From Miscanthus floridulus (Eukaryota; Streptophyta; Magnoliopsida; Poales; Poaceae), in the NCBI RefSeq assembly GCF_019320115.1, contig NC_089584.1, forward strand, positions 54,619,633 through 54,683,632: a stretch of DNA of 64,000 nt, given 5' to 3'. The position numbers and the translations under genes are program-made. Positions 1-64,000 of the stretch are shown here, one piece after another. Each line of letters starts with the position of its first letter. Within the stretch, counting starts at the first letter, position 1. The notes under the pieces were generated by a model. The model worked only from the letters and a program-made list of their open reading frames with translations. It was not told where the DNA came from and searched no databases.

Positions 1-969
1 GGGAACTTCCTTAACTTCCTTATCTTCTTTGATGGATGGCGCCAGGAGATCCTAAATGAAAACCCTTGGCGGAATCGCGGCGCGAGAAGAACCAAGCTTG
101 GATAGTTGGTTAGCGAGTTGATTTTGGTCATGTACCACATGGTGATACTTGATGCCATAGAATTTTCCTTCAAGCTTCCTAATTTCAGCGCAGTAAGCAT
201 TCATCTTCATGCTGGAACAAGACCAGTCTTTGTTGAGCTGGTTGATAACCAGTGCGGAGTCTCTGTACACCATGAGGCATTTAACACCGAGTGCGACGGC
301 TATACGAAGACCGTGGAGACATGCTTCGTATTCCACGACATTGTTGGAGGCCAGGAAGTGTATCTGAAGAATGTAACGTAGCTTATCCTTGGTCGGTGTA
401 ATGAACAGAATGCCCACATCGGCACTATTGATGTTAAGGGCGCCGTCAAAGTATATCACCCAATGCTCGGGGCAAGCAGCGGCGATGGGCTCTTGGATCT
501 CAGTCCATTCAGCGACAAAGTTAGCGAGCGCCTGCGACTTAATGGTAGGTCTGCTTCTAAATTCAATGGAATAGGTGCTAAGCTCAACAGCCCATTTTAT
601 GATGCGGCCATTGGCTTCTTTGTTGTGAAGAATGTCCCCTAGGGGAAACTCAGTGACCACGGCGATCTTGTAGTATTTAAAGTAATGCCGGAGCTTGCGC
701 AATGTAATCAAAATTGCATATAACAGCTTTTGTACCTGAGGATAACGAGTTTTTGGCTCATTGAGTACTTCACTGATAAAGTAGACCGGATGTTGCACCC
801 TATAAGCATGCCCAACTTCTTTGCGTTCGACGACGATAGCTGTACTCACGACGCGAGAAGTGGCGGCGATGTATATGAGCAGAGTCTCATCTGGCCTTAG
901 CGCTATCATGATCAGTGGATTTGTCAAGAACAATTTGAGCTACTTGAAAGCTGAGTCTGCCTCCTCCGA
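1..969 (-). pseudogene. RNH: RNase H plus archaeal-type RNase H of Tat element 1
   Basis: The first RNase H starts near 930 (LFLTNPLIMIALRPDETLLIYIAATSR) and includes QKLLYAILITLRKLRHYF. A second RNase H follows (VIYFDGALNINSA, then VVEYEACLHGL, then LMVYRDSALVINQL). This second, archaeal-type domain is typical of the Tat group. The expected last acidic residue in the N-x-x-A-D motif reads Asn (QLANQL near 110-125), again one G-to-A change, so this domain was probably dead apart from the stops. A stop at 52-54 ends the open stretch and the frame runs to the window edge. Confidence 0.85.
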
Positions 970-1900
970 CTAGGAAAAGTGCTCAGAGGCCTTGAGGAGC
1001 TTGAAGAAGGGTAGCCCTTTTTTGCCAAGGCGTGATACAAAGCGGCTTAAAGCAGCCATACAACCTATAAGCTTTTGTATATCCTTGACACATGTTGGTC
1101 GTTTCATATTGGTGATGGTGGAGACCTTGTCCGGATTAGGCTTGATGCCTCGAGCACTGATGATGTAGCCCAGTAGTATACCGGATGGAACTCCAAAGAT
1201 GCACTTTGAAGGGTTCAACTTCCATCGGTACTTGTTTAAATTGGCGAAAGTTTCTTCAAGGTCGGCGATAAGGTTGTCGGCTGTCTTGGTTTTGACAACC
1301 ACGTCATCGATGTAGGCTTTGACATTGTGGCCAATCTGCTAGTCGAGGCACATCTGAATGGCCCTTTGATAAGTAACCCTAGTGTTCTTGAGTTCGAAGG
1401 ACATAGTTTTGTAGCAGTATGCACCAAAAGGTGTAATGAACGACGTCTTTATCTAGTCTTCTTCCTTGAGGGAGATCTGATGATAGCTGGAGTAACAGTC
1501 AAGGAAAGAGAGTAGTTCATAGCCGGCGGTAGAGTCTACAACCTCGTCTATCCGAGGCAAGCCAAAGGGGTCTTTAGGGCAGTGTTTGTTAAGATCAGTA
1601 TAATCAACGCACATTCTCCATTCTTTATTCTTTTTTCGAACAAGAATAGGGTTTGCTAACCAATCTAGATGATACACTTCTTTTATAAACCCGGAAGCTA
1701 AGAGCTGTTTTATTTCTACCCTAATAGCTTTCTTCTTGTCTGGCGTGAATCGGCGAAGTTTCTGCTTGATTAGTTTGGCAGTTGGCAAGACATTCAAGGA
1801 GTGCTTGATCTTCTCCCATGGTACCCCTGGCATGTCTATAGGTTTCCAAGCAAACACATTGGCATTGGCACGTAGGAAGGAGACGAGCGCACTTTCCTAT
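970..1900 (-). pseudogene. RT: reverse transcriptase region of Tat element 1
   Basis: Reverse transcriptase copies the element RNA into DNA. Visible blocks in order are FAWKPIDMPGV and the LASGFIKEVYHLDWLANPILV segment, then WRMCVDYTDLNKHCPKDPFGLP, then LLSFLDCYSSYHQISL. The catalytic YIDD lies at 1303-1314 and is intact. The thumb and connection follow (LLGYIISARGIKPNPDK). Stops fall just after 1453 (end of the SLKEED block) and between about 1340 and 1452. The block order is normal for Ty3/gypsy. It cannot be translated through, but the active-site aspartates survive. Confidence 0.9.
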
Positions 1901-1999
1901 TCAGGGTCAAGGTGAGCCCCAATCTTCATGGTCTTGGAAGCGTCATTGAGGCCAAGGCTGACCTCCTTGATTTTCTTGGACTTGGCGGAGGCATGGGGA

Positions 2000-2703
2000 A
2001 GCTCAAGCTCTAGAATCTCCATGTCATCGGCGGGTACTGTCTTGGCTTCGGTGACCATGCTAGCCATCTAGATGGAGAGGTCGGTGGCTTCAGCGAGGGC
2101 GAGACTCTTTGTCTTGCAGGCGTAGGCGTTGGAAAGGTTGGCCCGCAGAGCCAGGACTCCTACAGGCGAAGGCATCTTCAACACCAGATACGCATAGTGC
2201 GGTATAGCCATGAATTTGGCTAGAGCTGGCTAGCCAAGTATGGCATGGTAGGCGGTGTCAAAGTTGGTGACATAGAAGTTGATATGCTCGATGCGGTAGT
2301 TGCTTGCCATGCCGAACTGTACTGGTAGGGTGATCTCTCCAAGTGGCCTAGATGCCCTTCTAGGTACCACACCCTAGAAGGAGGAGTCTGAGGGTGTGAG
2401 ATCTGATATCACGAGGCCCAACTCTCTTAGGGCTCCGACAAAAAGTAGGTTCAAAGCACTACCACCATCAACAAGGACTTTTCTGAATAGCACCTTCTGG
2501 ATGGTTACGTTGAGGACGAGGGGGATGGGGATGTCTACCCATTGGTCAGCCCTACTAAAGGTGATGGGGATCTCAGACCATGGGTGATAGCTAGGGTCGG
2601 TGGTAGTTTCTTCTGAAGCGACGGCGAGCACTCGTCGAGCGGCAAGCTTCCGTTCCCTTCGACTCTTAGTGGAGGCAAGGCCCTCGAAGATGGTGGCAAC
2701 CAC
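2000..2703 (-). pseudogene. PR: aspartic protease region of Tat element 1
   Basis: This is the retroviral-type aspartic protease that would process the polyprotein. The active-site motif is VLVDGGSALNLLF (about 2425-2465), the Tat version of D-S/T-G. It is preceded by the usual HPWSEIPITFSRADQW block and followed by SDLTPSDSSF and then TLPVQFG. Stops interrupt at 2374 and again near 2232. It is in the same frame as gag and RT. It is clearly this family, although the catalytic triplet reads DGG rather than DTG or DSG, which is common in plant elements. Confidence 0.8.
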
Positions 2704-4920
2704 CTTATCATGGTTCTAAAAGGCATTGTTGTTGTTCCTAGGCGATCGGCAACCTCCTGTTCCATTATTGGCATCGTCGTTGAGCCTCTTGTCCTGGAAC
2801 TCCCTGGCTAGACCAATGTAGTCCTTCATCTTGTGTTTGGCATTCTTGTGAAGAGGGCACGGGTCTTTGAGTATCTTTTGGTACTGCTCGTCATAGTTAC
2901 GCTTGGTGCAAGGTTGACTAGAGGCGGTGAAGATGTGTTCTGGCCAGCAGCGGTGATTTTGGCCAGGCCTATGTCCTCCTGTTCAATCACGGCCGCTATC
3001 GCGATGATAACTGCGGTCGTTAGGGTGGCGGTCATTGTGATGTCGGTCGTCAGGGCGATCACGGTGAGGTGGTCACTGAGTGCCTACATCCTCGTTGAAG
3101 TGCACCTCGGCTTCCTCTGCATCGGCGTACTGGTTGGCGGTAGTTATCATTTTGCCGATACCGGTTGGTGGCTTACGATTGAATTTGGAGGGAAGCTCGC
3201 GATGGTGGAGTCCTCGGATAAAGGTGGTGATGACTTCATCTTCCGTGATGTTGGGGATAGAGTTCCTCATCTCGGAGAAATGCCGGATGTAGCTGTGGAG
3301 GAGCTTGGATGGCTTCTGGTTGATGCGGCTGAGATCATGCTTTGTGCTGGGTCGAGTACACGTGGCCATATAGTTGTCGATGAAGACTTTCTTCAACTCT
3401 TCCCATGAGCTAATGGAGTCCGGTGCAAGGCTGGTGAACTAGCTCATGGCAGGTGGCGTGAGCATGACAGGGAGATAATTTGCCATAACGCTGGTGTCTC
3501 CTCCCACGGCATGGACGGTAGTGGCATAAGCCTACAGCCACTGAGTTGGGTTCATTCTTACTTCGTAGGGCTCAACCCTGGTGATCTTAAAACCACAAGG
3601 CCATCAAAGCATTCGGAGTGCCCTTGTGAAAGCCGGAGGCCCCTCAGGATTGTCGACACCATAATCTATGGTGTTGTGGTTGGGGATAGGCTCGAGGGCT
3701 GAGTCTGGGTTGTCGTACTCCCTTTCATAGTCCTGGCGGTGACGTACTTTGTCTTCATGGCGACCAAAGCGATGGTGCTCGATACGCCGCCGCGCATCCC
3801 AGAGGTTGCTAAGATGTACTCTAGCATCCTATTCGACCTCTTGGTCGTGTTGGCGATGGTGTTCGGCACGATGCCCCCCGGGTCCCCCTTGTAGAGGTAA
3901 TGACTGGTTAGCGAAACGGCTTTGACTTGGGCAGTGATTGGACCTCGGCGTAGCTGATCGGTGAATCGTGCTCGTAGAACATGAAGGTCTCTAATCCTCG
4001 CGGATCTCATTGACCTGATAGTGAGCCACTTTAAGCATGGCGGCAATATTGGCGAGCTCAGGCATTTGAGGGAAACGAGCGAGCTCATTGGTGGCTACTG
4101 CCAAATTAGCGCTTGGAGTCCTGAAGATGTCATGGCCGTCGACGTGGAGAAATTCTTCATCAAGGTCGCGGTAGAGCGGGAGCGGTCTTCCTTGAGAGTC
4201 AAGCTAATTATTCTGAGCAGCCTTAGCCCTTGTGATGGCTACCTCATTTTCTTGCCACTACACACGGTTGATGTTTTGGTTCTCCCGAGTAGCGCGATCC
4301 TCCTCAGTTTCACCATTCCAAGGAGGGCTATCGATGCTGACGTTGAAGATCGCGCCACCCTGGAAGGGTTGTAGGAGAAATTGATCGGAGAAGGTTTTGG
4401 CAAGGGTCTTCATAGAGCCCTAAGACTCAAAGCCTGGAGTTTCTTCTGGGATGGTCTGGAGGTGTGCCATAGGGCTCCAGCCTAAGTGTACCATGTTGAC
4501 AGTCGGTGAGAGCTGGACGGCGATCTGGTCAGTGAGTTTGCCCCTTATGGCATGCTGGTAAGCGGCGGCGGTGTTGGAGAATCCAAAGGGTAGGGCCATA
4601 GCCCTTGTAGCTTCCTAAGCACCCTCCAATATATCTGGATCGGAGGGTGATCAGCACTGAACCAGAGTGTCCAGTGCCGATTCGGTGACAGAGAGACAAT
4701 CAGCGAGCTTCAGTCCGACCCAATCGATGGATTCGATCAGATCGTCGTTGTTGATCGGCCTCCTCTGGTAGCGAGGAAGCGGACAGCGAGTTGTTGCTGA
4801 AAGAGACCTCGGAATCTCCTCCGAGATTGGATCTATAGTTGCAGGTGCAGGGGTGGCTGGCGTAGAAATGATCTGCTCCGGCTCGAGGAGCTCTCTGACT
4901 CCATCAACATTATGACCCAT
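2704..4920 (-). pseudogene. gag: gag region of Tat element 1
   Basis: This is the capsid/nucleocapsid part of the polyprotein. The first in-frame Met after the PBS is at 4920 (MGHNVDGVRELL). The retrotransposon gag core is visible around 3070-3420, with SWEELKKVFIDNYMATC and the later FIRGLHHRELPSKF. A Tat-type zinc knuckle follows near 2815-2862 (CPLHKNAKHKMKDY); its last Cys reads Tyr, one G-to-A change away. Many TAG stops break the frame, for example at 4651 and just after 3073. No frameshift is needed to join the recognisable pieces to the protease downstream. The product would have been the structural particle protein; this copy cannot make it. Confidence 0.8.
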
Positions 4921-5011
4921 GAGATGGAACCGATCGTGAAGATTTCGCCAGGCTGTGGAAGGGATGAAGAGCCTATGAAAAAGCCATCTTGTTCGACAAG
5001 GAAACAGCATG

Positions 5012-5035
5012 CACACCCCTACCTGGCATGCCAAC
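5012..5035 (-). other. Primer binding site region, Tat element 1
   Basis: Immediately after the LTR the minus strand reads GTTGGCATGCCAGGTAGGGG. This resembles the TGGCGCGCCAGGTAGGGG-type sites found at this place in grass Tat elements. I did not assign the tRNA. Confidence 0.6.
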
Positions 5036-5508
5036 TGTCGATAGAATATCATTGGTAGTCCTCCGAGGGGTATCCCACGAAGGTAGATTGATTGGTAGAG
5101 GAGCGTGAGATCAAGAACAAGAAGGCAATAGAGACACACGAGTTAGACAGGTTCAGGCTGTCAGTATGACGTAATACCCTACTCCTGTGGTCTGTTGGTT
5201 TGTATTAGCTATCATATGATATACCGTGATTTTAGAGGGGGTCCCTGCCTGCCTTATATAGTCCAGGAGGCAGGGTTACAAGTCGGTTAGATCTAAGAGA
5301 TAACCAGAAAGTAATAACTGATTATAGGAATCTTGGGATCATATATATCCTAACAGATTTCATATTATCTTCAGGATATCTTCCCGATGTCTTGTGGAAG
5401 GCGTCGAGCAGAGTCATGCCCCGCAAGGCTTCTTCTTATGGGCTAGGCCACCCCTAGGGGCATAGCCCATGTGGTCTACCATGGGTATCCGGGGTCATAC
5501 ACCCCACA
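5036..5508 (-). repeat. 5' LTR of the first Tat element
   Basis: On the minus strand the LTR begins TGTGGGGTGTATGACC at 5508 and ends in CGACA at 5036, giving the usual TG...CA ends. It is followed at once by the PBS-like sequence. A TATA box lies near the middle. The length of 473 bp fits short-LTR Tat elements. Confidence 0.85.
5252..5261 (-). promoter_or_regulatory. TATA box in Tat 1 LTR, inside an inverted repeat
   Basis: The minus strand reads CTATATAAGG. It is flanked by a perfect 8-bp inverted repeat, CCCTGCCT at 5243-5250 and AGGCAGGG at 5268-5275, so the TATA box lies in the loop of a potential hairpin. It is about 250 bp inside the LTR, a reasonable place for the U3/R boundary. Confidence 0.65.
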
Positions 5509-6960
5509 CTATCTTCAATTGAGTATGGATCATAAGCTTTAGCTACTGTGGTGCTCTTCTGGAATCAGGTCTCTCTGCGCATACTCTGGAATTGGTTATT
5601 GAGCGCTGCCACCCATTGAGTCAATTGTCCCAAGTTGTCAAACTCTTGTCCTAGCAGCTTTTCTTTCCACATTGGCAGCATTCCTCAGAATCTCTGAAGA
5701 AACTCAGTGCCCAATTCATTAGTCCTCTATCTCATGGTTGTCAAATCGATTATTTTCTTCTCTCCAGTCCCAGTGTAAAAATATGTATGAAATTTCTTCT
5801 TTAGGTCAACCCAATTGGCAATGGAGTTGACTAGTAGTGATGAAAACCAAGTGAAGGCCGGCCCTAACAGGGACAAGGAAAAGAAACGAACTCGATGGGC
5901 ATCCTCAACTGATGCTTCGCCCAATTGTATAAGATACCGACTGACATGTTCTATTGTGCTTGTACCGTCTTGACTAGTGAACTTGGCGAATTCTAGGAGC
6001 CTGTAATTTGTAGGAAGAGTGACCAAATCATACCATTCTAGATATGGGTGTTTGTACGAAAAAGTTGTTCCTTTTGGCTTCTGACCGAACTGATTCTTCG
6101 TCATCTCGGTCACCTTGAGCAGCAACTCGTTAGCTTGTGGATTTGGATTTCTCGGTACTTGCTGACCCATCTGTGGATTGAAATCCCATGTGCCTTGATA
6201 TCCTAGATTTGGTATCATGTGGAGGGTGTTATAATCCATGCCATAGTGATAACCTTGTGGAATCTCAATCTGTTGGGTCCTTTGCTGGCTTGCTACTTGA
6301 AGTCTCTAATTATAGACATAAGGATCTATATCTCTACGGATCCTTTGAACTAATGGTGCTATCTTCTAAGACAATGATGGTATGTGGCCTGATGTGCCAA
6401 AATTGATCATCTAGTTTTGACTTTGCCCCACCGACTGTTGCACATGCTGCATTGACAGTCCAAGATTGTACTATATCTTATTTGTAGTAGTACCTAAAGT
6501 TTGTTCAGATGAACCTTGAAGTCTCTAGATGTCACTATTACCAGCTGGTGCTGCTTCTTAATGGCTGGTACCGACTTGATTAGTCCCTTGGGTCGACGGA
6601 TCTAGAATATTATAACAAGTCGATCCAACCTGACCAACTGGAATTCCATGAATTGCCTCTTTCATGGCGTTGTGAAATGCGTCAACGAAAGATTCATTGT
6701 GGCTTGATATGGCATCATGAACAGACTTGTCTATGGCTTTCGTAAAGAAACACCTGTCTTTAGCTTCGACCGTATTTGTCTACCCATGTAGTAGAACTCT
6801 TGGTAGTGGAAATTTCTGAATAATTGTGCTGCCACACATTTTGGTGTAGGACAGCAAACACTTCTTCTAAAATTCTTTTGTAGCTTTGTTGATGGTATCC
6901 TTATCTTTGTTAGGTAGGTCTTCATAATGTACCATAAGGATGCTGTCATTGTTGTGAACC
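5509..6960 (-). pseudogene. gag: gag pseudogene of the second element
   Basis: The open part is 6239-5727. It includes FSYKHPYLEWYDLVTLPTN, then LLEFAKFTSQDGTSTIEHVS, then RVRFFSLSLLGPAFTWFSS and LKKKFHTYFY, the retrotransposon gag core. After the stop at 5727 the frame continues with recognisable gag residues (FDNLGQLTQWVAALNNQFQS) to 5509, where the Tat LTR cuts it. Upstream of 6239 the N-terminal part is present but broken by stops, and the open piece at 6731-7141 is in another frame. It is a dead structural protein gene. The C-terminal nucleocapsid and pol are missing from the window. Confidence 0.8.
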
Positions 6961-6976
6961 ACCATGACGATTGTGG

Positions 6977-6995
6977 TGTCCCACTGGGCATGCTA
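6977..6995 (-). other. Primer binding site of the second element
   Basis: The minus strand reads TAGCATGCCCAGTGGGAC right after the LTR end. It resembles the TGGCACGCCCAGTGGGAC sites common in grass gypsy elements, with one changed base in the first triplet and another further in. Confidence 0.6.
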
Positions 6996-7526
6996 GAAAT
7001 GTGTGTCGACACCAAATTTTTGTCTCTGTGCCGAGGACACTCACAACAAGCTAGAAGGGTTCGCTTGATGGAGCGGATCCGCCTAGCTTTAGCGCAAGGG
7101 ATGGTCGATCCTGTGCAATCCTCCCAAGACATGCCAGTCAATTTGACCCTACAATTGACAAGGAGAGAAAGCTCATCAGTAATTAAGGGCAGAACATGCT
7201 GGTGTTGCTAGACAGTTCCAAATGTGTGGCTCTGAGAGCCGATATGAGAGGAGATCGACTAAATAGTCGATCCCAGCATATTTACAAGAATGAATCAGTT
7301 AAAGCTCATGGGGTTGTATAAGAAGAATCGGTTATCATTCAAGATAAATGTTATTTAAGCAAATATTAATCAATGTAAATAAGGTATCCGCGATGATCAG
7401 TTTGTACTGAGCCAATGATTATAAGTAACCAAACTCCTTTTTATATAAAGAAACAATTCAACATCACTTAACCATTTAATAAAGACAAATCTAATGAACA
7501 TGTTATATCTCATCTATTGTTATGAC

Positions 7527-8370
7527 CAGTGGGGCATGAGGCAGAATCATGCAGGCCGTAGAAACAATAATAGACTCGACGACCCTAACTCATTACTAAT
7601 ATCAGTGGGGCATGAGGTAGAATCATGCAGGCCGTAATACAATAACAAGATCATGGGGCTAACATATCTTTCAACTATCTCTACTTCAATGATCTCGTAA
7701 TGCAAACTATTCGTGAAAGCATTCGATATCGGCTAAACAGCCGATTCAGGCATAGCGCACAGTTAAGGTCATGCCTTCTTAGGAACGAGTCTACCAACTA
7801 ACGATCCCTGCTCCACGGTGCCAACAGTGGGGTGAGAGGCAGAATCCCACAGGCCATAATGATGGGCCATGGAACGATTTTCATTAGCTAATAGATCTAC
7901 TCAAGATTGGACATGCTTTAACCGCACGCTATGTATGATTAAGATTGACGCAAAACAACCAATAAAACATAACTCATCGCTTAAGATGTAGATTAGATTA
8001 GTTTTAAATTAGCAAACGATGAGTTAAGCAAGATGTAAGGCTGATCCAAATCAATCTCAATCTGGCATAATGATATTGCTATAATTAGATAAACAATGAA
8101 AGCAATAAGCAATATCGGTAACTTAATGAATCTACCAAAGACTACCATGCTAAGGTAGAGCCAATAACTTGACCTTGATCTAATTCTAGCAGTGGGGTGT
8201 GAGGCAGAATCACACAGGCCATACTTGAATTAGACAAGAGTTGATAACTAGCCTATACCAAAGTCGTAGTGGGGGTCGACCAGATCGATGCAGCCATACG
8301 AATAGAGGTATAAACCATGACAGTACTTATAGACAAGCAGTAGAGGTCGACCAGATCAATGCAGCCATAC
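7527..8370. repeat. Six dispersed copies of a ~33-bp motif
   Basis: Units lie at 7527-7560, 7603-7636, 7825-7858, 8190-8223, 8267-8299 and 8338-8370. The first four share CAGTGGGG, then GAGGCAGAATC (GAGGTAGAATC in the second), then CAGGCC. The last two keep the frame but read GGTCGACCAGATC and GCAGCCATAC. Start-to-start spacing is irregular (76, 222, 365, 77 and 71 bp), so this is not a simple tandem array. It lies wholly inside the LTR. Confidence 0.8.
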
Positions 8371-8485
8371 TTGCTGAAGAACTCACCGAGATCTACTCTA
8401 CTCCTACTCCTAAGGGGTGGCTGAAGCCGAAAAAAGTAATTGACTTTGTATGATTGGATGATGTCTTTTACAATAGCCGGGGTCT

Positions 8486-8497
8486 GGTATTTATACC
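8486..8497 (-). promoter_or_regulatory. TATA box in LTR of the second element
   Basis: The palindromic GGTATAAATACC gives a good TATA box on the minus strand about 300 bp inside the LTR. Being a perfect palindrome it could be read either way, but the element's orientation favours minus. Confidence 0.6.
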
Positions 8498-8808
8498 TAG
8501 AACCTAAAACCGAACCTTGCTCGAGTATGACTCAATACAATCTTTGGCATAATGAAAACATTCCTAATTTAAGATAACTTGGACTCTAATCTTTCCCTTT
8601 TTGTGGAGTCTAGCATGTCTCATCCTAGCGCCGATCATAGCCTCTATCGTTATCTGCTAGCACTATTTGAAGAAAGCCGATTCTAGTGCTGCATCCAAAT
8701 CAGCTGGTTCTGATCTACACGCAATCGATTCCTTACTGACATGATTTTGGGAGCTCTCAAGCTTCTAAGATCCTCCTTCCGAATCCTAGTGTAAACAAGC
8801 GGTATTCG

Positions 8809-11800
8809 TGTAACACCCTAGTGCTAAGCATTTCATTTGGCACTTGCATTTCGTGAGCACAATCATTATCCAAGCATTCATGAGCATGAGCATATGGAAT
8901 TTCATCTTATTCTTACATATTATCACATGTGATGTTGATTATATACATGCATATGCTTATGATCATGTGTGACGGATGCTAGAGATGGTTGTGAGGTCAC
9001 AAAAACACCTTAGACACATCTAGGATGGAAAATAGAATAATGTTTGTATTCATGACATGGGCCAAATTTGCTTCTAAGTTCTAGTTTACTCAAAACTTTA
9101 TTTTTCATGATCCTACTTTGACCAAAGTTGAACTATAGCATAGAGTGTTTGCATGACACTGCACCTTAAGAAAAGTTGTAGTTTTTGACATGAGGAACAA
9201 ACTTTATTTAAGGGCCATGAGCTAATTTAGTGCCTAACATAGTCAAAAATAGCTCCAAAGTAGCAATGAAATAGGTACACCACTTTGGAGCATTGTAACC
9301 TATAACCATGGCGAATTAGATCATACACCCTAAAGAAAATTTGTAGATCACATGTAGCTCTACAACTTTTACTAATACCATTTTCACTAAATCACCGTGG
9401 ATTAGGAGTAATATCACCTCAAAGTTCCTCTATTAGTCGGTCTGATCGAGCTCGCCGGTTCAAAGTTCACAGCGGTAGTGGCCGATCGACCAAACGATGT
9501 GGCCGCTGTGTGGCTGGCTTGTGCCGTGGCCACCCCCACTACCACCACGCTAGCGCACCCAAGGGTGAAGACATGGCGCTGCTACCTCCTCATCGCTCAT
9601 TTGCGCCCTTCGTCCCTCTGCTCTCCCTCCCGTAGCAGCAATAGCAGTGCATGCCGCCCTCGCCATCACCGCATGCCTCTGTCATGCTCGCGTGGCACCA
9701 CTACTATACCTTCGACCAATCCATCTCCCCATAGCTCCACAACCATCTCCTCTACCTCCTTGACCCACTAGCATCACAACCCGAGCCCAGGTGAGGCCAC
9801 ATTGCACCATCGCCACCATTGTCATGGTCGTGGTGCACCACTGACCTTGAGCTTGCCATGGCTAGTCGCAACCAGTGCTCCTCTAATCTCCCTTACCTTG
9901 GTCCATCATCGTCGTAGGGTCTAGATGCTGATGCCACAACCCGTTTAACCTCTACCGCTACAACAGTGTAGGATGCACGACTGCATCGTGCGTGTCCACC
10001 ATGGCCATGAGCTCGAGCTCGACATGGGCTGACACTAACTAGACCCCATGTGTCCCCCTCTAGTGCATGTTTTAGCAGCGCCGTGAACCCTAGCAACTTG
10101 TCCCACAATAGAGACCCATCACCGACTGCTATCTCGTTAGAATGGTGACCTCACCATCGACGCATCTCACACCACCGTGCCACCAGGCACACGGCCGTGC
10201 CCCTTCAACGCTGCTAATGACCCCAATATGCACCCATTAGGTCTGCTAGGTCACCATGAAGCCATAACCGAGCTTGTCGTAGCCCATTGTGGCTGGACTT
10301 GGTCGGTGCACTGCCGTGCATCACCACCGTGCCACCATGTCCGCCATCGAGCTTGCTCCGGCATGCCTCTGAGTCAATCATGGGTACCATTTTATGTGGG
10401 GTGTCGAGGGGAGCACGTTAGTGGTGACCTCACCACCAATGATCTCGCTGTTGGTGAGATTTGGCCGATCAAAGGCCACCTCTGCGTTGGGCTAACTGAT
10501 GTGTGGGACCGGGTTGACTCATGGCCCTACTGTCAGCCTCTGGGTGCACTAGGTCAGGTGTGTTTAGCATTTAGGGTTAGTTTGTTTTTCTTATTCTATT
10601 TTAGATTTAAATGCAAACTTTGGAAATTCATAACTAGAGCTAGGGTTGTCCAATTTGAGTGAACCAAACTTTGTTGGATTCATCATGAAGTGTACTATTT
10701 GATTAAAATATGAAACCTACTGTTTGGGGTAATTTTTTGGGGGAATTAAATTATGCTAGTTAAGTGCTTTTAAAATTGTTTCTATCCTATAAAATGCATA
10801 AGTTGAGCTAGGGAAGTGCTAAAAATGTGATTCCAATTTTGTTGGTCTTGTGTTGATATGCTCTAGCTAGGAAAAATACTAAACCTATAGTAGGCATTCT
10901 TGAAATATGGTCTTGCTATTTAACCTTGATTAATTGCTAGTTTCTAGTGAAATTAATTAGGGTAAATATACATAACTTATGATCATACACATTTTTACAC
11001 AATGTTCTTATGATAGGATGAAAGTAGGAAAAATATGAAATCTGTTGTTTGACACTTTTCACTAGGCTAAACTATTTTTACTAAAATAAGCCTATGCAAC
11101 TTGCCATTTTTATAGAGGTTGCTACACTTATCCAAATGGCATGAAATTTGTGAAGTAGACTATTGAGTCATATGTAGGCTATTGTAAATTTCTTAGGATT
11201 TATTGGGCACTAGAAAAATTTATCCTCTAAATCACCCTATTATATAAGGAAATTAATAAATGCATATAAGTCAATTAGTTTTGCTTAACCATGATGTTTT
11301 CTATGGTGCTTGTGATGCATATATTCTATTGATATGAGTAGTGCTCAAAATTAATTGGTATAGGTAGATAGTTAATTATTGCTTTATAATTCAACTGGAG
11401 GGTTACATGTGTAGTTTCTATTGTGGTGATAATCTTGTGATGAGAATGATCTTTTCTATGAAACTTGTCGGTAACCAAATTGTAGATAACTTACTCATCT
11501 GTCTTGTCCAAACATTTCATGGTCATAGACCTAATGGTTTGAGAGTTATAGCCGCTAGAAGTCTGCTATTAGATTTGCTTATTCTCTAGATAGATCTAAA
11601 AGATTGAATTGTTTGACCTAGCTAACTATTGAATCACCTTAAGATGATTATAATAAAGTTGTATACAATTTCATATTCTTTCTAGAAAGTCAACAATCAT
11701 ATTGTTTGGTTGGGTAAAACTACAGTTATGGTCAAAACAAGTGACTGTTGTCTTGTAGTCCAGAAAATGCTTTAATGGAAGTTTATTTAATTACTAGAGA

Positions 11801-12545
11801 GGAGATATGCACCTACTCAGTAAAAGAAAGTTAATCTTGTTATCACCCTAATGCCTTGCTATTAAAGACATTTATGATTATGCTTTGCATCATATCATAT
11901 CATCCATGTCATTACCTATGCATCCATGATATCTTATTTCATACTCATGCATATAGGATCGTCTGAAGAAATCACCCTCTTGGAGTTCGAGGCCGAAGAG
12001 GAGGAGAATCAGGAGGCACCTCAGTCGGCAAATCCCAAAGGTGAGGAGCAGGCCCTAGAAGAATTATTGGAGTGCCTAGAGCATAGGCCTACCTCTATTC
12101 TGAAAGGCAAGCCCTAGAGCATTCTAAGCCTCCTATGTTTTTATAAATATCACTTGAGTCATTTTATGTTTGGAGCATTCTGAAACACTTGATGCATGGA
12201 ACTACCTTGTCCAAAAACATACCTTGAACCCTATGTAGGTCTAGGATCGAATAACTACTTAACCATGCTTAGCTCGGTAGAAGTCAGGTGATTCCCTATC
12301 ACCTGTGAGAGATAGGTAGACACTGAACCATGGTTGGCTATATTTGCTATCATGTAAAAGAATCATGGGATGTTGTAATTCAAGGCTAGACGGAGTCTAT
12401 GTTGTTGGTTGACTCATGTGATTCCATCTACGCCGATTAAGGACCACATCGATGTTGGTCCTCGGTCATTTTGAACGCATGCCTCTCACTTAGCTGGTCG
12501 GATAACTCATTCCAACCCCGAAGCTGAGTAGCTCAACTTAGGCTA
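8809..12545 (+). mobile_element. Tekay-type LTR 'A', left part
   Basis: It begins TGTAACACCCTAGTGC at 8809, the start used by Tekay-type LTRs here, and runs colinear with the solo LTR at 58840-62946. Both carry the block ATGCATATAGGATCG and then GAGTTCGAGG before a short Glu-rich open stretch (about 11950-12115 and 61295-61420). It is interrupted at 12545 by the full-length Tekay element and resumes at 25307. The GC-rich part at about 9480-10560 yields open frames, but they match no gene I recognise and have counterparts in the other LTR; I treat them as LTR sequence. Confidence 0.8.
12541..12545 (+). repeat. Target site duplication, left copy (GGCTA)
   Basis: It flanks the 5' LTR of the full-length Tekay element. 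The right copy at 25307-25311 reads GGCTG. The uninterrupted homologue near 61914 also reads GGCTG, so the left copy has probably acquired a G-to-A change. Confidence 0.7.
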
Positions 12546-13345
12546 TGTAACACCTCTGGTGTTTTGACCTAGCACTAAAAATTGACATGTCATAATGTGC
12601 ATTGCAAAGCATTCATATACTATAAAGTTTTGAATGCATTCACTAAATAAGGTTTATTTCATAATGTTGTTATTTCATGTGATGTGTTTCAAAAACCCTA
12701 AATAAAGATCATGACCACAAGGGTCAAATTTCATGTGATCATGTGAGGCCATGTGTCATTTGACTCAAATAACCCTAATGGGCCATGTTACTGGTCAAAA
12801 ATCAAAATTTAAGTAAAAGGAAGACAAATCAAAATTTAATTCAAATTCAAATTATAAAAGTCCTTTTTGCCCCTTTTGACTAATTCAAAATCCATATGGA
12901 ATTTGGGGTTGAGTCAAAAAGCAAAGTTGGGGGTTATTTTATGTGGATCAACTTTGGTATTCAAAGTTTTTCAAGTTTACATATAAAATTTGGAGTAATT
13001 TTGAAATGATTCAAATGCTCAAATGCACCCCAAATTCAAATTTCAAAATGGAGGCAGAATTTGAAAATATTTCTAGAAGCAAAGTTCTAGAGTTTGAAAA
13101 ATTGAACAACTTTCATTTTTGGAGATTTTCAACTTCTTTAGAAAATTTGGGAGTAATTTGAAAAATAGACGCAGTGGCAGTTCTGTAATTATTTCAAAAA
13201 TCAACCTCCACCTCTCTGCTTGCCGCCGGCGCCATGCGGAGGTCACCGCCGATCGGATTTTGCCGCTTCTTCACATGTTGACATGCAGCCAGTGCCGTGG
13301 CGAGCGCGGGCATGCGCTGTCGACGCTGGGCAACACCTTCCCGGC

Positions 13346-13353
13346 TATAAATA
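13346..13353 (+). promoter_or_regulatory. TATA box, Tekay 5' LTR
   Basis: TATAAATA sits in GGCTATAAATAGCAGC about 800 bp into the LTR, just before a C-rich stretch. The same box is at 22603-22610 in the 3' LTR. A start about 30 bp downstream would give a leader of roughly 3 kb before the first ORF. Confidence 0.75.
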
Positions 13354-14665
13354 GCAGCCGCGCCGTCGTCATTCCCGTTTTCCCCTTCTGCTCTGCTCCG
13401 CCACTAGCTTGCTCCGCCTCTCGCCGTAGCCTCCGTCGAGCAGCGTCCATCGTGCCTAGCTACGCCTACGTGATCGCCTTGGCCTTGCGCCTCTCTACGG
13501 CTTGTCTACGCCACTTGGGTTGGCCAGAGTCGCCTGGCGCAACTGCTTCTTCCCCGAGCCTGGCCGGAGCTTCGCCAGCATCGTCTCGACGTGGCTAGGC
13601 CATTCTAGACCATCTCCGCCTTCACCAAGCCCACCGACGTGACCATGGTGAGCCACTGAATGTGAAGTTCACTTCGCTTTAGACTCTACCGCAGTCTTGC
13701 TGGGGTTACACCGTGAGCCGACGTGCTCGTGCCGCCATGGCCGGCGTGGGGTCTTCTCCGGTGTACCTTCTGCCATTCCAAGGACAGGGATGGGTTCGTA
13801 GTAGGGTGTAGATCATTTTGGTGAGGTCAGCTTCGCCGGAGCATCACCGTCGGCACATTTTGCGGCCGGTCAGTGAGGGCAGCGCCGTCGTGACATGTTT
13901 GAGTCACTAACGGGTGGGGTCAGCCTATCAGTGTGAGTGAGGAAGAAGAACAGTGAAGATTTTTATTTTCTAAATTTGTGAATAGTGCTGAAACTTTGGG
14001 AATTTGTAGGAAATTCATGATAGCTCCAAAAATTCTGAAATTTTGTGTGTAGCTTCTATACATGTTCTAGTATGATTTAAACATTTGAAACTTGAAATTT
14101 GAATAAATTTTTAATGTTCAAATATTCAGTCCATTAATTGAAAAATGCAATTTCCATGATTTTTGTAGGTCACTGTATAATTCTAAAAATTATGAAATTT
14201 GTTTTGGTACACTAATTTGTCATGAGGAATCTTACATAAAATTTTCAGGTCATTTGGAACAAGTTCATTTTTGGGCTTAATTCCAAATTAATTCAAACAT
14301 AGATAAAGACAAACCCTAAGTGTTTGAATAGTGTTGGATCTTGTTTTGGTCATGTTTTGTGACTAGTAGGGTTTCAAGATCCACTTGGTCAAGTCACATG
14401 TGTGGTTCTTGATGGTAGGATTGCAAGTTGGTTTTGTTGGCTTGCAACTGTACCGTAAAATAAAATCCTTTGCGGGGTGTTTTTACATTTCATGTACCGT
14501 GAAAGCATCATGTTTACATTATCATCATGTCAAAGCATATGTTATCATTTCATGTAGAACCCGAGAACGAAACGATTCTAGTTGAGCAAGTTCTGGAAGA
14601 ATCCCTGGTTGTCATGGGATTCGATAATTGTGGTACTGATCCGGAACCTGAAATCGTCAACGAAG

Positions 14666-15621
14666 GTAAGCCCCAGTTTATGCATTAAACCCTTACCTTG
14701 TTTACTTTGAAAAGTTTATCACCTATGTTACTTATTGCATTAAGTTGATTAAGTTCGAATGTTACCTACTTGATGCATTGCCTACCTTGTTAATTGTTTA
14801 CTATCCTTGAAGATTTTTTTTAAAAAGGCGTAGATTGCTTGGTATGCTTTACGGTAGGTTTTCAAAGTAAAAGTTTCGATACAATCAAAGATGGCATACT
14901 GGCCAAAGAAAGAAAGAAGGTAGAATGAACTAGAGACTAATCGGGTGACTTATCTTGAATGTTGGGTAATGTTGCCGACTATGTTGCTTAAAGGCCACTC
15001 ATTGTGGATCTTTTGAACGAGACACTTTGTAGTACTGGTCACATACTCTGGTAAGCCTACTTCGGCTAATCCGATACTAAGACGAATGCCCACACACTAG
15101 GAGTGGAGAGATGGCGGGAGTAGCGTGTACCCTCATGGCTAGAATGTGGCCGGATTTGAGGTGTGCTGTGCTCTCGGGTGGTGTGGAGATGGCTTAGTAT
15201 AGGAGGATCTAGTAGCGAGGTTGATATATGCAAGATTGAGTTCTACATATGTCATGTGATAAGGAATCCCTAGCTAGGACTTGAATCAATTCGAATTGCC
15301 GGTGCTCCGCGGATATGGAGACTCGATTCATTACAGAAGCAATGCAGGACTGGTGAATTACTAAAATATGAGAAAAGAATGGAATGAGAAGGATTGGAAT
15401 ATGGAAAATGTACATTTAGTTGAGGTAATGAACTAAAGGAACTTAAGGGTAAAACTTGAAAATAGAATGGAGAATAGTAAGCTTTTGGCAAAGAACTTTT
15501 GAATCTTGCTACATCCTTACCTTGCCCCAAACCCCTGCATCTCTAAAGTCTTACATCCCGTTATGTCGGGTTAGTCTTGTTGAGTACCTTTGTACTCAGG
15601 GTTTGTTAACCCTTGTTGCAG
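14666..15621 (+). other. Possible leader intron within the Tekay 5' LTR
   Basis: A donor GAAG|GTAAGC begins at 14666. A strong acceptor (GTTAACCCTTGTTGCAG) ends at 15621, with a TTAAC branch-like site and pyrimidines before the AG. Removing this 956-nt stretch would shorten the leader. In the 3' LTR the donor reads GC instead of GT. This is a prediction from sequence only. Confidence 0.35.
15582..15613 (+). repeat. Two adjacent perfect hairpins in the Tekay LTR
   Basis: GAGTAC-CTTT-GTACTC (15582-15597) is followed at once by AGGGTT-TGTT-AACCCT (15598-15613). The first hairpin and the following CAGGGTTT recur in other LTR contexts: 24833, 25877 (partial), 28257, 36134 and 62468 (partial). Confidence 0.75.
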
Positions 15622-16057
15622 GTGAGTCGCATGCGTAGGCTTGTTTTGGTCCCTGCTGCATGTCTGTGTTTGAAGTCAATGACGATGAGGAGTGATGAAT
15701 GGCCTTTGGACAAGGCACTAGTTTGTATGATAAATAAAGTTAATGTAATATTATCCCGCTACTATGGTTGTATGACACTTATGGTATTGTAAGTTTGAAA
15801 ACAACTGGTTTGTAACTATGTTATCTTAAGACTTCCGCTATCTTTTACTCTGGTATATATATTTGAATAAACTATTGTAATCTGCAATGTCTATGATTGG
15901 GATTCTATTTGAAAAGAGAATCATGGATGATTCGGGTTTTCCGAGGACACCCGACAGACCTATTGAGTTGTTGGGAACTCGTGTACGCTATCTAAGGTCT
16001 GTTAAAGACAACAATAGGTGCACGTGGGCCCGATTCCTTAGGAGGTTCTGCCACAGC

Positions 16058-16069
16058 TGGTATCAGAGT
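16058..16069 (+). other. Primer binding site, initiator tRNA-Met
   Basis: TGGTATCAGAGT lies two bases after the 5' LTR. It matches the 3' end complement of plant initiator tRNA-Met (TGGTATCAGAGC), the standard primer of this clade. Confidence 0.9.
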
Positions 16070-16360
16070 AGTTCCCATCTAAGATCATTGTAGGTTACTT
16101 TGGAAAACCTTCAAATTGATTTGGATCAAAGAAAGTAAACTTGATATTGTGAAAGTTCAATTTCTTTCTTCTTACCTTTGATCTAGACTCAATCTTGACT
16201 TATTTGAAAGTTTGTGGCAGATAATATGCTTAGGTTTGTCCTATGTATTAAAAAATCTAGTACTTATGATTATATAAATCTTTTGTACTTAGATTCGTAA
16301 GATCGATTCATGCATCATGCTTGAGCACATTGCATAATAATTCCCCTTAATAGTGGTTGG

Positions 16361-16438
16361 GTAAGTAATGTCAATCCCATTCTTGCTAACCTCCATTATC
16401 CTCAAGCTATTCTTATAGTCCTACCTTAAATCGTACAG
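16361..16438 (+). other. Candidate 78-nt intron before the leader ORF
   Basis: The donor GTAAGTAATG starts at 16361. A perfect plant-type branch site TTGCTAAC lies at 16383-16390, although it is far from the acceptor. The acceptor GTACAG ends at 16438, three bases before the leader ORF ATG. The same donor could instead join the acceptor at 17137, which would skip the leader ORF and start at gag. Confidence 0.4.
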
Positions 16439-16441
16439 GCT

Positions 16442-16978
16442 ATGGCAAAGACCAAGAAAACCGCACGCAAGTCCACCGGACCTCATGGAGTCCCTCATCA
16501 CCAATTGGCACCAAGAAATCACGAGCTTGGTGAAGAAAATTCCAAGAACCTAGGAGAGGAAGGATCTTCAAGCAACCCCGCCAACGTTGAGAACCTTAAC
16601 AAGGTGCTCAACACTCTTTGTCGAGCTCATGCCAGAGATCAAGAAGAGCTAGCGGAAATGCAAAGGGTTATCACCATGACCATGGAGCTACGGAATGAAG
16701 CCTGGACACGAGAGGATGCGGCCAATGAACGCGTCCATGAGTTGGAGTTCTACGTAGAGGACCTAGAGATGGACAATGCTATTCTTCATGAGAATGTCCA
16801 CATGTTGTACGCTCAACTTCATCCACCTCATGGGGATGGTGAAGTTACCGATGAAGAAATGATTGTAGCTCCAGGAGAAGTCAAGAATGAAGAAGAGGAG
16901 GAGGATCCTGAGGAGTTGGTGTACTTCTTAGATGAAGATGAGGTTTTGTCCGATATGGGCACGGATGTTGAAGACTAA
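16442..16978 (+). CDS. Tekay leader ORF with histone H3-like N-terminus
   Basis: An intact 178-residue ORF lies between PBS and gag, in the same frame as gag-pol but closed by TAA. Residues 2-13 (AKTKKTARKSTG) match the histone H3 tail (ARTKQTARKSTG) at 10 of 12 positions, including K4, R8, K9 and S10. A few residues on, PHHQLA parallels PRKQLA of H3. Residues about 49-126 are predicted by eye to be a coiled coil (NLNKVLNTL to NVHMLYAQL). Residues 133-178 are very acidic (KNEEEEEDPEEL, DEDEVLSDMG). There is no signal peptide or membrane segment. The ATGGC start context is strong. I know no established function; a chromatin-directed role is inference. No stop or frameshift is seen, but for its size that is only weak evidence of selection. 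Confidence 0.75.
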   Translation: MAKTKKTARKSTGPHGVPHHQLAPRNHELGEENSKNLGEEGSSSNPANVENLNKVLNTLCRAHARDQEELAEMQRVITMTMELRNEAWTREDAANERVHELEFYVEDLEMDNAILHENVHMLYAQLHPPHGDGEVTDEEMIVAPGEVKNEEEEEDPEELVYFLDEDEVLSDMGTDVED

Positions 16979-17137
16979 GAGCTTGGAGTAGAAGTAGTTC
17001 CTTTACTACTTTCCTAGAAAACCAGGGCTGTCTTGTGGGATACAAGACATGTATTATAAATAAGGACCCTTTGTAGCATGAAACCTTTTAAATGTTTTCA
17101 ATAAAGAATAATGTAAGTAAATGTGTTTCTCTAACAG
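16979..17137 (+). promoter_or_regulatory. Leader ORF to gag spacer with processing signals
   Basis: This 159-bp spacer holds TATAAATAAGG (about 17055), an AATAAAG (about 17100), a donor-like GTAAGTAA at 17113-17120, and a strong acceptor GTGTTTCTCTAACAG ending at 17137, exactly one base before the gag ATG. It looks arranged for RNA processing between the two ORFs. Which signals are used is unknown. Confidence 0.5.
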
Positions 17138-18286
17138 ATGCCTCGTCCTATCACCCGAACTGGTGCTAGTGGCTCGCATGACGATGATGAGTGCCCAAAT
17201 CCTCCACCAATGCCCTCGACTATGGCAGATGCCATAGCCGCACTCGTCAACGCAACGGCAGAGAATGCTAGGCTGTTAAGGGAGTTGGCACAGAACCAGC
17301 AGGCACCATACCCTAATCGTGGCCGTCGTAATAATGGAAACGATGAGTCAACCTATGTGGATTTTACTGACACACATCCACCGGTGTTCTCTAAGGTAGA
17401 AGAACCTTTAGAAGCAGACGATTGGCTTAGGACAATAGAGCAAAAGTTTGAGCTGATTCACTGTACCGAGGTTCAGAAACCTAGGTTTGCGGCACAGCAA
17501 CTCTGAGGAGCTGCTAGTGCCTGGTGAGTAAATTTGGTAGCAGTACAGCCCACTGGTCACCAAATCAACTAGAGGGAATTCAAGGATGCCTTTACGGCAC
17601 ACTATATTCCAGACAGTGTGATAACTATGAAGTTAGAAGAGTTCTTGGCTCTTAAGCAAGGGGAGCACCCAGTGATGCATTATGTTGGGCGTTTTAACCA
17701 CCTGTCGCAGTATGCTATTAAGTATGTGAATACTGATAGGAAGAAAAAGAATCATTTTCTTAGAGGCCTGAACACTAAACTTCAGACCATGATGGCAACT
17801 TGTGGTAACGCAACTTACCATGAGACAATCAACATTGCTATCGCTTCAGAGGAGAATTACCGCCGACACAAGGAGGCGAAGAAGAAGAAAATATTTGCTT
17901 CTGGATCGTCGAGTGGAAAGCGTCAGAAGATCGTATACCATCCTCAGAATCATGGCCGTGCACCATTCCGCCCACAACATGGCCAAAGCAGGCAATAGAT
18001 TTTCATTCGCCCTGCAACTAATACGCCTTATACTCATCAAGCACCACAGCAGCAGAACAATACAAATAATGCAAACCACAATGCTACTCCCTAGAATCAC
18101 AATTTTCCATGCTATAATTGTGGTAAACCCAGACATTTTTCCCGAGAATGTCCCTATCCTAGGAAGAACAATCCTAATGCATCCAAAGCTCCTGTTAATC
18201 AAGCTCAGAATTAGTACAAGGGCAATGCTCAGAACAATCAGAAGGGTCAGGCTAAGAAGAAAACTGGAAGGGTCTTCTATACTCAA
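17138..18286 (+). pseudogene. gag: gag of the Tekay element
   Basis: This is the particle structural protein. It starts MPRPITRTGASGS at 17138. The gag core runs DDWLRTIEQKFELI, then YFxx-type residues after the stop at 17570, then MKLEEFLALKQGEHPVMHYVGRF and IAIASEENYRRH. A CCHC zinc knuckle (CYNCGKPRHFSREC) is intact at 18110-18151. In-frame stops are at 17504, 17525, 17570, 17996, 18092 and 18212. Each is one transition from CGA, TGG or CAG. It is in frame with pol throughout, as usual for chromoviruses that encode one polyprotein. Confidence 0.9.
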
Positions 18287-18607
18287 GTGGAATCTATTCC
18301 TGAAGGAGAACCAGTTATGATGGGTATGTTTCCCATTGCTAAGCATCCTGCAATTACCTTATTTGATTCTGGTGCATCCCATACATTCATCAATCGTACA
18401 TTTGTTGTGAAGCATGGGATAGCTATTGGGGAAACAAAAGAACCCTATCATATACAGTCGCCCAGGGGACGAATCTATACAAGGGAGGTAGTTCAGCATG
18501 TACCTATTGATTTGGGAGGATATGAGTTCCCTACCAATATGCTGATATTAAAGGATCAAGATATAGATGTGATCCTTGGTATGAACTAGTTAACTCAACA
18601 CGGGGCT
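18287..18607 (+). pseudogene. PR: aspartic protease of the Tekay element
   Basis: The motif LFDSGASHTFINRTF (active site DSG at about 18365) is intact and the domain ends with ILKDQDIDVILGMN. A TAG stop at 18587 replaces the Trp normally present in the GMxWL motif. The domain would cleave the gag-pol polyprotein. Apart from that stop it looks whole and is in frame with gag and RT. Confidence 0.9.
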
Positions 18608-19700
18608 ATGATAGATGTCCTGTGTAGAACCATAAGGGTAAATGTACCCGACAGCAAAACCCAACTTCTCATCCAACTTCCTTTTCCTAAGAGTATAGTG
18701 GAAACAGTCTGTGCAACTAGTGTTGAAGGAGTCGAGAAAATTTCACTGGTATGTGAGTTTACGGATGTCTTTCCCGAGGATCTGCCTGGTCTGCCACCAG
18801 ACCGAGACGTAGAGTTCAGAATTGATCTAAAAATAGGGACAGCACTAGTGTCCAGAAGAGCATATAGGATGCCACCGAAAGAACTAGCAGAATTAAAAAT
18901 GCAACTGCAAGAGTTGTTAGACAAGGGTTTCATTCAACCCAGTTCATCACCTTGGGGATGCCCTGCAATCTTCGTGAAGAAGAAGGACCAAACCTTAAGG
19001 TTATGTGTTGACTATCGGCCATTAAATGAAGTCACCATCAAGAACAAATACCCCTTACCCTGAATTGATTTGCTTTTTGATCAACTTGCGGGAGCTAAGG
19101 TATTTTTGAAGATAGACCTAAGATCAGGCTACCACCAGATTAAGATCAGACGTGAAGATGTGCCAAAGATAGCGTTTACTACCTGATATGGACTATATGA
19201 GTATTTAGTCATGTCTTTTGGGCTGACCAATGCCTCGGCTCACTTCATGTACCTAATGAACTCAGTTTTCATGCCTGAGTTAGATAAGTTTGTTGTGGTG
19301 TTCATAGACAACATTCTTATCTATTCTAAGAGCAAAGAGGAACATGCGGAACATCTCCGTATTGTTCTACAAAGGTCAAGAGACCACCAACTATATGCCA
19401 AATTCAGCAAATGTGCATTTTGGTTAGAGGAAGTACAATTTCTGGGTCATGTGCTATCTGCTGAAGGTATAGCTGTTGATCCGAGCAAGGTAGAAGTCCT
19501 TAATTGGAAAGAACCTACCACCATTCATCAAGTTCGTAGTTTCCTAGGGTTGGCAGGGTATTACTGTCGGTTTATCCCTAACTTCTCTAGAATTCCGAAG
19601 CCAATTACTGGACTGTTGAAAAATCAAACTAAGTTTGTATGGTCAACAGAATGTGAAGAGGCCTTTCAGACATTGAAGAAGTTGCTGACAACTGCACCAA
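18608..19700 (+). pseudogene. RT: reverse transcriptase of the Tekay element
   Basis: Blocks seen in order: [20 protein letters not shown], then [17 protein letters not shown], then [48 protein letters not shown] and [11 protein letters not shown]. Stops at 19061 and 19183 are both CGA to TGA. The catalytic box reads FIDN at 19301-19312 instead of F/YxDD; the second Asp is Asn through GAC to AAC. So even without the stops this polymerase should be inactive. Domain order and spacing are those of a normal chromovirus. Confidence 0.92.
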
Positions 19701-20119
19701 TATTAGCACAACCGGATATCAAGAGGCCGTTTGATATCTATTGTGATGCATCTGGAATTGGTATTGGCTGTGTTCTTATGCAAGAAGGCAGAGTCATAGC
19801 ATACGCTTCCAGACAACTCAAGAAGCTTGAGGAACATTATCCCACCCATGATCTTGAATTAGCTGCTGTTGTCCATTCACTCAAGATTTGGTGACATTAT
19901 TTATTGGGCAATATCTATCATATCTATACGGATCACAAAAGTTTGAAATACATCTTCACTCAGTCAGAGTTGAATATGAGGCAAAGAATATGGTTAGAAC
20001 TTATCAAAGATTATGATTTAGAAGTGCATTATCATCCGGGCAAGGCTAATGTGGTTGCCGATGCCCTGAGTCGCAAGAGTCATTGTCATTGCCTAATTGT
20101 AGAACCTATGTAGCGAACA
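19701..20119 (+). pseudogene. RNH: RNase H of the Tekay element
   Basis: RNase H degrades the RNA strand during reverse transcription. Seen are [18 protein letters not shown], the [20 protein letters not shown] block, then [12 protein letters not shown] and [13 protein letters not shown]. The acidic residues (CDAS, E of DLEL, YTDH, VVAD) are all present. Stops are TGA at 19892 (from CGA) and TAG at 20111. Only one RNase H is present, in contrast to the Tat elements in this window. Confidence 0.9.
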
Positions 20120-21440
20120 TTGTGTCAAGAGATGGAGCATCTGGATTTACAAATCATGGAACAAGGTTCCTTGTCCAATATTGTAGTTGAGTCCACTATC
20201 AAAGATCAGATCATTGCTACTCAACAGAAAAGTAAGGGCATAGCCCATATTAAGGATAAAGTCAGATCTGGAAAACCAACATGTTTTAAGATTGATGAAT
20301 CAGATGTTGTATGGTTCAAGGATAGATTGGTAGTACCCAAAAATCCGGAGCTACGAAAGCAGATTCTTGATGAAGCTCGTTCTACAAGATACTCCATTCA
20401 TCCGGGAAGCAACAAAATATATCATGATCTGAGAAAGAGATATTGGTGGACCAAAATGAAAATAGAAATCGCTCAATATGTGGCCAAGTGTGATGTTTGT
20501 TAGAGAGTCAAAGTGGTTCATATGAAGACTGTAGGTCCATTACATTCATTGCTAGTTCCATCTTGGAAGTGGGAAGATATTTATATGGACTTCATCGTGG
20601 GATTGCCCAGGACATCTGCAGGCTACAATTCCGTATGGGTTATTGTTGATCTCCTAACCAAGATAGCTCACTTCCTACCAGTCATAGATAAATATCGAGC
20701 GGAGCAGTATGCAAAGCTTTATCTTGATAAAATCTTCAGTCTGCATGGGGCACCCAAGACCATTGTCTCTGACAGAGGGTCATTGTTTATATCTAAGTTT
20801 TGGAAAAGTCTACATGAGTCTTTAGGAACTAAACTTATCCGTAGTTCTGCTTATCATCCACAAACAGATGGATAGACTGAAAGGGTAAATCAAATTCTTG
20901 AAGATATGTTAAGAGCATGTGTTCTTTCTTTTGGTGCTAAAGGGGATGAATGCCTTCCCTTAGTTGAATTCTCGTATAACAATAGCCATCAAGATAGCAT
21001 TAAAATGGCACCATTCGAGGCACTATATGGCCGTAGGTGCCAAACACCTTTAAATTGGTCAGAAACTGGAGAACGTTGGTTCTTTGGACCGGATGTGGTC
21101 AAGGAAGCTGAAGAGAAAGTTAAACTCATACAAGCCAATATGAAGGTAGCTCAATCCTGACAGAAAAGCTATGCTGATAAGAGGAGACGACCGCTAGAAT
21201 TCAAAGTGGGAGATTATGTCTACCTCAAGGTATCACCAATGAAAGGAGTTCATCGTTTTGGGATTCAGGGAAAGTTGGTGCCCTGTTATGTCGGTCCTTT
21301 TTAGATCCAACAATAATGTGGACCAGTCGCCTATCGCGTCAAGCTACCAGATCACATGTCAGTAGTGCATGATATCTTCCATGTATCTCAGTTAAAGAAG
21401 TGCCTTCAAGTACCTGACCAAGAGATCGACTTTGGTGATG
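20120..21440 (+). pseudogene. INT: integrase of the Tekay element
   Basis: The zinc-binding HHCC domain is present (HPGSNKIYHDLRKRYWW ... VAKCDVC). The catalytic core has the first Asp in YMDFIVGLPRTSAG, the second in IVSDRGSLF, and the Glu in TERVNQ. All three catalytic residues survive. The GPF/GPVAYRVKLP module follows, leading to the chromodomain. Stops are at 20501, 20873, 21158, 21302 and 21314. The product would insert the DNA copy into the genome. It is in frame with RT and the chromodomain. Confidence 0.9.
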
Positions 21441-21631
21441 TAGAACTGGAACCTAATTTGACTTATGCCGCGTACCCCATTAGAGTCTTAGATCAGAAAG
21501 ATCGAGTCACTCGGAGATGTACGATCAAGTTCTACAAAGTACAATGGAATCAACACACTGAAGATGAAGCTACTTGGGAGTCCGAGGATTACTTAGAAGA
21601 GAATTTTCCTGACTTCTTCGCTTCTATCTAG
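21441..21631 (+). pseudogene. CHD: C-terminal chromodomain of the Tekay integrase
   Basis: The chromodomain-like end reads YPIRVLDQKDR, then IKFYKVQWNQHTEDEATWES, then EDYLEENFPDFF, and the polyprotein stops at 21629-21631. Chromodomains of chromoviruses are known to steer integration to marked chromatin; those of this clade usually lack part of the aromatic cage, and here too the first aromatic is uncertain. The segment itself has no stop. It is noteworthy beside the H3-like leader ORF of the same element. Confidence 0.88.
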
Positions 21632-21786
21632 TTGCAATACCTTATCTATATTGTAACTTGTCTCGTTTGTCAGCAGAATGGAAAACCCCCTCACTCGCCT
21701 TTTTGAATAAAGTTCTAATGTGTTAGCTTGACACATTTCCTTTTCCATTACTTAGCCTTAAGTTTTAAATCTCGGGACGAGATTTC

Positions 21787-21802
21787 TTTAAGGGAGAAGG
21801 GT
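21787..21802 (+). other. Polypurine tract of the Tekay element
   Basis: TTTAAGGGAGAAGGGT ends directly before the 3' LTR. It would prime plus-strand DNA synthesis. Confidence 0.85.
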
Positions 21803-24800
21803 TGTAACACCTCTGGTGTTTTGACCTAGCACTAAAAATTGACATGTCATAATGTGCATTGCAAAGCATTCATATAGTATAAAGTTTTGAATGCATTCAC
21901 TAAATAAGGTTTATTTCATAATGTTGTTATTTCATGTGATGTGTTTCAAAAACCCTAAATAAAGATCATGACCACAAGGGTCAAATTTTATGTGATCATG
22001 TGAGGCCATGTGTCATTTGACTCAAATAACCCTAATGGGCCATGTTACTGGTCAAAAATCAAAATTTAAGTAAAAGGAAGACAAATAAAAATTTAATTCA
22101 AATTCAAATTATAAAAGTCCTTTTTGCCCCTTTTGACTAATTCAAAATCCATATGGAATTTGGGGTTGAGGAAAAAAGCAAAGTTGGGGGTTATTTTATG
22201 TGGATCAACTTTGGTATTCAAAGTTTTTCAAGTTTACATATAAAATTTGGAGTAATTTTGAAATGATTCAAATGCTCAAATGCACCCCAAATTCAAATTT
22301 CAAAATGGAGGCAGAATTTGAAAATATTTCTAGAAGCAAAGTTGTAGAGTTTGAAAAATTGAATAACTTTCATTTTTGGAGATTTTCAACTTCTTTAGAA
22401 AATTTGGGAGTAATTTGAAAAATAGACACAGTGGTAGTTTTGTAATTATTTCAAAAATCAACCTCCACCTCTCTGCTTGCCGCCGGCGCCACGCAGAGGT
22501 CACCGCCGATCGGATTTTGCCGCTTCTTCGCATGTTGACATGCAGCCGGTGCCGTGGCGAGCGCGGGCGTGCGCTGTCGATGCTGGGCAACACCTTCCCG
22601 GCTATAAATAGCAGCCACCGCCGTCGTCATTCCCGTTTTCCCCTTCTGCTCTGCTCCGCCACCAGCTTGCTCCGCCACTCGCCGTAGCCTCCATCGCGCA
22701 GCATTCGTCGTGCCCAGCTACGCCTACATGATCGCCTCGGCCTTGCGCCTCTCTACGGTTTGTCTACGCCACTTGGGTTGGCCGAAGTCGCCCGGCGCAA
22801 CTGCTTCTTCCCCGAGCCTGGCCGAAGCTCCGCCAACATTGTCTCGACGTGGCTAGGCCATTCCAGACCATCTCCACCTTCACCAAGCCCACCGACGTGA
22901 CCGTGGTGAGCCACTGAACGTGAAGTTCACTTTGCTTTTGACTCTACCGCAGTCTTGCCAGGGTTACGCCGTGAGCCGACGTGCTCGTGCCGCCATGGCC
23001 GGCGTGGGGTCTTCTCCGGTGTACCTTCTGCCATTCCAAGGACGGGATGGGTTCATAGTAGGGTGTAGATCATTTTGGTGAGGTCAGCTTCGCCGGAGCA
23101 TCACCGTCGGCGCATTTTATGGCCGGTCAGTGAGGGCAGCGCTGTCGTGACATGTTTGAGTCACTGACGGGTGGGGTCAGCCTGTCAGTGCGAGTGAGGA
23201 AGAAGAACAGTGAAGATTTTTATTTTCTGAATTTGTGAATAGTGCTGAAACTTTGGGAATTTGTAGGAAATTCATGATAGCTCCAAAAATTCTAAAATTT
23301 TGTGTGTAGCTTCTGTACATGTTCTAGTATGATTTAAAAATTTGAAACTTGAATAAATTTTTAATGTTCAAATATTCAGTCCATTAATTGAAAAATGCAA
23401 TTTCCATGATTTTTGTAGGTCACTGTATAATTCCAAAAATTATGAAATTTGTTTTGGTACACTAATTTGTCATGAGGAATCTTACATAAAATTTTTAGGT
23501 CATTTGGAACAAGTTCATGTTTGGGCTTAATTCCAAATTAATTCAAACATAGATAAAGACAAACCCTAAGTGTTTGAATAGTGTTTGATCTTGTTTTGGT
23601 CATGTTTTGTGACTAGTAGGGTTTCAAGATCCACTTGGTCAAGTCACATGTGTGGTTCTTGATGGTAGGATTGCAAGTTGGTTTTGTTGGCATGCAACTG
23701 TACCATGAAATAAAATCCTTTGCGGGGTGTTTTTACATTTCATGTACCGTGAAAGCATCATGTTTACATTATCATCATGTTAAAGCATATGTTATCATTC
23801 ATGTAGAACCCGAGAACAAAACGATTCTAGTTGAGCAAGTTCTGGAAGAATCCCCGATTGTCACGGGATTCGATAATTGTGGTACTGTCCGGAACCTAAA
23901 ATCGTCAACGAAGGCAAGCCCCGGTTTATGCATTAAACCCTTACCTTGTTTACTTTGAAAAGTTTATCACCTATGTTACTTATTGCATTAAGTTGATTAA
24001 GTTTGAATGTTACCTACTTGATGCATTGCCTACCTTGTTAATTGTTTACTATCCTTGAAGATGTTTTCTTTTAAAAAGGCGTAGATTGCTTAGTATGCTT
24101 TATGGTAGGTTTTCAAAGTAAAAGTTTCGATACAATCAAAGATGGCATACTAGCCAAAGAAAGAAAAAAGGTAGAATGAACTAGAGACTAGTTGGGTGAC
24201 TTATCTTGAATGTTGGGTAATGTTGCCGACTATGTCGCTTAAAGGCCACTCATTGTGGATCTTCTGAACGAGACACTTTGTAGTACTGGTCACATACTCC
24301 AGTAAGCCTACTTCAGCTAATCCGATACTAAGATGAATGCCCACGCACTGGGAGTGGAGAGATGGCGGGAGTAGCGTGTACCCTCATGGCTAGAATGTGG
24401 CCGGATTTGAGGTGTGCTGTGCTCTCGGGTGGCGTGGAGATGGCTTAGTATAGGAGGATCCAGTAGCGAGGTTGATATATGCAAGATTGAGTTCTACATA
24501 TGTTGTGTGATAAGGAATCCCTAGCTGGGACTTGAATCAATTTGAATTGCCGGTGCTCCGCAGATATGGAGACTCGATTCATTACAGAAGCAATGCAGGA
24601 CTGGTGAATTACTAAAATATGAGAAAAGAATGGAATGACAAGGATTGGAATATGGAAAATGTACATTTAGTTGAGGTAATGAACTAAAGGAACTTAAGGG
24701 TAAAACTTGAAAATAGAATGGAGAATAGTAAGCTTTTGGCAAAGAACTTTTGAATCTTGCTACATCCTTACCTTGCCCCAAACCCCTGCATCTCTAAAGT

Positions 24801-25306
24801 CTTACATCCCGTTATGTCGGGTTAGTCTTGTTGAGTACCTTTGTACTCAGGGTTTGTTAACCCTTGTTGCAGGTGAGTCGCATGCGCAGGCTTGTTTTGG
24901 TCCCTGCTGCATGTCTGTGTTTGAAGTCAATGACGATGAGGAGTGATGAATGGCCTTTGGACAAGGCACTAGTTTGTATGATAAATAAAGTTAATGTAAT
25001 ATTATCCCTCTACTATGGTTGTATGACACTTATGGTATTGTAAGTTTGAAAACAACTGGTTTGTAACTATGTTATCTTAAGACTTCCGCTATCTTTTACT
25101 CTGGTATATATATTTGAATAAACTATTCTAATCTGCAATGTCTATGATTGGGATTCTATTTGAAAAGAGAATCATGGATGATTCAGGTTTCCCGAGGACA
25201 CCCGACAGACCTGTTGAGTTGTTGGGAACTCGTGTACGCTATCCGAGGTCTGTTAAAGACAATGATAGGTGCACGTGGGCCCGATTCCTTAGGAGGTTCT
25301 GCCATA
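21803..25306 (+). repeat. 3' LTR of the Tekay element
   Basis: It starts TGTAACACCTCTGGTG and ends GAGGTTCTGCCATA, 3504 bp. The terminal CA of the 5' LTR reads TA here, one C-to-T change. TATA box at 22603-22610; hairpin motif at 24833-24864. It is colinear with the 5' LTR with scattered transitions and small indels. Confidence 0.93.
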
Positions 25307-25311
25307 GGCTG
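25307..25311 (+). repeat. Target site duplication, right copy (GGCTG)
   Basis: It pairs with GGCTA at 12541-12545 across the Tekay element. Sequence after it continues LTR 'A' (compare 61915 onwards). Confidence 0.7.
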
Positions 25312-26022
25312 GGCCTCAATCTATTAGAGTGCACACACTGGAGGTAGTAAGGATGTGCGGGGAGCTAGACGTGAGCCCAAGGGTAGGGTAGTCTTGATCA
25401 TCCTGGCAACCGGTAGAGTCCCTAATTGTGTGGCGCTGATCAAACCCATGAAATGTGTACCTAAGTTGTACCAAAGGTTACCTAAAGCTACCATGGCTGG
25501 TAGACCTAGGTTTGTGTTAGGAATACTACCTAGCTGGTTGCAATCGATTCGAATCGCCGTCTCTCCTAGATAGTGAGAAACTTGACTGAGCTTCCTTCTA
25601 TCATAGTGTGAATGGCAAGTGGAATGGTTCTGAGGATGATATAATAAATGGCTATGGTTACTATTGTTATGCTACCTAATCATATACCACATGTTTGGCA
25701 CAGGTTAGTTGCTAATCTAGAGATAAATAGCTACAATTAACCTAGTGACCAGATTATAAATGTATAGTTCAACTAGTGCTTTTTTATGCAAATGCTGTCA
25801 AGCTAGCTCCACTGATAAAGCCTTGCATGATCCTTGGAGTCACTTTAATTTTGGTTTATGATGGGTAAGTCTAGCTAAGTACCTTCTTGTACTCAGGGTT
25901 TATTTCCCACTTGTTGCAGATAACACAGTCTATCAAGGATACTGCAAGAACTGCTTCTCTCCCACCGTGGATGAGGAGTAGGCCATGGGCAAGGTGCTTC
26001 TATATATCTAATCTATGATGCT
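25307..26022 (+). mobile_element. Tekay-type LTR 'A', right part
   Basis: It resumes LTR 'A' (GGGCCTCAATCTATTAGAG, then CACACACTGGAGGTAGTAAG), colinear with 61915-62611 of the solo LTR. It includes the TTGTACTCAGGGTTTATTT motif. It stops at 26022 where a SIRE-type LTR begins. Compared with the solo LTR about 335 bp of its 3' end, including the GGTTCTGCCACA terminus, is missing and was not found elsewhere in the window. Confidence 0.8.
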
Positions 26023-27825
26023 TGAAAGCATCTAGGCCCCTAGTTGGGTTTCGGTAATTAATGACAATACATAATTACTATGACTAACGTGTGTTTTACA
26101 GAGGCAATTAAGTTAGGTCATGGTAATGGAGATTGATTGGGCAATCATGGTTGTCATGCCCCTACGATGGAAATCATTTCGGTTTTTAAAGGATGGACGA
26201 CAGGGTTAAGGATGGACTAGTTCTAAGTGTCGTTTGGAGTTGAAGAGACACTTAGAGTAGTTTAGGACTTTGTTTTTCCTTTGGCCATACTATTAAGGGG
26301 GGTATGGATGGGTAGCTTGACCTAGGTGAGTCTAGTGGGTTAGGTGTGGTGCACACTTGTCAAATCTAGCACTAGGTAGCTCCTAAATAGCCCTTAGATC
26401 AATTGGAGCAAACTTCATTCACATATGATTGCGAGATAGAAGTGAATGGAGGGTCAAATCATGCTCTTTCATCTCCATTTGAGTAAATCTCTATAATGCT
26501 TTCATGCTATGTTAGTTTGCTATAGTATGCGTAATGTTTGATGTATGTTCATACATCTTTTAAATTAAGCATGGAGCTTAGTTTAGGGGTGCTAATCATA
26601 CTTCCAAAGGCTTTTAAATTAAGCTTGGTGCTTAGGTTAAAATGCCTTCCTAAATCAAAGTAGACATGGTGTCTAGGCTAATTTTTTAGCCAATGGTATA
26701 CTTTAGTAGACCCTAGATATTTTGTTGGACTAATCCCTGCATGAAACTCTCAATTCAATTTGGGTAAGTCACAAGATGAATTCAAATCAGAGATGAAGCA
26801 AGGCACATGATGAACTCCAATAACTTTGCACAAAGAAGGCAGATGAAAGCACTACATGAACAATGAGTGAAGTGGAAGATCGAACAAAGTGTCAAAGATC
26901 AAAGAGTAGAAAGATGGCATGACAAAAGGATGTGAAAGGAAGGGTGCAATCTAGGCAACAAGAAGTCATAACTATGAGGCTAGCCAAACAAGGAAAACTT
27001 CAAGCAAAAAGGGAAGGACCATCACAAGTCATCTACCACTCGTCATGTGGTGTCATCATGCTTCAATGATGAAGGTAACATCGTAAGGTGAATGGTTATT
27101 ATTTAAATAGTTTTCCTTGATTCGGGTAGACACATAAATAAGAAAAAAACATATTTGAGTTACAACTTGCTTGATCTAATCTAATTAACTCAACATGTTT
27201 AGTTCTTTAAGCTTGTTACTAGCACCATTTTCTTGATCTTACAGCCTTAACCAAATAAGCTAGAAAGTTGCATACCTTATCTCTGAAAGATGATAGTCAT
27301 AATCATAATACCTTATGGACAATCCTTCCATAGGTTAAGAAACTCAACCCTTTTGGCCAAATATACTTAAATATTCATACTCAATCTTCTGGTCCTATCA
27401 TCCATGTTATAATTGAACAAAGCACATGACATCAACTTCATCTTGTTCAATGTGCCTAAGGATAGAGAGGAATAAGTAAAGTTTTGGTTTTGTTGGTGTT
27501 TTCCCACCAATAGAGCCCATGCACTTGATCTCTGCCTTGTCTTTATGTGCAGGGCACACTTCAAGCAAAGTGTGGGGAAAGTTAGTCGATCCCCCAATTT
27601 CTACAAGTGTTCTAAACCCGTCAAACCAAAATCCAAACTCAAAACCAAGATATGTTTGGCGGAAGAAGGTGACATCACCATTAGAGGTGTCATCACAAGA
27701 ATCCATGTCTTAAAAGTAAACCAAGATACTTGATCAATGAACTTCACAAGGAGAAGTCTGGTTCAAAGGACTTACAACACTGAACCCTCACTAATAGAGC
27801 TAGCTTGGGGGAGCAGCACTCCCAT

Positions 27826-27961
27826 GTATCTAGGTAAGTATTCTTTCCCCTTTGTATTAGTTTTAGTTTCTTTTAATTATTAAAAAATGATGAATGAAAA
27901 AAAATTATCTTTGCATTTATAGTAATAATGTGTGATCTAGTAAAATTGAAAACAAATTTCA
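27826..27961 (+). repeat. Athila-like 3' UTR block, copy 1 of 3
   Basis: The block AGGTAAGTATTCTTTCCCC, then TTTAATTATTAAAAAATG and GTGTGATCTAGTAAAATTG occurs here, at 31354-31485 and at 35705-35838. In this copy and the third it is preceded by GGGGGAGCAGCACTCCC. What follows differs: here and at 35838 comes a filler segment, at 31485 a longer A/T-rich UTR. Confidence 0.8.
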
Positions 27962-28256
27962 GAAGGCAGAGATTTATACACTTTGCGTTCAGAAGCTGTG
28001 ATTACATAGATTTTGCGTTCAGCACTCCCTGACCATGAAGCTCATCAGCCTATAATTTTGATTGCTTACCACCTTCTTGAAAGTAGAACAGGTGCTCACA
28101 TAGAATGGATAGTTAATGAACTAATGCCGACTGCTAATAAAAGTGAATATAAGGACGCACACTTAGTAATGCTTCCTACATATGCAATAAACACATAAGC
28201 CCGATAGCCTTGCATATCCTTAGAGTCTTTTTTCCTCCTGTCGGGCAAGTCTTACT

Positions 28257-28295
28257 GAGTACAATTGAGTACTCAGGGTTTTATTTCCCCCTATT
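28257..28295 (+). repeat. GTACTCAGGGTTT hairpin/acceptor motif
   Basis: GAGTAC-AATTGA-GTACTC is followed by AGGGTTTTATTTCCCCC and an ATTGTAGGTGAC end. It resembles the Tekay LTR motif at 15582-15621 although the surrounding sequence is otherwise unlike it. The second copy is at 36134-36177, where the AG reads GCAGGTGA. Confidence 0.65.
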
Positions 28296-29487
28296 GTAGG
28301 TGACAGGTGGATGCTAGAGCTAACCTTTGTGTGTGGATTCCTCCTGGTGGGCTCAGAGGGGATTTTCTTTACGCTTGAAATCCCACCAGAGCCATGCATG
28401 TTATTTAGACTAGAAAAATTTCCACATATATGCTACTTGCTTTTGCATTGAATTTTGTCAAGCTTTGTGACCCTTATGAGAGGGTTGTCATGATATTAAA
28501 ATCAATATCATGTACAAACCATCCAAATATGCACTACTCCTACACTAAAGGTAGGCGCATAAACATGCCTTCCATCTAGATCCACCCAAAAATATTTTAC
28601 TCCTACACTAGGAGTGAACACAAAAATATGCTTAATAGGTTTTCCATCCACCAAATAAATGCTCCAAGTTATTATTGCTACCTCTCAAAGTTTTGTTGTA
28701 GAAAAGAGGCATGGGCTATGCAAAAGTTATTCATAAAAATGAGAAGAAAAAATGATGAGAAAAAATGATGAGAAAAAATGGACACAAAAGTGTCTGAGAT
28801 ATTTAAAACAATCGGTACTTAGATGCCCGCTTGAAAAAAAGAGAAAAAGAGATGAATAAGATAGCCCATGTTCTCTAGCAAATGTTTCCAAGTTTCAAAA
28901 GAGAGATAAGTTTTCAAGGAGCAAAGTAGAATTAGGTTAGCCACTATATATATCCCCCATATATCTACACACATGCACATCTTGATTTGATTGTATGACT
29001 CAACTCTCTTTGGATCCATTGTTTGACTTTACAATATATGCATTGCAAGTATGCTCTAGCTTTCTTCCTACCTATGAACTCCACATAAGCTTTAGTTATA
29101 GGAAGAGAAAAAGGCATAACATCAGTATTGCCTTGGTGAGGATCCACAAATACCACATATATTGAGAGACTTGAGAGTGTCATATAATGGAATCTCTGAG
29201 TTTTATTTTGAAAACCTATAAAAATTTGAGAACAATGGTGGAACAAAGAACTTGAGACATAGCACTTAACTTGATCATTCTATCTTTCAATTGCTCAAGA
29301 CCCAAGTGACGGCTAAGAAGTCCCATAGTTGAAGGTAATATGGATGAGTTTGAAAGTCAGATCAGCTTATTCTAATCCGGAGGAGAACTCTTGATTGAAC
29401 GTGTTTGTACTTTTGAGGTGTGAAAGCATAGTAGCAACTTCTAATTCGTTGCTGAGTTTAGCTTTGTTTAGGGAGTAGCAAAGGTTA

Positions 29488-29501
29488 AGCTTGGGGGAGC
29501 T
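29488..29501 (+). other. Polypurine tract before Athila-like LTR, copy 1
   Basis: AGCTTGGGGGAGCT stands directly before TGTTGACGG. The same tract is at 37351-37364. Confidence 0.75.
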
Positions 29502-30690
29502 TGTTGACGGTCATTAATGTCAATTATAAACCATCAACATAACTTGCATATATACCTAATTCCATCACCAAACTTAGGTCTAGGGGTTTAAACTGACAAA
29601 TTCCATGAGTTTTAGTGAATCTATGTTTTTAGCAGGGTTTAATTAGAAAAACCATCAAGGTGGACCTATATGTCAGAATTAATTGCTCTTATCCATGGCA
29701 TAAACAACACTAGAAGGATCTAGAATACACTAGTAGACACCACACCACAACGGAGGGCGAGAGGCCACCAGGTGGGGCCGACCGGTGCCACCTGTAGGCT
29801 AGCCGGACTATGGGGTCCACAAGTCAGCTCTTCCTTGCTATGACGGTTCTCCACCACCTCCTAGATTGCATCTACGCTATCCTTTTGAGTTAGTTTGATC
29901 TGAGGGTTCAGAATTGACGCTACCCCCTATATATACAGCCATGTACTCCCTCTAGCGAAGCCATCCCTAAAACCCTAATTCATATCTTTAGGATCGAGCC
30001 AGCAATCAGGAGAAGATTAGTCCTCCATAGGATCTAGTCTTATAAATAATAGTGAGATGGAGTGTGCAGGAAGAGTTTGGCGGAAGTGTTGGCCTATCGG
30101 TGCTCTCTCTATGGCTTATACCTTGGTGGATCCAAGTTCTATTTGAGCTTGCTTCTAAGACTTTTCTAGCAATCAACTTCTGATTCAAGTAAGCATCTTA
30201 TTTATATTGTTCATCAGGGATCGTGACTCTTTTGAGTGCTTTATTCTCTTCCTAGAGGGAGTAAAGTATTAATCATAAGTGTAAGCATGGTGCTTAGACT
30301 TAGGTTAATCGTGGTTGCACCCTACATTCCGGATCGGTGGTAGCTCACGAGGGTGACTCTTATAGCCTTGTTGAATCCTTTGTAGTCCACCTTTCGTTTG
30401 TAGGCCAAGTAGGATCCGATTACTAAGGAAAGCATCCTCTGCTGGTGTCTTTCCCTTAGTAATGTCCCTAGTTGAATAGTAGAAGACATAGCTTACCGAA
30501 CTCAAAACTAGAGAACCTAAGTTATCGTCTCTACGCTCCTATTTATCCTAACCTTGTTGCTACCCTTAGTTAAGTTAGACCATTGTTAGTCTCACACAAT
30601 TCTCTGTGGATATGATACTTGGAATACTTTTAGGTAAAACCTATAGTGGTATCTGTGCGCTTGTGGATTTATCTATGTACATAAATAAAT
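29502..30690 (+). repeat. Athila-like LTR (TGTTGACGG family), copy 1
   Basis: It starts TGTTGACGGTCATTAATG after a PPT. A TATATATA box is at 29928-29935, followed by ACAGCC. It ends near a GTGCGCTTGTGGATTTATC segment; the exact 3' end is uncertain. It lies within the 5.3-kb repeat, so a twin is at 37365-~38545. The palindrome arms at 44191-46745 are diverged relatives. Confidence 0.75.
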
Positions 30691-31047
30691 ACCAATAGGG
30701 GTGATGTCGTCATGAAGGAATCATTGCACAATGCAAGACAAGTTTAAGCCCTGATGATAAGTGGGAGAGCGATCAGATTTAGAAGGCAAATGATTAACCA
30801 ATCTAACTGGCACTGCATGGCATGGAATCGCTGGTGTCTGCTCCCATCGGTGATCTAGCCCTAGTTTCTCACTAGTGCATGATGTTGGGCAATCTTCTTA
30901 TCGACGGCGTACGTCCCATGTGGGCGGTGGTTGGCCCAATTGAGGACATGCTCCCTGATGATGGACTATGTTCCAATGACGGGGCGCACTCTCTAGGCAA
31001 AGGGGGTAGACCAGCAAGCCATAGCGGCTAGCACGTATCATTAGCTT

Positions 31048-31356
31048 CTAGCTCTCGGGGATAGGAGTTGCAAACCCATGTCGATGATCATCTTCTAAGT
31101 CCGTCGTAATGTAGCCTAGAGAGTGCTTGGACATATCCTCGGTGGATGGCGAGTGGGAGCACGAGGATACATGAGACTCGCTTGTGACATGGGCTAGCAA
31201 GAATAGAGGAGGCCATGTAGCATGTGATGATCGCAAAGTGGAGCGCATCGGGAGTGGTGGTGGTGAGGGAACCACCGGTGCCGCTAGCGCCAGCGTCGTC
31301 ATCGAGGGCGACGGGGAGAGCAATGGCAGTCTAGGAGAAGGCGGGCGCGAACGCAT
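31048..31356 (-). CDS. Ser/Pro-rich ORF of unknown origin, copy 1
   Basis: A 102-residue minus-strand ORF: a Pro/Ser-rich first third (PRLPLLSPSPS, VVPSPPPLP), then FLLAHVTSESHVSSC, and the end HRHGFATPIPES. The N-terminus is cut at the repeat junction (31346), so the Met is accidental. The second copy at 38911-39501 has about 100 further N-terminal residues but an in-frame stop at 39091. I recognise no family. It could be a captured host or LINE-type fragment, or coding-like sequence of a retroelement. Confidence 0.35.
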   Translation of the reverse strand: MRSRPPSPRLPLLSPSPSMTTLALAAPVVPSPPPLPMRSTLRSSHATWPPLFLLAHVTSESHVSSCSHSPSTEDMSKHSLGYITTDLEDDHRHGFATPIPES

Positions 31357-31930
31357 CCAGGTAAGTATTCTTTCCCCTTTGTTTTAGTTTTAGTTTCTTT
31401 TAATTATTAAAAAATGATGAATGAAAAAAATTTTATCTTTGCATTTATAGTTATAATGTGTGATCTAGTAAAATTGAAAACAAAATAAAACGGTGTGTCT
31501 AGTTTGATTTAATTTATTTGAAGAGATGATAGCAAATAAAGTTGACTCAGAATAATCGCTTAATTGGAAATGATGAATAGTTGCTCTGTTGTAAGTCCTT
31601 TCAAGTACCTAGTTTTTAGCCTTGAATTCTCCCGAGTTTTGGATAAAATTGTTTTGATATAAGAATTTACTCTGAACTTAAAACTCATGGTGCCATATGT
31701 TTGATCTAAGTCTAGGTAATTGATAGATATGATATGAGAAGGTCTAGGCTACTGTTTATCTTGCTCCAAGTGACACTAAAGTTCTAGAGATTTACTTTTT
31801 GAAAAACACAAAAATACTACATGATGAGTTCCTGTATGACAAAGCTTGAAATCCCACCTGAGCCATACATGTTATTTAGACTTTGCATTCAGAGGCAGAG
31901 ATTACAGGCTGATGAGCTTCAGGGTCAGGG
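31354..31930 (+). repeat. Athila-like 3' UTR block, copy 2 of 3, with rearranged end
   Basis: It begins inside CCAGGTAAGTATTC and continues with the uninterrupted A/T-rich UTR that is missing from the two 5.3-kb repeats. It rejoins them at GCTTGAAATCCCACC (31844) and ACATGTTATTTAGAC. At 31903-31932 it carries GGCTGATGAGCTTCAGGG, the reverse complement of sequence at 28022-28053, a sign of an inversion-type breakpoint. Confidence 0.65.
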
Positions 31931-31932
31931 AG

Positions 31933-33560
31933 ATTCTTAGGCTTTAGGAGCAACCTGTCTGGCTACATGAGGTTTGCTATGGACAGACAACGCCTCCTAG
32001 ATGCCCTCATGGCGGTATGGTGCCTCCTGCAAACTTGGTCCACCATTGATTCATAGAGCCATTCGGTGAAGGGTCGAGCAGGACACCTAGTGACCTCACT
32101 CCTACAGCTAGAGTGCTTGATGCTATCATGAGGAGGACATTGCTTCTGAGGATGGGATGTCATGAGGGGTCGACTCGCATTCAGTTATGGCTACTGAATG
32201 CCCTGATGTAGCAGACTGTATTTGATATTTGGGATCTCCTACTATCAGAGATGGATGATACTATTGTAGAGGGGTTTAGAGGTCACCAACAGTTGCCATA
32301 TGCTCACTGGATTACATTCTTGATTCATAGAGTAGTTAAAGTGAGGCCACCTAAGATGCTAGCAGAGTACAGTGGTGCTACTATAGAGTTTCCTGCATAC
32401 AACATGACTTAGATGTCCGCCATAGTGCAGTAAGGGCACCTCGCCAGTCGCGTCATCGTCTAGAGGTGCTAGAGACTTCAGCCTAGCAAGATGAGACCAT
32501 CTGGGGTATAGCAGCTATAGAGGAGGAGTAACTTGATGCTTAGTAGGAGGGGATGGTCGAGAGCGACCCTAGTGACAGTATTGATGATGACTACCAGGAC
32601 ATTCCTCAGATGCCTCCACGATGACATGATCATGAGGCCAGTAGCTCCAGTTTAGCTCCACCTGCACCATAGAAGACCCCACTCTACTTGCTATCCTTGA
32701 GCGGATGAGGCAGGATCAGGCTCGCTAGGCCTAGGAGACTGCTGCTACTTTCGCATAGTTTTAGACCAGGCAGGATGAGTTTCAGTGACAGCAGCAGGTG
32801 ATCTAGCAGTAGCAGCAAGATATACAGCAGCAGCAGTAGGCCATGCATCAGCAGCAGCTCCGCATGCAGCAGTAATTACTTGGATTTATGTAGCATGTTG
32901 TCTCTACTATTGGAGCTCCACCGCCATAGCATACACCTCAGCTTGGTTAGCCTACCACCACTTCATAGACTCTAGTTGTACAACCCAGTGGGCTTCAAAG
33001 TCAGGGACAGACTGCCACTCAATTTGCTTCACCTACAGAGTAGGTGTCCCAATGGTTTGCCTCGCCAGTGCCAGCCCTGCAGTTCACACCTTTTTAGACA
33101 TGCTTCACACTGGCTCAGACTTCCTCACTGCTTGTGGTAGATACTACAGTCTCTAGGAGCCTTGGTGCTACCATCAGTGAGTTGACAGGGGAGCCTACTC
33201 TACCATATCTTCATGTCCTAGGTCCTTCCATAGTTGCACCTATTACCGAGACTATAGAGACACTCCCTTCTTCAGTTGCATCATCAGAGCCGCCTGCTAC
33301 AGTCATATTGTAGAGTCTCAGGCCGCACCAGTCCCTGATCCGACCCAAACCACTTCAGCATCGCTTCCAACTATAGAGGGTTAGTCAGCTTAGAGCTCAG
33401 GATTAGATGATGATGGCACATAGTTCTAGCTCGCTCCTCGTACATCAGCGCCCGACTCATCCATTATAGCCCCGCTGACTGACCCTTAGGTTTTGGTGTT
33501 TGACGCCAAAGGGGGAGAGGGATCGAGTATATTAGACTTAGGGGGAGAGATTCATTTAGG
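31933..33560 (+). pseudogene. env-like / 3' ORF remnant of a SIRE-type copia element
   Basis: This stretch has coding character but is full of TAG stops. One frame reads TRIQLWLLNALM, DIWDLLLSEMDDTIVEGFRG, LPYAHWITFLIHRVVKVRPP; a later part is Gln-rich (about 32780-32880, CAG repeats) and then Ser/Thr/Pro-rich. It ends with GGTGTTTGACGCCAAAGGGG and two AGGGGGAG purine tracts, as in the region after pol of SIRE-type elements. The envelope-like label follows family position; I see no clear membrane segment. gag and pol are absent. Confidence 0.6.
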
Positions 33561-33897
33561 GGGAGCTTATCTATTATATTTGGTTTTTTATGTGTGATAC
33601 ACTATTATGCATTCATGTGTTTACTTTCATGCATCGAACTATTTTTATGTGATAGTGATATCTACGTGATCGTGATATTTATGTGATATGTGACATGTTT
33701 GCTCTCTACTTTGAATTATTTATATGTCATATCACTTGTGTTATGCTCATTTGCTTTGCTTTCTGGGTTTTACTCTGATGTTGGCTTGGGTCATATAAGC
33801 TTGTCTAACTCTTTTGTTCTTATTTTCAAAAGCTTATATGAATCAAGCATGTTAAAAACCTCATCTCTTTCACATACTCAAGGTGGTATTGTCATCA

Positions 33898-33917
33898 ATC
33901 ACCAAAAAGGAGGAGAT
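33898..33917 (+). other. Polypurine tract of the SIRE-type element
   Basis: AAAAAGGAGGAGAT directly precedes TGAAAGCATC, preceded by GTCATCAATCACC. This is the standard 3' end of SIRE-like internal regions. Confidence 0.85.
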
Positions 33918-36900
33918 TGAAAGCATCTAGGCCCCTAGTTGGGTTTCGGTGATTAATGACAATACGTAATTACTATGACTAATATGTGTTTTGTAGAGGC
34001 AATTAAGTTAGGTCATGGTAATGGAGATTGATTGGGCAATCATGGTTGTCATGCCCCTACGATGGAAATCGTTTCGGTTTTCAAAGGATGGACGACAAGG
34101 TTAAGGATGGACTAGTTCTAAGTGTCATTTGGAGTTGAAGAGACACTTAGAGTAGTTTAGGAATTAGTTTTTCCTTTGGCCATACTATTAAGGGGGGTAT
34201 GGATGGGAAGCTTGACCTAGGTGAGTCTAGTGGGTTAGGTGTGGTGCACACTTGTCAAATCTAGCACTAGGTAGCTCCTAAATAGCCCTTAGATCAATTG
34301 GAGCAAACTTCATTCACATATGATTGCGAGATAGAAGTGAATGGAGGGTCAAATCATGCTCTTTCATCTCCATTTGAGTAAATCTCTATAATGCTTTCAT
34401 GCTATGTTAGTTTGCTATAGTATGCGTAATGTTTGATGTATGTTCATACATCTTTTAAATTAAGCATGGAGCTTAGTTTAGGGGTGCTAATCATACTTCC
34501 AAAGGCTTTTAAATTAAGCTTGGTGCTTAGGTTAAAATGCCTTCCTAAATCAAAGTAGACATGCTGTCTAGGCTAATTTTTTAGCCGATGGTATACTTTA
34601 GTAGACCCTAGATATTTTGTTGGACTAATCCCTGCATGAAACTCTCAATTCAATTTGGGTAAGTCACAAGATGAAGCAAGGCACATGATGAACTCCAATA
34701 ACTTTGCACAAAGAAGGCAGATGAAAGCACTACATGAACAATGAGTGAAGTGGAAGATCTAACAAAATGTCAAAGATCAAAGAGTAGAAAGATGGCATGA
34801 CAAAAGGATGTGAAAGGAAGGGTGGAATCTAGGCAACAAGAAGCTCATAACTATGAGGCTAGCCAAACAAGGAAAACTTCAAGCAAAAAGGGAAGGACCA
34901 TCACAAATCATCTACCATTCATCATGTGGTGTCATCGTGCTTCAATGACGAAGGTAACATCGTAAGGTGAATGGTTATTATTTAAATAGTTTTCCTTGAT
35001 TCAGGTAGACATATAAATAAGAAACAAACATATTTGAGTTACAACTTGCTTGATCTAATCTGATTAACTCAACATGTTTAGTTCTTTAAGCTTATTACTA
35101 GCACCATTTTCTTGATCTTACAGCCTTAACCAAATAAGCTAGAAAGTTGCATACCTTATCTCTAAAAGATGATAGTCATAATCATAATACCTTATGGACA
35201 ATCCTTCTATAGGTTAAGAAACTCAACCCTTTTGGCCAAATATACTTAAATATTCATACTCAATCTTTTGATCCTATCACCCATGTTATGATTGAACAAA
35301 GCACATGACATCAACTTCATCTTGTTCAATGTGCCTAAGGATAGTGAGGAATAAGTAAAGTTTTGGTTCTATTGGTGTTTTCCCACCAATAGAGCCCATG
35401 CACTTGATCTCTGCCTTGTCTTTATGAGCAGGGCACACTTCAAGCAAAGTGTGGGGGAAGTTAGTCGATCCCCCAATTTCTACAAGTGTTCTGAACCCGT
35501 CAAACCAAAATCCAAACTCAAAACCAAGATATGTTTGGCGGAAGAAGGTGACATCACCATTAGAGGTGTCATCACAAGAATCCTCGTCTTAAAAGTAAAC
35601 CGAGATACTTGATCAATGAACTTCACAAGGAGAAGTCTGGTTCGAAGGACTTACAACACTGAACCCTCACCAACAGAGCTAGCTGGGGGGAGCAGCACTC
35701 CCGTGTATCTAGGTAAGTATTCTTTCCCCTTTGTTTTAGTTTTAGTTTCTTTTAATTATTAAAAAATGATGAATGAAATTTTTTTATCTTTGCATTTATA
35801 GTAATAGTGTGTGATCTAGTAAAATTGAAAACAAATTTTAGGAGGCAGAGATTTATGCACTTTACGTTCAGAAGCAGAGATTACATAGATTTTGCGTCTA
35901 GCACTCCCTGACCCTGAAGCTCATCATCCTGTAATTTTGATTGCTTACCACCGGCTTGAAAGTAGAACAGGTGCTCACATAGAATGGATAGTTAATGAAC
36001 TAATGCCGACTGCTAATAAAAGTGAATATAAGGACGCACACTTAGTAATGCTTCCTGCATATGCAATAAACACACAAGCCCGATAGCCTTGCATATCCTT
36101 AGTCTTTTTTCCTCCTTTCGGGTAAGTCTTACTGAGTACAATTGAGTACTCAGGGTTTTATTTCCCCCTATTGCAGGTGATAGGTGAATGCTAGTGCTGA
36201 CCTTTGTGTGTGGATTCCTCCTGGTGGGCTCAGAGGGGATTTTCTTTATGCTTGAAATACCACCAGAGCCATACATGTTATTTAGACTAGAAAAATTTCC
36301 ACATATATGCTACTTGCTTTTGCATTGAATTTTGTCAAGCTTTGTGACCCTTATGAGAGGGTTGTCATGATATTAAAATCAATATCACATACAAACCATC
36401 CAAATATGCACTACTCCTACACTAAGGGTAGGCGCATAAACATGCCTTCCATCTAGATCCACGCAAAAATATTTTACTCCTACACTAGGAGTGAACACAA
36501 AAATATGCTTGATAGGTTTTCCATCCACCAAATAAATGCTCCAAGTTCTTATTGCTACCTCTCAAAGTTTTGTTGTAGAAAAGAGGCATGGGCTATGCAA
36601 AAGTTATTCATAAAAAATGAGAAGAAAAAATGATGAGAAAAAATGGACACAAAAGTGTCCGAGATATTTAAAACAATCAGTACTTAGATGCCCACTTGAA
36701 AAAAGAGAAAAAAGATGAATAAGATAGCCCATGTTCTCTAGCAAATGTTTCCAAGTTTCAAAAGAGAGATAAGTTTTCAAGGAGCAAAGTAGAATTAGGT
36801 TAGCCACTATATATATCCACCATATATCTACACACATGCACATCTTGATTTGATTGTATGACTCAACTCTTTTTGGATCCGTTGTTTGACTTTACAATAT

Positions 36901-39212
36901 ATGCATTGCAAGTATGCTCTAGCTTTCTTCCTACCTATGAACTCCACATATGCTTTAGTTATAGGAAGAGAAAAAGGCATAACATCAGTATTTCCTTGGT
37001 GAGGATCCATAAATACCACATATATTGAGAGACTTGAGAGTGTCATATAATAGAATCTCTGAGTTTTATTTTGAAAACCCATAAAAATTTGAGAACAATG
37101 GTGGAACAAAGAACTTGAGACATAGCGCTTGACTTGATCATTCTGTCTTTCAATTGCTCAAGACCCAAGTGACGGCTAAGAAGTCCCATAGTTGAAGGTA
37201 ATATGGATGAGTTTGAAAGTCAGATCAGTTTATTCTAATCTAGAGGAGAACTCTTGATTGAACGTGTTTGTACTTTTGAGGTGTGAAAGCATAGTAGCAA
37301 CTTCTGATCCGTTGCTGAGTTTAGCTTTGTTTAGGGAGTAGCAAAGGTTAAGCTTGGGGGAGCTTGTTGACGGTCATTAATGTCAATTATAAACCATCAA
37401 CATAACCTGCATATATACCTAATTCCATCACCAAACTTAGGTCTAGGGGTTTAAACTGACAAATTCTATGAGTTTTAGTGAATCTATGTTTTCAGTAGGG
37501 TTTAATTAGAAAAACCATCAAGGTGGACCTATATGTTAGAATTAATTGCTCTTATCCATGGCGTAAACAACACTAGAAGGATCTAGAAATCACTAGAGGA
37601 CACCACATTGCAACGGAGGGCGAGAGGCCACTAGGTGGGGCCGGCTGGTGCCACCTGTAGGTTGGCTGGCCTATGGGGTCCACAAGTCAGCCCTTCCTCG
37701 CTATGATGGTTCTCCACCGCCTCCTAGATTGCATCTATGCTATCCTTTTGAGTCAGTTTGATCCGAGGGTTCAGAATTGATACTACCCCCTATATATACA
37801 GCCATGTACTCCCTCTAGCGGAGCCATCCCTAAAACCCTAATTCATATCTTTAGGATCGAGCCAGCAATCTAGAGAAGATTAGTCCTCCATAGGATCTAG
37901 TCTTATAAATAATAGTGAGATGGAGTGTGCGGGAAGAGTTTGGAGGAAGTGTTGGCCTATCAGTGCTCTCTCTACGGCTTATACCTTGGTGGATCCAAGT
38001 TCTATTTGAGCTTGCTTCTGAGACTTTTCTGGCAATCAACTTCTGATTCAAGTAAGCATCTTATTTATATTGTTCATTAGGGATCATGACTCTTTTGAGT
38101 GCTTTATTCTCTTCCTAGGGGGAGTAAAGTATTAATCATAAGTGTAAGCATGGTGCTTAGACTTAGGTTAATCATGGTTGCACCCTACATTTTAGATCGG
38201 TGGTAGCTCACGAGGGTGACTCTTATAGCCTCGTTGAATCCTTTGTAGTCCACCTTCCGTTTGTAGGCCAAGTAGGATCCAATTATGAAGGAAAGCATCC
38301 TCTGCTGGTGTCTTTCCTTTAGTAATGTCCCTAGTTGAATAGTAGAAGACATAGCTTACCGAACTCAGAACTAGAGAACCTAAGTTATCGTCTCTACGCT
38401 CCTATTTATCCTAACCTTGTTGCTACCCTTAGTTAAGTTAGACTGTAGTTAGTCTCACACATTTCTCTGTGGATACGATACTTGGAATACTGTTAGGTGA
38501 AACCTACAGTGGTATCCGTGCACTTTTGGATTTATCTGTGTACGTAAATAAATACCAATAGGGGTGATGTCATCATGAAGGAATCATTGCACAATGCAAG
38601 ACAAGTTTAAGCCCTGATGATAAGTGGGAGAGCAATCAGATTTAGAAGGCAAACAATTAACCAATCTAACTAGCGCTGCATGGCATGGAATCGCTGGTGT
38701 CTGCTCCCATCGGCGATCCAGCCTTGGTTTCTCACTAGTGCATGATGTCGGGCAATCTTCTTATCGATGGCGTATGTCCCATGTGGGCGGTGGTTAGCCC
38801 AAGTGAGGACATGCTCCCTAATGATGGACTATGTTCCAATGATGGGGCGCACTCTCTAGGCAAAGGGGGTAGACCAGCAAGCCATAGCAGCTAGCACGTA
38901 TCATTAGCTTCTAGCTCTCGGGGATAGGAGTTGCATACCCATGTCGATGATCATCTTCTGAGTCTATCGTAATGCAGCCTAGAGAGTGCTTAGACATGTC
39001 CTCGGTGGGTGGTGAGCGGGAGCACAAGGATACATGAGACTTGCTTATGACATGGGCTAGCAAGAATAGAGGAGGCCACGTAGCCTGTGATGATCATGAA
39101 GTGGAGCGCATTGGGAGTGGTGGTGGTGGTGAGGGAACTACCGATGCTGTTGGCGCCAGCATCGTCATCGAGGGCGATGGGGAGAGCAATGGCAGTCTAG
39201 GAGAAGGCGGGC
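33918..39212 (+). repeat. 5.3-kb direct repeat, copy 2
   Basis: It begins at the SIRE LTR start (TGAAAGCATC) right after a PPT, so it occupies the 3' LTR position, and it mirrors 26023-31346. It contains UTR block copy 3 (35705-35838), the hairpin motif (36134), a PPT (37351) and an LTR (37365-~38545, TATATATA at 37791). Beyond 39212 it differs from copy 1. Relative to copy 1 it lacks one 14-bp unit of an A-rich tandem repeat (28747-28790 against 36619-36645). Confidence 0.85.
37365..38545 (+). repeat. Athila-like LTR (TGTTGACGG family), copy 2
   Basis: Twin of 29502-~30690, with the same PPT, TATA box (37791-37798) and 3' GTGCACTTTTGGATTTATC segment. The differences by eye are mostly C/T and G/A. 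Confidence 0.75.
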
Positions 39213-39501
39213 AAGAGCATGATGGGAACTCTAGTCTCCCACAACTAGATGTCGACGCCACCTCCACCGACACCGAAGTAGGGTGCACCATCGGCCCCAC
39301 CTCCTCCGAGGTGGTGAGAGCTAGTACACTGGAGGGAGAGGGGACTAGAGCTAGGTGACCATTCCTCGAGTACCTCTTCATGGGCATGGCCTTAGTGGCA
39401 GGCAATGGGTGTCGGTCACTGACATCCGTGCTGTCAGGAACATATGCTGGAGTCGATGGGGGTTGTCGAATTAACATCTTCAAGGCCCCAGGATCGCACA
39501 T
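38911..39501 (-). pseudogene. Ser/Pro-rich ORF of unknown origin, copy 2 (longer)
   Basis: It starts MCDPGALKMLIRQPPSTPAY at 39501 and runs through SSVLALTTSEEVGPMVHPTS and the SPSPSM stretch to a TGA-type stop at 39091. The frame then continues to IPES and the same terminal stop as copy 1. In copy 1 the corresponding codon is Arg (CGA against TGA), so the stop is again one transition. No domain is recognised. It covers the junction where the 5.3-kb repeats diverge, so copy 2 preserves more of the original sequence. Confidence 0.35.
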
Positions 39502-39652
39502 AGCAACTCCTCTTCAGGATCTTTGTGCTAAGTTACACACACATTCCCAGTACAATGTATTCTAGACAACACAATAACATACACACTCTAGTCTCCCATT
39601 CATTTCTAAAACATTGTTGACAACAAAATAGGACTCAGGAACATAAGATTAC
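39213..39652. other. Unassigned flank of the repeat
   Basis: The left half is the N-terminal part of the minus-strand Ser/Pro-rich frame. The right half (about 39500-39650) is A/C-rich with no motif that I can name. Confidence 0.4.
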
Positions 39653-41100
39653 TGTTGGCGATCTTTACCATTCAAATCCGACTGCCAATTAGCACATAAA
39701 AAGGAGAAATAAGCAATCTTAAACACATGCATTTATTATTAACCAAGTTCCACATGTATTTGGAGAACATTATTTTGCAGGTCACAAAACACAAATACAT
39801 GGAATAATTCACCGAAAGCCGCTTTCCAACACTGATTTGCGCAAAGGAACATGGAGACGCCCATCAAATCAATTCAAATGGGGCAAAACCCCATGAGGAA
39901 GCAATCCTGGTCTAGCCCATGGCCTGCTAGGTGAAGGCAGTGGTGAGAGGCCACGGTCAAGGGGTGGCCAACCCCTAGGTGAGCCCAACCCCTTGCCTAC
40001 GCTGCTCAGCCCCTCCGTTGACAAGCGGTGGCATGCTTCCATGCTATGGCAGTGGGAGCCAGTCCTCTCGCCAATTATAGCTCATAGCACTGCCTAGGCT
40101 ACTGTATAAATAGAGGGGTACCCCCCTCTCACACACACTCACCTTGAACATCACCTCACACACCTCACTCTCTAGTAGTACTAGCTTTAATTTTAGTTGT
40201 ATTAGAGCAAGGCAAAGCTACCTTGGAGAGCTTGGCTCCTTAGATGAAGAGACCTTTGGGTATGAATAGAGATATGAGTTCTTCCAAAGTTATGCTCTCA
40301 TATGATATTTATAGTCATACTTATGAACTAGAGTATATTTGTTATGTTTTAATCCTGATATATGAACTAGTGTATAGTTTGTGTGTTATGAGAATAGCAT
40401 ACACAACTTTATGCTTAACAATTCATATAACTTATATAATCGAAATTAGAGCAAAGTTGAGGTGTCGGTTCATCATGCCGTCAGGTGTGCCCAAGTTCTT
40501 TACATATTGATCCATAGGGTCAGGGACCTAGGGGGATTTGGGTAGTTTTTGTATATGCAAGCGTGGTCTTGGGTTTGGAGAGATAGGTGAATGCATTGTC
40601 CCTTTCCACGGTTGAAGGGGTAGGCAGCAGATGGTGATAGCCCTATCCATCCCTTGTAATCCTCCATGTTCGACTAGGGTGTAGGAGTCTAAATTGTCAC
40701 ATGAGGTTGCTGGTAGACCAGTACTCGGTGGCCTCCCAACCTGCTTCACACTTAGCCTTAAAACTAATTATGTAACTTGTATGATTATTAACTAATCTTT
40801 GTATGACTATACTAGACCAATGCTTGCTCAACTTAGATTATTCTTTTATTCTTTCTCTTTATTTTATCCTTAGCAGAATGCCAAGTGTGTGTCCACTATC
40901 CTGAAATTATCGTTCTTACCCCTGTTATAAATAATTGGTGCACTTGCAAGCATTATTATTCAAGTTCATATCCATACTAGACTCTTAATGAATAAATGTC
41001 TTCCTTTGGGAAAAATATAAATAATAATACCCTAAAATTTTTGGGTGAAATACAATAATGATAGCTCCGTATGCTTGCGGATAAATATCTAAAATTGTTA
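39653..41100 (+). repeat. Probable 5' LTR of the Athila-like element
   Basis: A TATA box (ACTGTATAAATAGAGG) with C-rich sequence after it, then a long A/T-rich leader ending near CCGTATGCTTGCGGATAA, fit an LTR preceding a PBS. The start is uncertain. Confidence 0.45.
40105..40112 (+). promoter_or_regulatory. TATA box of the Athila-like LTR
   Basis: TATAAATA followed by GAGGGGTACC and CTCACACACACTCACC, a good core promoter arrangement. An ATG-initiated 88-residue frame at 40244 downstream shows no recognisable domain. Confidence 0.65.
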
Positions 41101-41175
41101 AGGAACTATCAAGGCTATTACTTAGTGGCATTGCTAATTATTAGTGATGACACTAAGAAATACCAAGAAGCACTT

Positions 41176-41244
41176 CCGGGGTCGTTGCTAGGGATGCAAA
41201 CCTAGTAGCTACGCTATGAAGTACCAACAAGCATTTCTGGCGCC
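41176..41244 (+). other. tRNA-Asp primer binding site with a decayed twin
   Basis: TGGCGCCGTTGCTAGAG at about 41228 matches the complement of the plant tRNA-Asp 3' end (TGGCGCCGTTGCCGGGG). A diverged copy, CCGGGGTCGTTGCTAGGGAT, lies about 50 bp before it; both follow a similar TACCAA(C/G)AAGCA context. Confidence 0.7.
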
Positions 41245-41376
41245 GTTGCTAGAGAAGGCATATTGATTAAAAATCTAGTAGGACATGTTCTTGATAATAT
41301 GCATGTAAGGTAGCCATTGTTTATGCAGGCTAACTTGGCTTGTTTTCTCCTATTGTGCATGAAAAGAGGATAGTGT

Positions 41377-42790
41377 ATGACTGGTTACAAACTGCTAAAA
41401 AACTACATCGAAAGTCTAGAGGCACTGCTAAGGAAGAAATGGTCTTGTGCCACCTCTTTTTCTGCTACTCCTCCAACAGTTGAAGTAGTCACCCCTGCAC
41501 CATTTGCTAGTCCAATCATGGCCAAAACCCTCTGCGACTACTCCACCCCGTTGTTCCCAATGTGCCCGTTGGGCCCGCTATCAACATCGGGGATGGGAAC
41601 TTTGAGCTCCACACTGGCCTCATCACGATGGTGCAGGCAAACCAATTCCATGGTTTGCCAAGCGAGGATGCGAACGTGCATCTCTATCACTTCCTTGAGT
41701 TATGCGACATGATCATCATCAAGGACATCTCACTTGAGAGCATCAGGCTCCGCTTGTTTCCCTTCTCCCTCTCAAGGAAGGTGAAGCAGTGGTTTTACAA
41801 GGAAAAGGAATCTATCAAGACGTGAGACAAATGTTCTATGGTGTTCCTCGCCAAGTTCTTCCCCATAGGCAAAACCAATGCCCTAAGGGGATGAATTTCA
41901 AACTTCCAACAAAGCTCCATGGAAACCATTCTCGAGGCATGTGAGAGGCTGTAGGACTACATCCAAGCTTGCCCGCACCATGGGATTGAAAACTGGTTAG
42001 TGCTCCAAATTTTTTATGATGGATTAATACCCATGTCTACGGGCCACATCGACGCTGCTGCAAGAGGCGCTTTCCTTTCCCTCACTATTGATGGAGCCAT
42101 GACTCTCATCAATAAAATGGTGTCAAATCAAAGCTAGGGGGAGGAAAGGAAAACACAAAAAAGGAATGCATACTGTGAAGGAGACAGATATGCTTTCCGC
42201 AAAAATAGATTTATTGATGAAAAGACTAGAGGAATGGGCCCAAGTTAAAGATGCCATGATGGGCACCATCCAAGCCATGGATTCACACATGACATGTGAG
42301 GTCTGTGGCAATGTTGGCCATTCAGGGAATGATTGCCTAGAAACCCACGAAGAAGCTGCCTTCATCAACAACAGGTTTCACCAACCACATAATAACAGGT
42401 GGAACAACCAGCCCTGCCCACATGGTAATTTGAACTACAACTCAAATTACAATTTGAATCAGCCTTCACTAAAAGACTTGGTATTTGGCCAAGCCAAAAT
42501 AATGAAAGTCTAACTAAAAAGCTTACAACCAATGATAAAATTCTCAAAAATATAAATTCTCAAATCGAAGGTTTAACTTCTGCTATTAAAAAACAATTGA
42601 GCTTTAATAAAATGATAGAAAGACAACTAGCTCAAATAGCTGCCGCAATTCCTATTTATAGTAATGGAAAAATTCCTACTCAACCTAAAAATTCTCATGA
42701 AAATGTAAAAGCGGTGACCACGTGGGGTGGTAAGACCACTCGTGATCCACCAAACCCTAACCAGTCTACAGGAAAGGCAAAAAAGCGCTA
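41377..42790 (+). pseudogene. gag: gag of the Athila-like element
   Basis: The core lies in the frame of 41562: FELHTGLITMVQANQFHGLP, then SEDANVHLYHFLELCDMIII and RLRLFPFSLSRKVKQWFYKE. It is broken by a stop near 41823. A CCHC zinc knuckle (CEVCGNVGHSGNDC) occurs at about 42298-42340 in another frame, followed by Asn-rich residues; a third open stretch (42597-42791) contains IERQLAQIAAAIP. The parts need at least two frame changes, so the gene is dead. The order core, knuckle, QLAQ segment is normal for this type of gag. Confidence 0.8.
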
Positions 42791-43070
42791 GGAGGCTAAA
42801 CCTTCGACAAAAGAAAAGAACAAGAAGAGGAGATAGCACCAAAGGACTTTGTTGATAGCAGCTACCTATCATTTCCCACAAGGAACCGCAAGCAGGCCGT
42901 GGATGAGCAATTCGCTCATTTTGTTGAGATGATCGAGAAGATACATGTAAGCATCCCCCTAATGGACGTCTTGCATGTACCTTCCTATGCCAAGTACATC
43001 AAGGACATCATCAACAAGTGATCACTACCATCCATGGAGGTTGTCAAGCTGATAGAATAGTGTAGCGCTA

Positions 43071-43631
43071 TTGTACTTGACTTTCCTGAAAAGAAAAAGG
43101 ATCCTGGGTGCCCCCACAATCTCATGTTCCATCAGGATCCAGTACTTCAACCAAGCCTTATGCAACCTTGGGGCTACCATAACCATTATGCCCAAGGCCA
43201 TCTTCGACAAGCTGAACCTCACACAATTGATGCCAACACCAATGATGCTTCAGCTGGCCGATTCGACGGTCTGCTACCCGGCAGGGATAGCCGAAGATAT
43301 TCCAGTGAAAATCCAAGATTGCTACATCCTTGTTGACTTTGTGGTGCTCGACATGGAGGTCACTAAAGAATCAACCCTCATTCTTTGGCGACCCTTCTTG
43401 AGCACTACAGAAGCTCAAATTGATGTTGGAGCCAGAGAAATCTATTTCAATATCCATGGTAACGAAGAAAAATTTGCATTTAGGCCCAGGAAGGAGCAAT
43501 GCTCCATGATCTGTATCAAATATGGTCCAAACCCACAAGGACTATGGGAGGTCCATATCCAACCTCAAATGGTGGACAGGCCTGTGAAAAATAACAAAGA
43601 AATAAAAAAAGCCAGAGTAGAAAAAAGTTAA
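43071..43631 (+). pseudogene. PR: aspartic protease of the Athila-like element
   Basis: The open frame shows the protease fold segments: CNLGATITIMPKAIFDKLNL, then MMLQLADSTVCYPAGIAEDI, LVDFVVLDM, and RPFLSTTEAQIDVGAREIYF. The catalytic Asp of the D-L-G-A motif reads Asn, and the ILGRPF motif reads ILWRPF, so the enzyme should be inactive although the frame stays open for 186 codons. It ends in a Lys-rich tail. It would have processed gag. Confidence 0.8.
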
Positions 43632-43870
43632 ACAAATAACAACAGAAAAGATCCCAAAAGTCGTTCCCACACCACCAATGAAGAACAAGCCAGTGTGGAA
43701 ACCCAAAGAAGAAGCTCTGAAGGCCACCACCACACCACCAAGAACAAGCAAGATGGTGTGGAGGCCAAAGAAAGAGTAGCCATTCGCATCCACTTCTCTA
43801 GGATCGGGCGCTCCATCAACAAATAAGAAATGAACAGAGCAGGGTCCTACTCATTAGACCTTAAAAGGTG

Positions 43871-44190
43871 AGTCCTTGCCAAAGGTAAAATTGGTAGTTA
43901 TCTTTATAATCATACTAAAATTTTGAATTTCTATATTATACATTAATGAAGGAAAATGATAATAATAAAGTTTACCTCTTTACCTCTATTCCATTAAATT
44001 AATCCCGCTTGTTCTATACAAAGTATACTTTGGTTTGTGGTATGTTAGTATAATATCATGTCTTTATAGGTTTTTTAAAATTAAGCAGGGTGCTTAGGTT
44101 ATCTAGCCTACCTTAATTAGATAATTAATCATTGAACCAAAAATACTCAGTATGAACATTAGTCGTTACACTAAATCAAAATAAAATAAC
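43871..44190 (+). other. A/T-rich non-coding stretch before the palindrome
   Basis: No ORF or motif of note. TTAAGCAGGGTGCTTAGG at about 44081 resembles the AAGCATGGAGCTTAG sequence at 26570 of the 5.3-kb repeats, so it is probably internal 3' UTR of an Athila-like element. Confidence 0.5.
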
Positions 44191-46745
44191 TATTGACTGT
44201 AGTTAACAACCATTATAAACCATCAATATAACATGCATAAGGGCAAAAATATAATCACCAAGGAAGGTCTAGGGGTTTAAACTAACAAATTCCATGAGTT
44301 TTGGTGAATCTATATTTTCTACAGGGTTTATTCAAAAAATCATCAAGGTGGACCTACATGTCAGATTTAATCGCGCTTATCCGTAGCGAAATAGACACTA
44401 GAAGACTCGAGAAGACTTCGCGCCGAGGCAGAGAGCCAGAGGCTACTATGTGGGGCCAGCCCCAATGGCCCACCTATCAGCCCCTCAATGTTATGTCGGT
44501 TCTCCACCGCCTCCTAGGTTGCATCTACATCATCCTTTAAGTCGGTTTGATCCAAGGGCTCACGTTGGACGCTCTAGGCTATATATACCAGCCCCTGCCA
44601 CCCCCTGAGGCATATTGCATAAGTGATTTGAGAAGATAGAAACCCTAATCATCCTCAGAGCTCCACCATATTCTAGGGCATAGCTAGTTAGGGAGGCAAG
44701 CAGGCTTCGCTTGAATTCCCGATCTTGTTAAGAGCGTGGTTTGGTATAATCTTTGTACCCCTCTCTCTCTTGTACCTCCATTACTTTTATATGCTAGTTA
44801 CAATTGTTATGACAATATCAGTATTCATCTTATTCATGTTCTTCTTTATAATGTTCATCGTCTACTTTGATTATATGCTTAGTATAGTTGGATTATCATC
44901 ATGTTCATGCATAAGTTTGTATAGCGCTCACTCTAACGATCTATGGGTGGGTGGTCGACATTGTGTAAGCATGGGCTTATACATTGTTTACCTATGGATA
45001 CACCCTATATTCTAGGGCATGTGGTAGATCGCGGATGTGACACTCTAGTTGAGTCCTTTGTAGTCCACTCCCTGAATATAGGCGCACGTAGGGTTCGATT
45101 ACGAAGGAAGAGCAAGCTCTGTTCTTAATCTTCCTTAGTAATATCCCTTATGTGTAGATATGATGATGATCTTAGTAATGATTACTAGGTATAATTGCAC
45201 TAATCAATGTATGCTTTGACTTGTAATTAAGAATGACTTAGGAATTATTCCTCTAATATTCTACCTGACCATGCAAATGGCATAGAAAGGATTACTCTGA
45301 GTGACTTATCATTATTAATACTTATCATATATCTTGTCCTTTGACTTACCCCTGTTATGAGTAGAATGTTGGTTATGGTTTACTTCTTCTTCAATAGTAT
45401 AAGTTGTCAATACATGTCCATGCTAGAAATAAACCATAACCAATATACTATTGATAACTTATACTAGCATGGACATGTATTGATAACTTATACTATTGAA
45501 GGAGAAGTAAACCATAACCAATATTCTACTCATAACAAGGGAAAGTCATAGGATAAGATATATGATAAGTATTAATAATGATAAGTCACTTAGAGTACTC
45601 CTTTCTATGGCATTAGCATGGTCAGGTAGAATATTAGAGGAATAATTCCTAAGTCATTCTTAATTATAAGTCAAATCATACATTGATTAGTACAATTATA
45701 CCTAGTAATCATTGCTAAGATCATCATCATATCTACACATAAGGGATATTACTAAGGAAGATTAAGAACAGAGCTTGCTCTTCCTTCATAATCGAACCCT
45801 ATGTGCGCCTATATTCGAGGAGTGGACTACAAAGGACTCAACTAGAGTGTCACATCCGTGATCTACCACATGACCTAGAATATAGGGTGTATCCATAGGT
45901 AAACAATGTATAAGCACCATGCTTACACAATGTCAACCACCCACCCATGGATCCTTAGAGTGAGCGCTATATGAACTTATGCATGAACATGATGATAATC
46001 CAACTATACTAAGCATATAATCAAAGTAGACGATGAACATTATAATGAAGAACATGAATAAGATGAATACCGATATTGTCATAACAATTGTAACTAGCAT
46101 ATAAAAGTAATGGAGGTACAAGAGAGAGAGGGGTGCAAAGATTATACCAAACCATGCTCTTGAATAGATCGGGAATTCAAGCGAAGCCTGCTTGCCTCCC
46201 TCTAGACCTAGCCTAACTAGCTATGCCCTAGAATATGGTGGAGCTCTGAGGATGATTAGGGTTTCTATCTTCTCAAATGACTTATGCAATATGCCTTAGG
46301 GGGTGGTAGGGGCTGGTATATATAGCCTAGTGCATCCAACATGAGCCCTTGGATCAAATGGACTTAAAAGACAACATAGATGCAACCTAGGAGGCGGTGG
46401 AGAACCGACATAACAACAAGGGGCTAACAGGTGGGCCCTAGGGTCTAGGTGGCTTACAGGTGGGGTCAGCCCCACCTAGCGGTGTCTCACCCTCTGCTTC
46501 GGTGTGGAGTCCTCCTGAGTCTTCTAGAACCTTCTGGTGTCCGTTTCGCTATGGATAAGCGCAATTAAATCTGACATGTAGGTCCACCTTAATGGTTTTC
46601 TGGATAAACCCTGCAGAAAATACAGATTCACTAAAACTCATGGAATTTATTAATTTAAAAACCTAGACCTTCATTGGTGATTATGTTTATGCCCTTATAC
46701 ATGTTATATTGATTGTATATAATGGTTGTTAACTACCATCAACAG
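44191..46745. repeat. 2.5-kb near-palindrome of two tail-to-tail LTRs
   Basis: The left arm (44191-45426) and right arm (45464-46745) are reverse complements with scattered mismatches and small indels. They meet at CATGCTAG / CTAGCATG around a 37-bp spacer. Each arm is a TGTTGAC-family Athila-like LTR (left: TATTGACTGTAGTTAAC; right, read on minus: TGTTGATGGTAGTTAAC). Both arms are cut at the same base near the LTR 3' end. The spacer repeats short bits of the arms (TATTGATAACTTATA, AAACCATAACCAATAT). The apparent membrane-like ORFs at 44725-45015 and 45933-46121 are the same LTR sequence in mirror copies. Confidence 0.9.
44580..44587 (+). promoter_or_regulatory. TATA box in the left palindrome arm
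   Basis: TATATATA in the same relative position as at 29928 in the related LTR. The mirror copy in the right arm is near 46315-46322, pointing leftwards, so two convergent promoters face each other across the palindrome. Confidence 0.6.
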
Positions 46746-47053
46746 CTGATTCTGTAATAGGACTAGGACTCATCTCTTATAACCGACTAGGACTAGATAC
46801 ATGCCCTTACCCTCTCCCCTATATGAAGACAGGTATGGTGCACTCCCTTGTAACCCTAACAATCATACAATCAATCCAACACAAAAGCCTACATGCCGAC
46901 TGGATGTAAAGGCTATTACTCGACAAGAGGGCCCAAATCAGTATAAATCATTTGTCTCTTGGTATTTACTATCGATTTCTGTGTACGCCGAAGCCCTTCA
47001 AACACCATCCTGGGTACCCTAGTGATGGGTTGTTGGTCATTAAAATACTGACA
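46746..47053 (+). repeat. Truncated 5' LTR of Tat element 2
   Basis: GATTCTGTAATAGGACTAGG through to ATACTGACA is colinear with 63094-63399. The upstream part of the LTR, present before 63094, is absent here because the palindrome abuts at 46745. Confidence 0.85.
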
Positions 47054-47055
47054 GC

Positions 47056-47073
47056 TGGCACGCTAGGTATGGG
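47056..47073 (+). other. Primer binding site of Tat element 2
   Basis: TGGCACGCTAGGTATGGG follows the LTR end, the same type of site as in Tat element 1 (TGGCATGCCAGGTAGGGG). Confidence 0.65.
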
Positions 47074-47354
47074 ATCCTGCTCAGACACGTCACCTTTGTC
47101 TAGGCAGGAGATCCCATCTGAAGTCCAACACGAAGAACACAGTTCATTTTCCACTCAGACTTAAGAACTCAACTTCAATCTATCAATATACGATCAGCTA
47201 CCTCATGCAATTTGAGCAAGAGATCCCTCTTACGGGTGCCTAGAGAGGTTTGGTTCTATCAATCACACTCGAAGGAGGCATCGTCCATTGGCTGGGTGCT
47301 TGACCCAACACTTCTTTAATAGATCCATATCATCTAGTTGGCATACTAGAACTC

Positions 47355-49080
47355 TTGCCTTATCAAAATGGTAGAACTCTTCCAGCAGACAACAATGATC
47401 ATGGTTCTACAGAGATCTTGGACATCATGGGGACTATAGAATCTGAAACTCACTCAGCCATGAGGCACTCTAGAGAAGTCTTTATGGCTAGGAAACTATC
47501 TCAAATCCCTATGCCTAACCCACCAGATATCCAAGATGGAGAGGAAGCCTTGTTCGACATCTCCCCGGACACTATGCCACCCAACAGAGAGATAGATGAG
47601 TAGAAGATGGCTAGGGAAAGGAAGAACAGAGCTCAATAGGCTCAGAGCAACCACACCCAACACCGCAAGGAAGAGTGGCAATGGTATCAGTCGTCTTATC
47701 GGGATGTTGAATGCTGGCACTTGGCTATAGAGGCAACATATGAACAGCGTCTATGGGATAAAAAGTAGAACGACAACGCCAAGACCATGATGCCATCAGA
47801 GCCTCTACATCACGCAACCTTGAGCCTGAGTTCATGAAAGTAGCTGGCCATAGGGTCTTCCCTATGCCCTACACCAATGTCTATGCCCTGGTAGAAGAGA
47901 TGGCGGCCATAAAAACCCTAATCTAGATCAGCAACAACTCAAAGTCATTCTAGAATCCATAGCCCTTTATATTGAGGTTGCAAAAGTGACATCCAAAGCT
48001 AACCCTTCCCAAGGACCAGAGACGTGGGCACTAGCCCACTCTCATTTGGGACCAAAGGGTAACCAAGGAGGAGAACAACGAGTACCAATCCACTCCCATC
48101 TAGGGCCGTAGGGTAACCAAAATAGGAATTAGGGTGCCACACAGTCAGCCTATCATGGGCACCAGTATAGTAATAGGGAAGGTAGAGGCGAGTCCAAGTA
48201 CAGAGAGGCTAGCATCTCACCGGACAAGTTCCCATGTTTCTCTAATAGACTACTCTCTATTCAGCTTCCCTACAAATTCAAGACATCTGACCATACCATG
48301 TATGACGAGAAGACAAAACCCAACCAATGGCTGCGCATCTACTCTCAGTCCATTGAGTTGGTAGGTGGCGACGACATCATCAAAGTATTATATTTTCCCA
48401 TGGCACTCGACACTGTGCCTCTCGCCTAGTTTGATAAGCTATGAGGCAACTCCATCGATACTTAGGGACAGCTTTAGTGCAAATTCTGTGTAAATTTTTG
48501 TGGCGTCCTCACCCACCCAAGTACTCCAAACAAGCCTAGAACTTGCAAGCACAAAGCAGATGAAACCTTCTAGCAATATTATTGTCGCTTTGCTGAGTTA
48601 CGAGCCCAAGTCTATGATACCATAGATAGGGAAGTGATAGATCACTTCACCAATAGGATCAAATACAAGTGGTAGTTTCAAAAATTCTACGATGATAATC
48701 CAGAGACTGCTTAGGAATTTAAGCATACAGTACAGAAGATGATTGCATCTGTAGAGCATACTCGCGAACGATTCCAACACAGCTAATAAGACAATGGTTT
48801 TGACCCTAGAAGCAATAAGGGTGGATAGTCTGATAGAAAGAGAGGACCCAACAACACCCTTGCTTCCATGGATAGGTCTAAGAAGTCTAACAAAAATAAC
48901 AAGAAGTTCAAAGACCTCAAGAATTTACCCTGCCCTTTTCACAAGAATGCTAAGCACATGGTGGCTGAGTGCAGACAACTCCAAGAACTAGGTTTCTATG
49001 GCAAAAGCAACAAAGGCAAGGGTAAAGTTGATAACAACAAAGATGGAGACGACAACACGGACCCTGGCTCTCAATAGTCT
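47355..49080 (+). pseudogene. gag: gag of Tat element 2
   Basis: The N-terminal stretch (47355-47603, MPYQNGRTLP...) is in one frame; from about 48181 the gag core is in another: KPNQWLRIYSQSIELVGGDD, IIKVLYFPMALDTVPLA, and later YYCRFAELRAQVYDTIDREV. An intact Tat-type zinc knuckle CPFHKNAKHMVAEC is at 48931-48972. Many TAG stops interrupt. Lys/Asn/Gly-rich residues follow the knuckle and the region closes at 49077. Confidence 0.8.
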
Positions 49081-49470
49081 AAGGGCCAAATCTTTGTGGG
49101 GCTACCGACTTCATTAAACAAGTGCTCAGGGAAGTTGGCTCTTCGGGACATCATGGCAGGAGAGCCCTCAACACCAAAGTACCTTAATTGGTCTAAGTAC
49201 CCGATCTAGCTTTCTAGAAAAGATCAATGGACTAGCATGACTAACGCTGGCCACTATCCACTCATCTTGGGTCTACCAATAGGCGGCATGATAGTCCCCA
49301 AGGTCCTGATCGATGGCGGTGTAGGATTGAATATAATATTTGTAGAGACACTGAAGAAGATAGGTCTAGACTTTACCAGCCAACTCACCCCCACTGATGT
49401 CCCTTTCTATGGGATAGTACCTAGCAAGGCTACCATGCCACTCAGACAGATCACTCTCTGGTAACATTTG
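49081..49470 (+). pseudogene. PR: aspartic protease of Tat element 2
   Basis: The open part 49237-49464 contains PLILGLPIGGMIVPKVLIDG and the active-site motif LIDGGVGLNIIF, then TLKKIGLDFTSQLTPTDVPF. It parallels the VLVDGGSALNLLF of Tat element 1. A stop near 49208 separates it from the preceding KYLNWSKYPI block. The frame shifts between here and RT. Confidence 0.8.
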
Positions 49471-49899
49471 GCAACCCAAACAATTTCTGAATGGAGTTCA
49501 TCAAGTTCAAGGTGGCTGACTTCGAATCACCTCACCATGCTATCTTCAGTCGACCTACTTTGGCCAAGTTCATACCACATTACCCATACCTCTTGCTCAA
49601 GATGTCAGGACCTAATGGCATACTCTCCTTCTGAGGGCTCATATGACTATGACACAGAAGTTGTCCAGATTGCAGCTAGAACACAGCAAGCCTATGAAGC
49701 ATAGGAGATTGCCAACATTACACAGTAGACTAAGTCGAAAGACATGGAGATTCCGAGCAAGAAGGCATGAATCATTGCACCACCCTCTAAGATGGATACC
49801 ATCGAGATTGATTTGGGTACTAGTGATCCCTCTAAGATGGCTATCATAAGCGCCCACCTCTCCAAAGAATAGAAACTCACGCTCACTAACTTTTTTTAA

Positions 49900-50800
49900 G
49901 AAAAACAAGAATATCTTCGCGTGGAAGCTGGTTGATATGCTAGGTGTTCTGAGAGAGTTGGCTAAGCACAAATTGGATTTAAACTCCAAGTCAAAGCCGA
50001 TCAAGCAACTTCTATGATGGTTCTCACCAGATAAGAAAGCAGCAATCAAGAAGGCGATCACCAAGCTATTGGTAGCCAGGTTCATTTGGGAAATCCTTCA
50101 CCCTGACTGGCTAGCCAATCCTGTACTCATCTAGAAGAACTCAAAAGAGTGGCACATGTGTGTCAACTACACAGATTTCAACAAACACTGGCCAAAAGAT
50201 CCCTTTGGCTTACCTTGCATTGATCCGATCATAGACTCTATGGCTAGGTCGGCCCTTTTATCCTTCCTTGATTGCTACTCGGGTTACCATCAGATTGCCC
50301 TCTATAAAGAAGGTCAGAGCAAGACATCCTTCATCACTCCATTTGGTACCTACTATTACACAACCATGTCCTTTGGGTTAAAAAATGTTGGTGCAACCTA
50401 TCAGTGGGCTAACTAGGTGTGCCTAAGCGAATAGATCGGTCATAATGTAGAAGCCTACGTAGATGATGTCACTATCAAGACCAAGGACCCTTCTACTCTG
50501 ATCACAGACTTGAAGCAAACCTTTGACAGTCTTCATGAGTACAAGTGGAAGCTTAACCCAATAAAGTGTGTGTTTAGAGTTCCTTTTGGACAGCTATTGG
50601 GTTTCCTCGTGAGCCATCAGGGTATCGAAGCTAGCACAAAATAGATTCAAGCAATCACTCAGATGACTCAATCTCACTATGTCAAAGATGTTCCAAAACT
50701 GATAGGGTGCATGGCTTCCCTCAATTATTTCATCTCATGACTTAGGGAGAAAGGTTTGCCCTTCTTCAAGTTGTTGAAAAAATCAGGCAAGTTGGAGTGG
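49900..50800 (+). pseudogene. RT: reverse transcriptase of Tat element 2
   Basis: Blocks: MCVNYTDFNKHWPKDPFGLP, LLSFLDCYSGYHQIAL, TSFITPFGTYYYTTMSFGLK, and the catalytic YVDD at 50456-50467, which is intact. Then LLGFLVSHQGIEA and LIGCMASLNYF. Stops include one at 50414. It is in a different frame from protease, so an indel lies between 49464 and 50156. Closely parallel to Tat element 1 in motif wording. Confidence 0.88.
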
Positions 50801-51720
50801 ACAGCTAAAGCTAACTAAGCCTTCCAGAAGCTCAAATAGTACCTATCCACCTCTCCAATACTTACTCCACCTGAGAAGCATGAGCCACTCCTACTCTACA
50901 TTGCAGCTACTGCTATGGTAGTCAGCACAGCAATAGTTATGGAGTGGGCTAAAGAAGGGTACATATATAAGGTACAACAACATGCCTATTATATTAGCGA
51001 GGTGCTATCAGAATCCAAGGCCTAGTAACCACATGTGCAAAAGCTCCTCTATGCCCTCTTGATCACTTCCCACAAGCTATGCCACAACTTTGATGAACAC
51101 AAGGTAATAGTGGTATCTGACTTCCCACTTGCCAACATCCTACACAATCAGGATGCAATAGGATGCATATCCAAGTGGTCAGTTGAACTTGGAGCTCAAA
51201 ACATCGAGTTCATCTCCCATAAGGCTATCAAATCTCAAGTCTTGGCTGATTTCATTGCTGAGTGGACCAAAGCCTAGCAGCCTACTCTAGCAGTTATCCT
51301 CGACCATTGGAAGATGTATTTCGATGGTTCCCTCAAGCTAGGAGGCATAGGCACTGGTGTTCTCTTCATATCTCTAGATGGAAAGCAACTTAAATATGTC
51401 CTACAAATACTTTGGCCTGCTACCAACAATGAAGCCGAATACGAGGCCCTCCACCTCCGAGTAGTAGCCTTACTCGGCATCAAGTGTTTGCTCATCTATG
51501 GTGACTCCTCAGTGGTCATCAACTAGGTCAACAAGGATTGGGACTGCACTAAGGAGACCATGGATGCTTACTGTGTAGAAGTCCACAAACTTGAGAAACA
51601 CTTCCATGGTCTAAAAATCCTCCATGTTATGCGAGATCTCATCGTTGCGACTAATGTTTTGGCCAAATTGGGATCAGATAGAGCCTAGGTACCCCCTGAT
51701 GTGTTTGTTCAAGAACTCCA
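50801..51720 (+). pseudogene. RNH: RNase H and archaeal-type RNase H of Tat element 2
   Basis: The first RNase H covers about 50850-51277 (LLYIAATAMVVSTAIVMEWA, QKLLYALLITSHKLCHNF, then VLADFIAEWT). The second covers 51314-51690: MYFDGSLKLGGIGTGVLFIS, NNEAEYEALHLR, LIYGDSSVVIN. The paired domains confirm the Tat lineage. A stop is at 51524 and a frame change follows before 51624. Confidence 0.85.
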
Positions 51721-52920
51721 AGTCCCTCCAATCAAACAAGAACCCTCCACATCCATCGGTAGAAGCAGAGCAGATCATGCGTAGAAGCAAGAATTACGTC
51801 TTAGTCAGGGACAGGCTCTACCGATGGGGTGCATCATCTGTTATTCTCCTCAAATGCATTACACATAAAGAAGGGCAAAAAATCTTAGAGGAAATTCACT
51901 CCAGGTGTTGTGGCAATGATGTAGCCTCTAGGACCTTAGTTGGTAAGGCTTTTAGATCTAGGTACTATTGGCCTACAACATAGAAAAACGCAGAAGAGTT
52001 AGTGAAACACTTCAAGGGCTATCAGTTCTTTGCCAAGCAAGCCCATGTCCTAGCTCACAACCTTATTTGCATCCCTCCATCATGGCCTTTTTCATGTTGG
52101 GGGCTCGACATGGTTGGACCTCTCAAACAAGCATCGGGTGGTTCTGAGTACATCTATGTGGCTATTGACAAGTTCATTAAGTGGATAGAGTACAAACCAC
52201 TTGTCAAGTTCAATGCTACAAAGTCAGTTGAGTTCATGGAAGACATTATGTACTGATTTGGTATGCCCAATCGGATCATTATAGATCTTGTCTCACACTT
52301 TACAGCTATCAAGTTTAGAAGTTGGGCTCAAGACTGCAACATCAGCATCGACTATGCTTTCGTAGCTCATCCTTAAGCGAACGGCCAAGTAGAGCGAGCT
52401 AACGGGCTACATCTAGCCAGACTAAAGCCTAGGATATTTAATGAACTTAAAGACTACAGCGGCAACTGGATCTATGAGTTACCCAAGGTAGTTTGGGGAC
52501 TACGCACTCAGCAGAGCAGAGCGACAGGGTACTCTCCCTTTTTCTGGTTTATGGCTTAGAAGCCATTTTACTAGCAGATGTGATATGGATCTCTCCTAGG
52601 GTTGAACAGTACAATGAAGATGAAGCAGACAAAACCTAGTGGCTAGAAATTGATAGTGCCAAAGAAATCAAGCTTAACGCACTCTTCTAGTACGCTAGGT
52701 ACCTGCAAGGCCTACGACATCATTACGATAAGAACGTGTGCCCCCATACCTTTGAAGTTGGAGATCTAGTCGTCAAGCGTATCCAGAATACCTCGGGATG
52801 ACACAAGCTACTTAGCCCTTTGGAAGGCCCCTTCATCGTATCCAAAGTTACTCGGTCAGGCTCCTTTGAGTTAATCACAGAGGACGGCGATCCCGTGCCT
52901 AACTCTTGGAACATTGATTA
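51721..52920 (+). pseudogene. INT: integrase of Tat element 2
   Basis: Zinc-domain residues (ILEEIHSRCCGNDVASRTL, YYWPTT, HFKGYQFFAKQ) are degraded: the normal CxxC reads YQFF. The core shows SCWGLDMVGPLKQASGGSEY, the RIIIDLVSHF region and ANGQVERANG, so the three acidic residues can be placed. The C-terminal part is broken by frequent stops; the module ends near 52920 with sequence like SWNIDxLWRFY. No chromodomain is seen, as expected for Tat. Confidence 0.82.
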
Positions 52921-53780
52921 GCTATGGAGATTTTATGCTTAATATTATTAAGTAGTTTAACTATTTAAGTAAATTTAGTGTTCTAGCTTCTGTACTTAAG
53001 ATTCTTTGTTAAATATAGAGTCAACGTTCTTCACTAGATGAATGTCTTTTTACTTTTGTACAAGATACACAACTACTCCAGTTGTCTCTCTTTGCTATAG
53101 ATTTTGTTACATCATATACGAGATATACAGCTAACTAATCGCGCGGCTACACATCTCTCAATATGATAAATTTACTCGACACATAGTTCTTATTCTGTAT
53201 ACTGAGTACTAGGCTATATTATACGAGATACGCCTCCTACGTGGATGGCTTACATTTCCTTGGCCTAGAGCCAATTACTGACATTTAGTTTAACTATTGC
53301 ATGTCGTCCTAGGTAGGGTGATTCTTAGAGGCAAGTAACCTAATTTGTTAGCTATGGGATGGGATCCTAATAGCAAACAATCGTTATAAGGGTTCCTTGA
53401 ACAAGTAACTTCGAGCACTTAACATCGACTGAAGGGTCTAACATGATTCTAATCATAGAGACTATGTTGATCACTTTTTACTTGGCTACTCAGTCTTACA
53501 CGCCTTTCTAAAGGACTCCACAAGACAAATTTATAGCCTAAGTATACTACAGTCTTACCTAAAAGATTGCCAAGTCTAAAAGATGCTAACTTTGCACAAG
53601 ACAAGTTAGCTAGAATAAACCGTCTTTGGCGTTTAAGTGCCCTAATAAGACACATTAATTTTTGAAACACATAGGCTAAGTTTTGTCATTAAACTAATAG
53701 CCTACACAAGCAAAAGAACATTGTTTCTTACAACATGCCTACCCGGCACATATGCTTAACAAGTTTTTTTAACTTACATG
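52921..53780. other. Non-coding stretch between integrase and the antisense ORF
   Basis: A/T-rich sequence with no supported ORF. ATACGAGATAC repeats loosely at about 53117 and 53222. It is part of the long 3' region of the Tat element. Confidence 0.5.
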
Positions 53781-53929
53781 GCCTATTCGTTAGGGTTCTC
53801 CATCCTAAGGTCTAATTCATCTATTATGGTGGTTTCAAGTCTTTTGAGTTCCTCCATAGATCTTTCCATGGTAGCAAGATGGCCTTCATCATCATAGTCT
53901 GTGGCTACCTAATGGAGATCCACAGCCAG

Positions 53930-56900
53930 GTATAGCATTCAGAGCATACCGAGTACATTCCGGATGTAGACTTTGGCGGCTCCATGTACATAGCTCTCGA
54001 AGCAGTTGGGGATTTCTTTCACTATATCCACCCACCTTTTTTCACCATCTTTTGGCCTATGAAAGAGGAGGGCGAGTATCTTCATAGCTTACTAGAGCAT
54101 GTTTCGCTCTGACTGTGTCCTCTCTAGCTGGGCCTTCATGTCGGTCACCGATTTCAGAACCTACATCAGATCATGATTAGCTTCTCGCTTTATTAGCTTA
54201 GCTCGAGCGAGTTCTTCACTCGCTCACTCAGTTACCTCTTTGGTTTGATTATGCTTGGTTCTTAGGGCTTCATTCAGCTCCTTCACCTCACCTTCCAACC
54301 ACCAGGTCCTGATCTACTCTTCTACAAAGAGGACCATACACGATCATCATCATGATCATCAACTACTACATGTCAGGAACTACAGGGAAGTCATACAGTT
54401 CCCTTACCTTTTAGCTTGGTATCAAAGAAATCATCCTTCTCTATCATCTTCAACAAAGAATCAAAGGTGTCATTCTTTCTAGTTTCAGCAGCTGCCTTTT
54501 GGCGCACTACCTCACCAATTTGAGCCCGAAGGATGCAGAGAGTCTCTTCTTGCTATTTTTTGTGCAGACATCCAATCAGCCTCCTTCTTGGCCTGCTCCT
54601 CCTTCAACCTAGTGAGCTCCACCTAGGCTTCTTGAACCTTGATGGAGGCCTTCAGCTCTGTGTCCTAGGTATATGACTATTCTAGAGAAGAGAACGTGGA
54701 AAATATCAACACATAAGAAGCAACAAAGTACAAGACTTACCCTCAACTGGCCGTTGAAGAAAAAAGCTTGGTTCAGCAGCCTGGACCATGACCTCATCAA
54801 CCCAGTGAACTCCAAACTATATGCCTAGAGCTTGGTACCTAGTCCAGTAACTAGGACGATGTCATCCTCCTCTGCATGCTAGGTGCTTGTTGTTGGCACA
54901 CCTAGGGTAGGAGCACTCAGTGCAGCGGCACTTGGGTCACCCTCGCGCTCTGCACATCTTCATTAGTAGCACCCTCCATAGGCTCTAGCCCCGAGGGTTG
55001 GTGCGCTTCATCATCAATAGGCACCGCTACCTACAGCTATGGCACCTCCACACCCTCTATAGTACCTAGCTATGTAGGTTGCTCTGCTTCACCATCAGCG
55101 GATGTGGGACCCTGTGCTCATGGCATTTTAGTGGACCTAGGTGGAGATATAGGCCCGCTTGCCTGGTCTTTTTCCACCCGGTCACAATCAGTACACGAGT
55201 TCTCTTTAACCTAGGGTTCTTCACTCTATGCCTGGGTACTCAGTGTCTTTTTTACCCTAGTATGAGTAGTAGTCAAGTGATGTCCTGGGAATGAACTAAC
55301 ATACAAAGGAAACTTTGACACTTACTTGGCACTGGATCTCTTCTTTAGGGTGGGCTTTCCTAGTGATATACCACTGAATGATTGACCCATCTCTAGGCTT
55401 GATACTGATGCTGATAGTACTAAGTCCTCTAGATGACTTGCAGTGCTAGCATCCTGTCCAAACATGATCCTGTCACCTAGAGTTGGCACTCGGGTGCTCA
55501 ATAGGTCTAGTGGCAGTATCCTGCCAAGAGCAATTCAACGTCACCAAGTATATCTATGTTAGAATTCAGTAACAGAATTTTTCTTAGAAACTATCTGATA
55601 GAAAAAGAGGTGTTTTCCTCCTCTTCTAGTTGTTCCTCCATAGCGTCATGTGTAGTAGCTGTTCAAGAATTGGATTTAACACAAGGTAACATTCAGACTA
55701 CATGGAGATAGTTTAGACATCTTTTACCTGGTGTTAGTGTGCAGGCTCGATAGGGCCTCTTGGGCACTACCCTGCTCTTAGTGGTAATATCGGTCTCCAA
55801 CGACTGTTTCCCACCAGTGGCTCCCTACCTGGCACTTGGGTTTGCCTAGACTATGAAGATGTCCGAGGACCCTTCATATTCGCTCCTAGCTTCCTGGTCC
55901 ACAGGGATAGTGGAGGTAGCGCTCCCTCTGTCTGCTCCGATAGATGCTGCCCCACTCCCACCAACTACTCCAAAGTCAGCATGTGTAGGTGAGGCGGTCA
56001 AGTTATTGAAGTGGCACTCCAAATGCTATATCAACAATTATCAATTTATAGGAGTTAGTCCCCACAATATCAAGACACTACAAAGTCAAAAAAGGTCAGA
56101 GTACTTACGACAGCAGGTGGATTTTGATGTTCAAGTTTAGGGTACTAGTATGGTATTAGCAATGCCAAATAGAGTATATCCTGAATCCTCTCCAGAACTT
56201 CATCCTATGTCAACTCATTAGTTGTCACTTGGGCTAGATCCTTTCACCTAGTGTACTCAAAGCCATAGTGTACCCTCTCCTAAAGTGGCTGCACTTGGTG
56301 CCTAATAAAGCTAGTGACTACTCCAACTCCATTTAGGCCTTGATCCTTCATGGCCGAGAGCTGCTTGAGAAACTAGCAAATTCCTTCAAGCTCTATCATG
56401 TCATTGGTTCCTTCTCCCAGTGGGTGTTGGGCACCGGTGCGATGTTACTATGAACCTCTAGTGGTGGCCACATATTCCCCGCATAAAACCACTTGGCTCT
56501 CCAATTCTTCATAGAATCTACAAGAGTATAGTGGAGATATTCTTTCTTCTTCCCCACCCAGAACTGAATACTAGCACCTAACAAAATGCTTGGGTTTGCT
56601 GCATCGGAGTGTGGTTTTAGTTTGAAAAATAGTAGAATAGAGTGATAGATGGGGGATGCCAAGGAAAGTTTCACAAAGGTGAACAAAAATCAAAAGATGC
56701 AGGATGGAGTTAGGATTCAAATGAATCAGGGTTATGCCGTAGTAATGCAAAAACCCATGCAAAAAGGGACAAGTAGGCAATCCTAACCCATGCTAGATGA
56801 ATGGCATAAAGAGAACAATCTCACCGAGCTCAAGATTGGGAATACGGTGCTCTCTAGGTGCTTTCCATTCACCAAGCTTCTGGTCTAGCAAATAGCCATG

Positions 56901-57044
56901 ATCATGGAGTTTCTGGAGGTGCTTTGGCTTTGTGCTCGGCATTGGCCAAATCCGAGTGGCGGCGGCCATCTCTGGTACCTCTAGCGCCCTCTTCTCTATA
57001 GACTTCTTGGTGGCAGTGCTCAGGTTCTTGCCCTTACCCATCAA
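53930..57044 (-). pseudogene. Antisense ORF of Tat element 2 ('putative gypsy type transposon' family)
   Basis: The minus-strand ORF starts MMGKGKNLSTATKKSIEKRA at 57044. After a stop at 56793 it continues HGFLHYYGITLIHLNPNSIL and LLIFVHLCETFLGIPHLSLY, then by a frameshift near 56650 SIYHSILLFFKLKP and RAKWFYAGNMWPP. This wording is that of the 'putative gypsy type transposon' (Transposase_28-like) domain found antisense in plant Tat elements. Further on, GLNGVGVVTSFIRHQVQPL and, near 54000-54250, a helical segment ending VDIVKEIPNCFESYVHGAAK agree with its C-terminal region. Function is unknown. Stops and at least one frameshift make it dead. It is transcribed, if at all, against the element. 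Confidence 0.78.
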
Positions 57045-57155
57045 GTAAAACTTTTTTATAGTCTAGGGTTTGAGGTGGATGGCGCTCACAACAAGCATGG
57101 GGGCTTAAGCAGAAAGCAAAATGCGATAGAGGAAGATGACTCCTAGGGTTGGTAA

Positions 57156-57167
57156 CCTTTTATATAG
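57156..57167 (-). promoter_or_regulatory. TATA box for the antisense ORF
   Basis: The minus strand reads CCTATATAAAAGG, about 115 bp before the antisense ATG (57044), with pyrimidine-rich leader between. This looks like a dedicated internal promoter facing opposite to the LTR promoter. Confidence 0.6.
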
Positions 57168-57169
57168 GA

Positions 57170-58839
57170 AACCCACTACCATGTGGCCTGATAATCATGC
57201 CAATGGGTGCGGTGCTTTGGTTTCCCTACCATTTTAACGACGTCGCGTGGATTGATACAACGGTTGCTTGTGTTTTTAGGATTTTTAACACGTCACAATG
57301 TGTTCAGACTTATCCTTTGGATTTCTTCTTTCTAGGTACCGGCCATGCTATGACCATTATTTACATGGCCACATCATGAAGTACCCGGATGATTGATGCA
57401 GTACTTGGACAATCACTTAACAGTATGCACTGAATAGTGCAGTACTCGGATGAAGATTTTTTATTCAACAATAGTTCAATGGATATAGAGTTGCGCACTA
57501 CAAGATTCAAGACTACATAGAATAATGAGCGACTATTTATTTAGAGAGTTACAAGTATTGGATACAAGATTTTTTTAGTCAATAACAAAGACAACACCTA
57601 CTCGTATATAACAGAGTACTCATACTCTAAGTGCTTCTCAATAGGTACTTTTGTACCTGATGCACCTAGATCCAAGAGGAAAAGAGTAATGCATCTAGGT
57701 AGATAGCAGAAGTGTAGTGTGTCCTAGCCTAGAACCTAGGGTAGACTCTCTGACTATGAATATTTGTTGGCCGACTACCCTTGGGAGCATAGCTACTGCA
57801 AGAGGAAGCATGCTGGCTGGTATGAAGGATGAGCTACTCGCACATCTTGCCACCTAGCTGATGCCAACTACACACATTTAGGACCGGGTATGACCCTTCA
57901 TGGATAGGCATTGATAGGAACCCTAGAAGAACTGACATGGGACTACTAGAATTGACACCCTACCAGTCGCCACAAGACCTATTCTAGTTGCAGCTCCAGG
58001 CTACTCTATCGTGCACAACTGTGGGTTTAGCCTACCTCTAAACCCTCTCACAAGAGTTGTTCTAGTCACTATAGCTCTTGGTTATACCATCCGAGTACTC
58101 CTGGGGGCTGGTCTACTTCAGTCACCACCATATTTGCAAGCTTCAAACTTTGAGCCACTTTATTTCTTCTACAACTAAGGTTCAAGTGCTCGCTAGGAGA
58201 GTTTTTAGAGGTGTCTTGGTGTTGTCTATGGACCAGGTTCACACAGAATACACGAACAAGCTACTGACTCCTACATAGGTTCACGTGCTACACTACAAGG
58301 GTGCACTGAGTCGCACTACACCTTTTTCATGTATAGATGGCCTTTTCCTAGCACATGTGAAGTCACAGTACACTCGGTAGCACCTTTGATGACATATTCC
58401 CATGAATATACTAAGCATCTTTGGACCAACTGTACTAAAGCTTTGCATGTGACATCGACATGTCTTACCTGCTTCTATACAAGTAGATAGGGCAATAATT
58501 TTCACTAACACTCTCATCCTTGAGTACATTCTTTTTAGATCCTTGTCTCGAGTACAAGTACTCAGACATAGGCTTAGGGGCTGTAGGGTACATATCCTCT
58601 AAGAATGTTTTTTTTTCTTTTAGACCCTCTAACTCTTTATTTTGCAAACAACAAGAGTCTCGGGGGCAACACTCAGTGAGTGCACTTTTTTCTAAAAAGT
58701 GCATGTCACCCGGAGGCTTTACATAGCACCTCATGGCTTCACTCACAAAAGCACTTGGACTACACTTGTTTCTACTCGGCAAGATCAGGAGCAACAAGAA
58801 GGCTTCTAAGTTCAACCATGACACACTTGGAGGCTTGAC
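57170..58839 (+). other. 3' non-coding region of Tat element 2
   Basis: No supported gene. It contains GAGTACTC-type short repeats, CTCGGGGGCAACACTCAGTG (about 58660) as found near the 3' end of Tat elements, and a perfect TGCACTTTTT-TCT-AAAAAGTGCA hairpin (58681-58703). The remaining open frames (for example 58465-58824 minus) show no domain. Confidence 0.5.
58835..58839 (+). repeat. Target site duplication TTGAC, left copy
   Basis: Perfect match to 62947-62951 around the solo LTR. Confidence 0.9.
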
Positions 58840-61800
58840 TGTAACACCCCAATGTTAATCTTGCACTTTGCACTTACATTTGAATGAGCATAAGCATCAC
58901 AAATTCATTCATGAGCATTAGCATATGAAATTTCATTTCATTCACTCCATGTGATCACATATGACGCTTAATTATACATGTATATGCTTGTGATCATGCT
59001 TGGCTAATGCAAGTGACTATTATTTGGTCACTAAAACATCTTAGACACACTTAGGATGGAAAATGGAACCAAATTTGTATTCATGAGTTGGCCAAAAAAT
59101 GCTTCTAAGTGTAGGTATCACTAGAAATGGCGTTATTAAGTTGATTGTTTGACCGAACTTGACTAATTACTTAGAGAGCTTGCATGGTAGTGGGCCCTAA
59201 ATAAAGGTTGTAGTTCATGTCATGTAGGACAAACTTTATTTAATGGTCAAGACCTGAATCAGTGTCTAGCTTAGTCAAATAGAGCTCACAAGAATCAATG
59301 CAGTGCTGTTTTAGAACCCAAAATTTTTGATAAGTCCTAAACTGGTTTTCAGTTTCAATGAACGCTACTTTGGAGCATTTTCATTTGAAAACCATTAGGA
59401 ATTAGACCAAACTACTTAAAGAAATTTTGTAGTACTCACATAGCTCTACACAATGGTGAAAATGGTTGATCAAAACTCACCATAGTTTGGGAGATCTAGG
59501 GGTGCAAAGTCACGCTGTCAGACTGCCTGAATCGGCACTTAGCCGATTTCAAACCGGTCGGCAGTGCCCGACTGTGCGTATGCCATGCGCTTCGCATGGC
59601 GGCTGTATGCCAGTGCCGGCCCTGTTTGTTAGGCTAGGGAGGGGAGAAAGACGTCATGTCGCTACTGCTCGCCCACCCTCGCCCTCACTCGCTCTCTCAC
59701 GTGCCCACTAATCGGAGAAAGCGTAGTGCCACCACCATCGCGTCATCGCTGGCCTCGCTAGCAGCCACTGCCACACCACCGCTCGATTCATCTTGCCCAC
59801 AGCTCCACAGTGATACCCTCTACATTATTGACCCGCTAACAACCCCAATCAAGCACAGATGAGGCCCCATTACACCGCCACCGTCCTATATGAGCGCCAC
59901 CGCTGTGCCTAATCGCCAGTAGAGCTCCAACCACCTACATCACTAGGTGCAGAACGACGAGAGGAGTCTAATGGTGCTTGCCCCTTTGCTAGAAAGTTCA
60001 TCGCCGATGAGCTTTTCGTCGATCAAACCACGCCCCTGTGCTTTGCCTATGATAGTGGGGTCAGTTGACTATGGGGCCCGGATGTCAGCGCCTCTGGATG
60101 CATGGCACTGGTTGCATGTAGCATTTAACTGATTTTGATATTTTCTTAAATGTTTTCTAGATTTTGATGCAAACTTGTAAAATTCATAACTAAATCTAGG
60201 AGTGTCCAAATTGAGTGAACCAAATTTTGTTAGATTCATCTTGATGAGTACTATCTATTAAAAATATGAAACTAGGTATGTGCTATAGTTTTATACCCTA
60301 TTTAAATTATCTTGTTTTATTCCTATTAATCTTGAAAAAATGCATAACTTAAGTTTGGGAGATGCTAAAAATGTGATTCCAATTTTTTTGGTCTTGTCTT
60401 GACATGTTGTAGCTAGGAAAATATATGAAATCTACAGTTAGCATGCTTGGTATAGGATTTCTTATTTTGGTTTAATAAAATGCTAGTTCTTGTGAGATTA
60501 ATTGTGGCAAATATAGGTAACCTATGGACATAAATTAATTTTCACATTATACTATTATTATGAGGAATGTAAGAAAAATATAAAATATGTTGTTTAACAC
60601 TTTTCACTATGCAAAACATAATTAAGTGGTTATAAAGCATGTAACTTGTCATTTTTTGTGGAGGCTGCTATACATATCCAAATGGCATGAAATTTTAATA
60701 GTGGTCTCTTGAGAGCATATATGAGCTGCTATAATTTTTCCAGAATTTTCTATGTAAAGAAGTAGAAGTTCCAATTTTAACCTAGCTATGCTTAGCAAAT
60801 CAATAAATGCTTTTAAGAAATTGTTAGGGCTTAACCATGATACTTTTGGCATGTTGATGATGGGTGTAATCTACTGGTACCATTAGTTGTGCTAGAAAAG
60901 GGAGGGATTGTATGTAGCTAGATAATTATTGCACTATAATTCACCTACATCTAGTTATCTTGGCTTGTTGCTTTGAATAAGCTTAGGATTTGTAAGTAGA
61001 GGCTTAAGCTAATTAAAATAAGTTGTTAGCTGTAGGTGATAGACATCTTAATGATGATGAGCAACTCTATCTAAGGTTGCTAGAGTATGGTGAGTGTATG
61101 TTACTTTACTAGAGAGGATATATGCACCTACTTAGTAAACTAAAACTTATCTACTAGAGAAGAGATATACACCTAGTCAGTAAAATAAAGTATTACTATT
61201 CTCTTAATAGATTGTTCGGTTGCATCGCTAAGTACTTCATCCAGTCATGCATATCATCACCTATGCATTATTTGTATCTTTATTGCGTGCTCATGCATAT
61301 AGGATCGCCAGAGGGAATAACGCTTTTGGAGTTCGAGGCAGTGGAAGAGGAGGACCAGGAGGAAGACCCAGCAGCCAATAGCTTTGGAAGGCGAAGAATA
61401 GGTCCTGGAAGATTTACCTGAGTGCCCTAACCATAAGCCATCATCTTACTTGAAAGACAAGCCCCGGAGCATTCTAAGCCTCTTATGTTTTATAAACTTG
61501 AGTCCTTTATGTTTGATGCATTAGGTTATAGGAGTTGATTGGAAACAATTAATGCATATAATTTCCTTCTCTAGAAATATACCTTGAACCCTATGTAGGT
61601 CTAGGATTGAATAAATGCTTAGCAATGCTTTGTCTGTAGAAGTTGGGTGATTTCCTATCACCTACGAGATATAGGTGGATACAGAATCATGGTTGGCTAT
61701 ATTTGCTATCATGTAAAAGAACAATGGGATGATGTAAATGGAGGCCAAACGGAGTCTATGTAGCAGGGGGACTCATGTGATTCTGTCTGTGCCAATTAAG

Positions 61801-62946
61801 GACCGTATCGTTGCTGGTCGGTCATTTTGAACTCAAGCCTCTCACTTAGCTAGATGGATAACTCGTTCCAACCGTGAAGCCAAGTAGCTCAACTCAGGCT
61901 GGGCCTATTTTGTAAGAGTTCACACACTGGAGGTAGTAAGGATGTGTGGGGAGCCAGACATGAGCCCAAGGGTAGGCTAGGCCTAACCATCCTGGTAGCC
62001 GGTTGTCCCTAATTGTGCGGCATTGATCGAACCCGCGACATGTGTACCAGAGTTGTACCAAAGGTGACCTAAGACTACCTTAGCATAGGTATGTCTGGGT
62101 TTGTGTTAGGAATACTGCCCAACTAGTTGCAATCAATTTGAATTGCTATCTCTCCTGGATAGTGAGAAACTTGACTGAGCTTCCTTCTATCATAGTGATT
62201 AATTATAAGTGGAATGGTTCTAAGAATGATAAAATAATTGGCTATGGTTACTATTGTTATGCTACTTAATTATATAACACATGTTTGGCATAGGTTAGTT
62301 GCTAATCTAGAGATGAATAGCCATAATTAACTTGGTGACCGAATTATAAAATGTGTAGTTCAACTAGTAGCTTTTATGCAAAATGATGTCAAGCTAGCCC
62401 CACTTATAAAGCCTTATACGATCCTTGGTGTCACTTTATTTTTAGTTCATGACGGGTAAGTCTAGCTGAGTACCTCCTCATACTCAGGGTTTATTTTCCA
62501 CTTGTTGCATATGGTACTGTATACCATGGGTACTATAGGAATTGCTTCTCTCCTACCATGGACGAGGAGTAAGGCCACGGTCAAGGCTCTTCTATGTGGT
62601 CTTATCTATGATGCTTTTATTAGACTTGATCACAAACTGGCATGCATTTGAACAAGTGTGTGTGATGTTGGTTTTAAAACTATATTGCTTCCGCTATTGC
62701 AGTTGAACTTGGTATTGTAATAACTATATTTGAACTCCGATGTATGTTGAGGTACTTGTGAACTTATGTAACATGTGGCTTCTATGTTGAATCATGTACG
62801 ATCTTGGTTGTATGTTGGGGATTATTCAAGATCCTTCATGATACTCGACATACTACTGGGTTTATATGGGCTCAAGTATGACAGCGCGATTGCTCCGGTG
62901 GTTGCCATTGTATTTATGTTCTTATAAATTGGTCGGTTCTGCCACA
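58840..62946 (+). mobile_element. Tekay solo LTR ('B')
   Basis: A single 4107-bp LTR begins TGTAACACCCCAATG and ends GGTCGGTTCTGCCACA, flanked by perfect TTGAC duplications and with no PBS, internal region or second LTR. This is the classic product of recombination between two LTRs. It is the same family as LTR 'A' and shows the sequence across the site where the full-length element inserted in 'A' (near 61914). It carries a weak copy of the hairpin motif at 62468, with the acceptor AG lost (GCAT). The GC-rich part at 59500-60110 gives open frames without domains. Confidence 0.93.
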
Positions 62947-62951
62947 TTGAC
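62947..62951 (+). repeat. Target site duplication TTGAC, right copy
   Basis: Second copy of TTGAC; sequence continues GGACCAAGGTCC of the Tat element. Confidence 0.9.
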
Positions 62952-63399
62952 GGACCAAGGTCCTAGGGGTTCCCCATGGGGGTACTACTTGGATGGGCCT
63001 AGAGATGGCCCATGATCTGTTGGAGGACACGAGACAAGGTGGCGTGGACTTCAAGCTATTCTAGATTAACTTAGTCGGCTTACTATGAAAGCTAGATTCT
63101 GTAATAGGACTAGGACTCTTCTCTTGTAACTGACTAGGACTGGATACATGCCCTTATCCTCTCCCCTATATAAAGAGAGGTACGGTGCAACCCCTTGTAA
63201 CTCTAACAATCATACAATAAATCCAATGCAAAAGGCTACACGTCGACTGGACGTAAAGGCTATTACTCGATAAGAGGGCCCAAACCAGTATAAGTCATTT
63301 GTCTCTTTGCATTTACTGTCGAGTTATACATACGCCGAAGCCCTTCAAACATTGTCCCGGGTACCCCCATGATGGGTTGATGGTCATCAAACACCAACA
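62952..63399 (+). repeat. 3' end and 3' LTR of Tat element 2
   Basis: The part from 63094 matches the 5' LTR fragment at 46749-47053. The LTR end is ACACCAACA at 63399. The LTR start is not settled; TGTTGGAGGACACG at about 63019 is one candidate. CCCCTATATAAAGAGAGG at about 63165 gives a TATA box. Confidence 0.75.
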
Positions 63400-64000
63400 A
63401 CACCATCACAAGGTGTGTAGCCATCTGAGTCTTCATCACTAAGACTGGATGATGCACCCAAAGAGTAAATGATTTTTCTCCAGCCAAGTCTTGTCCGGAT
63501 AACTCAAAAATCCAAACCCTAGTCGTGAGGTAACATCGGTAGTTATTCATATTTACTTTCTAGCATTGCACGAATTCTTCACTTTCGCATATTTACTTTT
63601 CTGCATTAGCATTGCATTTAGAAAAGGAAGATAAAAAGTTTCATTATTGTATATCATCACATTATAAAAATCCTAAGCCCCATGTGAGTAATTTTATGGT
63701 ATATAAACACCCACTAGAATATTCACTGTGGTGGCATAAATATATATATATATCATGCATGCATATTTTCTTTCTACATTATATAAATAAGAAAATCCAA
63801 AAATATTAAATAGACATCCTACTAGAACTTTGCCAATTAGGAAATTTGTCTAAACCCCTAAGGACAACAAATCTCTAAATGTCTGACTGCTAACCCCATA
63901 TCCTAATCCGTGCCATGAGTTTTGGTGTTCATGTTGGAGTATTTTGTAGGATGATCAAGAGTAAAGCCATCCATCCCAAGTACATTTTTCCAAGCCACTG
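63400..64000. other. Unassigned A/T-rich right end
   Basis: A minus-strand frame at 63263-63550 begins MNNYRCYLTTRVWIF but has no recognised domain and half of it overlaps the LTR. There is a TATATATATATA microsatellite near 63740. The last ~150 bp (CAAGAGTAAAGCCATCC...) look like internal retroelement sequence, but I cannot name the family. Confidence 0.4.

Follow-up and report, generated by a model that had tools for sequence, protein, structure and literature searches.

What is a near-copy of the histone H3 tail doing at the start of a protein encoded by a plant retrotransposon? The reading frame that raises this question, here called ORF0, lies in the window, the whole 64,000-nt stretch of Miscanthus floridulus DNA that was analysed. 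An earlier note, made from the letters alone, had placed it at 16442-16978 on the forward strand with 178 aa, which was confirmed, and had described an H3-like N-terminus followed by a coiled coil and an acidic end. The answer reached here, to which an even chance can be given, is that ORF0, in a chromovirus resembling Retrosat2, presents an H3-tail mimic from a coiled-coil scaffold and so docks onto a host protein that binds H3 tails.

ORF0 is carried by an LTR retrotransposon of 12.8 kb that also encodes a chromodomain, and is placed between its primer-binding site and gag:

12546..16055, forward strand: 5′ LTR, beginning TGTAACACC and ending CCACA (ends set by eye after a blastn self-match)
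16058..16068, forward strand: primer-binding site TGGTATCAGAG, read from the sequence just after the 5′ LTR and presumably of the tRNA-Met type
16442..16978, forward strand: ORF0, 178 aa, with no in-frame stops
17138..21631, forward strand: gag-pol frame (gag, protease, RT, RNase H, integrase, chromodomain), identified with Pfam
21803..25306, forward strand: 3′ LTR (blastn self-match, ends set by eye)

Comparison of the window with itself by blastn gave direct repeats at 12546-16060 and 21803-25312 with 96.6% identity. Each LTR is about 3.5 kb long, above the 3 kb that marks elements of the Retrosat2/RIRE3/RIRE8 type; the 5′ LTR has the termini TG...CA and the 3′ LTR TG...TA, and the element is flanked by GGCTA and GGCTG, a target-site duplication agreeing at four of five positions. 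The K2P distance between the LTRs is 0.0314, which at a substitution rate of 1.3e-8 corresponds to about 1.2 million years. The sequences flanking the element also recur at 58840-62616, in a second copy of a repeat from which the element is absent. In that copy the left-flank match stops at 61900 and the right-flank match starts at 61896, an overlap of 5 nt, with the element edges at 12544-12546 and 25306; this empty site indicates that the element is nested inside another repeat. Elsewhere in the window, 5.3-kb direct repeats at 26022-31346 and 33917-39212 (95.3% identity) are probably a further LTR pair with unusually long LTRs, and a 2.5-kb stretch at 44190-46745 matches its own reverse complement at 89%, forming a long palindrome whose arms each measure about 1.27 kb.

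When the gag-pol frame was compared with Pfam in ten pieces, seven of the ten were matched; the integrase core (rve) fell marginally below the Pfam cut-off, at 31.5 against 32.6 bits. The frame is interrupted by 16 premature in-frame stops, so that the window copy is dead for gag-pol. The layout is shared by other copies in the source genome: a gag ATG motif follows ORF0 on its 3′ side in 57 of 58 loci, as in the window, where ORF0 stands upstream of one gag-pol frame, and the window copy belongs to the 37 of 45 loci that have the primer-site motif 308-407 nt ahead of ORF0. The stop-free state of ORF0 was considered as evidence of constraint and discarded, since at the gag-pol stop rate 1.9 stops would be expected and none would be seen with a probability of 0.15. 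Six stops occur in the single antisense frame of ORF0 that was inspected.

The part of ORF0 that resembles H3 is short and lies at one end:

16445..16516, forward strand: H3-tail-like box, ORF0 residues 2-25, aligned with H3 1-23 with one extra residue (PDB searches, shuffles and profiles)

The protein (P0001) begins MAKTKKTARKSTGPHGVPHHQLAPRN. As had been noticed, residues 2-13 are identical to H3 1-12 at 10 of 12 positions, and the likeness extends as far as H3 residue 23. It stands at the exact N-terminus of the protein, as the idea of a mimic with a free end supposes. The parallel drawn between PHHQLA and the PRKQLA of H3 grew closer in the relatives, which mostly have PRHQLA (R in 152 of 188, H in 28 of 188), and one relative, P0310, is identical to H3 1-12 at 11 of 12 positions. 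The local score of ORF0 against H3 1-23 was 57; the best of 20,000 same-residue shuffles scored 44. None of 20,000 shuffles reached the real score for six further ORF0 proteins from five groups either, with margins that were thin in group G4 (59 against 55 for P0263 and 54 against 53 for P0302). Searched alone against the PDB, P0001 gave 16 matches at E<=10, every one of them histone H3, with a best E of 0.35, which is suggestive and not significant by itself. P0310 alone gave 125 matches, the best among the 60 listed being a Cse4 construct at E 0.0062; since those listed mix PI3-kinase p85 coiled-coil chains (from E 0.01) with H3 (from E 0.014), the single-sequence evidence remains weak. A profile of 51 homologues reached a best E of 1.3e-5, and the 60 matches listed of 154 were all H3, CenH3 or H3 chimeras; a tail-only profile of 18 hand-picked variants reached 3.3e-7, with H3-type histones only among the 60 listed of 135. 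Chance likeness to H3 is excluded by the shuffles and the profile searches.

Capture of a whole histone was also considered and rejected. Three ORF0 proteins compared with Pfam had no histone match up to E 1, and gave matches below the curated cut-offs only; in place of a histone fold, a single long helix is predicted after the tail. A smaller capture, of the 5′ end of an H3 gene, or convergence, would leave the H3 likeness as a relic on a basic, disordered tail that serves to bind the RNA or DNA of the element, as a chaperone or in packaging. The first 25 residues of ORF0 are indeed basic and without D or E, the opposite end is acidic, the protein is an accessory one encoded in the leader beside gag, and the H3 match takes in the start codon, as capture would yield. 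Basic composition is insufficient, however, to produce the likeness, as the shuffles of all seven proteins indicate (the G4 margins being thin), and a relic would be expected to decay, a point on which the comparison of relatives bears.

Protein relatives were collected with P0001 (161 proteins, best 120 listed), with a 16-member profile (2228 proteins, best 120 listed, the scored set being the 7993 candidates with the most words in common with the query) and with P0074 (147 proteins at E<=0.01, best 120 listed). They were assigned by eye to groups G1 to G5, whose tails read AKTK[KI]TARKSTGPHGVPRHQLAPR in G1 (the window type), ARTKMTPRKSTGPKGVPRHQLAPR in G2, PPRTRKTARKSTGPIGVPRHQLAPR in G3, ARTKTTQRKATGPHGVPRHQLAPR in G3b, ARQKQTPRKRTGPKGVPRHQLAPR in G4 and ARTKQTARKMTGPKGVPRHQLAPR in G5 (P0310). 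Residues 27 to the end align by themselves in 15 of 15 pairs of six representatives (pairwise E 2.0e-3 to 3.0e-58), so that the homology of ORF0 is independent of the tail. In the alignment of 51 rows, G3b and G5 are represented by one protein each and G4 by three. The H3-like box was found by pattern in 188 of 312 proteins; the other 124 are, by eye, mostly gene calls begun at an internal Met, together with a few whose tail is beyond the reach of the pattern. Since the homologue searches use shared five-residue words, some of which lie in the tail, members with changed tails are under-sampled. Viral contigs and genome contigs were searched for further ORF0 relatives, and none was confirmed there.

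The 2.68-Gb source assembly gave 8530 first-look ORF0 candidates with P0001 and 9198 with P0071, overlapping figures that are not copy counts; the best 150 per query were scored, and 13 of the 150 for P0001 carry one in-frame stop. Both G1 and G2 are present in this genome. None of the 150 candidates scored for each query could be recognised as G3, G4 or G5; the top matches reached 39% for the G3 query, 44% for the G4 query and 61%, over residues 1-107 only, for the G5 query. Thirteen of 15 G3-query loci read as G2 and two fell outside the ORF pattern; matches to the G4 and G5 queries were classed as G2-like from length and identity only. Loci L001-L060, which include the window copy, provided the 58 with a readable ORF0 start (L052 and L054 were left out, and L061-L070 are outside the analysis), and these represent two families of related copies, not independent cases. 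A further sample was chosen by gag: 20 copies hand-picked from 150 gag matches, with their ORF0 outside the scored ORF0 matches and all of them close relatives of the window copy. All 20 show the ORF0 start region, and 16 read through 25 codons with K9 kept in 16 of 16; the other four comprise one with a stop, two with frame shifts inside the tail and one that is unreadable in register. One ORF0-like match (G000:C16:84615149-84615475) lies within a 728-codon open frame of the source genome and is perhaps an ORF0 joined to another frame.

Between groups, identity is 82-98% at residues 14-25 and 46-75% at residues 2-13; with G3/G3b set apart, it is 11-58% in the linker (26-48), 22-45% in the coil (49-128) and 6-34% in the acidic part. 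The sister pair G3/G3b shows 89%, 64% and 60% in these last three segments, and within G1 every segment is at 80-89%, as expected for recent copies. Site rates (JTT+G4) are slower at residues 2-25 than at 49-128 (Mann-Whitney P 0.0016), with means of 0.81 at 2-13, 0.62 at 14-25 and 0.98 in the coil, and 13 of the slowest 30 sites are within residues 1-25. Among the 188 box-bearing proteins, K9 is kept in 187, P18 (P0001 numbering) in 186, R8 in 168, S10 in 166 and K4 in 68, with R in 118. A7 is replaced by P in G2 and G4 and by Q in G3b, and S10 by R in G4, M in G5 and A in G3b. The prediction that K4, K9 and S10 would be conserved above the coiled coil thus holds for the tail between distant groups, but not for K4, nor fully for S10, and the three residues occur jointly in 53 of 188. 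Relatives without ARKS, named in the earlier note as counting against mimicry, do exist, the exact motif being present in 113 of 188, but the R8-K9 core is kept. The common core is R8-K9 plus GPxGVPRHQLAPR, which takes in residues 14-25, rather than K4 or ARKS as such, the second half of the tail being the best kept.

This pattern bears on a rival reading of the tail, as a nuclear import signal of the H3 type, by which ORF0 and its cargo would enter through H3 importins and leave chromatin modifiers unaffected. The H3 import signal resides in the H3 tail, and a likeness that covers the whole tail, PRxQLA included, and not the K9 region alone, fits a partner that holds the full tail; the first 25 residues, basic and without D or E, also suit an import signal. 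Import signals usually tolerate change, however, while K9 and P18 are near-invariant as single residues, and H3 K14 and K23, which are importin contacts, are variable or R in ORF0. Import is considered unlikely, though not strikingly so.

Selection was measured on 50 stop-free loci (28 G1 and 22 G2; 616 pairs, which are non-independent), 8 of the 58 having been removed for in-frame stops; L011, whose frame is longer, was counted in G1. Within groups, the dN/dS of the tail is below 1, the value that the earlier note had asked of recent copies (0.25 in G1 and 0.28 in G2), but the tail is not tighter than the coil (0.05 in G1 and 0.14 in G2). Little weight is given to these within-group values because the loci are best protein matches, a choice that strips non-synonymous changes. 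Between G1 and G2, tail residues 2-25 have a pS of 0.59, a pN of 0.18, a dS of about 1.2 and a dN/dS of 0.17 (codon bootstrap 0.04-0.45, 61 of 1000 undefined); the ratio is 0.20 for residues 2-13 (0.04-0.75, 225 undefined) and 0.14 for residues 14-25 (0.01-0.56, 91 undefined). Since the synonymous sites of the tail have diverged at this low ratio, the peptide has been kept, and the H3-like tail is under purifying selection between groups. The corresponding dN is 0.20 in the tail against 1.0 in the linker, 0.54 in the coil and 0.60 in the acidic part; synonymous sites are saturated in these three segments, and because of the saturation in the coil dN/dS cannot rank tail against coil. At the nucleotide level, blastn of the ORF0 of L003 (G1) against that of L031 (G2) aligned nucleotides 11-78 at E 6e-12 and otherwise gave short matches at E of at least 0.13. 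RNA-level constraint as the sole cause was rejected, since G1 and G2 tails differ at their synonymous positions. The tail pS is nonetheless below that of the coil (0.90, which is saturated and partly reflects poor alignment), so that some nucleotide constraint may act as well. A relic of captured H3 sequence should have decayed over this divergence, yet the tail has not, and the nucleic-acid-binding relic is judged distinctly unlikely.

The remainder of the protein was characterised by structure prediction:

16577..16819, forward strand: long helix, ORF0 residues 46-126 (AlphaFold2), with a best hydrophobic period of 3.50
16826..16975, forward strand: acidic C-terminal tail, residues 129-178, with 22 D/E and 1 K/R in the last 50 residues

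The AlphaFold2 model, built with 51 sequences, has a mean pLDDT of 72.9 and a pTM of 0.35; averaged over blocks of ten residues, confidence is 95-98 across residues 51-120 and under 70 on either side, through residue 50 and from residue 131 onward. The single predicted helix is close to the span of 49-126 for which a coiled coil had been claimed. Its hydrophobic period was matched by 16 of 500 shuffles with the 51 sequences and by 79 of 500 with G1 alone, which lends moderate support to a coiled coil. The acidic end that had been likened to histone-binding acidic tails is found in the G1, G2, G4 and G5 representatives (20-23 D/E in the last 50 residues), but is weak in G3 and G3b (11). The N-terminus is of low confidence in the model and probably disordered, which fits the exposed H3-like sequence that is expected of a histone mimic.

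The same element encodes a domain that, in other proteins, reads the H3 tail:

21488..21616, forward strand: chromodomain at the end of integrase (PF00385, E 3.3e-6; PDB alignment)

Its place at the integrase C-terminus is that of Tekay/Del elements, Tekay being the label given in the earlier note. Aligned with MPP8 (FYKVQWNQHTEDEATWESEDYLEE against LYKVRWKGYTSDDDTWEPEIHLED), it keeps the W and has H opposite the MPP8 Y at the third cage position, and a hand alignment places A at the first. By this alignment, one of the three cage aromatics of a type I methyl-H3K9 reader is present. With the other cage residues missing, the chromodomain is not predicted to be a methyl-H3 reader, so that the earlier note was right about the domain and its place but not about its reading of methylated H3. 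In its passages on chromodomains, a survey of plant elements describes those of seed-plant chromoviruses as being without the cage motif, and type II chromodomains as having no identified partner (Neumann et al. 2019, PMC6317226). That vacancy, and the encoding of tail and chromodomain by one element, would suit an arrangement in which the tail binds the chromodomain of the element's own integrase and ORF0 tethers or masks the enzyme. The cage, however, has kept its W alone, with H at the third position and A at the first, and ORF0-less related elements exist in dicots (PMC3485330), so that such a partner is not needed by all; tethering is regarded as very unlikely. On its sequence, the element would combine an H3-tail mimic with a chromodomain that is unlikely to read methylated H3.

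How ORF0 might be expressed ahead of gag was considered from its leader. ORF0 is the first ORF of at least 120 codons past the primer site, and since it precedes gag, gag must be reached beyond 178 ORF0 codons. Both start codons follow a candidate acceptor:

16436..16438, forward strand: CAG, splice-acceptor-like, 3 nt 5′ of the ORF0 ATG (rank 18 of 288, weak)
17135..17137, forward strand: CAG, splice-acceptor-like, abutting the gag ATG (rank 6 of 288)

YAG occurs in the 7 nt 5′ of the ORF0 ATG in 57 of 58 loci, including the window copy, and immediately 5′ of the gag ATG motif in 57 of 58. Scored with weight matrices, as the acceptors were, two donor-like sites of the LTR, at 14666 and 15622, rank first and second of 304 between the 5′ LTR and gag. 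The site at 15622 doubles as a good acceptor-like site (ttgttgcag/GTGAGT). In two groups each of the ATGs follows a YAG, and together with the strong donor-like sites this suggests that ORF0 and gag messages may be made by alternative splicing. Within the leader, a G1 and a G2 copy agree at 96% over a 26-nt stretch at 16294-16320, around GATTCATGCATCAT, that contains the palindrome ATGCAT; the rest of the leader gave only one more significant match between them, 48 nt at 77%. The 26-nt stretch may act in cis, for example in dimerisation or packaging.

In the preferred reading, that of a mimic docking onto an H3-tail-binding host protein, removal of the initiator Met would leave ORF0 beginning with Ala, like H3, and the first 23-25 residues, predicted to be disordered, would reproduce the tail of H3. 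A coiled coil formed by the long helix would show two or more such tails, while the acidic end may serve to hold basic partners. The docked protein would be one that recognises H3 around R8-K9 and P16-R17-x-Q19-L20-A21, and docking would most likely affect the silencing of the element or its access to chromatin, whether by recruiting or by competing. Of the modifiable residues of the tail, K9 is the constant one. Since K4, A7 and S10 vary across groups, none of the known readers that depend on all three fits; the HP1-type chromodomain needs H3 A7 and, with A7 and S10 variable, is not an obvious partner for all groups. Conservation of PRHQLA suggests that the partner also contacts H3 16-21. In the best-kept segment, 14-25 (PxGVPRHQLAPR), H replaces K18 of H3 and R replaces K23, departures that could point to a different function. 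A fuller scenario, tentative and falling somewhat short of an even chance, is that a lineage of plant LTR retrotransposons long ago gained an oligomeric, free version of the H3 tail, in which K9 was retained but K18 and K23 gave way to other residues, and has since engaged the H3K9 silencing machinery, or another protein that handles the H3 tail, with this version acting as decoy or adaptor. Silencing of plant retrotransposons proceeds largely via H3K9 methylation and linked DNA methylation. If the scenario is true, selection would have preserved a histone mimic of domain length in a transposon-encoded protein, and an H3-tail copy kept by a mobile element would point to a direct arms race at the H3 tail.

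An ORF0 upstream of gag-pol in elements with LTRs >3 kb has been described in rice Retrosat2, RIRE3, RIRE8 and FRetro3, with homologues in maize, sorghum and Brachypodium (Gao et al. 2012, PMC3485330). In the parts of that paper that deal with its distribution, ORF0 was not found outside grasses, related dicot elements lacked it, and BLAST with ORF0 in other species gave no significant matches (PMC3485330); ORF0 is therefore dispensable for some such elements. Identities between ORF0s there span 7.6-90.2%, with a mean Ka of 0.2574 and Ks of 1.6471 for four from Oryza (PMC3485330), and at the lower end some published ORF0s may lack the tail. The modelling passages proposed hydrolase, acyltransferase or transporter functions and left the function of ORF0 open (PMC3485330), and the terms 'histone', 'coiled' and 'mimic' are absent from the main text. 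Docking by an H3-like tail would give ORF0 a function, and the tail is a possible common landmark for ORF0s judged too divergent to compare. In the part of the plant-element survey that concerns extra ORFs, eORFs of at least 250 codons were counted (Neumann et al. 2019, PMC6317226), a threshold under which the 178-codon ORF0 falls. Viral histone mimics have been reviewed (PMC10208167), and mimicry through ARKS in SARS-CoV-2 ORF8 has been claimed and disputed (PMC10833455). Text searches of titles and abstract openings, outside subscription journals and bioRxiv, found no published account of H3-tail mimicry by ORF0 among the papers listed, and five peptide strings had no occurrence in the literature searched. 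ORF0 and viral histone mimicry are thus known already; an H3-tail copy of about 23 residues in a plant ORF0, kept across groups that have largely diverged elsewhere in the protein, was not found in these searches.

Set beside histone H3 itself, ORF0 shares residues 1-23, aligned with one insertion, the free N-terminal position and a near-invariant K9; it differs in having, in place of the histone fold, a long predicted helix that is followed in most groups by an acidic end, and in the changes G13 to P, K18 to H and K23 to R. K18 and K23 are acetylated in H3, so that two acetylatable lysines have been lost. The ORF0s of Retrosat2, RIRE3, RIRE8 and FRetro3 resemble the one described here in being an extra ORF 5′ of gag-pol in elements with LTRs >3 kb and one further gag-pol ORF, and in diverging strongly between elements; the two sets are likened by layout and not by ORF0 sequence, the published proteins being highly divergent whereas the homologues collected here have a near-constant H3-like N-terminus. 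The eORFs of plant LTR retrotransposons, as the survey outlines them, are likewise accessory ORFs within plant Ty3/gypsy elements (PMC6317226). In the viral histone mimics, too, a foreign protein shows a motif like the H3 tail. Influenza NS1 is one of them, and known examples match about four H3 residues, whereas the likeness in ORF0 covers about 23 positions, begins at the true N-terminus and belongs to a plant LTR retrotransposon.
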